A DNA stretch of 53,839 nt, taken from contig JALSIX010000109.1 in assembly GCA_026989655.1 (NCBI GenBank), positions 1 to 53,839 on the forward strand, read 5' to 3'. The notes beneath the pieces are model-generated. The model ran no database searches and was not told where the DNA came from. It saw only the letters and a list, made by a program, of their open reading frames with translations. The stretch comes from Caldilineaceae bacterium. Lineage in GTDB: Bacteria > Chloroflexota > Anaerolineae > Caldilineales > Caldilineaceae. A program made the position numbers and the translations under genes. Shown here piece after piece: positions 1 through 53,839 of this stretch (position 1 is its first letter; every line of letters begins with the position of its first letter).

Positions 1-2
1 CC

Positions 3-398
3 ATCGACTGGACCCCGCAGCACACCGGCACACAGACCCTCTTCCTCTGGGTCGACCCCGATAACCGCATCCCCGAAATCAACGAGGACAACAACCTCAC
101 CTCCTTCACCGTTACCGTCCGCGAACCCGGCATCGACTTGACCTCCTATGGCTGGACATCCTTTCCCAAGCCTGTAGAAGGATATCCTACACAGATCCAG
201 GGCTGGATCCACAACGCCGGCGAACTGGACGCAGAGAACATCTCCGTCCAGCTCTACCTGGACAACCCACACGAAAACGGCTCCCCCATCGGCACAACTC
301 AGGTCATCTCCCAACTGGCCGCCGGCGACACTCAGCCCGTCACCATCGACTGGACCCCCCGGCACACAGACCCTCTTCCTCTGGGTCGACCCCGATAA
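3..398 (+). CDS. CARDB-repeat fragment of a secreted protein, 3' end frameshifted, 5' end off window
   Basis: The frame is open from the left edge and reads as tandem adhesion-like CARDB Ig repeats (LFLWVDPDNRIPEINEDNN type strands). A second repeat copy begins at 344. It lacks 8 bases present in the first copy between the ...GACCCC and GGCACACAG blocks, so the frame shifts at about 355 and ends at TAA 396-398. After the deletion, the CARDB sequence continues in frame 1, which is exactly the frame of the beta-helix protein that follows. I therefore read 3-398 and the following CDS as one broken gene. The unit is 114 codons if the 8 bases are restored. CARDB domains are cell-adhesion modules of extracellular proteins. 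The break could be real or a sequencing or assembly error in a repeat. Confidence 0.7.
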   Translation: MDWTPQHTGTQTLFLWVDPDNRIPEINEDNNLTSFTVTVREPGIDLTSYGWTSFPKPVEGYPTQIQGWIHNAGELDAENISVQLYLDNPHENGSPIGTTQVISQLAAGDTQPVTIDWTPRHTDPLPLGRPR

Positions 399-455
399 CC
401 GCATCCCCGAAATCAACGAGGACAACAACCTCACCTCCTTCACCGTTACCGTCCG
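27..455 (+). repeat. 95-bp perfect direct repeat (27-121 and 361-455)
   Basis: Positions 27-121 and 361-455 are identical base for base and 334 apart. They encode the C-terminal strands of two consecutive CARDB repeats. The identity implies recent duplication or gene conversion. Just upstream of each copy, the two differ by an 8-base gap that breaks the reading frame in the second. Confidence 0.9.
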
Positions 456-477
456 AGAAGCGAATTGGATCTGGTAT

Positions 478-3198
478 GTGGATGGATCAGTAGCACAATC
501 TGGGGATGGCCGCACCCCGAATACAGCTTTCAAGACGATCGCGGAGGCATTATCTCATGCCTTGTTCGGAGACACGGTTCAGGTCGCGCCGGGGTACTAC
601 CGAGAACAGATCCGCCTGAATCCAGGTATCACTTTACTGGGAGCCGGTTGGACCAACACCATCATCGATGGAGGGAGCAGCAGTGGCCCTGTCATCACTA
701 TGGATGCGGATACCACCGTCCGCGGATTCACTATCCGCGGCAGCGGTGCGGCGTATTTTGATGCCGGCATCTGGATCCAACGTGGAACTGCAACGATTCG
801 CGAGAATCGAATCACCGACAACGCGTTTGGCGTGTGGGCCTGGTGTTTTGACCCAGACACATGCCAGCTTCAGGTCGTCCTGGAAAACAACATCATAGAT
901 CACAACACACGAGGAGGTATCAACAGCAACGAACATTCCATCTTGGTGCTTCGAAACAACACAGTAGTACGAAACGATGGCGATGGCGTAGTGCTCAACA
1001 ACAACGGAAGTCTGGCAGAGAACAACCTGGTGGTTGGGAATAGCCTGAGAGGGCTGGTGAACAACGCAGGCGCCATGGTTCGCTACAACAATGTCTGGGC
1101 AAACCGAGAGAACTACGTGGGAAGTGAGCCCGGCGAAGGCGGACTTTCCATGGATCCCATGTTTCGGGATATGGCCAACCGCGACTACCGTCTCCATGCC
1201 GGTTCGCCAGCAGTGGGTCACGGTATACCCACAGGCACGGATATGGGAGCCCTTCCCTTTGTCCCGAAAGGAGAACCGCCTCCCGCCATCCATCTGCAGC
1301 AGCTCGAAGGCATGGAATGGGAACTTCGCTGGTCAGACAGTGGTGCGAAGGGCTACAACATATACATAGGCACTTCTCCGAGACTCTATACCCGTCGATT
1401 CGATGTAGGCAGAACCAATGCCTATCGTTTGAGCGGTTTGCCGGGCAACCTGACCTACTACGTGGCACTCGCCGGATATGACGACCTCGGCGATGAGACC
1501 GCCCTGTCTGACGAGGTACATCTCTTCGTACCGGCTGTAGCGCCTGGAACCTTTCAGGAAGACACTCCAGCAGTGGTGTTCGATGGTACCTGGAACCAAG
1601 TGGCGGATCCCCAGGCCTCCGGAGGGGGCTATGCTGTAAGCGAGACCCCTGGAGACACAGTACAGATCACCTTCACGGGTGAAAGCATCGCCATGTATCG
1701 CCGATTGGACACGGCAGGTGGATGGGCCGAGGTGATTGTCGATGGGAAAAACCTCGGCTTCTGGGAGTTCTACTTCGCCGAACCCCGCTGGCAAGTGCCC
1801 ACTATACTGGACAACCTGGGCGAGGGCATCCATACACTCACACTCCGGGTCAGCGAAAGGAGAACAGTGGAGTCAACGGGATATAGGGTCTATGTGGATG
1901 CCTTTACCGTTCCCAGCCCCTATAAGCCAACAACGAACCAACTACAGGCGGTGGATCGGGTGAATTGGTACCGTCAGAAAGCGGGGATTCTACCTGCCCA
2001 GGATGTCCAATCTATCCACCTGGGAGCCCAAAGACATGCAGAGTTTCTAGCAGACAACATCGAAGATCCTCGTCTAGCAGGGTTGGGATCCCATCAGCAA
2101 CACCCGGATTTGCCTGGCTACGTCGGGCGCTGGCCCACAGATCGGGCTCGGTATTTTGGATACATGGGAGGCCTGGGTGAGGATGTGCACTTCATCGGCG
2201 ATCCAATCCGCAGTGTCGATGACTGGATGGCTGCAGTGTACCACCGGAACCTCATCATGTGTTGGCCATGTGTGGAGGTAGGCTATGGCATGATTAATGA
2301 CCATCGTGGACGGTTCGATGTGCTCAACATGGGTAGCCGAACGTATTCCGCACCACAGGAACGGGTGATCTACACCTATCCAGCAGATGGACAAACAGAT
2401 GTTCCACAGCTTTGGTGGGTCAACGAAATCCCGGATCCATTGCCAGGAAAACCCAGGCCAGTGGGCTACCCACTGAGCCTATACATCCAGCAGCCGGCTA
2501 GGACCAAAGGCCATCTGCTTTGGTCTGCCCAGTTCCCCTGGTCTGCTCCCCGTAATGCACCATCGAGCCAGTGGAAGGTCACCACCGCGGAACTCCGCGA
2601 CGAGACCGGAACGGTGGTACCTACATATCTCCTGGAACAGAACACCGATCCGATCCTGGGACCCGACAACGTGTTCCTGATCGCTCAAGAACCCTTGACA
2701 GCCGATACAACCTATTTCGTACACATCGCTGGTATCGACAGCCAGGGTGCGGCCTTCGACCACCAATGGACTTTTGCCACCGGTTCCGTGCTGAAGGCTC
2801 CCGATCTGAGCAATTCTCTTTTCTGGGCCAAGCCAGTACATCCAGACAAAGATAAACCGATCACCTTCTTCATCCAATTGATCAACACCGGCGCACCAGC
2901 CCAGAAGATGAAGGCAACCATTACGATTCCCGAAAAGACCCGCTACGTCGCCGGCAGTGCAACTACCTCTCAAGGAACGGTCACTGTAGATGAACAGCTA
3001 GTGTTCGATGTGGGCACAGTCACCGCGGGCACCCCAGTAACGCTCGCTTATGCCATCACGATAGATCCCAGCATCATCTCACCGACAGTGATCCGTGTAC
3101 CAACTACCTTGACCTGGACAGGTGGACGTCTCCACCGAGACCATGTGGTCATCGCCAATGGAATGGCCGTGCATCTACCAATGATCGAGCGGAGATAG
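478..3198 (+). CDS. Large secreted beta-helix / Ig-like / CAP-domain protein (3' part of frameshifted gene)
   Basis: This is the main part of the broken gene. The GTG at 478 has no ribosome site, and open frame with CARDB sequence precedes it from about 370, so it is not a genuine start. Order of parts (residues from 478): right-handed parallel beta-helix with Asn ladders (about 20-230, NTII..G and NN repeats), fibronectin-III-like (about 270-350), a jelly-roll carbohydrate-binding-like segment (about 360-475), a CAP/SCP domain (about 485-625: RVNWYRQKAGI, RHAEFLADN, GLGEDVHF), Ig-like (about 640-770) and a DUF11-like conserved-repeat domain (about 785-890). The C-terminus AVHLPMIERR resembles the VYLPLVLR-like tails I recall from secreted Chloroflexota proteins. 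The likely role is surface adhesion or polysaccharide contact. The family assignments are by eye. Confidence 0.75.
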   Translation: MDGSVAQSGDGRTPNTAFKTIAEALSHALFGDTVQVAPGYYREQIRLNPGITLLGAGWTNTIIDGGSSSGPVITMDADTTVRGFTIRGSGAAYFDAGIWIQRGTATIRENRITDNAFGVWAWCFDPDTCQLQVVLENNIIDHNTRGGINSNEHSILVLRNNTVVRNDGDGVVLNNNGSLAENNLVVGNSLRGLVNNAGAMVRYNNVWANRENYVGSEPGEGGLSMDPMFRDMANRDYRLHAGSPAVGHGIPTGTDMGALPFVPKGEPPPAIHLQQLEGMEWELRWSDSGAKGYNIYIGTSPRLYTRRFDVGRTNAYRLSGLPGNLTYYVALAGYDDLGDETALSDEVHLFVPAVAPGTFQEDTPAVVFDGTWNQVADPQASGGGYAVSETPGDTVQITFTGESIAMYRRLDTAGGWAEVIVDGKNLGFWEFYFAEPRWQVPTILDNLGEGIHTLTLRVSERRTVESTGYRVYVDAFTVPSPYKPTTNQLQAVDRVNWYRQKAGILPAQDVQSIHLGAQRHAEFLADNIEDPRLAGLGSHQQHPDLPGYVGRWPTDRARYFGYMGGLGEDVHFIGDPIRSVDDWMAAVYHRNLIMCWPCVEVGYGMINDHRGRFDVLNMGSRTYSAPQERVIYTYPADGQTDVPQLWWVNEIPDPLPGKPRPVGYPLSLYIQQPARTKGHLLWSAQFPWSAPRNAPSSQWKVTTAELRDETGTVVPTYLLEQNTDPILGPDNVFLIAQEPLTADTTYFVHIAGIDSQGAAFDHQWTFATGSVLKAPDLSNSLFWAKPVHPDKDKPITFFIQLINTGAPAQKMKATITIPEKTRYVAGSATTSQGTVTVDEQLVFDVGTVTAGTPVTLAYAITIDPSIISPTVIRVPTTLTWTGGRLHRDHVVIANGMAVHLPMIERR

Positions 3199-3221
3199 GC
3201 TCCCATCCGAGCAGGGAAGAA

Positions 3222-3282
3222 CGCTTGCTGGAGAACGGCGCTGCGGTTGGGCTGCCGCAAGCGCAGCAAGGCCCAGCAAGCG
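3222..3282. repeat. Nested inverted repeat between convergent genes
   Basis: A 10-bp perfect outer arm (3222-3231, CGCTTGCTGG) pairs with 3273-3282. It encloses smaller complementary blocks such as GCTGCG/CGCAGC and GCGG/CCGC. The structure lies in the 189-base gap between the + strand secreted protein and the - strand recJ, so it could terminate either. There is no T-tract. Confidence 0.5.
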
Positions 3283-3387
3283 GACGCAGTCTGCAGCGCC
3301 ATTGGGTCCGCGCGCGTAGTGGTCGGCTCCTCCTCCAGATAGGGCTCCGAGCGCCTCACAGAAACGGACACCCAAGGCCATCCCCGG

Positions 3388-5787
3388 TCACCCTTCGAGG
3401 CCGAGCTGCTCCAGCCTCGCGCGGCGGAAGAAGCGCCGATAGGCCCGGACCTCGGCCAGCAGTTCCCGAAGCTCCTCCTGGAGGAGGGCCCGCTCCGCTT
3501 CATCCCGGACGCTCCCGTCGCCCGACCGGATACTGGCCACGTCTCCCTGCTCCCACTCCACCACCCGAACAAGACCCCGGACCTCCAGCCAGAGGAGGCC
3601 CCGGCGGACCACGCCCGGGGTGGAGCCGATGCGGGCCGCAAGGCGCTCCATCTCCACCCGGCCATCCCGGTGGAGCGCGTACTTGCACATCCCCGCGATC
3701 TGGCGCAGCACCCCGGCCAGGGAATCGTCGGTGGTCTCCCGGCCCACCACCCACACGGCCGAGGGCTCCAGGGCCTCCAGCAGCCATTCCAGTACCTGGG
3801 GGGAAGGCGGGATGCTCCACAGGACCAGGGGCCTGCCCCGGGGCGCGTCCCGGGCCTCCAGCCGGGAACCCAGGGCGATCTCGCCCAGGCGGATGCCCTC
3901 CGCGAGCCAGAAGGCCTCCTCCCGGGAGGGCAGCTCGGCCCTGGCCACGGACTTCCCCCGGAGGTCGACCGCGGGGCGAGAGGGGGCACGCCCCGGCAGG
4001 TCTACGGCCTTTTTCTCCGCAGGACGGGCGGCCACAAAGCCCAGTTGGAGCTGGACCTGGCCCCGGAAACGGTGGATGTCCAGGGTGTAGGCCAGGTCCA
4101 GGAGCCCCGAGGGCAGTTCCACGTCCGCGCCCCGAAACCAGATGACCGGCTGGGTCGTGCCCTGGGCATCCCGCAGTACCAGGCGCCGGTGGAGGCCGTC
4201 CTTGCCCACGAGCCGATCCTCCACCACGGTCAGCTCCCGGCTGAGGAAGACGGGCTTGGGGTTGCCGTTGCCGAAGGGGGCCAGGCGCTGCACCTGTTCG
4301 GCCAAGGCCAGGTCCAGCCCGGGGAAGGGCAGCTCCGCGTCGATGTGGAGGCCCTGGGGGCCTGTGTCCTCGCGGAAGCGGGCCACCTGGCGGCTCAGCT
4401 CCCGGCGAAAACGGTCGATGTTCTCCGGGAGCAGGGTGACGCCGGCCGCGCCCGGGTGGCCGCCGTGGCCCAGGAGGAGTGGCCCACAGGCCGCGATGGC
4501 CGCGCCGATGTCCACGCCGGGCACACTCCGGGCACTGCCCCGGGCCGGCTGCCCCGGGGGGTTCAGGAGGAGGACCGTGGGTTTGCCGAACTCCTCCACC
4601 AGGCGGGAGGCCACGATGCCCACGATGCCCGGGTGCCAGTTGGGGTGGGCCAGGACAATGGCCTCGAAATCCAACAGATGGGGGTGGCGGTCCAGGATGT
4701 CGAAGGCCATGCGGGTGATCTGGCTGGTGAGCAGGCGCCGCCGCTGGTTGAGGCGCTCCATCTGGGCGGCCAGTTGGCCGGCCCGGATGGGGTCCTGGGT
4801 GGTAAGGAGCTCCACCGCGACGGTGGCATCGTCCAGGCGGCCCAGCGCGTTCATCCGGGGGCCGAGCTGGAAGCCGATGTCCTCCGCGTCCACCGTGTCG
4901 GGGGCGATGCGGGCATAGTGCATGAGGGCCTTGAGACCGACCCGCTCGGTGTGGCGGAGGCGCTCCAGGCCCAGTTGGAGCAGGTAACGGGTATCGTGGA
5001 CCTGTTCCGCCACATCGGCCACGATGCCCAGGGCCACCAGGTCCAGAAACGGGGTCGCTTCCCCGGGGCGGCCCAGGTGGTGGTAGAGCTGTTGGACGAG
5101 TTTGTAGGCCACGCCCACACCGGGCAAGGTGCGCAGGGGGTCCGACGGGTGGAGGAACTTGGGGTCCACCAGGGCATCGGCTCGACGCACGCTGGCCCGC
5201 CCCACCTGGTCCGGGGAGTACTCCGCGGGGGGCTCCGTGCCAGGCTCGTGGTCTGCGAACTCCGGGGGGAGGTCGTGGTGGTCGGTGACGATGACGGTGA
5301 GGCCCGCGTCCTTGGCCAGGCCGATCCCCGGGGCCTCGCGGATGCCTGTGTCGCAGGTCAGCAGCACCTGGGGCCGGAAGGCCGGGTCGGCCAGGTAGGC
5401 CTGGAGGGTAGGGGGGTGGATGCCGTGGCCCTCGGTGAAGCGGTTGGGCACGTGGAAGCGGACCCGGTGGGGGCCGGCCAGCTCCCGCAGGGCGGCCACC
5501 AGCAGCGCGGTGCTGGTCTGGCCGTCCACGTCGAAGTCGCCCCAGACCAGGATGTTCTGGCCCTGGTGGATGGCCTGGACCAGCAGCTCCGCGGCCCGGG
5601 CCAGCCCCACCAACGCGTGGGGTGGGGCCGGGGTGTACTGCTGGGGATCCAGGAAAGGGATGGCCTTGGCCGGAGAGTCCAGGCCCCGTTGGGCCAGGAG
5701 TCGGGCCACCAGAGGATGGCCGCCCACCGCGGCCTGGAGCTCGGACGGGGGCTCCATGGAGGGGGGGAGGATCCAGGGGCGTCGCAT
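3388..5787 (-). CDS. recJ: Single-stranded-DNA-specific exonuclease RecJ
   Basis: RecJ is the 5'-3' ssDNA exonuclease of recombination and mismatch repair (DHH/DHHA1 phosphoesterase, Mn-dependent). Visible motifs are DFDVDG (84-89, motif I), TCDTGI (about 144-149), the DHH signature in TDHHD (168-172) and the DHHA1 block GHGGHPGAAG (about 435-445), followed by an OB-fold region. At 799 residues it is longer than E. coli RecJ (577). The extra C-terminal ~200 residues (helical, Arg/Glu-rich) look like an added domain, as in other long RecJ proteins such as that of Thermus. The start is ATG at 5787, 57 bases after the stop of the upstream nuclease gene, so co-transcription is likely. Confidence 0.95.
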   Translation of the reverse strand: MRRPWILPPSMEPPSELQAAVGGHPLVARLLAQRGLDSPAKAIPFLDPQQYTPAPPHALVGLARAAELLVQAIHQGQNILVWGDFDVDGQTSTALLVAALRELAGPHRVRFHVPNRFTEGHGIHPPTLQAYLADPAFRPQVLLTCDTGIREAPGIGLAKDAGLTVIVTDHHDLPPEFADHEPGTEPPAEYSPDQVGRASVRRADALVDPKFLHPSDPLRTLPGVGVAYKLVQQLYHHLGRPGEATPFLDLVALGIVADVAEQVHDTRYLLQLGLERLRHTERVGLKALMHYARIAPDTVDAEDIGFQLGPRMNALGRLDDATVAVELLTTQDPIRAGQLAAQMERLNQRRRLLTSQITRMAFDILDRHPHLLDFEAIVLAHPNWHPGIVGIVASRLVEEFGKPTVLLLNPPGQPARGSARSVPGVDIGAAIAACGPLLLGHGGHPGAAGVTLLPENIDRFRRELSRQVARFREDTGPQGLHIDAELPFPGLDLALAEQVQRLAPFGNGNPKPVFLSRELTVVEDRLVGKDGLHRRLVLRDAQGTTQPVIWFRGADVELPSGLLDLAYTLDIHRFRGQVQLQLGFVAARPAEKKAVDLPGRAPSRPAVDLRGKSVARAELPSREEAFWLAEGIRLGEIALGSRLEARDAPRGRPLVLWSIPPSPQVLEWLLEALEPSAVWVVGRETTDDSLAGVLRQIAGMCKYALHRDGRVEMERLAARIGSTPGVVRRGLLWLEVRGLVRVVEWEQGDVASIRSGDGSVRDEAERALLQEELRELLAEVRAYRRFFRRARLEQLGLEG

Positions 5788-5844
5788 GTTATCCGGGGTG
5801 TCTCCTGGGAAGCCGTCGCCCTGGGATGGGGGGCCAGGGCATCA

Positions 5845-6726
5845 TCAGAACGCGATCTCCTCCACGTCCTCCAGGGTGAACTCCAGGCTGGCCTCCAGGT
5901 CCACCGGGGCCAGGTCTTCCACGTCCTCCAGCTCGTCCACCGAGGCCGCGGCCTGACCCCGGTTGCAGCGGCTCCGATAGACGCAGTAGCCGCACAGCCG
6001 CCGGCGATTCTCCGGGGTGTCGGGGACCTTGGGGAAGTCGGCCTCGGTCTCCCGGGCCAGCAGGTCGTCCAGGAGCTGGGTCAGACGGGTTCGGGCGGCC
6101 GCGTGGAGGTCTGGGCTGTAGGGGAAGACCACGGGCGTGTCCGGCGCGGCGGTGAACCAGTAGACCATGGACACCCGCTCCGGGTCCACCGGCCCCCAGG
6201 GGAACACCGAGCTGGCCTCCACCAGCACGTAGGGGTAGACCAGGGTCTGCAGCCGCTGTTGGAGCTGGGTTCGCCGCCCCGGGCGGGGGGAGGTCTTCCA
6301 GTCCACGATGACGGCCCGGGCGGCATCTCCCTGTCGTTCGGCCGCGATGAGGTCGTAGCGGGCGGCCAGGCGATAGCGCGCCTGGGTGCTCCGATAGGGG
6401 ACGCTGAGCACCTGTTCCACATGGCGGTACTGGGTGGGCAGGTCGCGGGGCCGATGGCGTCGGTAGCTCGCCACCCATTCGTCCAGGGGGTAGTCCAGAT
6501 CCTGGACCACCCGGGCCGGGTCCAGGCCTCGTTCCAGCCGTTCCACCAGATGGTGGAAGCGCGCGCCCCACTGCAGGAGCCGCTCGCGTTCGTCCATGGG
6601 GGCCGCCTCCTCCGCGGGCCAGGGCAGGCGGGCCACGTAGGTCAGCCAGAACCGACGGGGGCAGTCCACGAAGGTCTGCAGGCTGCTCTGGGTGAAGGCG
6701 AAGGTCTCGGGAAGGGCAAGGCTCAT
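5845..6726 (-). CDS. PD-(D/E)XK Fe-S nuclease, AddB/Cas4-like
   Basis: A 293-residue RecB-family nuclease. The N-terminus has the SxLxxFxxCPRRFWL signature (Cys22). The catalytic core is ARYDLI (about 122) followed by VIVDWKT (about 140), that is, the D...(D/E)XK residues. Three further cysteines sit near the C-terminus in CGYCVYRSRC (about 243-252). One N-terminal plus three C-terminal cysteines is the layout that binds a 4Fe-4S cluster in AddB and Cas4. The last ~40 residues are very acidic. No helicase domain or addA partner is visible, and there are no cas genes or CRISPR nearby, so a stand-alone repair nuclease paired with recJ is the best reading. Confidence 0.85.
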   Translation of the reverse strand: MSLALPETFAFTQSSLQTFVDCPRRFWLTYVARLPWPAEEAAPMDERERLLQWGARFHHLVERLERGLDPARVVQDLDYPLDEWVASYRRHRPRDLPTQYRHVEQVLSVPYRSTQARYRLAARYDLIAAERQGDAARAVIVDWKTSPRPGRRTQLQQRLQTLVYPYVLVEASSVFPWGPVDPERVSMVYWFTAAPDTPVVFPYSPDLHAAARTRLTQLLDDLLARETEADFPKVPDTPENRRRLCGYCVYRSRCNRGQAAASVDELEDVEDLAPVDLEASLEFTLEDVEEIAF

Positions 6727-6736
6727 GGATCCCCGG

Positions 6737-6776
6737 GGCAGGCCGGCGGGTCGGACCTGCTGGCCGCCGGCCTGCC
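6737..6776 (-). terminator. Hairpin terminator after the PA14 gene
   Basis: A 13-bp perfect stem (GGCAGGCCGGCGG at 6737-6749 with 6764-6776) has a 14-base loop and lies in the 98-base gap downstream of the PA14 gene. No T-run follows, so it may be only a structural or factor-assisted terminator. Confidence 0.55.
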
Positions 6777-6824
6777 CTCTCCTCCGTGTTCCTCTGTGGT
6801 GGATGTCCGAGCACGTTCAGGGGT

Positions 6825-8192
6825 TCACGGCCGGGGCACCCACTTCACCGCGTCCCAGGCCATCAAACGAGACAGCCAGGGCTCGTAGGTCACGTCGGCC
6901 AGGGACACGTAGTCCATGTCCGTGCCCCGGAATCGGTAGGTGCCCAGGGAGACCCACTGGTCATTATAGCGGGACTGATCCACGATGCGCAAGGAGAAGC
7001 CGCCGGCATGGGAGATCCAGTACCGGGCCCGCTGGGTGGTGGTGTAGCGCCGGGGAATGAAGACGAAGACCTCGTAGCGGCCCGGGGTCAGGCGGGGATA
7101 CCAGCGGCCCCAGTTGTAGCCAGGTCGGATCCGGTCGTTGTTCTGGGTCCAGAAGAGATGGCCGCCGTAGCCCTCCAGGGCCTCGCCCCAGCCCCTGGCC
7201 AGGCCTCCTCGGACGAATCCCGGGCTCTGGTCGTCCACCAGGATCTCCCCGGTGGAGGGAGGAGGTGTGGGCGTGGGGCTGGGCACCGGGGTGCCGTCCA
7301 GCCGCTCCCAGCTCAGCCGGGCCACGGCCAGGCCGGTGTTCTCGTAGTACTCCATCTGCACGGTCACCGGGCCACCGGGCAGGAAGATGTCTCCGTAATA
7401 TCCCGTGGCCGGCTGGTCCCGCCAGGCGTCGATGAGCAGATGGCCGTTGACGAAGAGGCGAACCCCGTCGTCCACGGTGACCCGGAAGCGATAGCGCCCT
7501 GCCGACAGGTCCAGGTCCCGGGTCCAGCGGACGGAGAAGAGGTCCGCGGGGACCCGGGAGTCTGGGGAGCCGGTGCCCCAGTCGAAGTCGATGGCCGGAT
7601 CGTCCCGGACCAGCACCGGCGCGCCGGCCAGGGTGCGGTTGTTGAAGTATTCGCCCTTCCAGCCGGTGATCGCGGGCGGCACCCGTTGCCAGGAGAGCTT
7701 GGCCACCGCCAAGCCTGCCCGTTCGAAGTACTCCACCACCACCAGGTGGTGGCCCGGTCCCAGGTACTTGTCCGCGGTGAAGGTCTGGACCGAATGTTCC
7801 CACCAGCCGTCGATGATCTTCTCCCCGTCCACCCAGACCCGGATGCCGTCATCGCTGGTTGCGGTGAAGCGATAGAGCCCGGGGGTGACATCGATGTAGC
7901 GCTGCCATCGGGCGGAGAAGAAGTCCGACGAGACCGAGGGAGCCGGGGAGCCGGTGCCCCAGTCGAAGTCCAGGTTCGTCTCTGTGCGGGAGAGAACCGG
8001 AGGGCCGGAGAGATCCGGGTTGTTCCAGTACCAGGCCTGCCATGTGGGATCCGTGTGCCGAGGGGTGACGGGCCCCTGGGCCCGGGCCAGGGACGCGACC
8101 AAGCCGGTGAGCACCAGGGCTGCCGACAGGATCCAGACCAGACGCATGCCACGGGAGGGGACAACGAGGTGGGGGAGACGCGGTGTGGACAT
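6825..8192 (-). CDS. Secreted double-PA14 protein with golvesin-like C-terminal domain
   Basis: A 455-residue exported protein. The start ATG at 8192 is chosen for its ribosome site GGAGG seven bases upstream; the frame is open further 5' but unsupported. A signal peptide follows (MRLVWILSAALVLTGL..ARAQ, about 16-40). Two PA14 domains follow at about 45-175 and 185-315, each with the FDWGTGSP / DDG(I/V)R(V/L)(W/F)V(D/N)G pattern; PA14 is a beta-barrel that binds carbohydrate. A PT-rich linker (PSPTPTPPPST) joins them to a golvesin/Xly CBD-like domain (about 335-455, VDDQSPGF...YEVFVFIP). It probably binds surface polysaccharide. It lies downstream of a glycosyltransferase and a lipoprotein on the same strand. 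Confidence 0.85.
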   Translation of the reverse strand: MSTPRLPHLVVPSRGMRLVWILSAALVLTGLVASLARAQGPVTPRHTDPTWQAWYWNNPDLSGPPVLSRTETNLDFDWGTGSPAPSVSSDFFSARWQRYIDVTPGLYRFTATSDDGIRVWVDGEKIIDGWWEHSVQTFTADKYLGPGHHLVVVEYFERAGLAVAKLSWQRVPPAITGWKGEYFNNRTLAGAPVLVRDDPAIDFDWGTGSPDSRVPADLFSVRWTRDLDLSAGRYRFRVTVDDGVRLFVNGHLLIDAWRDQPATGYYGDIFLPGGPVTVQMEYYENTGLAVARLSWERLDGTPVPSPTPTPPPSTGEILVDDQSPGFVRGGLARGWGEALEGYGGHLFWTQNNDRIRPGYNWGRWYPRLTPGRYEVFVFIPRRYTTTQRARYWISHAGGFSLRIVDQSRYNDQWVSLGTYRFRGTDMDYVSLADVTYEPWLSRLMAWDAVKWVPRP

Positions 8193-8271
8193 GGCAAAAC
8201 CTCCTCTGGAGTAGGAGCGCGGCCGCGAAGTCGATCTGTCTAGGAGACGAGCCGGCCCTCCGGGAAGTTCC

Positions 8272-9366
8272 TCACCCTGGCCTACCGGGCCCGCGGCCCG
8301 GGCAAGACCAGGCCCGGGCCACAGCCCGGTAGGCGTCCAGCTCCGCGGCCAGGGCCACCCCATCCAGCCTCCCCTGGGCAAAACGCCGCCAGGCCAGGTG
8401 CCGCCGCCAGGCCAGGCCCAGGTGGAGGATGGTCTGGATGGTCGCCCGGGTTCCCCGAGGAAAGCGGTCGGCGTGGCGGGCATAGAAGCGGGCCCGGCTC
8501 GTCCACAGGTGCACAAAGCTCGGCCAGTGGGTCTGCCGACTGCTCGCCCCCTGGTGGTGGACCACCCGGGCCCTGGGCACCGCGTGGACGGCCCAGCCGG
8601 CCCGGTGCATCCGCAGGCACCAGTCCATCTCCTCGCAGTACATGAAGTAGCCCTCGTCCAGGAGCCCCACGTCCAGGACGGCCTCTCGTCGGACCATGAG
8701 CGCAGCGCCCAGGACGAAGTCCACCGGAAAGGGCACCCCGGCATCCCACAGGGCCTGGGGATAGCGGCCGTTGAGGGGGCTGTCCAGCAGGGCGGGGAGG
8801 AAGCGGGCCAGGCCCGGCACCTGCTCCAGAGGCAGGATGTCCAGGGCCACCTGCAGGGGGCCGGGAAACCGGAATGCGGCGTGCTGGAAGCGGCCGTCCG
8901 GGTAGCAGAGCCGAGCACCGCAGGCGCCGGCCCGAGGACAGTCCCGCAGGAACGCGGCCATCCGGCCCAGGGCGTCGTCCATCACCTCGGTGTCCGGGTT
9001 CAGCAGGAGGACGAAGTCCGGGGAGGGGAGGCGGACACCGTTCCCCGGTGCCCAGGGGGCCGGCTCTGGGGTTCCGGGGCGTCCCAGGCCCAGGGCCCGA
9101 AGGGCCCAGTTGTTGCCCCCCGCGAAGCCCAGGTTCGTGTCCAGGGCCATGAGGTGGACCTGGGGGAAGGTCTCGGCCACCATGGACGCGCTGCCGTCCG
9201 CGCTGGCGTTGTCCACCACCACCACGTCCACCTGGAGCCAGCTCGAGCTGTGCTGGGCGGACGCGAGGACGCTGTGCAGGCAGGGGCCCAGCAGCTCTCG
9301 CACGTTGTAGGAGACCACCACAACGGCCAGCCGGCTCGTCCTTCCGGAGCCCGGGAGGGGGGTCAT
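8272..9366 (-). CDS. Glycosyltransferase family 2 (rhamnosyltransferase-like)
   Basis: A cytosolic GT-A transferase. Motifs: VVVSYNVRELL at the N-terminus, DNASADGS (nucleotide-sugar contact), NLGFAGGNN, the DXD-like LLNPDTEV, and the acceptor-side block GYFMYCEEMDWCLR typical of WbbL/RfbF-like rhamnosyl or hexosyl transferases. It adds sugars to a cell-surface polysaccharide; donor and acceptor cannot be told. ATG 9366 is preferred; a GTG at 9378 would add four residues. The gap to the upstream lipoprotein stop is only a few bases, so the two are co-transcribed. Confidence 0.9.
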   Translation of the reverse strand: MTPLPGSGRTSRLAVVVVSYNVRELLGPCLHSVLASAQHSSSWLQVDVVVVDNASADGSASMVAETFPQVHLMALDTNLGFAGGNNWALRALGLGRPGTPEPAPWAPGNGVRLPSPDFVLLLNPDTEVMDDALGRMAAFLRDCPRAGACGARLCYPDGRFQHAAFRFPGPLQVALDILPLEQVPGLARFLPALLDSPLNGRYPQALWDAGVPFPVDFVLGAALMVRREAVLDVGLLDEGYFMYCEEMDWCLRMHRAGWAVHAVPRARVVHHQGASSRQTHWPSFVHLWTSRARFYARHADRFPRGTRATIQTILHLGLAWRRHLAWRRFAQGRLDGVALAAELDAYRAVARAWSCPGRGPGRPG

Positions 9367-9382
9367 GGCTGCCGACACGGGG

Positions 9383-10720
9383 TCAGGGGACCCCGACCTC
9401 CACGGTGATGCGGTCCACGTAGTTGTTGGTCACCGCGACGAACTCGTGGATGAGCCCGCCCCACCAGAAGAGGGTGCCCACGGGGGGCCGTTCGTCCATC
9501 CGGATGCAGCCGTTGACCTCTCCGGCCTTTCCCGGCATCAGGTACCACTGTTCCTTGCCGTCGATGATCCGGCGTTCCAGGTCCTGGGGGCGGCCGATGG
9601 CCCATCGGTAGGGGAAGTCCACGCCGGTGGTGTCGAAGTTGATGCCGAAACGCCACACGCCGGCCTGTTGGAACCACTCCTCGTGGCCCTGGGCCGCCAG
9701 GGTGTTGTAGTTCTCGCTGAAGCGGTATTCCTGTCCGGGCCAGGGGCCGGTGGTGCGGATGGGCACGGTGCCCTCGTTGCGGACGACGGCCCGGAAGCAG
9801 AGCCGGCCGCCCAGGGGCACGCTCACCACCCGGTTCATCTCGCCCGCCCAGTCGATCTCGCCCTGGGCGATGTCCGCCCGGGGCTTGCCCCCCTCCTCAA
9901 TGGTCAAGGTGCTCACCACCCGGGTCCGATTGCCGGCCCGGTCCCGGGCCTCGGCCACGATCCAGTAGGTGCCGTCCGGGGGTGGCTCCGCGTTCAGGTC
10001 CACACCGCCCTCGTAGCGGTATTCGTGGTAGCCCCTCTCCGTGGGCTTCACCAGGCCCGGCGCCTCCGCGATGAAGTACCGCAGGGCCGGGTTGTCCGGG
10101 TCCTGGAGGTAGACCTGCACCGTCTCCACGTCCTTGGTCAGGTAGTAGGCGATGCTCACCCAGTCGTCCCGGAGACCGTCCTGGTTGGGGCGGAAGATCC
10201 GGGGGACCACGGCGAAGTTCCGGAACTCCGGCACCTGGGTGTCCCCGTCCTCCAGGACGATGGTGCCGGTGGCCTGCTCCACGGTGCCCCGGTCGTCCCG
10301 GGCCTCGATGGTCCACCGATAGCGGCCGTCGGGCAGAACCCGGCTGAGCACTTCCACCCGGACATCGCCCTCCTCCCGGACCAGGGGTTCGTCCACGGTG
10401 CCGCCCCAGAGCACATCGTAGTTGCCGGGCTGGCGGCGGCGATCCTTGCGGAAGTAGAAACGGCGGCCGGCCTCGTCCTCGAAGTAGATGCTCACCGTGG
10501 AGGAGCGGCTCAGGCTGTAGCGGATCTCGGTGACGTCGGTGTCGCCGTCCGCGTTGGGCGAGATCCGGTCTGGGCTCACGGAGACGTCGTACAGCAGGGG
10601 GCCGAAGGAGAGGTCGAGCTGACCACACCCGGCCAGGAAGAGGCCCAGGAGCACCAGCACGGCGATGTGGGTGGGCCGGACAAGCCGGCGCCTGGGAGAG
10701 ACGGGATGTGCGTGTGTCAT
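9383..10720 (-). CDS. Lipoprotein with FlgD-type Ig-like domains
   Basis: A 445-residue exported lipoprotein with an Arg-rich n-region, a hydrophobic stretch and lipobox LAGC (Cys about 32). The body has two FlgD-like Ig modules, each starting with the diagnostic phrase (S)PNADG / RPNQDG and containing TVSIYFEDEAG-type strands and a DGxYRWTIEARD motif. A C-terminal ~150-residue beta-rich domain follows (YRFSENYNTLAAQG..., CIRMDERPP). The role is unknown; Ig-like surface lipoproteins usually scaffold or bind envelope polymers. ATG 10720 gives a compact signal peptide; a GTG at 10750 is the alternative. It is the first gene of the lipoprotein-GT2-PA14 group. Confidence 0.75.
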   Translation of the reverse strand: MTHAHPVSPRRRLVRPTHIAVLVLLGLFLAGCGQLDLSFGPLLYDVSVSPDRISPNADGDTDVTEIRYSLSRSSTVSIYFEDEAGRRFYFRKDRRRQPGNYDVLWGGTVDEPLVREEGDVRVEVLSRVLPDGRYRWTIEARDDRGTVEQATGTIVLEDGDTQVPEFRNFAVVPRIFRPNQDGLRDDWVSIAYYLTKDVETVQVYLQDPDNPALRYFIAEAPGLVKPTERGYHEYRYEGGVDLNAEPPPDGTYWIVAEARDRAGNRTRVVSTLTIEEGGKPRADIAQGEIDWAGEMNRVVSVPLGGRLCFRAVVRNEGTVPIRTTGPWPGQEYRFSENYNTLAAQGHEEWFQQAGVWRFGINFDTTGVDFPYRWAIGRPQDLERRIIDGKEQWYLMPGKAGEVNGCIRMDERPPVGTLFWWGGLIHEFVAVTNNYVDRITVEVGVP

Positions 10721-10858
10721 GGTATTCAGTCTAGCAAAGCCTGGGAGCACACCCCAAATGGCGAGGATGGGAGACGGTGGCTCCAGGGTGTCCGTGCCCG
10801 ACAGGGGGAGCCCTGGATGCGGGAGAGGGGGAGCCCGCCCGGGGCAGGGCCAGACGGG

Positions 10859-11788
10859 CTAGCGGATCTTGTGGGGGTCCAGCGCGTCTCGCAGGCCGTC
10901 GCCGATGTAGTTGATGCTGATGACAGTGAGGAAGATCATGAGGCCCGGGAAGACGGCCATCCACCAGTTGCCCTTGCGCATCTCGTCCTGGGCCGCGTTG
11001 AGCATGTTGCCCCAGGTGGGGGTGGGCGGCTGGACGCCGAAGCCCAGGAAGCTGAGGCCCGACTCGGAGATGATGGTCCGGGCCACGGAGAGGGTGGCGG
11101 CCACGATGATGGGGGTGGCGGTGTTGGGCAGGATATGCCGGAAGACGATGCGCATGTTGCCGTAGCCCAGGGCCCGGGCCGCCTCCACGAACTCCTTCTC
11201 CTTGAGCCCCAGGAACTGCCCCCGGACCAGGCGGGCCACCCCGGTCCACGAGAGGAGGCCCAGGATGAGGATGATGCCCCCCACGTTGCCGTAGGCCTTG
11301 AGGAGGGGCACATCCAGGGTACGGAGGAGCAGGGACATGATGATGAGCATGAAGAGGCGGGGCAGGGAGATGACCAGGTCGGTGAGGCGCATGAGGAGAT
11401 CGTCCACCCGGCCGCCGTAGTAGCCCGCCAGGGCGCCCACCAGGGTGCCGATGGTGATGCCCACCACGGTGGCGGCCAGGCCGATGGTCAGGGAGACCCG
11501 GCCACCGTAGAGGAGTCGGGTCAGGATGTCCCGGCCCAGGGTGTCCGTGCCCATGGGGTGGGTGAGGCTGGGCGGCTGCCGGCGCTCGCGGATGCTGCTC
11601 TCCGTGGGGCTGTAGGGGCTCAGGACCCCGACGAAGATGGAGCCGAAGATGAGCAGGGCCAGCACCACCGTGCCCACCATGGCCATCTGGTGGCGGCGGA
11701 ACTGGTTCCACATGATGTTGCGCAGGGAACGCTGCTCCTCGCGGACGCCCTGCAGCTCTCGGGGGTGGATGGCTGTGGTGGTGGTCAT
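10859..11788 (-). CDS. Peptide/oligopeptide ABC transporter permease, OppC/DppC type
   Basis: 309 residues. One N-terminal membrane helix (about 38-58) is followed by a periplasmic segment with HPMGTDTLGRDILTRLLYG, the OppC hallmark, then the five-helix BPD permease core. The EAA loop is EAARALGYGNMRIVFRHILPN (about 199-219), which contacts the ATPase. The protein ends with the family motif NYIGDGLRDALDP. It follows the OppB-like gene by six bases and the binding protein. It moves oligopeptides or related solutes across the membrane; specificity cannot be read. Confidence 0.93.
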   Translation of the reverse strand: MTTTTAIHPRELQGVREEQRSLRNIMWNQFRRHQMAMVGTVVLALLIFGSIFVGVLSPYSPTESSIRERRQPPSLTHPMGTDTLGRDILTRLLYGGRVSLTIGLAATVVGITIGTLVGALAGYYGGRVDDLLMRLTDLVISLPRLFMLIIMSLLLRTLDVPLLKAYGNVGGIILILGLLSWTGVARLVRGQFLGLKEKEFVEAARALGYGNMRIVFRHILPNTATPIIVAATLSVARTIISESGLSFLGFGVQPPTPTWGNMLNAAQDEMRKGNWWMAVFPGLMIFLTVISINYIGDGLRDALDPHKIR

Positions 11789-11794
11789 GGCAGC

Positions 11795-12922
11795 TCAGTC
11801 GTACCGGATCCGCGGGTCCAGGAAGGCGTAGGTGATGTCGGCCAGCAGGTTGAACAGGATGATGAGCATGGAGTTGATCATCACGATGCCCATGAGCAGG
11901 GGGTAGTCCACCCGTTGGGCCGAGCGGAAGAAGAGCCGCCCCATGCCGGGCCAGGAGAAGATGGTCTCGGTGAAGAGCGCGCCGCCGAAGAGGCCGGGCA
12001 GGTCCAGGGCCATGATGGTGATCACCGGGGTGACCGCGTTCTTCAGGGCATGGCGCCAGATGATGGTGGGCCGGTTCAAGCCCTTGGCCCGGGCCGTGCG
12101 GATGAAATCCAGGTGGATCACCTCCAGCATCTGGCCCCGCATGTAACGGGTGTAGGTGCCCGCGCCGAAGAGGGCCAACATGGTCACGGGCAGGACCATG
12201 TGGCGGATCCGCTGGGCCAGGGTGGGGTCGTCCACGCCGTAGGGGGCCATGCCGCCGCCGGGCATCAGGGGCTTGCAGTCTGTGCAGGCGAAGAAATGGG
12301 ACCAGTCGAAGCCCTTGGAGGGGCTGATGGGGTTCTTGAGCCAGACGTTGAAGACGATGATCAGGATGAGGCCGAACCAGAAGATGGGCACGGCCTGGCC
12401 CACGAAGGCCAGGAAGGTGGCCACATGGTCGAAGAGGGAGTACTGCTTCAGGGCCGAGAGGATGCCGATGGGGATGGCGATGAGCAGGGTGACCACATAG
12501 GCCACCAGCATGAGCTGCAGCGTGTTCGGCAGCCGCTCCCCGATCTCCGTGAGCACCGGGCGGCGGGTCGCGGTGCTGTAGCCCCAATCGCCCCGGAGGA
12601 TGCCGCTGCCGGAGTCGCAGACCGTGATGTCCACCCAGCCGTAGTAGCGGCAGGGGGTCTTGCTGGAGGAGAGCTCGGCCACCTGGTCTCCGCGGCGGAA
12701 GCTGTAGCCCGTGAGCCAGGTGAAGTACCGGATGTAGGGGGGCTGGTCCAGCCCCAGTTGCTTCTCCAGCCGGGCGTAGTCCTCCGGGGTCAGGTTCGGG
12801 TTCTCCTCGAACGCGGACATGGGCCCCCCGGGAGCCAGGGAGATCATGCCGTACACCACCATGCTGATGAGGAGCAGCAGGGGGATGGAGTGGATGAAAC
12901 GGCGCAGGATGAAGGCGGTCAT
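11795..12922 (-). CDS. Peptide/oligopeptide ABC transporter permease, OppB/DppB type
   Basis: 375 residues, longer than typical OppB (about 306-340). The N-terminus FILRRFIHSIPLLLLIS and PGGPM are family hallmarks, and the EAA-like loop is RTARAKGLNRPTIIWRHALKN. The length comes from two extracytoplasmic insertions, one Cys-containing around 85-110 (CRYYGWVDITVCDSG) and one around 205-240 with CTDCKP, giving four cysteines on the outer face. I recall similar long versions in other Chloroflexota. The gene is separated from the binding-protein gene by a strong hairpin. Confidence 0.92.
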   Translation of the reverse strand: MTAFILRRFIHSIPLLLLISMVVYGMISLAPGGPMSAFEENPNLTPEDYARLEKQLGLDQPPYIRYFTWLTGYSFRRGDQVAELSSSKTPCRYYGWVDITVCDSGSGILRGDWGYSTATRRPVLTEIGERLPNTLQLMLVAYVVTLLIAIPIGILSALKQYSLFDHVATFLAFVGQAVPIFWFGLILIIVFNVWLKNPISPSKGFDWSHFFACTDCKPLMPGGGMAPYGVDDPTLAQRIRHMVLPVTMLALFGAGTYTRYMRGQMLEVIHLDFIRTARAKGLNRPTIIWRHALKNAVTPVITIMALDLPGLFGGALFTETIFSWPGMGRLFFRSAQRVDYPLLMGIVMINSMLIILFNLLADITYAFLDPRIRYD

Positions 12923-12938
12923 GGTCGTCGGGCGAGGT

Positions 12939-12969
12939 GCCCCGGGGCACGGAGACCCCGTGCCCCGGG
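12939..12969 (-). terminator. Intercistronic hairpin between binding protein and permease genes
   Basis: A 13-bp perfect stem (12939-12951 with 12957-12969) with a 5-base loop sits in the 71-base gap between the solute-binding protein stop and the permease start. No T-run follows. Position and strength fit a partial terminator or 3' mRNA stabiliser that makes the binding protein more abundant than the permeases. Confidence 0.65.
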
Positions 12970-12993
12970 GGAGGATTCAGGACAGGGGAACGG

Positions 12994-14766
12994 TCACTCC
13001 TTGTCCCACTCGGCCACGTTCCAGGTCTGGTTGTCCCACGGGTTCACGTCGAAGCCCGTGATGTTGGCCCGGCTCAGGTGGATGTCCGACCGATCGTAGA
13101 GGTAGATGTGGGGATCGTCCTTGGCGATCTCCTCGCACACCACCTGGTAGGCCGCCTTGCGCTGGGCCAGGTCCGGCACAGAGCCGGCCAGCTCCAGGGC
13201 CTCGCTGGCCCGGTCGTTCACCCAGCGGCTGTAGTTGAAGCCCCGGCCGCCGTTGTCGTAGGTGGGCATGCTATCCTTGTGGAAGTAGCCGTACATATGG
13301 GCCTGGGGATCCACGCCGCCGCTGGTGGTGTACATGAGGATGTCGAACTGGCCGTGCTTGCGGAAGGCGCCGCTGGCCCAGGAGCCGAAGAGCTCCGCGC
13401 TGGGCACGTTCTCGATGTAGAGCTCGATGCCGATCTCCCGCATCATCTCCAGGAGGATCTGCTCCACCTCTTCCCGGAGCTGGTTGCCGGTGGTGGTCTG
13501 GATCTTCAGGCGCAGGGGGGTGCCTGCCTCCGCGTAGAGGCAGCCGTTGCACTCCCGGACGCCATCGCCGTCCTCATCCGTGAAGCCGGCCTCCTCCAAC
13601 AGGGCCTTGGCCGCCTCGGGATCGTACTCCGAGGCCGGGATGTCGCACTTGGCCCAGCCGATGTTCAGCTCGCTGGTGCCCACCGTGGTCGCGCCGTAGA
13701 GCATCTCGTCCACGATGAACTGCTTGTCGATGCCCAGCTCAATGGCGTTCCGCACCCGCACGTCGCCCAACAGGGGGTGGGGGTTGTTGAGGGGATCCGG
13801 GGTGGCGTCCAGGGCCGGATCGGCCAGGTTCAACACCAACCGCTCCGTGCCCGGGCTGGACCGCTTGTTGACCACCACGTCCGGGTTGGCCTCGAACTCC
13901 GGGACATCCGCCTCGATCAGGTCCCACAGGATGTCGATCTCCCCCGAGGTGATGAGGGCCTTGCCCACCTCGCGGCTGGGGATGATGCGGACGATGATCT
14001 GGTCCACCTTGGGGCGGTCCGGGTAGTCCCGGTAGTTCTCGTTCTTGACCAGGGTGATGCGATCGCCGGAGACCCACTCGGTCAGGACAAAGGGGCCGGT
14101 GCCCAGGAGACCGTTCCAGTTGTAGTCCCAGTTCTGCATGTCCGCAGGGTCGCCGGTCGCGTGCCGGGGCATGATCGCGCCGAAGAGGGTCAGGTAGGGC
14201 GCGTAGAACTCCGCATACTGCACCACCACGGTGTAGTCGTCCTCACAGGCCACGGACTCGATCTTGTCGTAGCCCGTGGTGCTCACCGCACCGCTCTCCG
14301 GGTGGGTGATGGCCTCCCAGGTGAAGACCACATCGTCGCAGGTGAAGGGCTCCCCATCGGACCAGACCACGTCCTCCCGCAGGTTGTAGCGGATGGTCAG
14401 GCCGTCCTCCGAGACCAGGCCGTTCTCCAGGCTGGGGACCTCCTTGGCCAACACGGGGAAGAAGTTGCCGTCCGGGTCCACACCCAGGAGGCCCTCCACC
14501 ACCATGCTGTTCACCTCGCCCGCCGCGGTCTGGGTGGCGATGTAGGGGTTCAGGATCTCCGGTTCCTGGTAGAGGGCATAGATGATGGTCTTGGGCTCTG
14601 CAGGCGCGGGCGCGGCCTCCTCCGGGGCGGCCTCCTCGGCCGGGGCCGCCTCCTCGGCAGCCGGTTCGGCCCCAGGCTGACCACCCGGCGCGGCACAGGC
14701 CGCGAGGGCCAGGGCAGCGACGAGGACCAGGGCCAGCCAGAGGCTCCAACGCTTCGATCCGTTCAC
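12994..14766 (-). CDS. Extracellular solute-binding lipoprotein, family 5 (OppA/DppA type)
   Basis: 590 residues. The GTG start at 14766 is chosen because an AAGGAGG site lies about seven bases upstream. Signal peptide plus lipobox AAC (Cys about 24) precede a 35-residue Ala/Glu/Pro-rich linker, which tethers the domain to the membrane. SBP_bac_5 features: YALYQEPEILNPY, the DGLTIRYNLREDVVWSDGEP block, GTGPFVLTEW and the C-terminal DNQTWNVAEW. It captures peptides (or opines, glycosides or nickel, other family-5 ligands) for the two permeases downstream. No ATPase genes are nearby, so the ATPase must be supplied from elsewhere. Confidence 0.93.
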   Translation of the reverse strand: MNGSKRWSLWLALVLVAALALAACAAPGGQPGAEPAAEEAAPAEEAAPEEAAPAPAEPKTIIYALYQEPEILNPYIATQTAAGEVNSMVVEGLLGVDPDGNFFPVLAKEVPSLENGLVSEDGLTIRYNLREDVVWSDGEPFTCDDVVFTWEAITHPESGAVSTTGYDKIESVACEDDYTVVVQYAEFYAPYLTLFGAIMPRHATGDPADMQNWDYNWNGLLGTGPFVLTEWVSGDRITLVKNENYRDYPDRPKVDQIIVRIIPSREVGKALITSGEIDILWDLIEADVPEFEANPDVVVNKRSSPGTERLVLNLADPALDATPDPLNNPHPLLGDVRVRNAIELGIDKQFIVDEMLYGATTVGTSELNIGWAKCDIPASEYDPEAAKALLEEAGFTDEDGDGVRECNGCLYAEAGTPLRLKIQTTTGNQLREEVEQILLEMMREIGIELYIENVPSAELFGSWASGAFRKHGQFDILMYTTSGGVDPQAHMYGYFHKDSMPTYDNGGRGFNYSRWVNDRASEALELAGSVPDLAQRKAAYQVVCEEIAKDDPHIYLYDRSDIHLSRANITGFDVNPWDNQTWNVAEWDKE

Positions 14767-14927
14767 GGCTCTGCCTCCTTCCAAGGGTGGATGTGTGGAT
14801 GGATACGGCTGGATACGGCCAGGTGCAAGGTGTTCTCAGAGAGACGACAGTGAGGGATGGCGCACCGTGCTGCGCAGGACAAAAACGGTACAGAGGCCCC
14901 CAGACATGGCCGTGGGGTTCACGGTGT

Positions 14928-14962
14928 AGTATAATCCCATCCCTGATACGTGTCAATCAGGG
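14928..14962 (-). promoter_or_regulatory. Promoter of the opp operon with overlapping inverted repeat
   Basis: On the minus strand, -35 TTGACA (14956-14951), a 17-base spacer and -10 TATACT (14933-14928) give a near-consensus sigma-70 promoter. Transcription would start near 14921, leaving a leader of about 155 bases before the GTG at 14766. A 7-bp inverted repeat, CCCTGAT (14941-14947) and ATCAGGG (14956-14962), covers the spacer and -35, a natural place for a repressor. Confidence 0.8.
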
Positions 14963-14982
14963 GTATCTGAAATCCGAGGTTC

Positions 14983-15951
14983 GTGTTGCATTCCATACGT
15001 GGGTCCCGGGCCCTCAGGCCGTGGGTCCGCGGCGCCGTCCTGGCCCTGGCCCTGCTCTCCATCATCGGCCTTCTTCACACCCAGTGGGAGGCCATCCAAC
15101 GTCAGCCCTGGCAGCTCCGGGGGGAGCGGCTGGCCCTGGCGGCCGGCCTGCTGAGCCTGGCCTGGCTGGTGGAGGTGCTCCTGTGGCGACGGTCGCTCCA
15201 CCTCTGGGGCGGTCGTCTGGGGTGGGGGCAGGCCCTGTACGTGTGGTTCGCCTCCATCCTGGTGCGCTACATCCCGGGGAACCTGTGGCAGCCCCTGGGA
15301 ATGACCCTGCTGGCCCAGGAGCGGGGAGTGCGACCGGTGGCCACAATGGCCAGCATCGCCCTCTACCAGGCGATCAACCTGCTCAGCGCCCTCCCCTTCG
15401 CCGGGGCCTACCTGCAGTGGGTGGACAGAGGGTGGGTGGACGGGGAGCTCCGCCTGGGCGCGGGGGGGGACATGGGCTGGCTCCTGCTGGCCGGCCTCCC
15501 CTTCCTCGTCCTTCTCCTGCGCCCAGGGTGGCTGCAGGCGGGGCTGGACGGTCTTCTCCGTGCCCTGGGCCGTGAGCCCCTGGATGCCTCCCTCCGGGCC
15601 CGGGATCTGGCCATCCTGTGGCTGGGCGGGCTGGTGGATTGGATCCTGTGGAGCGGGGCATTTGCCCTGTTGGCCGGGGCCGTCCTGGAGCTCCCAGGCC
15701 GGGCCGAGGTCTGGGCTGGACTCCTCACCGCGTATCCGGTAGCCTATGCGGTGGGCTACCTCAGCTTCGTGGCCCCGGGAGGGCTGGCCATCCGAGAGGG
15801 CGCCCTGGCCCTCCTCCTGGCTCCGGTGTTGGGGCCGGGGCCCGGGATCCTGTTGGCCCTGGCCATGCGCACCCTCCAGGTGGTGCTGGAGGTCCTGTGG
15901 GCCGGGTGCGTGCTGCTGTTCGGAACCGACGGACGAATCTGGCGACCATGA
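14983..15951 (+). CDS. Lysylphosphatidylglycerol synthase transmembrane-region family protein
   Basis: A 322-residue polytopic membrane protein (about eight hydrophobic helices) of the LPG_synthase_TM / UPF0104 family. Diagnostic parts are LVRYIPGNLWQPLG near residue 88 and the C-terminal FVAPGGLAIREGALALLL. It lacks the C-terminal lysyl-transfer domain of true MprF, so it is a stand-alone flippase-like membrane module, often found with polysaccharide or DUF2079 genes. The start is GTG 14983 (TTG 14986 is equally possible; GAGG precedes both). Its stop overlaps the next start as ATGA. Confidence 0.85.
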   Translation: MLHSIRGSRALRPWVRGAVLALALLSIIGLLHTQWEAIQRQPWQLRGERLALAAGLLSLAWLVEVLLWRRSLHLWGGRLGWGQALYVWFASILVRYIPGNLWQPLGMTLLAQERGVRPVATMASIALYQAINLLSALPFAGAYLQWVDRGWVDGELRLGAGGDMGWLLLAGLPFLVLLLRPGWLQAGLDGLLRALGREPLDASLRARDLAILWLGGLVDWILWSGAFALLAGAVLELPGRAEVWAGLLTAYPVAYAVGYLSFVAPGGLAIREGALALLLAPVLGPGPGILLALAMRTLQVVLEVLWAGCVLLFGTDGRIWRP

Positions 15952-18590
15952 GCCCCTCTCCGACACTTCCCTCCCAACCCCGGCCCCCCGAGGCCCCTGG
16001 CCGCCCGGATGAAGGGCCGGCCTCCCGGAGGAAAGCGCTCCTCCGTCGCCACGGAATCTCCGGCCTGGTCCTCCTGGCCATCCTGGTCTACGGGATCGTC
16101 TTCACCCGGCTGGCCTGGGACCAACACCTGGGCATGCGGACCCACAAAGCGGATCTGGGCCAGATCGACCAGGCGGTGTGGAACAGCAGCCGGGGCCGCT
16201 TCCTGGAGTCGGTGCAGAAGGACTACCTCTCCACCCGCCTCACCGACCACGTGGAGCCCATCCTGGTCCTCATCAGCCCCATCTACTGGCTGTGGGACGA
16301 TGTCCGGGCCCTGCTTCTCCTCCAGGTCCTGGCCGTGGCCCTGGGCGCCTGGCCCCTGTACGGGGTGGCCCGGGCCCATCTGCCCCCTGGGCCGGCCCTG
16401 GCCGTGGTCCTGGCCTACCTGCTCAACCCCTCCCTCCAGTCCGCGGTGCTCACCGAGTTCCACGCCATCCCCCTGGCCGTGCCCCTGATCCTGTGGGCCT
16501 TCTGGGCGCTGGAGCGGAGACGGACCGGGCAGTACCTGGTGGCCGGCCTCCTGCTGGCCGGGGTCAAGGAGGAGGCCGCGCTCCTGGCAGCCGGGCTGGG
16601 TGCCTGGGGGATCCTGCGCACCCTCCGGCCTTGGGGCCGGCCAGAGGACCACCGTGTTCCTGGACGTCGGTGGCCCTTCCGTCCCTTGGCCCCCTATCTG
16701 TTGCTCCTCCTCTCCTTGCTGTGGTTCTACCTGGCCACCTTCGTCATCGTGCCCGCGTACGCGGCCCGGGTCTACCAGGTGACCGAGAGCACCTACTTCC
16801 AGCGCTACGGCCCCCTGGGCGATTCCGCCGCGGACATCTTCCGCAGCCTCCTGACCCGGCCGGGCCTGGTCCTCCAGATCCTCGCGGAGCCGGCCCGGAC
16901 CGCCTACTTGACGCGCCTGCTGGCGGGCTTCGGCTTCCTGGGCCTTCTGACCCCAGAGGTGCTGCTCCTGCCCCTGCCGGTCCTCCTGGCCAACGCGCTG
17001 AGCACCTACCCGGCCATGTACTACGGCGAGTTCCACTACACAGCCCCCCTGATCCCCTACATGGCCGTGGCCGGAGCCCTGGGGCTGGGCCGCCTGCGCC
17101 GGCTGATGGGACGGCTTGTCCCAGGGGGAGGCCGGCAGCGGAGCAGGGAGGCAGGCCTTCGCCAGGGGCTGTGGGGCCTGGCGGCCCTCTGGCTCCTGGG
17201 CTGGAGCGTGGCCCTCTACCTGGAGGCAGGGCGCGGACCGGGTGGCGGGCGCTACGACCCGACGCCCATCGCAGAGCACCATCGCCTGTTGTCCCGCTTC
17301 GTGGCCCAGATCCCCCCGGACGCGGCAGTGACCGCCACCGCGGCCGTCCACCCCCATGTGAACCACCGTCGCTACGTCTACCAGTTCCCCTGGGGGTTGG
17401 ACGCGGCCGTGCCCGCGGAATGGGCACTCCTGGACGTGACCACCAACACGGACATGGCCCCCGGCGACCTGAAGGACACGGTGGAGGCCATGCTGGCCAA
17501 CGACTGGGGGGTGGTGGACGCGGCGGACGGCTTCCTCCTCCTGCGCCGAGGGGCGCCGAACAAGACCATCCCCGACGCGTTCTACTCCTTCGTCCGGGTG
17601 GACCCGGCCACGGCCCCAGACACACCCCCTCTGGCCGACTTCGGCCCCCTGAGCCTGCTGGACGTGACCCTGGAGGACTGGCCCCGCTGGCGACAGACCA
17701 AGGTGACCACCCTGTGGCGGGTCCAGGAGGGATACGTGCCCGGCACCCTGCGGCCCTGGCTGGAGCTGCGGACGCCCAGTGGGCAGGTGGCCTACACCCT
17801 GGCCGATGCCGGGCCACCGGGGCTGGTCTGGTACCCGCCGGAACGGTGGCGACCCGGCGAGCTCATCCGCATCACCACCCTGTGGCTGCACCTGCCGGGC
17901 CGATGGGGCGTCGTGGTGGCGGCCGTCCACGGCCCGGACCCGGGCCAACCGGCCCATCGGCTTCCAGTGGTGGCGGCCGCCGGCCCTGTGGACGAGAGCG
18001 GCACCCTGGCCCTGGCCGCCGCGTACACCCGGGGCGGCCGAGATCGGCTGACACGCCTGGCCCTGCCCACCCCGCCCAGCGCGGACTGGCTGGAGGCCGT
18101 GTCCCAGGCGGTGGACCCCGGCCCGGTCTCCGCCCGGGGCACCTTCCGGCTGCCCTCAGGGGCCACCGTCCAGGTGGAGGCCCGGATGGACGCCCGGGCG
18201 CCTGTGGGACAGGCCGTGGACCTGTGGCTGGTCTGGGAGACGGAGGGGAACTGGGAGGGGTACGTCCCCTTCGTCCACCTACGGGACGGGGCGGACAACA
18301 ACCTCTCCCAGCAGGATGGGCCGCCGCGCCTCTTCGTCCCCCTGGCGGCCTCTGGGCAGCTCGCGGACTGGCGGGAGCTCCCCGTGCCCCCAGGGAGCAA
18401 GGCCGGCACCTACCGGGTGGTGATCGGCCTCTTCGACCCAACAGAGGGCACGCGGGCCCCTCTGGTGGACCCGGCCGGGCAGATCCTGGGAGATGCGCTG
18501 GAGGTGGGCCAGGTGACCGTGGAGGGCCCGCTGGTCCCCGACCAGGCCTGCGCGCTCATCCCAGCCACCTGTGCCTCCCAGAGCCGCTGA
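15948..18590 (+). CDS. DUF2079 polytopic membrane protein
   Basis: 880 residues. The ATG at 15948 overlaps the upstream TGA by four bases, so translation is coupled. The N-terminal 500 residues carry about ten membrane helices and the DUF2079 signature (TRLTDHVEPILVLISPIYWL, SAVLTEFHAIPL, YYGEFHYTAPLIPYM). This family resembles GT-C glycosyltransferases, with an acidic first loop (THKADLGQIDQAVWN). The C-terminal ~350 residues are soluble, beta-rich and presumably extracytoplasmic. Catalysis has not been shown for the family; a lipid-linked sugar transferase is an inference. Pairing with the LPG-synthase-TM protein supports envelope glycan or glycolipid assembly. Confidence 0.85.
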   Translation: MSPSPTLPSQPRPPEAPGRPDEGPASRRKALLRRHGISGLVLLAILVYGIVFTRLAWDQHLGMRTHKADLGQIDQAVWNSSRGRFLESVQKDYLSTRLTDHVEPILVLISPIYWLWDDVRALLLLQVLAVALGAWPLYGVARAHLPPGPALAVVLAYLLNPSLQSAVLTEFHAIPLAVPLILWAFWALERRRTGQYLVAGLLLAGVKEEAALLAAGLGAWGILRTLRPWGRPEDHRVPGRRWPFRPLAPYLLLLLSLLWFYLATFVIVPAYAARVYQVTESTYFQRYGPLGDSAADIFRSLLTRPGLVLQILAEPARTAYLTRLLAGFGFLGLLTPEVLLLPLPVLLANALSTYPAMYYGEFHYTAPLIPYMAVAGALGLGRLRRLMGRLVPGGGRQRSREAGLRQGLWGLAALWLLGWSVALYLEAGRGPGGGRYDPTPIAEHHRLLSRFVAQIPPDAAVTATAAVHPHVNHRRYVYQFPWGLDAAVPAEWALLDVTTNTDMAPGDLKDTVEAMLANDWGVVDAADGFLLLRRGAPNKTIPDAFYSFVRVDPATAPDTPPLADFGPLSLLDVTLEDWPRWRQTKVTTLWRVQEGYVPGTLRPWLELRTPSGQVAYTLADAGPPGLVWYPPERWRPGELIRITTLWLHLPGRWGVVVAAVHGPDPGQPAHRLPVVAAAGPVDESGTLALAAAYTRGGRDRLTRLALPTPPSADWLEAVSQAVDPGPVSARGTFRLPSGATVQVEARMDARAPVGQAVDLWLVWETEGNWEGYVPFVHLRDGADNNLSQQDGPPRLFVPLAASGQLADWRELPVPPGSKAGTYRVVIGLFDPTEGTRAPLVDPAGQILGDALEVGQVTVEGPLVPDQACALIPATCASQSR

Positions 18591-18617
18591 GCCGTCCCAC
18601 TTCGTGCCCGAGAACGA

Positions 18618-18648
18618 CCGAGGGGCCGTCGAGGAGACGGCCCCTCGG
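18618..18648. terminator. Bidirectional hairpin terminator between DUF2079 and coxL-like genes
   Basis: A perfect 13-bp stem (CCGAGGGGCCGTC, 18618-18630, with 18636-18648) has a 5-base loop GAGGA and lies between convergent genes. It serves the + strand membrane-protein pair and the - strand catabolic operon. There is no strong T-run. Confidence 0.75.
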
Positions 18649-18679
18649 GAACCCCCGCGGGAAGAGCACGGCACAGGCC

Positions 18680-21067
18680 CTACGGAGACCCTGTGCCCGG
18701 GCCCGGCCCATCCGATGCACCGTGTCCGGACGCCTCCTGGGCCTCCCGCACCAGCTCGTAGAGCCGGTTGGGGCTCAGGGGGATCTCCCGGATCTCCAGA
18801 CCCAGATCGCTGAACGCGTTCTCCAGGGCCTGGGCGAAGAGAGCGCCCACGGGAATGGCACCGGCCTCTCCGGCCCCTTTGATGCCCAGGGGGTTCAGCG
18901 GCGAAGGGGTGACCACATGGTCGCCCACGATGGGAGGTACGTCCGTGGCCGTGGGGATCAGGTAGTCCATGAAGGAGGCGTTGAGCAGGGTACCGTTCTC
19001 GTCGAAGTGGAGCTGTTCGTAGAACGCGTTGCCGATCCCCTGGGCCACACCGCCCTGGATCTGGCCGTCCAGGATCAGGGGGTTGATCACCGTGCCGCAG
19101 TCGTGGACCACCACGTACTTGCGGATGGTGAGCAGGAAGGTCTCCGGATCCACCTCCACGATCATGGCGTGGACGCCGCTGGCCGTGGCACCCCGCTCCG
19201 GGCCGAAGAAATCCGAGGCCTCCAGGCCGGGCTCTGTGCCCGGCTTCACCGCGCCCCGCAGGGGGTTGGCCTCCACGGCCAGTTGGCCCAGGGGGATGGA
19301 ACGCTCGGGCACCCCCTTCACCCGCACCACCCCGTCCACCAGCTCCAGGTCCTCCTCCGCGGCCTCCAGCTTCTCGCTGGCCATCCTGAGGATCTTCTGG
19401 CGTACCCGGACCGCGGCCGCGTGGATGGCGTTGCCGGCCACCACCGCGCCCCGGCTGGCGAAGGTACCGGTGCCCCAGTGGAACATGTCCGTGTCCCCGG
19501 TGACCACGTGGACATCCGCCACGTCCACGCCCAGCTGTTCGGCCACCACCTGGGCGAAGGAGGTGAAGTGGCCCTGGCCCTGGGTGCCGATCCCCGTGGC
19601 CACGCTGACCTTGCCGGTGCTCTCCACGGTCACCCGGGCGCCCTCGTAGGGGCCGATGCCGGTGCCCTCGATGTAGCAGACCACGCCGATGCCCACCCGG
19701 CGGCCCTGGGCCCGGAGCCGGGGCTGCTCCTCCTCCACGAAGCGGCGGTAGTCGATGAGCTCCAGGGCCCGCTGGAGCGCGGGCTCGTAGTTGCCGCTGT
19801 CGTAGACCAGGGGCGCGAAGTCCTGGTAGATGATCTCGTTGTTGTAGGGGAACTTCTCCGGCGGGATGAAGTTCCGGCGCCGGATCTCCGCGGGGTCCAT
19901 GCCCAGCTCCCGGGCCGCGATGTCCAACAGGCGCTCCATGACGAAGACCCCATGCTGGCGGCCCGCGCCCCGATAGGGAGTGACGATGGGCTTGTTGGTG
20001 AAGAGCGCGGTGAACTCCGAGTAGTAGGCCGGCACGTCGTAGGGCCCCAGGAGGGTACACTGGCTGTTGATGGGCACGGTGAGCCCATAGGGTGCATAGG
20101 CCCCCTGGTCGTGCAGGAAGACATCCCGGACCCCCAACACCCGCCCGTCTCGGGTGAGGGCGATCTCCGCGTCGTGGATCTGGCCCCGTTCCTGGGTGGT
20201 GGCGTAGAAGTTCTCCTCCCGGTCCTCGATCCACTTGACCGGCCGCCCCAACTGCATGGAGACCCAGGGCAGAAGCATCTCCTCGGGGTAGAACATCATG
20301 ATCTTGGGGCCAAAGCCGCCGCCGATGAAGGGCGCGATGACCCGGACCTGGTGCTCCGACAGGCCCAACATGGCGGCCAACCCGTTGCGGATGGGGATAG
20401 GAGCCTGGGTGGTGTCCCACACGGTGAGGGTCTCCGCCTTCGGATCCCAGTGGGCCACGATGCCCCGGTTCTCCATGGCCGCGGCCGTGCCCCGGTCGTA
20501 GACGAAACGCCGGCGGATGACCACATCCGCCTGGGCCCGGGCGCTCTCGTAGTCCCCCTTGCGCTGGACCACGTGCGCGCTGACATTGGTGCCCAGCTCC
20601 TCGTGGACCAGCACCCGGTCCTGGGCCGCTTCCTCCAGGTGGACCACCGCGGGCAGGGGCTCGTAGTCCACGAAGATGTCCTCCAGCGCGTCCTCGGCCA
20701 GGTAGCGGCTCTCCGCGACCACCAGGGCCACGGCCTCGCCTGCATGGCGCACCTTGTCCTTGGCCAGGGTGACCTGGGTACGCTGGTGGAAGACGATGCC
20801 CTCCACCGGCGGGGGCGGCACCAGCAGGGGGCCATGCCGCCAGAAGTCGCCCAGGTCCTCCGCGGTGTAGACGGCCACCACGCCGGGGCGTTGGCGGGCC
20901 CGGCTCACGTCGATGGAGCGGATGCGCGCGTGGGCCAGGTCGCTGCGCAGAAAGGCCACGTGGAGCATGCCGGGCAGGTCCACATCGTCCACGAACAGGG
21001 CCCGGCCGGTGAGGAGCCGGGGATCCTCGTTCCGTTTGACGGGCTGGCCGAAGTATCGGGTTGTCAT
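18680..21067 (-). CDS. Molybdenum hydroxylase large subunit (xanthine dehydrogenase / CoxL form-II family)
   Basis: 795 residues from ATG 21067 (21109 would add 14 residues without support). This is the molybdopterin-cytosine-dinucleotide subunit of an XDH-family hydroxylase. Features: N-terminal a/b hammerhead domain (GQPVKRNEDPRLLTG), IGGGFGPK, the active-site loop PYRGAGR (about 362) and the catalytic glutamate in GIKGAGEAGAIP (about 731). True aerobic CO dehydrogenase (form I) has AYXCSFR; here the loop is the form-II type, so CO is an unlikely substrate and an N-heterocycle or aldehyde is more likely. It is the last gene of a six-gene operon also encoding FAD and Fe-S subunits, a cyclase-family hydrolase, DUF1116 and FdrA. 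Confidence 0.92.
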   Translation of the reverse strand: MTTRYFGQPVKRNEDPRLLTGRALFVDDVDLPGMLHVAFLRSDLAHARIRSIDVSRARQRPGVVAVYTAEDLGDFWRHGPLLVPPPPVEGIVFHQRTQVTLAKDKVRHAGEAVALVVAESRYLAEDALEDIFVDYEPLPAVVHLEEAAQDRVLVHEELGTNVSAHVVQRKGDYESARAQADVVIRRRFVYDRGTAAAMENRGIVAHWDPKAETLTVWDTTQAPIPIRNGLAAMLGLSEHQVRVIAPFIGGGFGPKIMMFYPEEMLLPWVSMQLGRPVKWIEDREENFYATTQERGQIHDAEIALTRDGRVLGVRDVFLHDQGAYAPYGLTVPINSQCTLLGPYDVPAYYSEFTALFTNKPIVTPYRGAGRQHGVFVMERLLDIAARELGMDPAEIRRRNFIPPEKFPYNNEIIYQDFAPLVYDSGNYEPALQRALELIDYRRFVEEEQPRLRAQGRRVGIGVVCYIEGTGIGPYEGARVTVESTGKVSVATGIGTQGQGHFTSFAQVVAEQLGVDVADVHVVTGDTDMFHWGTGTFASRGAVVAGNAIHAAAVRVRQKILRMASEKLEAAEEDLELVDGVVRVKGVPERSIPLGQLAVEANPLRGAVKPGTEPGLEASDFFGPERGATASGVHAMIVEVDPETFLLTIRKYVVVHDCGTVINPLILDGQIQGGVAQGIGNAFYEQLHFDENGTLLNASFMDYLIPTATDVPPIVGDHVVTPSPLNPLGIKGAGEAGAIPVGALFAQALENAFSDLGLEIREIPLSPNRLYELVREAQEASGHGASDGPGPGTGSP

Positions 21068-21170
21068 GGCTACCACCGTACCTTGGATGTGCCCATGGGA
21101 TGTGCGCATGGGGGCCCAGCGGCCACGGAGCTCCGGGCCCTTCCGGTCGTCTGGCTGGCTCCCTCGGAGG

Positions 21171-21662
21171 CTATCGCTCCCGGGTCCCCATGGTGGCCGC
21201 GAGCTTCACCGCCTCCACGATCTTCTGGTACCCGGTGCAACGACACAGGTTCCCCGACAGGGCCTCGCGGATGGCCTCCTCGCTGGGATCGGGGTTCTCC
21301 TCCAGGAAGGGGACCATGCTCATCAGGATGCCTGGGGTGCAGAACCCACACTGGAGGCCATGGGCCTCCCAGAAGGCTCGCTGCAGGGGATGGAGCTGTT
21401 CGGGGTCTGGCCCCGGGGCCAGACCCTCCACCGTGGTGATCCGGTGGCCCTGGGCCTGCACCGCGAACATCAGGCAGGAGCGGACCGCCTGGCCGTCCAG
21501 GAGCACCGTGCACGCGCCGCACACGCCGTGCTCACAGCCCACATGGGTCCCGGTCAGCCCCAGCTCGTGGCGCAGGAAGTCGCTCAACAGCAGCCGGGGC
21601 TCCACCTCTCGGGTGTACTCCTGGCCGTTGACCGTCACCGTTACCGTCGTTCTCTGAGCCAC
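21171..21662 (-). CDS. Molybdenum hydroxylase [2Fe-2S] subunit (CoxS/XdhC-like)
   Basis: 163 residues. The plant-ferredoxin-type cluster is CEHGVCGAC...C (about 45-65). The second [2Fe-2S] centre is built by CGFC (about 106) and NLCRCTGY (about 142). Electrons pass from the Mo centre through these clusters to the FAD subunit. The start is GTG 21662, inside a GGGAGGAG purine run whose 5' part can serve as ribosome site; the gap to the upstream FAD gene is 14 bases. Length and motifs match the family. Confidence 0.93.
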   Translation of the reverse strand: MAQRTTVTVTVNGQEYTREVEPRLLLSDFLRHELGLTGTHVGCEHGVCGACTVLLDGQAVRSCLMFAVQAQGHRITTVEGLAPGPDPEQLHPLQRAFWEAHGLQCGFCTPGILMSMVPFLEENPDPSEEAIREALSGNLCRCTGYQKIVEAVKLAATMGTRER

Positions 21663-21676
21663 AACTCCTCCCTCGT

Positions 21677-22573
21677 CTATGGCCTGGGATCGGCTCGGTT
21701 GGAGCCCTGGGCCCGGGCCACGGCCTGCGCCAAGGCCCGGCGGGCCAACACCTTGGCCAGGTGGCGACGGAAGTCCGCGCTGGCGTGGATGTCGCCCACG
21801 GGCTCGATGTCCCGTTCGCCGGCCGTCTCCGCGGCCGCCCGGAGGACCTCGGGATCCGGGCTTTGGCCGGCCAGGGCCTCCTGGGCCTGTCGGGCCTCCA
21901 CGGGCCCTTCCCCCACGCTGAGGAAGACCAGCCGGGCCCGCTCCATCGTCCCCCCTGGACCGAGGGTGACGGTGGCGGCCACCCCCACCAGCGCGAAGTC
22001 TCCATGGCGCCGGGCCACCTCCTGGAAGGACCACCCCGTCCGGCGGGGCAGGGCCGGGATCTCCACCTCCACCAGGAGCTCGTCCGGCTCCAGGGCCGTG
22101 GTGAAGAGGCCCACGAAGAAGTCCGCGGCCGGGATCCAGCGCTCCCCTCGGGGGCTTTGGAGCCGCAGGCGGGCATCCAAGGCCACGGCCACCGCGGGGA
22201 GCTCCGCGGCCGGATCCGCGTGGGCCAGGCTGCCGCCGAAGGTGCCCCGGTTCCGGATCTGGGGATGGGCGATGTGGGGCATGGTCTCGTGGAGCAGGGG
22301 AGCCCGCTCTGCCACCAGGGAGCTGCGCTCCACGGCCCGCTGTCGGGTCATGGCGCCGATGCGCAGGCCGCTCTCCGTGGGCCGGATGTAGGCCAGGTCC
22401 GCGATGGGGTTCAGGTCCACCAGCACGGCCGGCTGGGCCAGGCGGAAGTTCATGGCCGGCACCAGGCTCTGGCCGCCGGCCAAGGGCTTGGCGTCGTAGC
22501 CGAAGCGGGCCAGGATCTCCAGGGCCTGTTCCACGCTCTCGGCAGGGTAGTAGTCAAACGGCGGTGGTTTCAT
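21677..22573 (-). CDS. Molybdenum hydroxylase FAD-binding subunit (CoxM-like)
   Basis: 298 residues from ATG 22573 (GAGG seven bases upstream). FAD contacts: LAGGQSLVPAMNFRL near residue 32 and the second motif NRGTFGGSLAHADPAAELPA near 105-125. It passes electrons from the Fe-S subunit to an acceptor such as a quinone, NAD or oxygen. It lies 16 bases after the cyclase-family gene and 14 bases before the Fe-S subunit gene, so the three hydroxylase subunits are in the order M-S-L. Confidence 0.93.
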   Translation of the reverse strand: MKPPPFDYYPAESVEQALEILARFGYDAKPLAGGQSLVPAMNFRLAQPAVLVDLNPIADLAYIRPTESGLRIGAMTRQRAVERSSLVAERAPLLHETMPHIAHPQIRNRGTFGGSLAHADPAAELPAVAVALDARLRLQSPRGERWIPAADFFVGLFTTALEPDELLVEVEIPALPRRTGWSFQEVARRHGDFALVGVAATVTLGPGGTMERARLVFLSVGEGPVEARQAQEALAGQSPDPEVLRAAAETAGERDIEPVGDIHASADFRRHLAKVLARRALAQAVARAQGSNRADPRP

Positions 22574-22589
22574 GCAGGGGCCTCTTCGA

Positions 22590-23384
22590 CTATTCCTCCA
22601 CGAAGGCGACCGCTCGACAGAAGGCGGCCTCGCCGCCCTTGAAGAGCCAGGGGAAGGCGCCCAGGATGAGCCGACGGTTGTGCAGGGCCGGATTGCCGAT
22701 CTCGCCCCCCAGGTTCTCCACATGGAAGCAGTCGTAGGGGAAGAGGGCGTTATGGGTGAGCTGGTAGGCCTCGGGGGGAAAGAGGTCGTCCACCCGGTCC
22801 GCGCCGAACTTCTCCTCCACCTGTCGACGGACCCGTTGCCAGTGCTCCAGGCCGCCTTTGCCCAGGAAACGGCCGATGGGCAGGTTCATGGGGTGGTCCG
22901 TGGAGATCATGTCCACGCCCCACAGGTGGATCTTCTTGTCCAACAGCCAGTCCACGATGCTGTGGTGGGGTCCTGGATGGCGGTGGATGTACTTCTCCTC
23001 ATCCGGCTGAGAGCCGAACTGGGCGTACTTGTGCCAGCCCGTGTGGATGAAGAGGATGTCCCCCTCCCGAACCTCCACCCGGGCCTCGATGTCCTCGGGC
23101 CGGAAGACGTCCAGCTCGTCCAACATGTCCGAGAGGTCCACGATGACGCCCTCGCCGTAGAGCCAGTCCAGGGGAAGCTGGTCGATGGTCTTGCCCCCGG
23201 TGACGAAGTGGCGGGGAGCATCCAGGTGGGTGCCCATGTGGTTGCTGGTCATGATGTACTGGGCGTTGACCCCGTGCTCCGCCTTGCGCTTGATGTACTT
23301 CACCTCGAAGGGCGGATAGTAGGGCCAGAAGGGGGCGTCCTGGTTCAGGGGCTGGGAGAGATCGTAGATCTTCATCTTGGGCAT
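22590..23384 (-). CDS. Cyclase family protein (kynurenine formamidase / isatin hydrolase-like)
   Basis: 264 residues. The metal site motif HMGTHLDAPRHF (about 49-60) and the downstream H and E ligands define the cyclase superfamily (PF04199), Mn/Zn hydrolases that open amide bonds in N-formylkynurenine, isatin and related compounds. An AAGGAG site lies nine bases before ATG 23384. It sits between DUF1116 and the molybdenum hydroxylase. By context it would open a ring or hydrolyse an amide after hydroxylation of a nitrogen heterocycle; this role is inferred from position only. Confidence 0.85.
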   Translation of the reverse strand: MPKMKIYDLSQPLNQDAPFWPYYPPFEVKYIKRKAEHGVNAQYIMTSNHMGTHLDAPRHFVTGGKTIDQLPLDWLYGEGVIVDLSDMLDELDVFRPEDIEARVEVREGDILFIHTGWHKYAQFGSQPDEEKYIHRHPGPHHSIVDWLLDKKIHLWGVDMISTDHPMNLPIGRFLGKGGLEHWQRVRRQVEEKFGADRVDDLFPPEAYQLTHNALFPYDCFHVENLGGEIGNPALHNRRLILGAFPWLFKGGEAAFCRAVAFVEE

Positions 23385-23453
23385 GACATCGACTCCTTCA
23401 GGTCCATGGAAGACGGGTACCGCAGAGGGGAAACCACCGATATCGACCCCGGC

Positions 23454-24710
23454 TCAGGCGAAGCCGTACTTCTCCGCCACCGCGACCAACGCCTGGAGGA
23501 ACATGTCCAGGGGAGGGCGGACCAGCCCCGCGCCGATCTGGCCCACACCGGCCTCTCGATGGGCGATGCCGGTGTTGACCCGGGGGGTGATCCCGCTCTC
23601 CACCACCTTGCGCAGGTCGATCCCCACCGGCGTGCCCCGGAAGTCCAGGTAGGGGATGGTGAAGTACTTGTGTTCGGCCACCGTGATCTCGTACATCTCC
23701 AGGGTGGCGTTGATGGCGTCCTGGGGGGTGCCGCTGACGAAGGTGACGATGGCCGGCGCCGCGGCCATGGCAAAGGCACCGATCCCCGCGGTCTCGGTGA
23801 TGGTGCTGTCGCCGATGTCCGGGTTCGCGTCCTCGGCCTGGAAGCCGGGGAAGTAGAGCCCCTTGGGGATCTCCGCGGGCCCGGTGAACCAGCGATCACC
23901 CATGCTGCTCACCCGGATGCCGAAGTCCGTGCCGTTGCGGGCCATGGTGGTGACCAGGGTGCTGCCCTCCACCCCGTGGGCCGCGTCGGCCATGGCCTTG
24001 CACGCGGCCATCACCGGGTTGAGGACGCTGAGCGCGTTGTCGCCCAGGAACTGGAGGATCTCCCCGGCCACGTCGCTGTTGGGGGCTGCCCGGGCGATGT
24101 GGGGGGCCAGGGCCTTGGTGAAGAGGATGGAGCCCGCCTTGTTGCGGTTGTGTCCCTCGTCGCCCATGTGGAGCGCCTCGGCCAGCAGGGCGCGGATGTC
24201 GATCCCGCCCGAGGCCGCGATGGCCTCTCCCAGGACCGGGGCCATGACGTCGTGCATCCAGCGCAGACGCTGCTGGACGTCCTCGCCGTACGCGCCGTAG
24301 CGCAGGACCCGGCCGTAGCCCTCGTTCAAGTTCGAGAAGGCCCGGTTGCCGTGGGCCTGGTTCTCCAGGATGTACACGGCCATGGAGGGGGAGATGACGC
24401 CGGCCATGGGCCCCACCGCGCTGTGCTGGTGGCAGGGTTCCAGGTGGACCGCTCCGGAGGTGACCAGGGCCTCGGCCTCCTGGGGGCTGTGGGCCTTGCC
24501 CTCGAAGATCAACGCGCCGATGATCGCGCCGCGCAGGGGCCCCGAGGCCCGCTCCCAGGTGATGGGCGGCCCCGCGTGGAGCAACAGGTCCTCCCGCATG
24601 CCGGGGATCACGTCCAACGCCCGGCCCAGGCCCACCAGCACCGGGTGGGCCTCCATCATCCGTTCCACCGCGGTCGCGTTGGCCGCATCGATGTCCACAG
24701 AGGGTCTCAT
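23454..24710 (-). CDS. DUF1116 family protein, YlbE/AllG-like (oxamate carbamoyltransferase component)
   Basis: 418 residues, close to E. coli YlbE/AllG (about 419). Family features: EPCHQHSAVGPMAG (about 97-110), GNRAFSNLNEGYG, MGDEGHNRNKAG and the C-terminal GAGLVRPPLDMF. From literature recalled rather than checked, E. coli fdrA-ylbE-ylbF (allFGH) encode an oxamate carbamoyltransferase that yields carbamoyl phosphate. Here only the fdrA and ylbE homologues are present; a DUF2877 (allH/ylbF) homologue and carbamate kinase are not in the window. GGAGGAG precedes ATG 24710 by eight bases. It follows fdrA by 57 bases. Confidence 0.88.
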   Translation of the reverse strand: MRPSVDIDAANATAVERMMEAHPVLVGLGRALDVIPGMREDLLLHAGPPITWERASGPLRGAIIGALIFEGKAHSPQEAEALVTSGAVHLEPCHQHSAVGPMAGVISPSMAVYILENQAHGNRAFSNLNEGYGRVLRYGAYGEDVQQRLRWMHDVMAPVLGEAIAASGGIDIRALLAEALHMGDEGHNRNKAGSILFTKALAPHIARAAPNSDVAGEILQFLGDNALSVLNPVMAACKAMADAAHGVEGSTLVTTMARNGTDFGIRVSSMGDRWFTGPAEIPKGLYFPGFQAEDANPDIGDSTITETAGIGAFAMAAAPAIVTFVSGTPQDAINATLEMYEITVAEHKYFTIPYLDFRGTPVGIDLRKVVESGITPRVNTGIAHREAGVGQIGAGLVRPPLDMFLQALVAVAEKYGFA

Positions 24711-24767
24711 AGGGGTCTCCTCCTCGAAGGTTGGACGGATGTGCAGAGACCTTCGGCCCAAACCGGA

Positions 24768-26573
24768 TCACCCGCGCGAGCCGCTCATCCGGGCCAGGAT
24801 GCCCATAAGCCGCTGATCGCCCCCGGCCGGCGGGCGCCAGTCCACATGGACCACCGAAGCGCCTTGGGCCTGGAGGGTCTCCGCGAAGATCTCCAGCCCC
24901 ACGTTGATGGCCGCCACGGGCTGGGAGAGATCCGGCACCGGCCCCGAAGCCGTGGAGGAGGACGCGTCCGACCGGGGTTCCCAGGCCTCGGCGGGATGTG
25001 ATGGGGAGACCGCCCCTTGTCCTCGGCCTGCCAACAGGGAACCAATGGCCTGGACCGCCCGATCGTGGCGGTGGAAGACCACCGCGCCGGCCTCCTGGAG
25101 CCGGGCCACCTGTCCGTCCAGCTCCTGGGGATCCCGGTCGGTGCCGATGACCACCGCGACCACGGCCAGGGCACGCCCTTCCTGGCCGGCCCGATCCCGA
25201 GCCCGGCGGATGGCGGGCGCCAGCTCGCCGGCCGGGTCCGGATGGGCCCCGTAGCCCAACACCACATCCAGGAGGATCGCCGCCACCTCGGGGTCCTGGG
25301 CCTCGTCCAACAGCCGACGGACGCGGAGCTCGTTGTCCAACATGGGGTGCAGCCGCCCCACCGTGAACTCATCCGCCCCCAGGTCCACCACCGTGTGGGC
25401 CTGGCTGTGGTGGGGGCTCTCCAGGGCCATCCCCCCGGGCAGGGGCACGTTGGAGTAGAGGGGAGCCAGGTATCCGCGCAACAGGGCCAGGGCCTCGGAG
25501 GCCAGGGTGCCGCCGGAGTACAGGCCTCGGAGATAGCGTTGCTCGGGCTGGGCCTTGGCCAGGGCCGCGGCCAGGCGTTCCCGGGCCGGATCGCGCTCCT
25601 GTGCCTCCGGGGGGGCAGCCATGCCCGCCTGTTCCAGGGCCATCCGCGCGGCCTCATCCAGGGTGGGGGCCACATGGATTCCGGGAAACCGGGAGGCCAA
25701 CTGCGCCGGATCCAGGCCCACGAAGTGGACCACCACAGGCTTGCCCGTGTCCCGGGCCACGGCCAGGATCTCCCCGGCGATCCGGGGGGAGGGCGGCTTG
25801 GAGATGAGGACGATGACCCGGGTGTCGGGGTCCTGGGCCAGGATGGCCAGGCCCTGACGGGCCGTGAGGCCTCCCACCGGATCCGAGAGATCCCGCCCTC
25901 CGGTGCCCAGGCCATGGGAGAGGCCCCCGCCCAGACGGTGGACCGCGCAGGCCACCGTCTGCAGGCCCGTGCCCGCGGCCGCCACCACGCCCACAGGTCC
26001 CCGACGCACTCCGTTGGCAAAGCCCAGGCCCACGCCCCGGACCAACGCGGTGCCGCAGTCCGGGCCCATGACCAGAAGGCCGGCCTCCACAGCCCGGTTC
26101 TTCAGGCGGATCTCCTCCTCCAGAGGGACATTGTCGCTGTAGAGGAAGACATGCTTGCCCAGGTCCAGGGCCTGGTCGGCCACGCCGGCCGCGTAGCGGC
26201 CAGGCACCGAGACTAGCACCCACTGGGCTTCCGGCAGGAGCTTGGCAGCCCCCTCCAACGTCCGGGGACGATACCCCATAGAGGTCTCCCGGCTGCGCCG
26301 CCGGGCCAGCAGGTGGTCGATCTGGGCCAGGGCCGCCCGGGCCGCGGCCTCGTCCACGGCCCGGACCACCACCACCAGGTCGTCCGGGCGAGCGGCCTCC
26401 ACCTGGGGCGTGCACAGGCCACTCTGCTCCAGGAGTTCCTTGTTGGCCGGGGTGCCCATGACCACACCCGCATCCTCCACCCCGGGCAGCTCCACCAGAG
26501 CCCGCTGGAGCTGCATCAGGACCACGGAATCGTAGTAGGCGCCGGAACGGATCTCGGCCAGAACGTTGGACAT
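24768..26573 (-). CDS. fdrA: FdrA family acyl-CoA synthetase-like protein (AllF-like)
   Basis: 601 residues, a succinyl-CoA-ligase-like protein. The N-terminal regulatory-like segment (YYDSVVLMQL, GVVMGTPANKELL) is followed by a CoA/nucleotide-binding domain with GVVAAAGTGLQ and GTGGRDLSDPVGG, the FdrA signature, and a C-terminal ligase-like domain (LYSGGTLASEA, DLGADEFTVGRLHPM). FdrA was first noted as a suppressor of dominant-negative FtsH mutants and is now placed with YlbE in carbamoyl transfer from oxalurate-like compounds. ATG 26573 is used; a TTG at 26585 is possible. It is the first gene of the operon, about 100 bases after a strong promoter. No carbamate kinase is nearby. Confidence 0.9.
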   Translation of the reverse strand: MSNVLAEIRSGAYYDSVVLMQLQRALVELPGVEDAGVVMGTPANKELLEQSGLCTPQVEAARPDDLVVVVRAVDEAAARAALAQIDHLLARRRSRETSMGYRPRTLEGAAKLLPEAQWVLVSVPGRYAAGVADQALDLGKHVFLYSDNVPLEEEIRLKNRAVEAGLLVMGPDCGTALVRGVGLGFANGVRRGPVGVVAAAGTGLQTVACAVHRLGGGLSHGLGTGGRDLSDPVGGLTARQGLAILAQDPDTRVIVLISKPPSPRIAGEILAVARDTGKPVVVHFVGLDPAQLASRFPGIHVAPTLDEAARMALEQAGMAAPPEAQERDPARERLAAALAKAQPEQRYLRGLYSGGTLASEALALLRGYLAPLYSNVPLPGGMALESPHHSQAHTVVDLGADEFTVGRLHPMLDNELRVRRLLDEAQDPEVAAILLDVVLGYGAHPDPAGELAPAIRRARDRAGQEGRALAVVAVVIGTDRDPQELDGQVARLQEAGAVVFHRHDRAVQAIGSLLAGRGQGAVSPSHPAEAWEPRSDASSSTASGPVPDLSQPVAAINVGLEIFAETLQAQGASVVHVDWRPPAGGDQRLMGILARMSGSRG

Positions 26574-26633
26574 GGAGGATCCCAAGTTGAGTCTGGGTAC
26601 GGTTCGACGTGTGAGGAAGGGTTGTCCGTCGAC

Positions 26634-26661
26634 TTGCCAGGCAAATCGGCTTGTCAGACAA
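26634..26661. promoter_or_regulatory. Paired operator palindromes, GntR/FadR type
   Basis: Two perfect 11-bp hyphenated palindromes, TTGCCAGGCAA (26634-26644) and TTGTCAGACAA (26651-26661), have centres 17 bases apart. Both fit the TNGTNNNACNA-like operators of GntR regulators of the FadR/FCD group (the first with one change per half). They lie just downstream of the predicted fdrA transcription start, where bound protein would block the operon. No regulator gene is in the window. Confidence 0.7.
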
Positions 26662-26677
26662 ACCAGGATGGATATGC

Positions 26678-26706
26678 ATTCTAAACCGTCCCCCAGATCA
26701 TGTCAA
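26678..26706 (-). promoter_or_regulatory. Sigma-70 promoter of the fdrA - coxL operon
   Basis: On the minus strand, -35 TTGACA (26706-26701), a 17-base spacer and -10 TAGAAT (26683-26678). The start would be near 26671, about 98 bases before the fdrA ATG, and the two palindromes would then sit at roughly +10 to +37. Confidence 0.8.
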
Positions 26707-26836
26707 ACGGTCGTGGAGGCTCCGCGGAAGGAGGGCCCCTCGGCCCTGGGCCGCGCAGGATCCCCGCCCCCGTGCCGGAAATGCCCCGTGGACTCGTCGT
26801 CGAGGGGAACGCGTGGTCGGAACCCAGGACGCCTGC

Positions 26837-26878
26837 CCCCTTCTGGGCGGAGCGGCCCGGAGCCCCACCCAGAAGGGG
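26837..26878. repeat. 11-bp inverted repeat in the fdrA/caspase spacer
   Basis: CCCCTTCTGGG (26837-26847) pairs perfectly with 26868-26878 across a 20-base loop. It lies in the 494-base divergent spacer 26574-27067. A second, shorter repeat, CCGACAGG (26939-26946) with CCTGTCGG (26962-26969), follows. The spacer otherwise contains the fdrA promoter, its operators and a possible extended -10 for the caspase gene; I see no small ORF with a ribosome site. Confidence 0.5.
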
Positions 26879-26999
26879 TTCCGGCGACAGGACCCCGCCA
26901 TTGGGGGCCTGGGGATCGGGGGGGGCTGCCCGGGCCTGCCGACAGGCTCGAGCGATACACCCCTGTCGGGGAGGCTGCAGCCGGCCAGAGAGCACTCTG

Positions 27000-27008
27000 T
27001 GGTATCAT
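27000..27008 (+). promoter_or_regulatory. Possible extended -10 promoter of the caspase gene
   Basis: TGG directly followed by TATCAT (27003-27008) fits an extended -10 element; no good -35 is visible. The start would be near 27015, leaving a leader of about 53 bases to ATG 27068. The call is weak. Confidence 0.35.
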
Positions 27009-27067
27009 GGAAGCCACATCGGGACCGCGGCCGAGAGATGGACCGTTTCCGGGAAAGGAGTCCTGTC

Positions 27068-30000
27068 ATGCGCGAACGCCCCCGGATCTTTGCCCTGTTG
27101 GTGGGCATCGATGGCTACAGCAGCCCCACCATCCCAGATCTCCGAGGCTGCGTGGCCGATGTCCGGGCCGTCCGGGCCTTTCTGGTCCACCGACTCCAGG
27201 TCCCCGAGACGCGGATCTGGACCCTCACCTCCAGTGTTCCCCAGGTTGCTGGCGAACGCCTGCCCACCCGAGCCCACATCCTGGCCGCCTGGCAGGAGAT
27301 CGTCCAACAGCTCCGGCCCGGCGACCAGTTCTTCTTCCACTACAGCGGGCACGGCGCTCAGGCCCCCTCGGTGGACCCGGACGAGCCCGACGGCTTCGAC
27401 GAGACCATCGTGCCCATGGACAGCCGGACCACCGACGCCGCGGGACGACCGGTGTTCGACCTCCTGGACAAGGAGCTGGCCGCGCTCATCGCCATGGCCG
27501 AGGACCGAGGGGCCCAGGTGGCCGCGGTCTTGGACTGCTGCCACTCGGGCTCGGGGACCCGGGCAGCCCTGAGGCCAGACCCCACCAGGCCCCTGGCACG
27601 TCGCTGCCGGGCCGACCATCGCCCCCGGGAGCTGGCGTCGACGGTGCCGGGGACGGCCCAACACCTGGAGGCGGCCCGGAGGCTGCGCCGTTCCAGCGGC
27701 TGGAAGGTCCCAGGGCGGCACGTTCTCCTGGCAGCAGCGCGGGACGAGGAACTGAGCTACGAGTATCGCTCCCCCGAGACCGGCCAGTGGCACGGCGCGG
27801 CCACCTATTTCCTGGTCCAGGCCCTGCAGGGCTACCGTCCGGACATGACCTGGCAGGAGGTGTACGACGTGGTCCGGACCCGGGTCCACGGGATCTATCC
27901 CCAACAGACACCTCAACTGGAGGGGCCTGGGAACCGTCGGATCTTCGGCGAGGAGGCCCCACCCGTGGCACCCTATCTGCGGGTCACGGAGGTGGAGGCC
28001 ACACCCTCGGGCCCGGTGGTCCAGGTGGATGGCGGGGTCGCGGTGGGCCTCGTGGAGGGCAGCCAGGTGGCCATCTACCCACCGGGCAGCGACCTCCAGG
28101 GCGAGCCCCTGGCCCAGGGCTCGGTGATCCGGGCAGACGTGGACCATGCCTGGGTCCAACTTCCCCCGGGGCTGCCGGTGGATGCCGTCCCCTTGCCGGC
28201 CCGGGCCCGCATCCTGAGCCTGGGCTTCGAGACCCTGGTCTACGCCGTGGCCGTCTCGGACCCCTGGGTCCGGGCCGCGCTGCAGGGGGAACCGCCCTTC
28301 CAGGACCGAAAACCCTCTCCCTTCCTGGAGGTGGTCTCCCACGACGCACCCGGGGCCCACTTCCGGGTCGACGCCACCCCAGAGGGCTACGCGATCCAGG
28401 ACGGCAGCGGGGCCCAGATCGTCGCGACGATGCCCCCCCGCACCCAGGCCGGGGCAGTCCAGGTGGCCCAGCACCTGCACCACCTGGCCGTGTTCCACAA
28501 CGTACGGGCCCTGCGTAACCCCACCCCCGCCCCCTTGCTGGCCCATGCCCTGGAGGTCCGGGCCTACAGCTACACCCGGGCCGGGTTCAGCGCGCCCAAG
28601 GACGGCATCCCCCTGGACGAAGTGGACCACATCCTGACCCCCGGCCGCCGCATCTGGGTGACGGTGCGCAACCTGAGCGCGCGCACCCTCTACGTGGCCG
28701 TCTTCAACCTGAGCAGCAACTTCGGCATCCATCGGATCTACCCGCCCCATGCTCCCCACCAGACGGTGGTCCCGGGCGCGGCCTTTCACATCCCCCGGCT
28801 GAGACCGGAGATCCACCATCCTTCCCTGCCGGCCGCCACCGAGGTCATCAAGGTCTTCGCCAGCACGGTTCCCATGGACTTCGACGTGCTCCAGCTTCCA
28901 GACCTGAACCAACCGGAGGCGACCGCCGCGGAGACCCGCCGCGCGACCGGCCCCCTGGCCGAGCTGCTGGAGGGAGTCCGGCACACCGGGACCCGCAAAC
29001 TGGTGGTGACCGAGGACATCCACGATCGGTGGATCACCTGCCAGATGGAGATCACCGTGCTCAACGAACCGACCCGCCACCCCCTGCCGGCCGGTCAACG
29101 GGCGGTGGAGCTGGGCACCCCTCTGGAACTCCGGGTGGAGAAGCCGCCGGAATTCCAGGGAGAGATCGTCCTGAGCACCCTCCTCCAGGCCACCCGAGGC
29201 CCGGACGTGCAGCATCCTGTGACACCGCCCCCGGCCCTGGAAAGTCCCGAGGGCCAACGCCTCTTCTCGCCGATCGCCCTGGAGGGCACCGCCCGCTCGG
29301 CCGGAGCATCCCCGGGGATCCTGGCCATCAATGCCAGCCCCACGGCCCTGGAGACCCTGGACCCGGACCATCCCCTGCGGCTGGAGCTGAGCCTGGACGC
29401 GTCCGAGGAGCTGGAAGGCGTGGTGGCCGTGGCCTGGGACGGACAACACCACTATCTGGTGGGCCAGACGACGTCCCTGTCGCCCCCGGACGAAAGGACC
29501 GGCCGACGGCGCGTGACGGTCACGGTGGCCCGGCTCCCCCTTCCTGCAGATCTCTCCGCGGGGGAGCCTATCCTCTCTGCCCGCGATCTGCCGCCCGAGC
29601 TGGCCCAGAGCCCTACCGCAGGGGAACGGCCCCACCGGGATCTTCGACGCACTGTCCGCCTCTTCCTCTACCGGATCCACCGGCGAGAGCCTCCGCCGGA
29701 CATGGGCGTACGGCGGGCCACGCTGGACGAGGACGGCACTCCGGTCTACGCGCCGATCCACCCCGAGGAGGTGGCCCAGGCCAGTCGGGTGGCCCTGCTG
29801 GTCCACGGGCTCACCGGTGACACCCGCTGGCTGGTCCAGCGGCTCTGGCCCCACCTCCAGAAATGGGCTGCCTACGACCTGCTCCTGGCCTTCGACTACG
29901 AGAGCCTGACCGTCCCCATCGAGGAGAACGGCCATCGCCTGGCCCAGGCACTCCAGACCCTGGGCTTTGGCCCCACGGACGGGATCCATCTGGATGTCTT

Positions 30001-30616
30001 CGCCCACGGCCTGGGCACCCAGGTGGTGCGGGCCATGGTGGAGCTGGCCGGCGGCCATGCCTTCGTGGACCGGGCCTTCCTGGCCGGTCCACCCAACGCG
30101 GGGACCCGTCTGGCCGATGTGAAGGGGTTGGCCTTCTGGAGCGCCACCCTGCTCCTGAACCAGGCCGGGGTCGGGCCGGTGACCCTCATCGCAGAGTGGG
30201 CCCTGAAGAAGGCCCTGGACGCCGGGGTCGCGGTGGACGATCTGCGTCCGGGCTCGGAGTTCTACCGGAAGCTGAACGAGGCCGACAGCCCCCTGGACGT
30301 CCCCTACTTCGTCCAGATCGGGGAGAACAGCCGCCGGGCCAAGCCCTTCCCAGGAGAGGTGCTCTTCGCCAAAAGCGGTGTCCTTCGCCTGGTGGACATG
30401 GGGTTGGATCGGCTCCTGGGGGGACCCAACGACCTGGTGGTCAGCGTGGCCAGTGCCCGGGCCGTGCGCCAGGGCCGCTGGCCCCAACTCCAGGTGACGG
30501 TGCTGCCCGGACATCACTTCCAGTACTTCCAGACGCCGGAGAGCCTGGAGGCCCTGGCCCCGATCCGGGCGGATAGCACGACTTTTGGACAGAGTTCCGG
30601 GCCTGGGCTAGAATAG
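27068..30616 (+). CDS. Orthocaspase fused to a degenerate alpha/beta-hydrolase domain
   Basis: 1182 residues. ATG 27068 has AAAGGAG seven bases upstream; ATG 27038 has none. Residues 1 to about 265 are a clan CD caspase fold: FALLVGIDGY strand, His95 in HYSGHG and Cys158 in LDCCHSG, the catalytic dyad of type I metacaspase-like enzymes (Arg/Lys cutters in known cases). Then comes a beta-rich region (about 300-400), a DUF4384-like segment (about 500-620, GRRIWVTVRNLS..TLYVAVFNLSS..IYPP) and further beta-rich stretches. From about 905 an alpha/beta-hydrolase fold begins (VALLVHGLTGDT), but the elbow is AHGLG at about 978-982: Gly replaces the nucleophile Ser of GxSxG. There is no signal peptide or membrane helix, so it is cytosolic. 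It may sense and cleave; the C-terminal fold may bind rather than hydrolyse. The gene ends four bases before tRNA-Sec. Confidence 0.85.
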   Translation: MRERPRIFALLVGIDGYSSPTIPDLRGCVADVRAVRAFLVHRLQVPETRIWTLTSSVPQVAGERLPTRAHILAAWQEIVQQLRPGDQFFFHYSGHGAQAPSVDPDEPDGFDETIVPMDSRTTDAAGRPVFDLLDKELAALIAMAEDRGAQVAAVLDCCHSGSGTRAALRPDPTRPLARRCRADHRPRELASTVPGTAQHLEAARRLRRSSGWKVPGRHVLLAAARDEELSYEYRSPETGQWHGAATYFLVQALQGYRPDMTWQEVYDVVRTRVHGIYPQQTPQLEGPGNRRIFGEEAPPVAPYLRVTEVEATPSGPVVQVDGGVAVGLVEGSQVAIYPPGSDLQGEPLAQGSVIRADVDHAWVQLPPGLPVDAVPLPARARILSLGFETLVYAVAVSDPWVRAALQGEPPFQDRKPSPFLEVVSHDAPGAHFRVDATPEGYAIQDGSGAQIVATMPPRTQAGAVQVAQHLHHLAVFHNVRALRNPTPAPLLAHALEVRAYSYTRAGFSAPKDGIPLDEVDHILTPGRRIWVTVRNLSARTLYVAVFNLSSNFGIHRIYPPHAPHQTVVPGAAFHIPRLRPEIHHPSLPAATEVIKVFASTVPMDFDVLQLPDLNQPEATAAETRRATGPLAELLEGVRHTGTRKLVVTEDIHDRWITCQMEITVLNEPTRHPLPAGQRAVELGTPLELRVEKPPEFQGEIVLSTLLQATRGPDVQHPVTPPPALESPEGQRLFSPIALEGTARSAGASPGILAINASPTALETLDPDHPLRLELSLDASEELEGVVAVAWDGQHHYLVGQTTSLSPPDERTGRRRVTVTVARLPLPADLSAGEPILSARDLPPELAQSPTAGERPHRDLRRTVRLFLYRIHRREPPPDMGVRRATLDEDGTPVYAPIHPEEVAQASRVALLVHGLTGDTRWLVQRLWPHLQKWAAYDLLLAFDYESLTVPIEENGHRLAQALQTLGFGPTDGIHLDVFAHGLGTQVVRAMVELAGGHAFVDRAFLAGPPNAGTRLADVKGLAFWSATLLLNQAGVGPVTLIAEWALKKALDAGVAVDDLRPGSEFYRKLNEADSPLDVPYFVQIGENSRRAKPFPGEVLFAKSGVLRLVDMGLDRLLGGPNDLVVSVASARAVRQGRWPQLQVTVLPGHHFQYFQTPESLEALAPIRADSTTFGQSSGPGLE
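30585..30614 (+). promoter_or_regulatory. Promoter of tRNA-Sec, inside the end of the caspase gene
   Basis: -35 TTGGAC (30585-30590), an 18-base spacer and -10 TAGAAT (30609-30614). The -10 overlaps the caspase stop codon TAG (30614-30616). The usual 6-7 base distance puts the start at about 30621, the first base of the tRNA. Confidence 0.7.
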
Positions 30617-30620
30617 CCAT

Positions 30621-30716
30621 GGGAGGGCATGTGCCCCGGTGGGTGCCCTGGTCTTCAAAACCAGTGGCAGGCGGCGCAGAGCCGGCTGCGGTGGGTTCGA
30701 CTCCCACGCCCTCCCG
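30621..30716 (+). tRNA. selC: tRNA-Sec, anticodon TCA
   Basis: It folds as a bacterial selenocysteine tRNA. There is an 8-bp acceptor stem (GGGAGGGC with GCCCTCCC), a 6-bp D stem with a 4-base loop (GTGCCC CGGT GGGTGC, two G-U pairs) and an anticodon arm CTGGT-CTTCAAA-ACCAG with TCA at 34-36. A long variable arm (GCAGGCGGC / GCCGGCTGC, one mismatch) and a 5-bp T arm (GTGGG TTCGACT CCCAC) follow. The discriminator is G; CCA is not encoded (GCACC follows). The 8+5 acceptor/T stack is diagnostic. It implies UGA decoding by SelA/SelB/SelD made elsewhere in this genome; no selenoprotein gene is recognised in the window. Confidence 0.96.
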
Positions 30717-30829
30717 CACCCGGACCCGGTGCGATCCCCGACCACGGCCCCGAGGAGGAGAGGCCCATCCCCTTGCCTGGACCGTGTCCATCCAGCGTGA
30801 TCGAGCCCAGTTCGCGGGACTGCCTGTCC

Positions 30830-31258
30830 ATGGCCGAGATCGAGCTGTTCGACGACGAACCCCTGCACTTCCAGCACATCCTGGTCTACCCCTATCCCGA
30901 TCTGCGTCGCCTCTGGGTGCGGGCCTGGCTGCCGCCCCAGAGGAACGTGTCCCCCAACGTGGAGTACCGGGTCCTGAACCCGGACGGCAGCGAGAACAAC
31001 AGCATGGTGCTGCTGGCCCAGACGGACACCAAGCTGGACCACACCCTCCACCTGCGAGAGCCCATCCTGCCCGGCGCCACCTACCGCATGGTGGCCGAGC
31101 TCTCCGTGGGCCTGGGCCAGGACGCGGAGCTGGTGGATCGTCAGGAGTTCGACCTGATCCTGGAGTTCCGCGATCCAGAGGCCGGAGAGCCCGGTTTCGG
31201 CGTGGGCCTGGAAGCCCTCTTCCCCAGCCGCTCCCCCCGCCAGGAGTCGAAGGGGTGA
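30830..31258 (+). CDS. Hypothetical beta-rich 142-aa protein, partner of the S8 protease
   Basis: I do not recognise the family. The protein is acidic and beta-rich (LVYPYPDLRRLWVRAWLPP, YRVLNPDGSENNSMVLLAQ, TLHLREPILPGATYRMVAEL), consistent with a single Ig-like or C2-like sandwich. It has no signal peptide. ATG 30830 is the first Met of the conserved-looking part; a GTG at about 30797 in the same frame is possible and neither has a clear ribosome site. Its TGA overlaps the GTG of the protease gene (GTGA), so the two are translated together and the products may interact, for example as a protease chaperone or inhibitor. Function is unknown. Confidence 0.6.
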   Translation: MAEIELFDDEPLHFQHILVYPYPDLRRLWVRAWLPPQRNVSPNVEYRVLNPDGSENNSMVLLAQTDTKLDHTLHLREPILPGATYRMVAELSVGLGQDAELVDRQEFDLILEFRDPEAGEPGFGVGLEALFPSRSPRQESKG

Positions 31259-33129
31259 GCCGTTGCCCCCTCTGCGGCGGTCCAGTGGACCCCCAGTTGC
31301 TGGCCCAGACCACCGAGCTCCACCCACCGGTCCGGCGTCTGGTCCAGTCCGAGCACCCGAATTGGCGTCCCCAGGAGGGCATCTGCCCCACCTGCGCCCG
31401 AGACCGCGCGCGACGCCATGCCCGACGGCGAAGTCCGGTCTCCCTCCACACCCATACCTTCCCCCACACCACCTTCCCCTACTACCATCCCGAGGAGTTC
31501 ACCGTGTTGTCCCAGTGGGAGCGTCTGCCCCACCACCCAGGCTTCGACGGCCAGGGGATCGGGGTGGCCTTCCTGGACAGCGGATACTACCCCCATCCCG
31601 ATTTCGTGGCGGGCTCCTTGAACCTAAGGGCCTTTCTGGACCACATCGGCAGTCCGGCCCGGGTTCGACGCTTCCTGGAAGGCCAGGGGACCCGGGTGCG
31701 CCAGTACGCCAACCTGGTGGCGGGCCGGGCCCACACCGGGTTCGATCTGCCCAGCCTGTGGAGCGATGCGCCCAGCAGTTGGCACGGCCAGATGACCGCG
31801 GCCCTGGCCGCGGGCAACGGCAGCCTCAGTGAAGGCCGTTTCCGGGCCTACGCGCCGGCCGCGACCATGGTCTGGATCAAGATCGGCCGCCCCAACGGGA
31901 GCATCCCCGAGCCCGAGATCCTGGCCGGGCTCCGTTGGCTGCTGGCCAAGGACCATCTCCCGCGCCTGGGCATCCGGGTGGTCAACATCAGTGTCGGGGG
32001 CGACCACCCCCAGTCCTGGTGGGAGAACCCCGTCTGCCTGGCCGTGGAGGCCCTGACCCAGGCCGGCGTCCTGGTGGTGGCCGCCGCAGGCAACAGCGGC
32101 CGGGAGGAGCTGTTGGCCCCCGCCCAGGCCCCTTCCGCGATCACCGTGGGCGGCATGGACGACGGCAACCGGCGCTGGCGGGTGGACCGGCCCAAGGAGC
32201 GAAGGCGCCTCCGACTCTACCGCCACAGCTACGGCCGGGTGTGGGCCGCGGACCGGCCCATCGGGAAGCCGGAGCTCCTGGCCCCGGCCTGCTGGCTCCC
32301 GGCCCCCGTGCTGCCCGGGAGCCCGATCTGCCGGGAGATGTGGGTGCTGGGCCGAGCCTGGCAGGCCCTGGACCGGGGACGGGCTGACCGGGCTCGGCAG
32401 CTTCTCTGGAGACATCGCGACCTGCTGGCCCTCACCGCCCCGGTGCGGCACGCGGGGCCCAGGACCCTGCGCCGACTCCTGCGCTTCCGCATGAACCGGC
32501 ACAAGTGGGTCCACCCCTTCTACCAACACGTGGACGGCACCAGCGTCTCTGCCCCCCAGGTCGCGGCCGTGGCCGCGCAGATGTTCCAGGCCCATCCCGG
32601 CCTCACCCCCCAGCGGGCCAAGGCCCTGCTGATGGCCAGCGCCCTCCCCCTGGACCACCTGCCCCAGGCCCAGACAGGGGCCGGGCTCCTCCAGCCGGCC
32701 CGAGCCGTGGCCCTGGCCCTGCGGGATGCAGGCGGCCCGCTGGCCGGGTTCCCGGTCAGCGGCACCCGCCTGGAGAGCGCCGGGCTGCGCGAGCTGGGGC
32801 TCCCGGTCCAAGCGGCCCAGGCCCTGGAGGCAGGCCCAGGCCCCCAGGCCCCTGCCATGGCCTCGGTCCACTACCTGGGCACCTGGGCCCCAGAGGCCCA
32901 GGCCGTCAGCCTGGTGGGCTCGTTCAACGGATGGCGCCCCGGCGTGCTCCCCCTGTACCGGACCGATAGGGGGTGGTGGCACACGGCCGTGGCGTTCCCC
33001 CCCGGAGAACACCTGTATCGTTTCTGGGTGGTGGACCGCAGCGGGAACGGCCGCTGGCAGCTGGACGGGGAGAACCCTGTGCGGGAGGAGAGCGGGTATC
33101 TGGAGCCCCACAATGTCATCGTGGCATGA
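31255..33129 (+). CDS. Cytosolic S8 subtilase with N-terminal zinc ribbon and C-terminal CBM48/AMPK-beta domain
   Basis: 624 residues from GTG 31255 (GAAGG upstream; overlaps the previous stop). Residues 4-47 contain CPLCGG...CPTC, a zinc-ribbon pair. The S8 catalytic triad is complete: Asp108 (FLDSG), His177 (WHGQMTAA), Asn280 (AAAGNSG) and Ser430 (DGTSVSAP). An Arg-rich helical insertion of ~80 residues (about 355-420) separates the KPELLAPA strand from the Ser loop. Residues about 540-624 are a glycogen-binding CBM48/AMPK-beta fold (VSLVGSFNGWRPG, PPGEHLYRFWVVD). There is no signal peptide or propeptide, which is unusual for subtilases. It could be an intracellular protease targeted to glycogen or another alpha-glucan. 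The 142-aa protein precedes it and an esterase follows. Confidence 0.88.
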   Translation: MSRCPLCGGPVDPQLLAQTTELHPPVRRLVQSEHPNWRPQEGICPTCARDRARRHARRRSPVSLHTHTFPHTTFPYYHPEEFTVLSQWERLPHHPGFDGQGIGVAFLDSGYYPHPDFVAGSLNLRAFLDHIGSPARVRRFLEGQGTRVRQYANLVAGRAHTGFDLPSLWSDAPSSWHGQMTAALAAGNGSLSEGRFRAYAPAATMVWIKIGRPNGSIPEPEILAGLRWLLAKDHLPRLGIRVVNISVGGDHPQSWWENPVCLAVEALTQAGVLVVAAAGNSGREELLAPAQAPSAITVGGMDDGNRRWRVDRPKERRRLRLYRHSYGRVWAADRPIGKPELLAPACWLPAPVLPGSPICREMWVLGRAWQALDRGRADRARQLLWRHRDLLALTAPVRHAGPRTLRRLLRFRMNRHKWVHPFYQHVDGTSVSAPQVAAVAAQMFQAHPGLTPQRAKALLMASALPLDHLPQAQTGAGLLQPARAVALALRDAGGPLAGFPVSGTRLESAGLRELGLPVQAAQALEAGPGPQAPAMASVHYLGTWAPEAQAVSLVGSFNGWRPGVLPLYRTDRGWWHTAVAFPPGEHLYRFWVVDRSGNGRWQLDGENPVREESGYLEPHNVIVA

Positions 33130-33163
33130 AGGCCATGCGGGCCATCGTGGTGTGAGGTGTGCC

Positions 33164-33880
33164 ATGGACCGGGAATATCACCGCTGGTTCAGCCCCCACC
33201 TGGGGCGCGACATGGAGATGCTGGTCTTCGGCCACGGCGGGGCCCGGGTGCTGGTCTTCCCCACCAGCCAGGGGCGGTTCTTCGAGTTCGAGGACCGGGG
33301 GATGGTGAACGCGCTGGAAGAGCACCTGGTGAACGGCTGGATCCAGCTCTACTGCGTGGACAGCGTGGACGCGGAGAGCTTCTACAACCGGAATGCACAT
33401 CCTCGGCTGCGCATCGAACGCCATCTCCAGTACGAGAGGTACCTGGTCCACGAGGTGTTGCCCTTCAGCGAACACCGGAACGGCAACCCCTTTCTCATCA
33501 CGTTGGGGGCCAGCTTCGGCGCCTACCACGCGGTGAACTTCGCGTTCCGCCACCCGGATCGGGTGGGCCGGGTGCTGGGCCTGAGCGGCAAATACGACAT
33601 CTCCACCTTCTTCGACGGCTACTACGACACGGACATCTACCTCCACATCCCGCTCCACTACATCCCCAACCTGACCGACCCCTGGTACATCGGCCACTTG
33701 CAGCGGATGGACATCATCCTGGCCATCGGCCGGGAGGATCCCAACGTGGAGGAGAACCGTCGTCTGAGCGGGCTCCTGTGGGAGAAGGGGATCGGCAATG
33801 CGTTGCGGGAATGGGACGGCTGGGCCCACGACTGGCCCTGGTGGCAGCAGATGGTCCGCCTCTACATCGGCGGTGCATGA
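33164..33880 (+). CDS. Esterase, alpha/beta-hydrolase (PF00756 esterase family)
   Basis: 238 residues. GAGGTG lies five bases before ATG 33164. The nucleophile is Ser117 in GASFG, with the acid probably Asp192 (IGRED) and His222 (GWAHDWPWW). The short enzyme resembles esterase D/Fes-like hydrolases, with no signal peptide. It follows the CBM48 protease by 34 bases on the same strand and ends six bases before a convergent gene. Unlike the hydrolase domain of the caspase protein upstream, this one keeps its Ser. The substrate is unknown. Confidence 0.87.
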   Translation: MDREYHRWFSPHLGRDMEMLVFGHGGARVLVFPTSQGRFFEFEDRGMVNALEEHLVNGWIQLYCVDSVDAESFYNRNAHPRLRIERHLQYERYLVHEVLPFSEHRNGNPFLITLGASFGAYHAVNFAFRHPDRVGRVLGLSGKYDISTFFDGYYDTDIYLHIPLHYIPNLTDPWYIGHLQRMDIILAIGREDPNVEENRRLSGLLWEKGIGNALREWDGWAHDWPWWQQMVRLYIGGA

Positions 33881-33886
33881 GGGCCC

Positions 33887-34705
33887 TCAGCCGGCATCGG
33901 CCACCGCGTCCATGAAGGCCTGGATCCGGGCCCGATCCCAGGGCGCGGCCAACCCCTCTCGGGTCCAGCCACCCTGGGCCTTGAACGCGGTGCCCACGAT
34001 GACCCCGTGGGCGTGGCGCAAGGCCTGGGCCACGTTTTCCGCCGTGGCCCCACCGCCCAGGTAGAGGGGCACCCCCACCCCGGCAGCTCGCACCCGGTCC
34101 AGCATGGCCAGGGAGCTCTCCAGATCGGGGCCGGTGAGCACCAGCCCATCCGCCCGGCCGAAGGTCGCGGCCTGGCGAGCTGCCTGGGCCAGGGGGAGGG
34201 CGCCCAGCGGCCGGCCCGAACGGTCGTATACGTCCGCCAGGATGGCCAGATGGTCCGCGCCCAGGCGGGCCCGGTACGCGATGGCCTCCTCCGCGCAGCC
34301 CTGGACCACCCCCTCCAGGTGGACCATGGCGCCCACGTACACCTTCAGGCGGACGAACTGCCCCTCCATGGCCAGGGCAGCGGCCAGGGGCTCGCGAGCG
34401 CCCGGCCCCAGGGTACAGACCCCCACCATGAGCTCTGGGTAGGCCCGACGCAGGGCCGCCCCCACCACGCTCAGGACCGCAACCGTGTGGGGATGGATCC
34501 GGGGCCCCCAGGGGGCATCTCCCAGCTCCTGTACGTAGAGGGCCGGCACCCCGGCCTCCACGGCCATCCCGGCCTGTTCCAGCGCATAGTCCACCAGGGC
34601 CGCCACGGAAAGGGCCTGGGGATGGCAGGAGCCGGGCCCTGGCGGCAGGTGGAGCGCGGCAATGACCCGGGGTGGTCGCTCGGTGAACCGAACCCCGGAA
34701 CTCAT
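33887..34705 (-). CDS. BtpA/SgcQ family TIM-barrel protein
   Basis: 272 residues. Family features: VIAALHLPPGPG at the start, YVQELGDAPWG, LAILADVYDRSG and the C-terminal phosphate-binding-like GGGATAENVAQAL / GVIVGTAFK. BtpA was described in cyanobacterial photosystem I biogenesis; SgcQ is its homologue in an E. coli sugar operon. No photosynthesis genes are here, and linkage to an SIS sugar-phosphate protein favours a carbohydrate or nucleoside role. The ATG overlaps the upstream TGA by four bases (ATGA), so it is coupled to the SIS gene. Confidence 0.82.
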   Translation of the reverse strand: MSSGVRFTERPPRVIAALHLPPGPGSCHPQALSVAALVDYALEQAGMAVEAGVPALYVQELGDAPWGPRIHPHTVAVLSVVGAALRRAYPELMVGVCTLGPGAREPLAAALAMEGQFVRLKVYVGAMVHLEGVVQGCAEEAIAYRARLGADHLAILADVYDRSGRPLGALPLAQAARQAATFGRADGLVLTGPDLESSLAMLDRVRAAGVGVPLYLGGGATAENVAQALRHAHGVIVGTAFKAQGGWTREGLAAPWDRARIQAFMDAVADAG

Positions 34706-35853
34706 GGGGGCAGCTCCGTCCAGCGGACACTGGTGCGGATGCGGCTGGCCCCCCCGCCTTCCTCCACGTTGCGCCCTCCGCCGAAGGCCCGGAAGAAGGG
34801 CTCCTGGAGCAGCGCGCTGCGATGGGCCGCCAACAGGGCACCGGGGATCCAGAGCACCAGGGGCGAGAAGACCTCTGGCAGCCCATCGGGGAACGCCACG
34901 CCGGCCAGGGCATGCTGGTGGATCTCCCGGGCGCTCTCCGGCGCGACCACGGCCAGCCGGCGTCCGATGGCCCGGGTGGCTGCGGCCACCTCCGCGGCCC
35001 GGGAGCGATCCCGTCCCCCCGGGGTGAGGAGCACGACAGGTGTGTCTGGCCGACGGGCGAAGTACTGGAGATGGGCCCATTCCTCGGTGTCCTGCCCCCA
35101 GGCGATGTCCCCCGAGGCCTCCAGCACCTTGGCCGCACAGAAGAGAGCTGTGCCGTAGTTGGGCCCGGCTCCCAGGAAGCCGAACTCCTGGGCATCGGTC
35201 CAGCCCTCCACCAGAGCCGGGATGGTCTCTGCCGCAGCCGCCAGGATCTCGGCCCCGACCTGGGCCAGGGCCAACAGGGCCTCCCGGTGTTCCTCGGCCT
35301 CTCCGGGCGCCAGGTGTCCCCGCATCTCCCCCAGCCGGATGGCCAACAGGTAGAGCATGAACAGATGGGCCACGTAGGTGCGGATCCCTGGCGTGGGCCG
35401 TTCCAGGGGCGGCCCCAGGGCCGGGACCCGGGCCACCAACAGATGGTCGGCTGCCTGGGCCACCGGGCTGCCCGGCGTGCCGGTGAGGGCAAAGGTCCGG
35501 GCGCCCGCCTTCCCGGCCAGGGCGATGGCCTCCAGGGTGCGGGCCACCTGGCCCGAGGCAGAGATCCCCACCACCCAGTCGGCCTGACAACGGGTGGCGG
35601 CCAACTGGGGAAGGACGTAGCGGGCACAGTGCATGGCGGTCAACCCGCGGGCATCTATGCCGGACAGGACCTGGAAGGCCATCTCCGCGGCCACGGCAGC
35701 ATGGTGGGAGTCCCCACAGCCGGTGAGCAGGATCCGGGTGGGCTGTCGGGCCATCTCCGGGGTGAGGATGGCCTCAATGGCTTCCTGGAAGGGTGTAAAG
35801 TGCTCGCGGAGGAGCTCCGGTATGCTCGCGATCTCGCGTTGCATGGCGTCCAT
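34702..35853 (-). CDS. Double-SIS-domain sugar isomerase-like protein
   Basis: 383 residues with two SIS domains (about 38-170 and 215-345). The first has LLTGCGDSHHAA and VGISASGQVARTLEAI, the phosphosugar-binding Ser/Thr loop; the second has FLGAGPNYGTALF and a VVLLTPGG strand. This is the architecture of GlmS C-terminal halves and AgaS/FrlB-type isomerases or deglycases, without the glutaminase domain. It probably acts on an amino-sugar or fructoselysine-like phosphate. ATG 35853 is used, ATG 35844 is an alternative. It lies 31 bases after the serpin stop. Confidence 0.85.
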   Translation of the reverse strand: MDAMQREIASIPELLREHFTPFQEAIEAILTPEMARQPTRILLTGCGDSHHAAVAAEMAFQVLSGIDARGLTAMHCARYVLPQLAATRCQADWVVGISASGQVARTLEAIALAGKAGARTFALTGTPGSPVAQAADHLLVARVPALGPPLERPTPGIRTYVAHLFMLYLLAIRLGEMRGHLAPGEAEEHREALLALAQVGAEILAAAAETIPALVEGWTDAQEFGFLGAGPNYGTALFCAAKVLEASGDIAWGQDTEEWAHLQYFARRPDTPVVLLTPGGRDRSRAAEVAAATRAIGRRLAVVAPESAREIHQHALAGVAFPDGLPEVFSPLVLWIPGALLAAHRSALLQEPFFRAFGGGRNVEEGGGASRIRTSVRWTELPP

Positions 35854-35884
35854 GGTACGTCGCTCTCTGGGATGTGGACAGGTT

Positions 35885-37312
35885 TCAAGGCAGGGGCTCG
35901 GGATCCACCACCGCGCCCATGAAGAGAATGGCCTGGCTGTAGCTGTCCCAGATGGCCAGGAAGAAGGGCCGATCGGCCACCACGGACAGGGGCGCGGATT
36001 CGGCGGCCACCCCCACCACCGTGGCCGCGGCGGCCACGGTCCCTTCCTCGTTGACCTCCAGGACCGCGCCGTGTTCGACCAAGGAGATGTAGAGGTTGTT
36101 GCCCTCTTGGCGGAGGTCCTCGGGCAACATGGCCAGGAAATGGGCCTGCCTGGGGTGGAAGGCGCTCTCCATCCCCAGGGCCTGGAGATCCGCGTTGAGC
36201 CTGCGGCGGAACTCCACCTTGAAGCGAGGCAGCCCCACGAAGACCTCCTGGGGTCGGAGACGGCCGATCCACTCCTCCCAGGACGTCGGGGTCAAGCGGG
36301 CCAGGAAGGTGTCCAGATCGCTGCCCTCTGTGGGCACGAAGACCAGCATCTGGATGCGTTCTCCCTGGTAGGCCAGGGCCACGGCCGCGAACTCCTCGGT
36401 GAAGAGCGCGGGGAAGGTCCCCTCCTGCACCATCATGGCCACGCTCTTCACCGTGCCATCGGCCCGGCGGAAGTCCCAGGGTTGAGTGCGCGCGGGGTCG
36501 AAGGCCTCCAACCAGTTGCCCTTGAAGTAGATCGCGTTGACCAGGAAGAGGATCTCGTCCCGGATCTCGTCCAGGAGCTTCCGGATCCTGTCCTGAGTGG
36601 CCTGGGCGATCCAGCCGTTGATCCGGTCCACCGCGGCCGGGTCCGTGAAGTCCAGGACCTCCAGAGCCGCGCCGTAGTGGGCGCGGTTACGGGCCACGAA
36701 GTCCGGATCCAGCCGCCATCCCTGCCGCAGCCACAGGGAATTGGCGATGGACAGCTCCACCCCCGGGGCGGCCCGGAGGCTGTCCTGCAGCTCCCGGGCG
36801 GCCTGGTTCATCTGCTCCAACGGCATCCCCTGGATGTGCAACACCTGGGCCATCTCGGCCGCGGTCCCCTGGCCGGCGCCGTTGTAGGTCATCTGGAGGG
36901 CCAGGGCCACGCTCAACGGGGAGAAGAGGATGTTCGCCTCCAGCGCCGAAGGCGGGTCGGGTGTGGGCAGGGGAGAGACGCTCCGGGCCGGAGAGGGCAA
37001 CGGCGAGACGGTGGCCTGCCCGGGTGGGAGAGCGGCCCCTGTGGGGCCGAGGCTCGGCCCCAGGCCCGCCATCCGGTGCAGGAGGTCGAAGCCAAAGCGG
37101 TTGTTGGCCTCGGCCAGACGGCGGCCCGCTGCACTCAACGGGGGTGGCGGCGGCAGGGAGGGGGTGGGCGATGGCCCGGGTCCACTGGGCCCGGGGGCGG
37201 GCATGGTCGGATCGCTACAGCCGGCCAGCAGGGCCCACAGGATCAGGGCCCACAGGCCCTGGGACGCCAGCTTCCACAGGCCACGCCGTGGCCGTTCAAC
37301 GTATGTGGACAT
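35885..37312 (-). CDS. Lipoprotein serpin (serine protease inhibitor)
   Basis: 475 residues from ATG 37312. A signal peptide and lipobox LAGC (Cys about 32) anchor it outside the membrane, followed by a Pro-rich linker. The serpin core starts NNRFGFDLL; about 40 Pro/Ser-rich residues are inserted between helix A and the ILFSPLSVALAL strand. Inhibitory features are intact: hinge EEGTVAAAAT (422-431) fits the P17-P8 consensus. Counting from the hinge and from the distal PFF strand both give P1 Glu438 - P1' Ser439 (Glu codon at 35999-36001). Inhibitory serpins trap serine or cysteine proteases; P1 Glu suggests a Glu-cutting target. It is first in a likely operon with the SIS and BtpA genes. Confidence 0.93.
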   Translation of the reverse strand: MSTYVERPRRGLWKLASQGLWALILWALLAGCSDPTMPAPGPSGPGPSPTPSLPPPPPLSAAGRRLAEANNRFGFDLLHRMAGLGPSLGPTGAALPPGQATVSPLPSPARSVSPLPTPDPPSALEANILFSPLSVALALQMTYNGAGQGTAAEMAQVLHIQGMPLEQMNQAARELQDSLRAAPGVELSIANSLWLRQGWRLDPDFVARNRAHYGAALEVLDFTDPAAVDRINGWIAQATQDRIRKLLDEIRDEILFLVNAIYFKGNWLEAFDPARTQPWDFRRADGTVKSVAMMVQEGTFPALFTEEFAAVALAYQGERIQMLVFVPTEGSDLDTFLARLTPTSWEEWIGRLRPQEVFVGLPRFKVEFRRRLNADLQALGMESAFHPRQAHFLAMLPEDLRQEGNNLYISLVEHGAVLEVNEEGTVAAAATVVGVAAESAPLSVVADRPFFLAIWDSYSQAILFMGAVVDPEPLP

Positions 37313-37356
37313 CTCGCCCGAGCCCTTTCTCCCCACAGGGTGCCGACGCCAGGAAT

Positions 37357-37385
37357 TTGGCGTTCCAGGGATTTTTGTGTATGAT
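37357..37385 (+). promoter_or_regulatory. Promoter of tRNA-Leu
   Basis: -35 TTGGCG (37357-37362), a 17-base spacer and -10 TATGAT (37380-37385). Transcription would start near 37392, about 16 bases before the tRNA. Confidence 0.75.
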
Positions 37386-37407
37386 CTTACCGGGAACCGA
37401 GAGCTCT

Positions 37408-37493
37408 GCCCCCGTGGCGGAATTGGCATACGCGGCAGGTTGAGGGCCTGTGCCCGAAAGGGCGTGTCCGTTCGAGTCGGACCGGGGGCACCA
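37408..37493 (+). tRNA. tRNA-Leu, anticodon GAG
   Basis: Acceptor GCCCCCG pairs with CGGGGGC, discriminator A and encoded CCA (37491-37493). The anticodon arm GCAGG-TTGAGGG-CCTGT places GAG at 34-36, reading CUC/CUU. The variable arm TGCCCGAAAGGGCG is long, as in class II tRNA-Leu, and the T arm GTCCG TTCGAGT CGGAC is standard. It is flanked by its own promoter and a hairpin. Confidence 0.96.
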
Positions 37494-37497
37494 GGGA

Positions 37498-37522
37498 TGG
37501 GTGGACCGGATGTGTCCACCCA
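37498..37522 (+). terminator. Terminator of tRNA-Leu
   Basis: A 9-bp perfect stem (TGGGTGGAC, 37498-37506, with 37514-37522) and 7-base loop are followed by CCTTCTCTTTC, a pyrimidine-rich tail. It sits between the tRNA and the convergent enolase gene and may serve both. Confidence 0.75.
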
Positions 37523-37569
37523 CCTTCTCTTTCAGGGCCCCCTTCGGCCCATCTTCCCCGAAGCATCCC

Positions 37570-38959
<1,390 letters not shown>

Positions 38960-39065
38960 CCGGCCCCAAGGGGCGCACCCGCGGCCAGCCAACCGGCCTG
39001 GTGTGCCGGGGGCAGCCCCCTTCACAGAAGGAGGGGCCCCCGGGTGCGGTCAGCCCCCTTCCCCG

Positions 39066-39083
39066 CATCCGGGATCCCGGATG
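39066..39083. repeat. 18-bp perfect palindrome upstream of psuG
   Basis: CATCCGGGATCCCGGATG reads the same on both strands. It lies in the 334-base spacer 38872-39205 between divergent eno and psuG, 22 bases before the tandem repeat array. It is a candidate dimer-binding operator. Confidence 0.7.
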
Positions 39084-39105
39084 TGGGGGTTTGTCGAGGG
39101 ACATC

Positions 39106-39169
39106 ACCTGTGATGAAATGGACCTGTGACACAACGGACCTGTGATAAGACGGACCTGGAAGGAAATGG
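39106..39169 (+). repeat. Tandem array of four 16-bp repeats upstream of psuG
   Basis: Four consecutive 16-base units start ACCTG and end GG: 39106-39121, 39122-39137, 39138-39153 (all ACCTGTGA..) and a diverged 39154-39169. The array ends 36 bases before the psuG start codon. The rest of the spacer holds the eno promoter and GC-rich sequence with a repeated CAGCCCCCTT; no ORF is seen. Confidence 0.8.
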
Positions 39170-39205
39170 CCCCATGGACAGCCGGACCCATCGCAGGAGG
39201 AGATC

Positions 39206-40090
39206 GTGACCGACCGCTCCTTGCCCCAGGTGGCGCTGGAATCCACCCTCATCACCCACGGGCTGCCCTATCCCCGCAACCTGGAACTGGCCCGAGCCCT
39301 GGAGGCCGAGGTCCGGGCCCACGGTGCAGAGCCCCGCACCATCGGCGTCATTGCCGGGGAGCCCGTTGTCGGGCTCACGGACGACCAACTGGTCCACCTG
39401 GCCACCACCCAGGGGGTGCGCAAGGTCAGCCGGCGGGATCTGCCGGTGGTGGTGGCCCGGGGGCTCGACGGCAGCACCACCGTGGCCGCCACCATGTGGC
39501 TGGCCCACCGGGCCGGGATCCGGGTCTTCGCGACGGGGGGAATCGGTGGCGTCCACCGGGCCGTGGAGGGTGCTACCTACGACGTGAGCGCGGACCTGCA
39601 CGAGCTCGCGCAGACCCCGGTGCTGGTGGTCTGCGCGGGGGCCAAGGCCATCCTGGATCTGCCCGCCACCCTGGAGGTGCTGGAGACCCTGGGCGTCACC
39701 GTGGTGGGCTACGGCACGGAGGAGTTCCCCGCGTTCTACAGCCGGCACAGCGGGCTGCCGGTGGACGTCCGCTGCGACGCCCCGGAAGAGGTGGCGGCCG
39801 TCTGGCGGGCCAGGCAGCGCCTGGGACTTCCCGGCGGCCTGCTGGTCGCCGTCCCTGTGCCCCCGGAGGCAGAGATCCCGGCCGAGGAGATCGAGCCCAC
39901 CATCCGACAGGCCGTCCGCGAGGCCACGGACCGGGGGCTCCGCTCCGGCGAGGTGACGCCGTTCCTGCTGGCCCGCCTGGCCGAGCTGACGGGAGAACGC
40001 AGCGTCCAGGCCAACATGGCCCTGCTGCTCAACAACGCCCGGGTGGCGTCGGCCCTGGCCCGGGCCCTGGCTCAGGCCGACGGGCCGTGA
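39206..40090 (+). CDS. psuG: Pseudouridine-5'-phosphate glycosidase
   Basis: 294 residues. It cleaves the C-C glycosidic bond of pseudouridine 5'-phosphate to uracil and ribose 5-phosphate. Family features: VALESTLITHGLPYP (active-site Glu), TIGVIAGEPVVGL, KVSRRDL (catalytic Lys), FATGGIGGVHR, VVCAGAKAILDLP and TEEFPAFYSRHSG. The GTG start at 39206 has AGGAGGAG three bases before it. The pseudouridine kinase gene psuK, the usual partner, is not adjacent. Upstream tandem repeats may regulate it. A hairpin separates it from convergent ftsH. Confidence 0.95.
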   Translation: MTDRSLPQVALESTLITHGLPYPRNLELARALEAEVRAHGAEPRTIGVIAGEPVVGLTDDQLVHLATTQGVRKVSRRDLPVVVARGLDGSTTVAATMWLAHRAGIRVFATGGIGGVHRAVEGATYDVSADLHELAQTPVLVVCAGAKAILDLPATLEVLETLGVTVVGYGTEEFPAFYSRHSGLPVDVRCDAPEEVAAVWRARQRLGLPGGLLVAVPVPPEAEIPAEEIEPTIRQAVREATDRGLRSGEVTPFLLARLAELTGERSVQANMALLLNNARVASALARALAQADGP

Positions 40091-40096
40091 ACGCCA

Positions 40097-40124
40097 AACG
40101 GCCACCCCCCGTGGGATGGCCGTT
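40097..40124. terminator. Hairpin terminator between psuG and ftsH
   Basis: AACGGCCA (40097-40104) pairs with TGGCCGTT (40117-40124) across 12 bases, between convergent stops. The stem is short, with no T-run. Confidence 0.55.
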
Positions 40125-40168
40125 GCGGTCCACACAGCGTACATCAGAGGCTGTTCGGGCCCGCCACC

Positions 40169-42070
<1,902 letters not shown>

Positions 42071-42113
42071 GGGATCTGGGTTCTTCTCCTGCGGGGCCGC
42101 GTACGGCCTTGTC

Positions 42114-43328
42114 CTATCGGTCCAGACGCGCCAATGCCTCCGCCAGGCTGACACCCACGCTGTGGGTCTCGGCCCGGTGGATGGGGGGCAGGCCTCGATG
42201 GTGGACCGGATGGGGTAGGGAGGCCTCGTCGGGCTTGTCGCTCAGCCCCACCACCAGGACGTCGCGGCGGACCAGCCAGAGGACGGCCTCCCGGACCTCC
42301 TGGGTCAGGGTGATCTCCTCCTGCAGCCGAGCCGATGCCGGGGTGTCGTCCGGCAGGTGGCCCATCCGGCGCAGGGTGGCCTCGAACTCGGCTCGACGGA
42401 ACCGCTTGAAAGGCGTCGGGTCGCCGATCTGGACCGCATTGGTCACGGTCTCGTGGATCTGGCGCATGACCTCGCTGATCCGGGCGTTGCCCACCACACA
42501 GGTCCCCACCCAGCGAACGAACTGATCGAAGGAGCGTAGGGCCCCCGCGTCGATCCGCTCCATCAGGTCCTGACAGTCGATGGCCGGGGTGGACATGACC
42601 AGGGCGATGTAGGCCAGGTAGTCCTGGTTATCCTGGGTGATGTGGTGGTACTGGGGCTGGTTGAGTCGATTGTAGTGTTCCTCGAACACCGTGCGGTCGA
42701 ACGCGTCTCCCAGCACGGAGGCCACGACGGTGTGGAGAGCCTCCAGACGGGCCCGATCGATGGCCCGATGGTTGCGGCCCCGGGCACCCAGGGCGGTCTT
42801 GTCCAGGTCCACCAGGACCACCGTGTGGCGGTCCAGGCGCAGGCCCATCTCCAGGAGTTTGGCCAGCCAGTCGGCCAGGGCTGCCCAGCGATTGGCCTGG
42901 TAGATGTGGGTCTCCGGGTCCAGGGCACCTCGAGGCGGCTCAGAGGCCTGTTCGTTGCCGACGAACGCGCTCCCAGGCCGACCGCTGAGCCGGCGCAGGT
43001 TCTGGAAGGCCGCGCCGTCCCCGGAGAGGGTATCGCCGATCCAGAGAAGCTCGTCCACAGTGGCCCCACGGCGATCCTGGGCCTGTTCCAGGATCCACAG
43101 GGCCACTCGGGCGTAGTCCTCGTCCAGCTTGCGGGGGATGACCAGGTCGGGCAGGCCCAGCCGGTAGCGGACCCGCTTCAGCCCAGGAAGCCGCCGATCC
43201 ACCGGCTCCAGGCTCCGGAAGATCACCCGGTCCTCGAACAGTTCGGCCAGGTGTGCCCGCCCGAAGTTCTCCAGCGGAAGAGGATATTCCGCGGTGGCGT
43301 CCTGTTGAGCGGATAACGGTAGTTTCAT
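42114..43328 (-). CDS. Uncharacterised HAD-like protein with permuted motif order
   Basis: 404 residues, family not recognised. Three HAD-phosphatase-like motifs are visible but out of order. WIGDTLSGD (Asp99, Asp103) resembles motif [12 protein letters not shown] (Asp174, Asp176, Thr178) resembles the nucleophile motif [11 protein letters not shown] (Lys365) resembles motif III. In ordinary HAD enzymes motif I comes first and IV last. About 185 residues between I and III are helical and may be a cap. It has no signal peptide. ATG 43328 lies 41 bases after a predicted start with a perfect TATAAT. Possibly a phosphatase or a dead HAD fold; the assignment is by motif only. Confidence 0.6.
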
Positions 43329-43375
43329 GCGCCTATCTCCGAGCGTCCAAGAGAACCCCACGATGTCGCGTGCCC

Positions 43376-43381
43376 ATTATA
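43376..43381 (-). promoter_or_regulatory. -10 element of the HAD-like/ftsH genes
   Basis: A perfect TATAAT on the minus strand (43381-43376), preceded by GG, with only weak -35 matches (CGTCGA at 17). The start would be near 43369. The rest of 43329-43523 contains only the asd terminator. Confidence 0.5.
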
Positions 43382-43470
43382 CCAAAGGAAGGGCCGGATC
43401 GACGAACGTTCCCCACAAGGCAGCTGAACGACGCTCGGACGGCTGTTGGAGGACGGGAGAGCCAGGAAAG

Positions 43471-43502
43471 CCGTGAGGCCGCTGGGAGCGGCGGCCTCAC
43501 GG
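43471..43502 (-). terminator. Terminator of the leuS - asd operon
   Basis: CCGTGAGGCCGC (43471-43482) pairs perfectly with 43491-43502 across an 8-base loop, 21 bases after the asd stop. On the minus strand CTTTCCT follows, a weak T-tract. Confidence 0.75.
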
Positions 43503-43523
43503 TCGGCGGCACCATGGACGGGC

Positions 43524-44642
43524 TCATCCTCCCAAGGCCAGGGAGGATGGCTGCCCCTGGGCCAGGGCCGCGGCCTGGGGCCCCAGGTAGCCCTGGGCCA
43601 CCATGAGCTCGGCGTTGAGGATGCTTCCGCCAGCGGCGCCCCGCACGGTGTTGTGGCCCAGCACCAGGAACTTCGCGTGGAAGAGGGGATCCTCCCGCAG
43701 GCGCCCCACCACCGTGGCCATCCCCGGCACCGAGCCCGCCAGCCGATCCATCCGGGGTTGGGGACGGTCGGGCTCCTCCCGCACCAGGATGGCCGGGTCC
43801 GGCGCGGTGGGCAGGCCCATCTGCTGGGCCAGGGGCCGATAGCTCTGCCATGCCTCCCGGATCTGGGCCAGGGTGGGGCGTGTCTGGAACTCCACGCTCA
43901 CGGCCTCCAGGTGGCCGTTGCGCACAGGGACCCGGTTGCAGTGGGCGCTGATCCCGAAGGTCGCGGGCCGGATCCGATCCCCGTCCAGGGTGCCCAACAG
44001 CTTGTGGGGCTCCCGCTGTTCCATCTTCTCCTCTTCCCGGTCGATGTAGGGCACGATGTTGTCCAGGATATCCATGGAAGGCACGCCGGGATAGCCGGCG
44101 CCGCTGACCGCCTGCATGGTGACCACAAAGACCTTGCGGAGGCCGAAGGCCTGGTGGAGGGGGTGCAGGGCACTGACCAGATGGGTGGTGCTGCAGTTGG
44201 GGTTGGTGATGATGCATCCCGTCCAGCCTCGGTTCCGCTGTTGGACCGGGATCAGGGCCAGGTGCTCTGGGTTCACCTCGGGGATGAGCAGGGGGACGTC
44301 CTCGTCGTAGCGGTGGGCGCTGGCGTTGCTGCACACCACGTACCCGGCTGCAGCCAGCTCGGCCTCCACCTGCCGGGCAGCGCCACTGGGCAGGGCGCTG
44401 AAGAGGAGCCGACAGTCCAGCTCGGTGTTCACCGGCTGGAGCACCATATCCCGGACCGACTCGGGCATGTCGCCCCGCAGAAGCCAGGTGCACGCGTCCG
44501 CGTAGCGTCGGCCCGCGTTGCGCTCGGATGCACAGAGCACCGTGATCTGGAACCAGGGATGGCCCTGGAGCATCTGCACGAAACGCTGGCCCACCGCTCC
44601 GGTGGCACCCAACACACCCACAGGGATCTTGGCATTGGCCAT
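43524..44642 (-). CDS. asd: Aspartate-semialdehyde dehydrogenase (archaeal/fungal-type)
   Basis: 372 residues. It reduces beta-aspartyl phosphate to aspartate semialdehyde with NADPH, the step between aspartate kinase and homoserine dehydrogenase. Signatures: GVLGATGAVGQRFVQML (NADP), the catalytic Cys in TNPNCSTTHLV (about 148), SGAGYPGVPSMDILDN and the catalytic His in ATFGISAHCNRVPVRNG. The active-site wording matches the archaeal/fungal branch rather than E. coli Asd. GGAGGAG precedes ATG 44642. It is the last gene of the probable leuS operon, 89 bases after hom. Confidence 0.96.
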   Translation of the reverse strand: MANAKIPVGVLGATGAVGQRFVQMLQGHPWFQITVLCASERNAGRRYADACTWLLRGDMPESVRDMVLQPVNTELDCRLLFSALPSGAARQVEAELAAAGYVVCSNASAHRYDEDVPLLIPEVNPEHLALIPVQQRNRGWTGCIITNPNCSTTHLVSALHPLHQAFGLRKVFVVTMQAVSGAGYPGVPSMDILDNIVPYIDREEEKMEQREPHKLLGTLDGDRIRPATFGISAHCNRVPVRNGHLEAVSVEFQTRPTLAQIREAWQSYRPLAQQMGLPTAPDPAILVREEPDRPQPRMDRLAGSVPGMATVVGRLREDPLFHAKFLVLGHNTVRGAAGGSILNAELMVAQGYLGPQAAALAQGQPSSLALGG

Positions 44643-44731
44643 GGTGGGAACTCCTCCGCCTCAGGGAGAGTCGAGAAGACACGGGCTGCCAGGCGACGCC
44701 CGGCAGGGAGATCTTCGGAGATCTCGGGCCC

Positions 44732-45850
44732 CTAGGGTCCCAACACCTCCACGATGTCGCTGAGGACGCCGGCCGCGGTGGCCTCCACGCCCGCCCCCCG
44801 GCCCCGCAGCACCAGGGGATGGGGGCGATACCAACGGGTGTGGAACGCCACCAGGTTGTCCGAGCCGGTGAGCTGGCCCAGGGGGCTGTCTTTGGGCACG
44901 GCCCGGACGCCGATGTGGACCTGGCCGTCGGCCAGTTCGGCCACGTAGCGCAGGACCTTGCCCTGGGCCAGGGCGCCCCCTACCCGATCCGCCCACCGCT
45001 GGTCCAGCCGTTCGATGGAGGCCAGGAACGCGTCCACGCTGAGCCGGTCCATCTCCGGCGGATAGAGGTTCTCCACGTCCAGGTCCCACAGATCCATGTC
45101 CCAGCCCATGTCCCGGGCCAGGATCAGGGCCTTGCGGGCCACGTCCATGCCCCCCAGATCGTCCCGGGGATCCGGCTCGGTGTAGCCCAGCTCGTAGGCC
45201 TCCCGGACCACCTGGCTGAAGGGGCGCTCCTTCTCCAGCTCGGTCATGATGTAGCCCAGGGTGCCGCTGAACATGCCCTGGATACGGTGGACCGTGTCGC
45301 CGCTGGCCAGGATCCGGTGCAGGGTGGTGATCACCGGCACGCCCGCGCCCACCGTGGTCTCCCAGCGGACCCGGTCCAGGAGCCGGGGAGAGTGGCCGGT
45401 GCCGTCCACCCGGGTCAGGCGGTGGTAGACCTCCAGGTCCTCTGTCAGGGGTTTCTTGTTGGCCAGCACGATGGCGTATCCCCGGGCATGGGCCGCCAAC
45501 AGGGCCGGGATGGTCCTCCTGCTGGCCGTACAGTCCACCACCACGGTGCCGGCCACGTGGATCCCCTCCAACACCGGGCACAGGTCGCCCGAGTGGGGCA
45601 CGCCCAGGGGGTGTTCGGTGAGGGGACGGCCGTCGGCCTTCAGGGCCAACACCTCCTGCAGACGGCCATCGTCGAGACCGGTCTCCGGCGCCAGCACCGC
45701 CCCCACGCTGTCCGCCAGGCCTATGAAGCGGTAGCGGATGCCGTACTCGAAGGCGTGGAGGTCTCGGTGTTCCAGGATCTGGCGCAGGACGGCCTGGCCG
45801 ACCCCACCGACCCCCATGAGGAAGATCGGCAGCTCCCGGATGGGGCTCAT
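44732..45850 (-). CDS. hom: Homoserine dehydrogenase
   Basis: 372 residues. It reduces aspartate semialdehyde to homoserine, leading to threonine and methionine. The Rossmann motif GVGGVGQAVL starts at about 12. Then come DCTASRR, the catalytic Lys region LANKKPL, GMFSGTLGYIMTELE and GYTEPDPRDDLGGMDVARK, the homoserine-binding block. No C-terminal ACT domain is present, so feedback control by threonine must lie elsewhere, perhaps in the kinase. GGGAGGAG lies 11 bases upstream of ATG 45850; only four bases separate it from the kinase stop. Confidence 0.96.
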   Translation of the reverse strand: MSPIRELPIFLMGVGGVGQAVLRQILEHRDLHAFEYGIRYRFIGLADSVGAVLAPETGLDDGRLQEVLALKADGRPLTEHPLGVPHSGDLCPVLEGIHVAGTVVVDCTASRRTIPALLAAHARGYAIVLANKKPLTEDLEVYHRLTRVDGTGHSPRLLDRVRWETTVGAGVPVITTLHRILASGDTVHRIQGMFSGTLGYIMTELEKERPFSQVVREAYELGYTEPDPRDDLGGMDVARKALILARDMGWDMDLWDLDVENLYPPEMDRLSVDAFLASIERLDQRWADRVGGALAQGKVLRYVAELADGQVHIGVRAVPKDSPLGQLTGSDNLVAFHTRWYRPHPLVLRGRGAGVEATAAGVLSDIVEVLGP

Positions 45851-45854
45851 GGGT

Positions 45855-47270
<1,416 letters not shown>

Positions 47271-47339
47271 GGTTCGATCCACCCGTGCACGTGTGGACGA
47301 GAGTCGGTCTCCCTGCCCGCGGCCGGTCGGTCGGGCCTG

Positions 47340-47693
47340 TCAACGCCGGAGGACCATGGGCCCCAGGGGGCGACCGCCGATCAGATGGAAGTGGACGTGG
47401 TAGACGATCTGGCCTGCATCGGGTCCCACGTTGACGATGAACCGGTAGCCGCTCCGGTCGATCCCCTCCTGGCGGGCGACCTGGTTGGCCACCTGGACGA
47501 TCCGCCCCAGCACTGCCCCGTCCCCTTCGCCCATCTCCCGGAGGCTCTCGTAGTGCCGGTTGGGCACCACCAGGATGTGGACCGGGGCCACCGGACGGAT
47601 GTCCCAGAACGCGGTGACCAGGTCGTCCTGGTGAACCACCCGGGCCGGCGCCTGGCCGGCCACGATCTGGCAGAAGATGCAGTCCGTGGTCAT
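47340..47693 (-). CDS. HIT family nucleotide hydrolase/transferase
   Basis: 117 residues, HINT branch of the histidine-triad superfamily. N-terminal CIFCQIVAGQAPA (CxxC zinc pair), VAPVHILVVPNRHYES and the triad HVHFHLIGG near the C-terminus. HINT proteins hydrolyse AMP-lysine or aminoacyl-adenylates such as lysyl-AMP. Overlap with a tRNA synthetase operon fits clearing of stray aminoacyl-AMP, but that is inference. ATG 47693 is four bases after the leuS stop. Confidence 0.93.
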   Translation of the reverse strand: MTTDCIFCQIVAGQAPARVVHQDDLVTAFWDIRPVAPVHILVVPNRHYESLREMGEGDGAVLGRIVQVANQVARQEGIDRSGYRFIVNVGPDAGQIVYHVHFHLIGGRPLGPMVLRR

Positions 47694-47697
47694 GGCC

Positions 47698-50178
47698 CTA
47701 CCCCACCACCAGGTTCACCAGGCGGCCGGGCACCACGATGATCCGCTGAACCCGTTTGCCGTTCAGCCAGCGCTGCACGTTGGGAGAGGCCAGGGCCAGC
47801 CGTTCCAGCTCCTCCCGGCTGGTGGTGGCCGGGACCACCAGCTTGTCCCGCACCCGTCCATTCACCTGGACCACCACCGTGACCTCCTCCTCCTTGGCCT
47901 TCTCGGGGTCGCCCTGGGGCCAGGCCTGCAGATGGATGCTCTCGGTGTGGCCCAGACGATGCCAGAGCTCCTCGCTGATATGGGTGAAGATGGGCGCCAT
48001 CAGCAGCAACAGGGTACGGACGGCCTGGTCCCAGGCAGGGCTGCCCACCACCGCGGTCTCCTTGGCCCGGATCAGGGTGTTGTTGAACTCCATCAGCGCG
48101 GCCACCGCGGTGTTGAAGCGGAAGTGGGCCATGTCCTCCGTCACCTTCAGGATGGTCTGGTGCATCTTCCGCTCCAGGGCCCGGGCCTCCCCCGGGTCCG
48201 GCTCCGCGGCCTGCCGGTCCGGGTCCGGCTCGTCCACCACCACACTCCACACCCGGTGCAGGAAGCGGCTGACCCCCTCGATGGCGCTGGGGTCCCAGGG
48301 CCCTCCTTGGTTCCAGGGCCCGATGAACATGAGGTAGCCCCGGACGGTGTCCGCGCCGTAGCGCTGGACGTAGTCGTCCGGGTTGACCACGTTGCCCCGG
48401 CTCTTGGACATCTTCTCGCCGTCCGGGCCCAGGATCATGCCCTGGGTGTAGAGGCGCAACATGGGCTCGTCGAAGTCCACCAGGCCCAGGTCCCGAAGCA
48501 CCTTGGTGAAGAAACGGGTGTAGAGCAGGTGCATGGTGGCGTGCTCGATGCCGCCGGTGTACTGGTCCACCGGCAGCCAGTACGCGCCCTTCGCCGGATC
48601 CCAGGGGGAGTCCTGGGGACTCAGCGGCTGGCCCTGCTTCCAGTAGGGGGACACGTAGGCGTACTGGTACCAGCTGGAGTCCACGAAGGTGTCCATGGTG
48701 TCGGTCTCCCGCTCCGCGTCGCCGCCGCAGCGGGGGCACTGCACGTGGCGGAAGCCCTCGTGGTACTTCAGGGGGCTCTCCCCGGTGGGGCGGAACTCCG
48801 CGTCGTCGGGCAGCAGCACCGGCAGATCCGCGTAGGGCACGGGCACGGTGCCGCATCGGTCGCAGTAGATGATGGGGATGGGGGTGCCCCACATGCGCTG
48901 CCGGCTGATCAGCCAGTCCCGCAGGCGGTACTGGACGGCCCGTCGCCCTCTGCCGGTCTCCTCCAGCCACTGGATGACCTGTTCGATGGCCTCGGGCAGG
49001 GGGGTGCCGTGGAAGGGGCCGCTGTCCAACATGTGGCCTTCCTTGGCGGTGTAGGCCTGTTCCAGGGGGCCGGTGTCCCCTTCGGGGCCCGCGATGACAC
49101 GACGGATCTCCAGGCCGTACTTCTGCGCGAACGCGAAGTCCCGCTCGTCGTGGCCCGGCACGGCCATGATGGCTCCGGTGCCGTACTCCATCACCACGTA
49201 GTCCGCGATCCAGATGGGGATCCGCTCTCCGTTCACCGGGTTGATCGCGTAGCCGCCGGTGAAGACACCGGTCTTCTCCCGATCGGCCGCGGTGCGCTCG
49301 ATCTCGTCCTTGCGCGCGGCCTGGGCCCGGTAGGCCTCCACCTCCGCCCGGTGCTCCGGGGTGGTGACCCGGTCCACCAACGGATGTTCCGGGGCCAGAA
49401 CCATGAAGGTGGCGCCCCAGAGGGTGTCGGGCCGGGTGGTGAAGATCTCGATGGGGTCGCCTTGCTCGGTGTGGAAGGTGACCTGCGCGCCCTCGCTGCG
49501 GCCGATCCAGTTCCGCTGCATGGTCTTCACCGGCTCCGGCCAGTCCAGCTTGTCCAGCCCCTCCAGCAGCTCGTCCGCGTACTGGGTGATGCGGAACTTC
49601 CACTGCTCCAGCTTCTTCTTGATCACCGGGGTGCCGCAGCGTTCGCAGCGACGATCCTCGCCCCAGACCTGCTCCCGGGCCAAGGTGGTGTTGCAGCTGG
49701 GGCACCAGTCCACCGGCGCATACTCCCGGTAGGCCAGGCCCCGCTCGTAGAACTTCAGGAAGAACCACTGGTTCCACTTGTAGTAGTCCGGCTCACAGGT
49801 GATCACCTCCCGGTCCCAGGCCCACATCGCGCCCATCTGGCGGAGCTGGGTGCGCATCCGCTGGATGTTCCGATAGGTCCAGACCTTGGGATGGATGTTG
49901 TGTTTGATGGCCGCGTTCTCCGCAGGCAGGCCGAAGGCATCGAAGCCGATGGGGAAGAAGACGTTGTAGCCGTTCATGCGCCGCCAGCGGGCCGCGGCAT
50001 CGCTGGGGGTCATCGCGTACCAGTGGCCCGCGTGCAGGTCGCCGGAGGGGTAGGGGAACATGGTCAGCGCGTACCACTTGGGCCGCTCCGGGTCCTCCAC
50101 CGTGCGATACAGGCCCTGCTCCTCCCAGATCTGCTGCCATTTGGGTTCGATCGCCTTGGGGTCGTATCTGTCGGCCAT
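47698..50178 (-). CDS. leuS: Leucyl-tRNA synthetase
   Basis: 826 residues. It attaches leucine to tRNA-Leu in the cytosol. The HIGH-type motif is PYPSGDLHAGHWYAM (about 43-57). Two zinc-like CxxC pairs (WCPSC, CERCG, about 155-180) precede the CP1 editing domain, which has TTRPDTLWGATF and the editing Asp in GHDERDFAFA. The KMSKS motif is GEKMSKSRGN (about 580). The anticodon-binding helical domain and C-terminal domain end the protein. It starts at ATG 50178. It heads a same-strand series leuS, HIT, lysC, hom, asd with gaps of 4, 69, 4 and 89 bases. Confidence 0.97.
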   Translation of the reverse strand: MADRYDPKAIEPKWQQIWEEQGLYRTVEDPERPKWYALTMFPYPSGDLHAGHWYAMTPSDAAARWRRMNGYNVFFPIGFDAFGLPAENAAIKHNIHPKVWTYRNIQRMRTQLRQMGAMWAWDREVITCEPDYYKWNQWFFLKFYERGLAYREYAPVDWCPSCNTTLAREQVWGEDRRCERCGTPVIKKKLEQWKFRITQYADELLEGLDKLDWPEPVKTMQRNWIGRSEGAQVTFHTEQGDPIEIFTTRPDTLWGATFMVLAPEHPLVDRVTTPEHRAEVEAYRAQAARKDEIERTAADREKTGVFTGGYAINPVNGERIPIWIADYVVMEYGTGAIMAVPGHDERDFAFAQKYGLEIRRVIAGPEGDTGPLEQAYTAKEGHMLDSGPFHGTPLPEAIEQVIQWLEETGRGRRAVQYRLRDWLISRQRMWGTPIPIIYCDRCGTVPVPYADLPVLLPDDAEFRPTGESPLKYHEGFRHVQCPRCGGDAERETDTMDTFVDSSWYQYAYVSPYWKQGQPLSPQDSPWDPAKGAYWLPVDQYTGGIEHATMHLLYTRFFTKVLRDLGLVDFDEPMLRLYTQGMILGPDGEKMSKSRGNVVNPDDYVQRYGADTVRGYLMFIGPWNQGGPWDPSAIEGVSRFLHRVWSVVVDEPDPDRQAAEPDPGEARALERKMHQTILKVTEDMAHFRFNTAVAALMEFNNTLIRAKETAVVGSPAWDQAVRTLLLLMAPIFTHISEELWHRLGHTESIHLQAWPQGDPEKAKEEEVTVVVQVNGRVRDKLVVPATTSREELERLALASPNVQRWLNGKRVQRIIVVPGRLVNLVVG

Positions 50179-50604
50179 GCTCTCTCTCCTGTTCGAGCGG
50201 GTCGGGCTCCCCGCACATGGGGGGATCTGCGTGTGATGCCAGCGATCTGCTCCGGGCCCGTGACGTGACCACCATGCCGCCGGGATGGCGTGCCCCGGTT
50301 GGACATGGGAGACGCACGGCACGGCGTCCGCTCCCCATAAAGAAAAGACGCAAAGCACGCTGCCTGTGTCCTACAGGGGCAAACGGCTCTACGTCTCCGT
50401 GGGCCCGCTTCGGCGCGGGAGCGAGCGTCCCTTCCTCCCGGCCGCGGGCTATTTAAGCGCGATCACACCGCCGACGGAGCTCCCACCCACGTCGATGATG
50501 GGATATCTCCTCCCCACGTGGAAGCGGTGTTGCGTATCCATGGCCTACAGTATACCATAGGACGTCAGTCGGATTCCAAACCCTCTCTGGAGCAGAAAAC
50601 GACC
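50179..50604. other. 426-base divergent spacer between leuS and the MFS gene
   Basis: Holds a leuS promoter candidate, extended -10 TGG-TATACT on the minus strand (50557-50549), with TTGGAA as a poor -35 at 19 bases. That gives a leuS leader of about 360 bases, rich in hairpins, for example CCCGC-TTCGGC-GCGGG near 50404-50419 and CCTGT-GTCCT-ACAGG near 50363-50377 (both on the + strand). The leader length suits a regulatory RNA, but I find no canonical T-box sequence. No ORF with a ribosome site is seen. Confidence 0.5.
50549..50557 (-). promoter_or_regulatory. Extended -10 promoter candidate for the leuS operon
   Basis: TGG followed by TATACT on the minus strand. The extended -10 compensates for a weak -35. 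The start would be near 50542. Confidence 0.5.
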
Positions 50605-51804
50605 ATGGCCGGTCCCCCACAAGCCCTTTCCTCGCCTCCGGTGCCGGAGGCTTCGCCCCGGGCGGAGGCGACCTTTCGCTGGAACCGGGTGTTCACCGTG
50701 GCCTCGGGCCACTTCGTCCACGACAGCTTCAGCGCCTTCGTCGCTCCCCTGCTGCCGCCCATCCAGGAACGGCTGGCCACAGGGGTGGCCGCCACGGGCA
50801 GCCTCTCCATCTTCATCCAGCTCCCCAGCCTGCTCCAGCCTCTCATCGGCTACGCGGCGGATCGCATGGACCTGCGCTGGTTCATCATCCTGGCGCCGGC
50901 CGTCACCGCGACCCTCTGCAGCGCGCTGGGCCTGGGCACCGGCTACTGGCTGCTGGCCATGTTGCTGCTGGCCGCGGGGATGAGCGTGGCCAGCTTCCAC
51001 GCCCCCGCGCCCGCCATGGTCGCCCGGCTGTCCGGGAACCGGGTGGGACGGGGGATGAGCATCTTCATGGCCGCAGGGGAGCTGGGGCGCACGGTGGGGC
51101 CGGTGCTGGTGGCCTCCGGGGTGGCCTGGTGGGGGCTGGAGGGGATCTGGCGGCTGGCCCTCCTTGGGTGGCTGTGGTCGCTCTTCCTGTGGTGGCAGCT
51201 CCGGCATGTCGCCCTCCCGGCCCCGGCCCGACCCATGCACCTGCGGGAGATGTGGCCCCGGGTACGGCGTATCTACCCGGTGCTGTTGGGCCTCCTGGTG
51301 GCCCGGTCCTTCATGGGCGTGGCCATCACCACCCTGCTGCCCCTCTACATGACCCGGGTGCACCGGGCAGACCTCCAGTGGGCCTCCCTCTCGTTGACCG
51401 TCCTGGAGGCCGCCGGGGTCCTGGGCGCACTGGCCATGGGCACCCTGAGCGACCGGCTGGGGCGCCGCCGGGTGCTGGCCGGCCTCCTCCTGGGCGGGCC
51501 CCTGTGCTTCTTCCTCTTCCTGGGCGCGCCTCGGGAATGGCTGCTGCCCCTGTTGCTGCCCCTGGGCTTCCTGGCCATCTCCCCCACGCCGGTCTTCCTG
51601 GCCCTGGTCCAGGACTACTTCCCCCAGGAACGGGCCCTGGCCAACGGCCTCTTCCTCACCGGCAACTTCCTGGCCCGCTCCCTGGCCGTGGCTCTGGTGG
51701 GCCTCCTCGCGGACGCCTTCGGCATGCCCCAGGCCTTCCTGTGGAGCGGCGCGGTCGCGCTCCTGGCTGTCCTGGGCCTGCGGTGGCTGCCGGAACAGAT
51801 ATGA
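50605..51804 (+). CDS. MFS transporter, fosmidomycin-resistance (Fsr)-like
   Basis: 399 residues, about twelve membrane helices. The N-terminal GHFVHDSFSAFVAPLLPPI and GYAADRMDLRW (the A motif between helices 2 and 3) and the second-half GTLSDRLGRRRVLAG are major-facilitator signatures. SGHFVHD plus SFHAPAPAMVARLSGNRVGRGMS resemble the Fsr/YnfM group of drug or metabolite exporters. The start is ATG 50605; the ~20-residue upstream extension from 50518 has no support. It is a single gene; the substrate is unknown. Confidence 0.88.
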   Translation: MAGPPQALSSPPVPEASPRAEATFRWNRVFTVASGHFVHDSFSAFVAPLLPPIQERLATGVAATGSLSIFIQLPSLLQPLIGYAADRMDLRWFIILAPAVTATLCSALGLGTGYWLLAMLLLAAGMSVASFHAPAPAMVARLSGNRVGRGMSIFMAAGELGRTVGPVLVASGVAWWGLEGIWRLALLGWLWSLFLWWQLRHVALPAPARPMHLREMWPRVRRIYPVLLGLLVARSFMGVAITTLLPLYMTRVHRADLQWASLSLTVLEAAGVLGALAMGTLSDRLGRRRVLAGLLLGGPLCFFLFLGAPREWLLPLLLPLGFLAISPTPVFLALVQDYFPQERALANGLFLTGNFLARSLAVALVGLLADAFGMPQAFLWSGAVALLAVLGLRWLPEQI

Positions 51805-51888
51805 ACCGGTGAGGGGCCCTGGGCTGCCCCCTGGGCGGCCATGGCCCGAGCCCCAGCCATCCCGGGCAGAGCCCCTCCGGCCGTCGTG

Positions 51889-52302
51889 CTATCCGAACCA
51901 GGCCCAGATCCGAGGGCCAAACACCACGATGCCCACCGCGATGCTGGACAGCGCGGCCAGAAGGACCGCACCGGCCGCGCTGTCCTTGGCCACCCGGGCC
52001 TGTTCCCGATACTCGTCGGTCACCAGGTCCACCGCGGCCTCCAGCGCGGTGTTCATGGCTTCCAGGGCCAGGACCATGCCCATGACCAGCAGGAGCAGGG
52101 CCCATTCCACCGACGAGACCCGGAAGAGGGCCGCGGCCCCCAACACCACGACGCCCACGGCCACCTGGACCCGGGCGTTGCGCTGGCTGGCCAACACATG
52201 TCCGATGCCCCGAAGGGCATGGCCAAAGCCGCCCACGAACCCGGACAGCCCCGAACGGCTCCCCCGGGTTCGAGAACCCGACGCTCCGGTTCGGTCCCTC
52301 AT
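51889..52302 (-). CDS. dgkA: Diacylglycerol/undecaprenol kinase (DgkA family)
   Basis: 137 residues with three membrane helices. The DAGK_prokar core is NARVQVAVGVVVLGAAALF, then EWALLLLVMGMVLALEAMNTALEAAVDLV (active-site Glu and the NTALE motif), then KDSAAGAVLLAA. In Gram-positive-type bacteria this family is an undecaprenol kinase that recycles the C55 carrier lipid for wall synthesis. An N-terminal Arg/Ser-rich ~25-residue tail precedes the core. ATG 52302 overlaps the ybeY TGA by four bases. The pair ybeY-dgkA is conserved in many bacteria. Confidence 0.93.
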   Translation of the reverse strand: MRDRTGASGSRTRGSRSGLSGFVGGFGHALRGIGHVLASQRNARVQVAVGVVVLGAAALFRVSSVEWALLLLVMGMVLALEAMNTALEAAVDLVTDEYREQARVAKDSAAGAVLLAALSSIAVGIVVFGPRIWAWFG

Positions 52303-52838
52303 GCCATCTCTCCTGGCTCCGCTTCGTCGGCCACCCGGGCCCGTAGATGTTCCAGACCCAGCTTCCGCAGCACGGCATCCTGCACCGCCCACATCTCGGC
52401 CCGCCGCTGAGGGGTATCGTGGTCGTATCCCAACAGGTGGAGGACACCGTGGACCGCCAACAGACAGAGCTCCTCCGCCACCGGATGGCCGTACCGGGCC
52501 GCCTGCCGGGCCGCATACGGGTAGGCAATGACCACGTCGCCCAGGTAGTGGGCCAGCTCCCCGGCCAGTTCGGGGGGCAGCTCGTCGAGGGGGATCTCCG
52601 GGGTGGCCGGAAAGCTGAGCACGTCCGTGGGGCGGTCCACGCCCCGGTGGTCCCGGTTCAGGGCCTGTACCTGGTCCTCCGTCCCGATCACCACCGTGAG
52701 CCGGGCCGCTTCCAGGCCCAGGTGGTCCCACACGGCCACCACCGCCGCCTGGATGGCCCGAACTGCCACCTGGCCAGCGAAGGCCGGATCCACCTGGACA
52801 TCCACGGTGCGCGGGGGTTCTGGCGAGAGGCGGCTCAT
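52299..52838 (-). CDS. ybeY: Endoribonuclease YbeY (16S rRNA maturation)
   Basis: 179 residues from ATG 52838 (TTG 52847 is possible). It has the zinc motif HGVLHLLGYDHD (about 130-141), with VDRPTDVLSFP (about 68-78), the UPF0054 signature. YbeY processes the 3' end of 16S rRNA and aids ribosome quality control. Its stop overlaps the start of dgkA, so the two are coupled. The gene ends with an acidic tail (DEAEPGEMA). Confidence 0.96.
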   Translation of the reverse strand: MSRLSPEPPRTVDVQVDPAFAGQVAVRAIQAAVVAVWDHLGLEAARLTVVIGTEDQVQALNRDHRGVDRPTDVLSFPATPEIPLDELPPELAGELAHYLGDVVIAYPYAARQAARYGHPVAEELCLLAVHGVLHLLGYDHDTPQRRAEMWAVQDAVLRKLGLEHLRARVADEAEPGEMA

Positions 52839-52872
52839 GGCAGGCAAGGGGAACGGGGTGGTCGACCGGGCC

Positions 52873-53839
52873 TCATTCCCGGGCGCGGTGGACGTACCGG
52901 ATCTGCTCCCAGAGGCCCAGGGGCACGTAGTAGATCCGGACCTCGCCGGTGTCCAGGTGTTCGGCCCGTTGGCAGAGGTACGTCTGCCCCGCGAACTCCA
53001 GGGTGAACTCGGGGGAGTTGGGCACCAGGCCGTCCGCGAAGATCCGGCGCTGCAGGGCCGCGTCCGGGTTGAACTGGATCACCTGGTGGGCCTCTCCGGC
53101 CTGGAGCAGGAGGGTGCGCAGCTCCGAAGGGGTGGGTTCGGTCGGGTCCTGGGGTCGGTTGTGGTGGGGTGGGCGCCACTCCTTCTCCGGGTCCACGGGC
53201 ACGGGGATGGGCTCGTCGGGGCCCTCCTGGTCCAGGCGGACGAGCCGGTCCAGGATCTCGCCCAGGTGCTCGAAGCTCTCCCAGGGGTGGGTGGCCCCCA
53301 CCACGAAGAGGCAGGCAGCCTTCACATAGGGGTCCAACATGAGCTCGCGGTTGTACCACAGCAGGGAACGCCAGTAGCGTTCAGGAGGGATGGGGTGGCT
53401 GGCGTGCCAGGGACCCACATCCGGCCCTCCCACCACGCCCTGGGTCATGCCGCATTCGGTGATGAGCACCGTGTGGCGATCCCCGTAGCGGGCCCGAACC
53501 CCCTCCAGGTCCATGATGCGGCGGTAGCGGAGGCAGAGCCACATCCCCTCCTCGCCCTGTTCCTCGATGTTCTGTTTGTGGAGCCGCCACATGTCGGGCC
53601 AGTCGTACTCGTGAAAGCCCAGATAGACGTAGGTCTCCAGGGTGCCTGGGAAGTGCTCCAGGAAGTCCTGGCCCCGGAAGTGGCCCGTGGCGAAGTTCAT
53701 GGCCACGGGCTCGAAGCCCCCGGCCCGGAGGCGCTCGGCAAAGGCCACCTGGAACGCGTCGTACCGGCGCTTGCGGTCCGGATCCGCGGACTCGGGCAGA
53801 GCCTCGTTGAAGGACTCCCAGGCATCGAACAGGGGACGT
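52873..53839 (-). CDS. Glycosidase-like TIM-barrel protein, 5' end off window
   Basis: The frame is open to the right edge (codons from 53838) with no stop, so the N-terminus is missing; a GTG at 53748 is internal. The visible 322 residues begin LFDAWESFNEALPE, which resembles the acid/base strand of clan GH-A glycosidases (W-E-x-x-N-E). They continue with MNFATGHF, YVYLGFHEYDWPDM, VLITECGMTQG (a candidate nucleophile Glu on a later strand) and a C-terminal ~130-residue tail with FNPDAALQRRIFADGLVPNSPEF, as in Chloroflexota proteins with a cell-wall or N-acetylmuramidase-like tail. The substrate is unknown. A true hydrolase is likely but unproven. Confidence 0.7.
   Translation of the reverse strand, partial: RPLFDAWESFNEALPESADPDRKRRYDAFQVAFAERLRAGGFEPVAMNFATGHFRGQDFLEHFPGTLETYVYLGFHEYDWPDMWRLHKQNIEEQGEEGMWLCLRYRRIMDLEGVRARYGDRHTVLITECGMTQGVVGGPDVGPWHASHPIPPERYWRSLLWYNRELMLDPYVKAACLFVVGATHPWESFEHLGEILDRLVRLDQEGPDEPIPVPVDPEKEWRPPHHNRPQDPTEPTPSELRTLLLQAGEAHQVIQFNPDAALQRRIFADGLVPNSPEFTLEFAGQTYLCQRAEHLDTGEVRIYYVPLGLWEQIRYVHRARE

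What the first reader, a model, noticed from the sequence alone, without database searches (positions are those of the whole stretch)
27068..33880. Possible protease-based signalling or defence module: orthocaspase, 142-aa protein, zinc-ribbon S8/CBM48 protease, esterase
A cytosolic caspase-like protease, a second cytosolic protease of a different clan with targeting domains, a small coupled partner and a hydrolase lie on one strand over 6.8 kb. Caspases, subtilases and hydrolase folds recur in bacterial conflict and cell-death systems, usually in compact clusters like this. selC sits inside the cluster, which is unusual for a housekeeping RNA.
Basis: inference. Interest (0 to 1): 0.75.

Follow-up and report, generated by a model that had tools for sequence, protein, structure and literature searches.

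The report
Selenocysteine-tRNA-led protease–amide-ligase gene cluster
In filamentous Chloroflexota bacteria, the gene for the selenocysteine tRNA sits at the head of an old, conserved gene row coding for a small scaffold-like protein, a cell-internal protease, an esterase and, in most relatives, four amide-bond-forming enzymes, with a caspase-like protease just upstream; it looks like a core peptide- or protein-modifying pathway rather than an antiviral defence system.

Summary
The genes are real and nearly where stated: an orthocaspase with a fused α/β-hydrolase domain, selC, a 142-aa protein (S142), a zinc-ribbon S8–CBM48 protease and an esterase. In 37 genomes of the window's family (Caldilineaceae), S142–S8 are adjacent in 17 of 17 genomes that have both, and S8–esterase in 15 of 17. 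selC lies upstream of S142 on the same strand within 12 kb in 21 of 31, and within 1 kb in 10 genera. The caspase–selC junction is kept in 5 genera. The selC–S142 pair also occurs in other Anaerolineae at 31–43% protein identity. Defence is not supported: no defence genes flank it, distribution looks vertical, and the genome's conflict-type caspase (caspase–NACHT–FGE) lies elsewhere. selC is not functionally required: one relative lost selC and SelA but kept the row. Best reading: a core, cytosolic amide-ligation and peptide-processing pathway led by a selC promoter, with the caspase as an ancestral neighbour. Its substrate is unknown.

The parts
27068..30616 (+). Orthocaspase (1182 aa): N-terminal C14 caspase domain (His in HYSGHG, Cys in DCCHSG), beta-rich middle region, C-terminal alpha/beta-hydrolase domain DUF7379 whose Ser nucleophile is lost here (HGLG)
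30586..30614 (+). Promoter-like site TGGACA-17-TAGAAT, ending 6 nt before selC and lying inside the end of the caspase ORF; the -10 (TACAAT/TAGAAT, 5-8 nt before selC) recurs in most family loci
30621..30717 (+). selC, tRNA-Sec (anticodon TCA)
30830..31258 (+). S142: 142-aa protein, predicted Ig-like beta-sandwich, restricted to class Anaerolineae in the genomes searched; recurrent partner of selC and/or amide ligases
31255..33129 (+). S8 subtilase with N-terminal zinc ribbon (CxxC...CxxC) and C-terminal CBM48; catalytic Asp/His/Ser intact, no evident signal peptide; overlaps S142 by 4 nt
33164..33880 (+). Esterase (PF00756; GASFG nucleophile elbow, catalytic His conserved)

Best explanation
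The segment is the front half of an ancestral Caldilineaceae gene row: caspase / selC-S142-S8(CBM48)-esterase-ATP-grasp ligase-circularly permuted ATP-grasp ligase-two GCS2/YbdK-type carboxylate-amine ligases. A promoter just before selC most likely drives a mixed tRNA-mRNA transcript (selC-S142-S8-EST, and in relatives the ligases). The proteins most likely form a cytosolic pathway. The four ATP-dependent ligases join amino acids or a small peptide by amide bonds to a metabolite or protein. S142, a small Ig-like beta-sandwich, acts as adaptor or substrate-binding subunit. The S8 protease, steered to alpha-glucan by CBM48, and the esterase trim or remove the product. The orthocaspase is a separate transcription unit, an older neighbour that may regulate the pathway. 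In this genome the ligases are on another contig. Shown: gene content, active-site residues, conserved order, fold model and independence from Sec. Inferred: co-transcription, cytosolic location, all biochemistry and the roles of S142 and the caspase.
For: Conserved order in 37 family genomes: S142-S8 17/17, S8-EST 15/17, EST-ATP-grasp 17/20, selC-S142 21/31 in order within 12 kb. Neighbourhood maps show the ligases downstream of EST, identified as PF04107 GCS2, NCBIfam carboxylate-amine ligase PRK13515 and RimK-like, and CP-ATP-grasp like 3n6x. Outside the family S142 is followed directly by GCS2 in about ten loci, and in L220 selC-S142-EST-ATP-grasp-CP-ATP-grasp-GCS2-GCS2 is contiguous. Own ligases sit on G000:C60 in the same order. 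Promoter-like -10 before selC in most family loci and no terminator-like hairpin in the selC-S142 spacer in 24 of 25 loci. 4-nt overlap S142/S8. S142 fold: pLDDT 88.7, Ig-like domain of GH2 enzymes, Z 12.4, 1.8 A over 104 residues. Divergences of S142, S8, EST and caspase correlate.
Against: No substrate, product or expression data. In this genome the ligases are unlinked as far as the draft shows, so the working link rests on relatives. S142 also occurs beside an SMC gene and a transporter in some Anaerolineae, so it is not exclusive to ligases. The caspase is linked in only some genera, and its presence does not track S8. Contigs are draft, which blurs absences. An Ig-like fold is common and tells no function.
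Confidence: 0.45

Rival explanations
1. Regulated cell-death or antiphage module: caspase and S8 protease act on infection, with S142 as partner and esterase as effector.
For: PADLOC generic 'caspase' (E 2.8e-28) and 'subtilase' (1e-13) models match. Caspase-alpha/beta-hydrolase coupling is described in VMAP conflict systems of multicellular bacteria (PMC7159879). Caldilineaceae are filamentous (general knowledge).
Against: No PADLOC match in the ten flanking window genes and none in the ligases or EPS genes tested in relatives. The caspase has no detected NTPase or sensor domain and falls short of the EACC1-type model (41.9 vs cut-off 140 bits). S142 and the ligases are near-universal in the family rather than patchy. 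The genome's conflict-type caspase-NACHT-FGE protein lies on another contig.
Confidence: 0.15
2. Mere synteny: selC, caspase and the S142-S8-EST operon are unrelated genes that stay together because nothing has separated them.
For: G022 lost selC and SelA and kept the rest. In one genus selC lies on another contig or far away, and in another 8-11 kb away. Caspase and S8 presence are not associated.
Against: Order kept across ten genera with 40-50% protein divergence and across several families for selC-S142. selC neighbourhoods in class members without S142 beside selC show no shared order. Random placement within 1 kb would give 10 of 14 genera with negligible probability, relatedness ignored. 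It explains selC and caspase linkage well, but S142-S8-EST-ligase linkage poorly.
Confidence: 0.3
3. Selenium-linked function: Sec-tRNA supply is wired to the protease-ligase pathway, or charged tRNA-Sec serves the ligases.
For: selC is the first gene of the predicted unit and precedes S142 in several families.
Against: G022 (99% complete) and G052 lack both selC and SelA yet keep S142; G022 keeps the whole caspase-S142-S8-EST-ATP-grasp row. The ORFs have no in-frame TGA. GCS2 and ATP-grasp enzymes are not known to use tRNA (established knowledge).
Confidence: 0.05

Closest known systems
Amidoligase gene clusters (GCS2/YbdK + ATP-grasp + circularly permuted ATP-grasp with peptidases; Iyer et al. 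2009, recalled from memory, paper not held)
   Same: Same enzyme classes, with peptidases and alpha/beta hydrolases as neighbours; predicted peptide synthesis or tagging
   Different: Here preceded by selC and S142, with an S8-CBM48 protease; I could not check whether this exact row was described
EACC1-caspase two-gene conflict system (PMC7159879)
   Same: Caspase with a small partner gene nearby, in multicellular bacteria
   Different: EACC1 is a TM-helix protein encoded 5' of the caspase; S142 is a predicted soluble beta-sandwich 3' of it; caspase score far below the EACC1-type cut-off
VMAP/vWA-MoxR systems with caspase and alpha/beta-hydrolase (PMC7159879)
   Same: Caspase coupled to an alpha/beta-hydrolase domain
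   Different: Fused in one protein, no vWA, MoxR or VMAP seen near; hydrolase nucleophile lost in the window copy
Orthocaspases (PMC6426788)
   Same: p20 domain with His-Cys dyad, extra C-terminal domains
   Different: Particular middle region and DUF7379 hydrolase; sits next to selC
selABC loci and tRNA-mRNA operons of other bacteria (general knowledge)
   Same: selC co-transcribed with protein genes
   Different: The partners here are not Sec-machinery genes; SelA is on another contig

Membership tests
Orthocaspase / peptidase C14 | C14 p20 domain | tested here: met
   PF00656 73.6 bits, cut-off 21.4
Orthocaspase / peptidase C14 | Catalytic His-Cys dyad | tested here: met
   HYSGHG and DCCHSG, conserved in 16 of 17 orthologues aligned
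Orthocaspase / peptidase C14 | Cleavage after Arg/Lys | not testable with these tools
   Needs an enzyme assay
EACC1-caspase conflict system | EACC1-type caspase domain | tested here: not met
   NF047832 41.9 bits, cut-off 140
EACC1-caspase conflict system | 5' neighbour EACC1 with a TM helix | tested here: not met
   Upstream genes are FdrA/AllG, divergent; S142 lies 3' and is a beta-sandwich with no Pfam match
VMAP / vWA-MoxR ternary system | vWA, MoxR and VMAP genes nearby | tested here: not met
   No vWA or MoxR domain in the window genes scanned with Pfam
Known antiphage system (PADLOC) | Complete set of system genes | tested here: not met
   Only generic caspase and subtilase models and weak IetS matches
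Peptidase S8 (subtilase) | S8 domain with Asp/His/Ser triad | tested here: met
   PF00082 104.8 bits; DSG, WHG and GTS motifs conserved
Type VII mycosin | TIGR03921 cut-off | tested here: not met
   76.9 bits against 278.75
Carboxylate-amine ligase (GCS2/YbdK; own genome contig C60) | NCBIfam equivalog cut-off | tested here: met
   NF010039 452 and 518 bits, cut-off 371
Amidoligase gene cluster | Ligases contiguous with the protease/esterase genes | tested here: inconclusive
   Contiguous in relatives; in this genome on another contig
tRNA-Sec | Rfam RF01852 gathering score | tested here: met
   73.6 bits, cut-off 47

The most novel reading that the evidence does not exclude
A previously undescribed selC-led operon in which tRNA-Sec and a protease-amide-ligase pathway with its own dedicated scaffold protein (S142) are transcribed as one unit, so that Sec decoding capacity and a peptide- or protein-tagging system are co-regulated, with an orthocaspase as controller.
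Probability: 0.1. Interest if true: 0.8.

Novelty: new variant of a known kind. Interest (0 to 1): 0.5.

Why it matters
It points to a widespread, uncharacterised core pathway of filamentous Chloroflexota that joins four amide-forming enzymes, a protease with a glycogen-binding-type domain and a caspase neighbour. It would give a first function to the S142 family and a natural setting in which an orthocaspase can be studied outside defence. It also shows how gene order across genera can overturn a defence reading drawn from domain names alone.

Tried and rejected
- S8 query in viral contigs: no match. Caspase in phage records: one weak match to the caspase domain only. ATP-grasp c5 in plasmids: none; S8 in plasmids: only generic subtilases.
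- S142 sequence against the PDB: nothing significant.
- Serpin (35888-37300) as part of the module: patchy in the family and beside the cluster in no other genome, so rejected.
- Sec dependence: rejected because G022 lacks selC and SelA yet keeps the row; no convincing selC remnant was found in its spacer.
- selC as a fixed landmark of the class: rejected, because its neighbours differ in class members without S142 beside it.
- Caspase middle region: the model is moderate (pLDDT 79.7). Only an N-terminal ~85-residue barrel-like part matched (best Z 10.8, 2.4 A, 77 residues). The rest of the region was barely tested.
- A first alignment of S142 failed because some loci were given on the wrong strand; redone as A1.
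- Literature searches found no description of this row; the key amidoligase survey was not held.

Full report
What is there. The window belongs to a 4.09 Mb draft genome whose family-level relatives carry record titles of Caldilineaceae (Chloroflexota, Anaerolineae). On the + strand lie an orthocaspase (27068-30616), selC (30621-30717), a 142-aa ORF called S142 here (30830-31258), an S8 protease with zinc ribbon and CBM48 (31255-33129), and an esterase (ATG 33164-33880). Four bases lie between the caspase stop codon and selC, S142 and S8 overlap by 4 nt, and 34 nt separate S8 and the esterase.

Anatomy. The caspase has an intact His–Cys dyad and a C-terminal α/β-hydrolase domain (DUF7379). In the window copy that domain has lost its Ser nucleophile (HGLG), while most relatives keep HSMG. 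The S8 keeps its Asp/His/Ser triad, and the four N-terminal cysteines are conserved in all 14 orthologues aligned with it, including one from another family. The esterase keeps its GxSxG and His. S142 has no Pfam or NCBIfam match. Its AlphaFold model (pLDDT 88.7) is an Ig-like β-sandwich, closest to the Ig-like domain of GH2 glycosidases (Z 12.4, 1.8 Å over 104 residues). Its most conserved motif is YPYPDLxRxWxR.

Conservation. I searched 60 relatives for each protein, for the ligases, for selC and for SelA, and counted linkage among the 37 family genomes. S142 and S8 are adjacent in 17 of 17 genomes that have both (10 genera). S8 and EST are in order in 15 of 17, and EST and the ATP-grasp gene in 17 of 20. 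selC and S142 are in order and on one strand within 12 kb in 21 of 31, and within 1 kb in 14 genomes of 10 genera. Caspase–selC is within 1 kb in 6 of 25 genomes (5 genera). In a separate collection, 25 of 58 S142 loci have selC within 1 kb upstream, including 13 of 21 loci below 45% identity. S142 was found in 19 of 301 genomes sampled across the phylum, all of the same class.

The missing half. In relatives the row continues past the esterase into a RimK-like ATP-grasp protein (c5), a circularly permuted ATP-grasp protein (c11, like 3n6x) and two GCS2 carboxylate-amine ligases. Outside the family S142 is followed directly by GCS2, and L220 has selC–S142–EST–c5–c11–GCS2–GCS2. In the window's genome c5–c11–GCS2–GCS2 is intact and in the same order on contig C60. 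Upstream, several relatives have a divergent exopolysaccharide-like set (sortase, glycosyltransferase/sugar transferase, SH3–DUF11, TMEM260-like, DUF4012) beside the caspase or selC. This suggests the ancestral order: exopolysaccharide set (divergent) / caspase–selC–S142–S8–EST–c5–c11–GCS2–GCS2.

Transcription. A promoter-like TGGACA-17-TAGAAT ends 6 nt before selC, inside the caspase ORF's end. The TA[CG]AAT box recurs 5-8 nt before selC in most family loci, and 24 of 25 selC–S142 spacers have no terminator-like hairpin. I infer a tRNA–mRNA transcript that begins at selC and excludes the caspase. This is a sequence inference only.

Is selC functionally needed? No. G022 (99% complete) has no true selC or SelA but keeps caspase–S142–S8–EST–c5. 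G052 also keeps S142 without either. No convincing selC remnant was found in the G022 spacer. In class members without S142 beside selC, selC's neighbours differ from genome to genome.

Defence? PADLOC finds only generic caspase and subtilase models in the cluster. It finds nothing in the ten flanking window genes, and in relatives only one HEAT-repeat hit in a neighbouring gene. The caspase falls far below the EACC1-type cut-off. The genome does hold a conflict-type caspase–NACHT–FGE protein, on contig C36. Pairwise divergences of S142, S8, EST and caspase correlate with each other (Pearson 0.63-0.86) and less with enolase (0.46-0.72), which fits mainly vertical inheritance. Caspase and S8 presence are not associated (p=0.46), so the caspase link rests on gene order alone.

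Verdict. The best-supported reading is a core cytosolic amide-ligation and peptide-processing pathway led by selC's promoter, with an orthocaspase as ancestral neighbour. Gene content and order are shown; co-transcription and chemistry are inferred. Simple synteny for selC and the caspase remains a serious rival.

Noticed in passing
G000 contig C36, 480-4214 (L233): The genome's other caspase is a 1244-aa caspase-NACHT-FGE-sulfatase protein, a classic conflict-system architecture, unlike the window caspase.
   Followed up: partly
window 35888-37300 (-): A serpin (PF00079, 334 bits) with a lipoprotein-like N-terminus lies about 2 kb from the esterase end of the cluster; patchy in the family and not beside the cluster in any other genome.
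   Followed up: yes
window 18680-26585 (-): Xanthine-dehydrogenase-like molybdenum hydroxylase subunits, a putative cyclase, AllG and FdrA form a purine/allantoin-type degradation cluster divergent from the caspase; selenium-dependent molybdenum hydroxylases come to mind given the neighbouring selC.
   Followed up: no
L130, L131, L132 and other loci of two genera: Genera g8 and g16 keep S142 before the two GCS2 ligases but show no S8 protease and esterase there; selC is far away (g8) or 8-11 kb upstream (g16).
   Followed up: partly
L221, L223, L224, L227: In some Anaerolineae S142 follows an SMC gene and an EamA-type transporter instead of selC or ligases.
   Followed up: no
L086/L129 (G001): The caspase orthologue of G001 has DCGH where others have DCCH, so it may be a pseudo-orthocaspase.
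   Followed up: no
L120:2-6140 and equivalents in L121, L124, L126, L128, L129: Exopolysaccharide-type genes (sortase, GT2-sugar transferase, DUF4012) sit divergently beside the caspase or selC in many relatives, hinting at a cell-surface link.
   Followed up: partly
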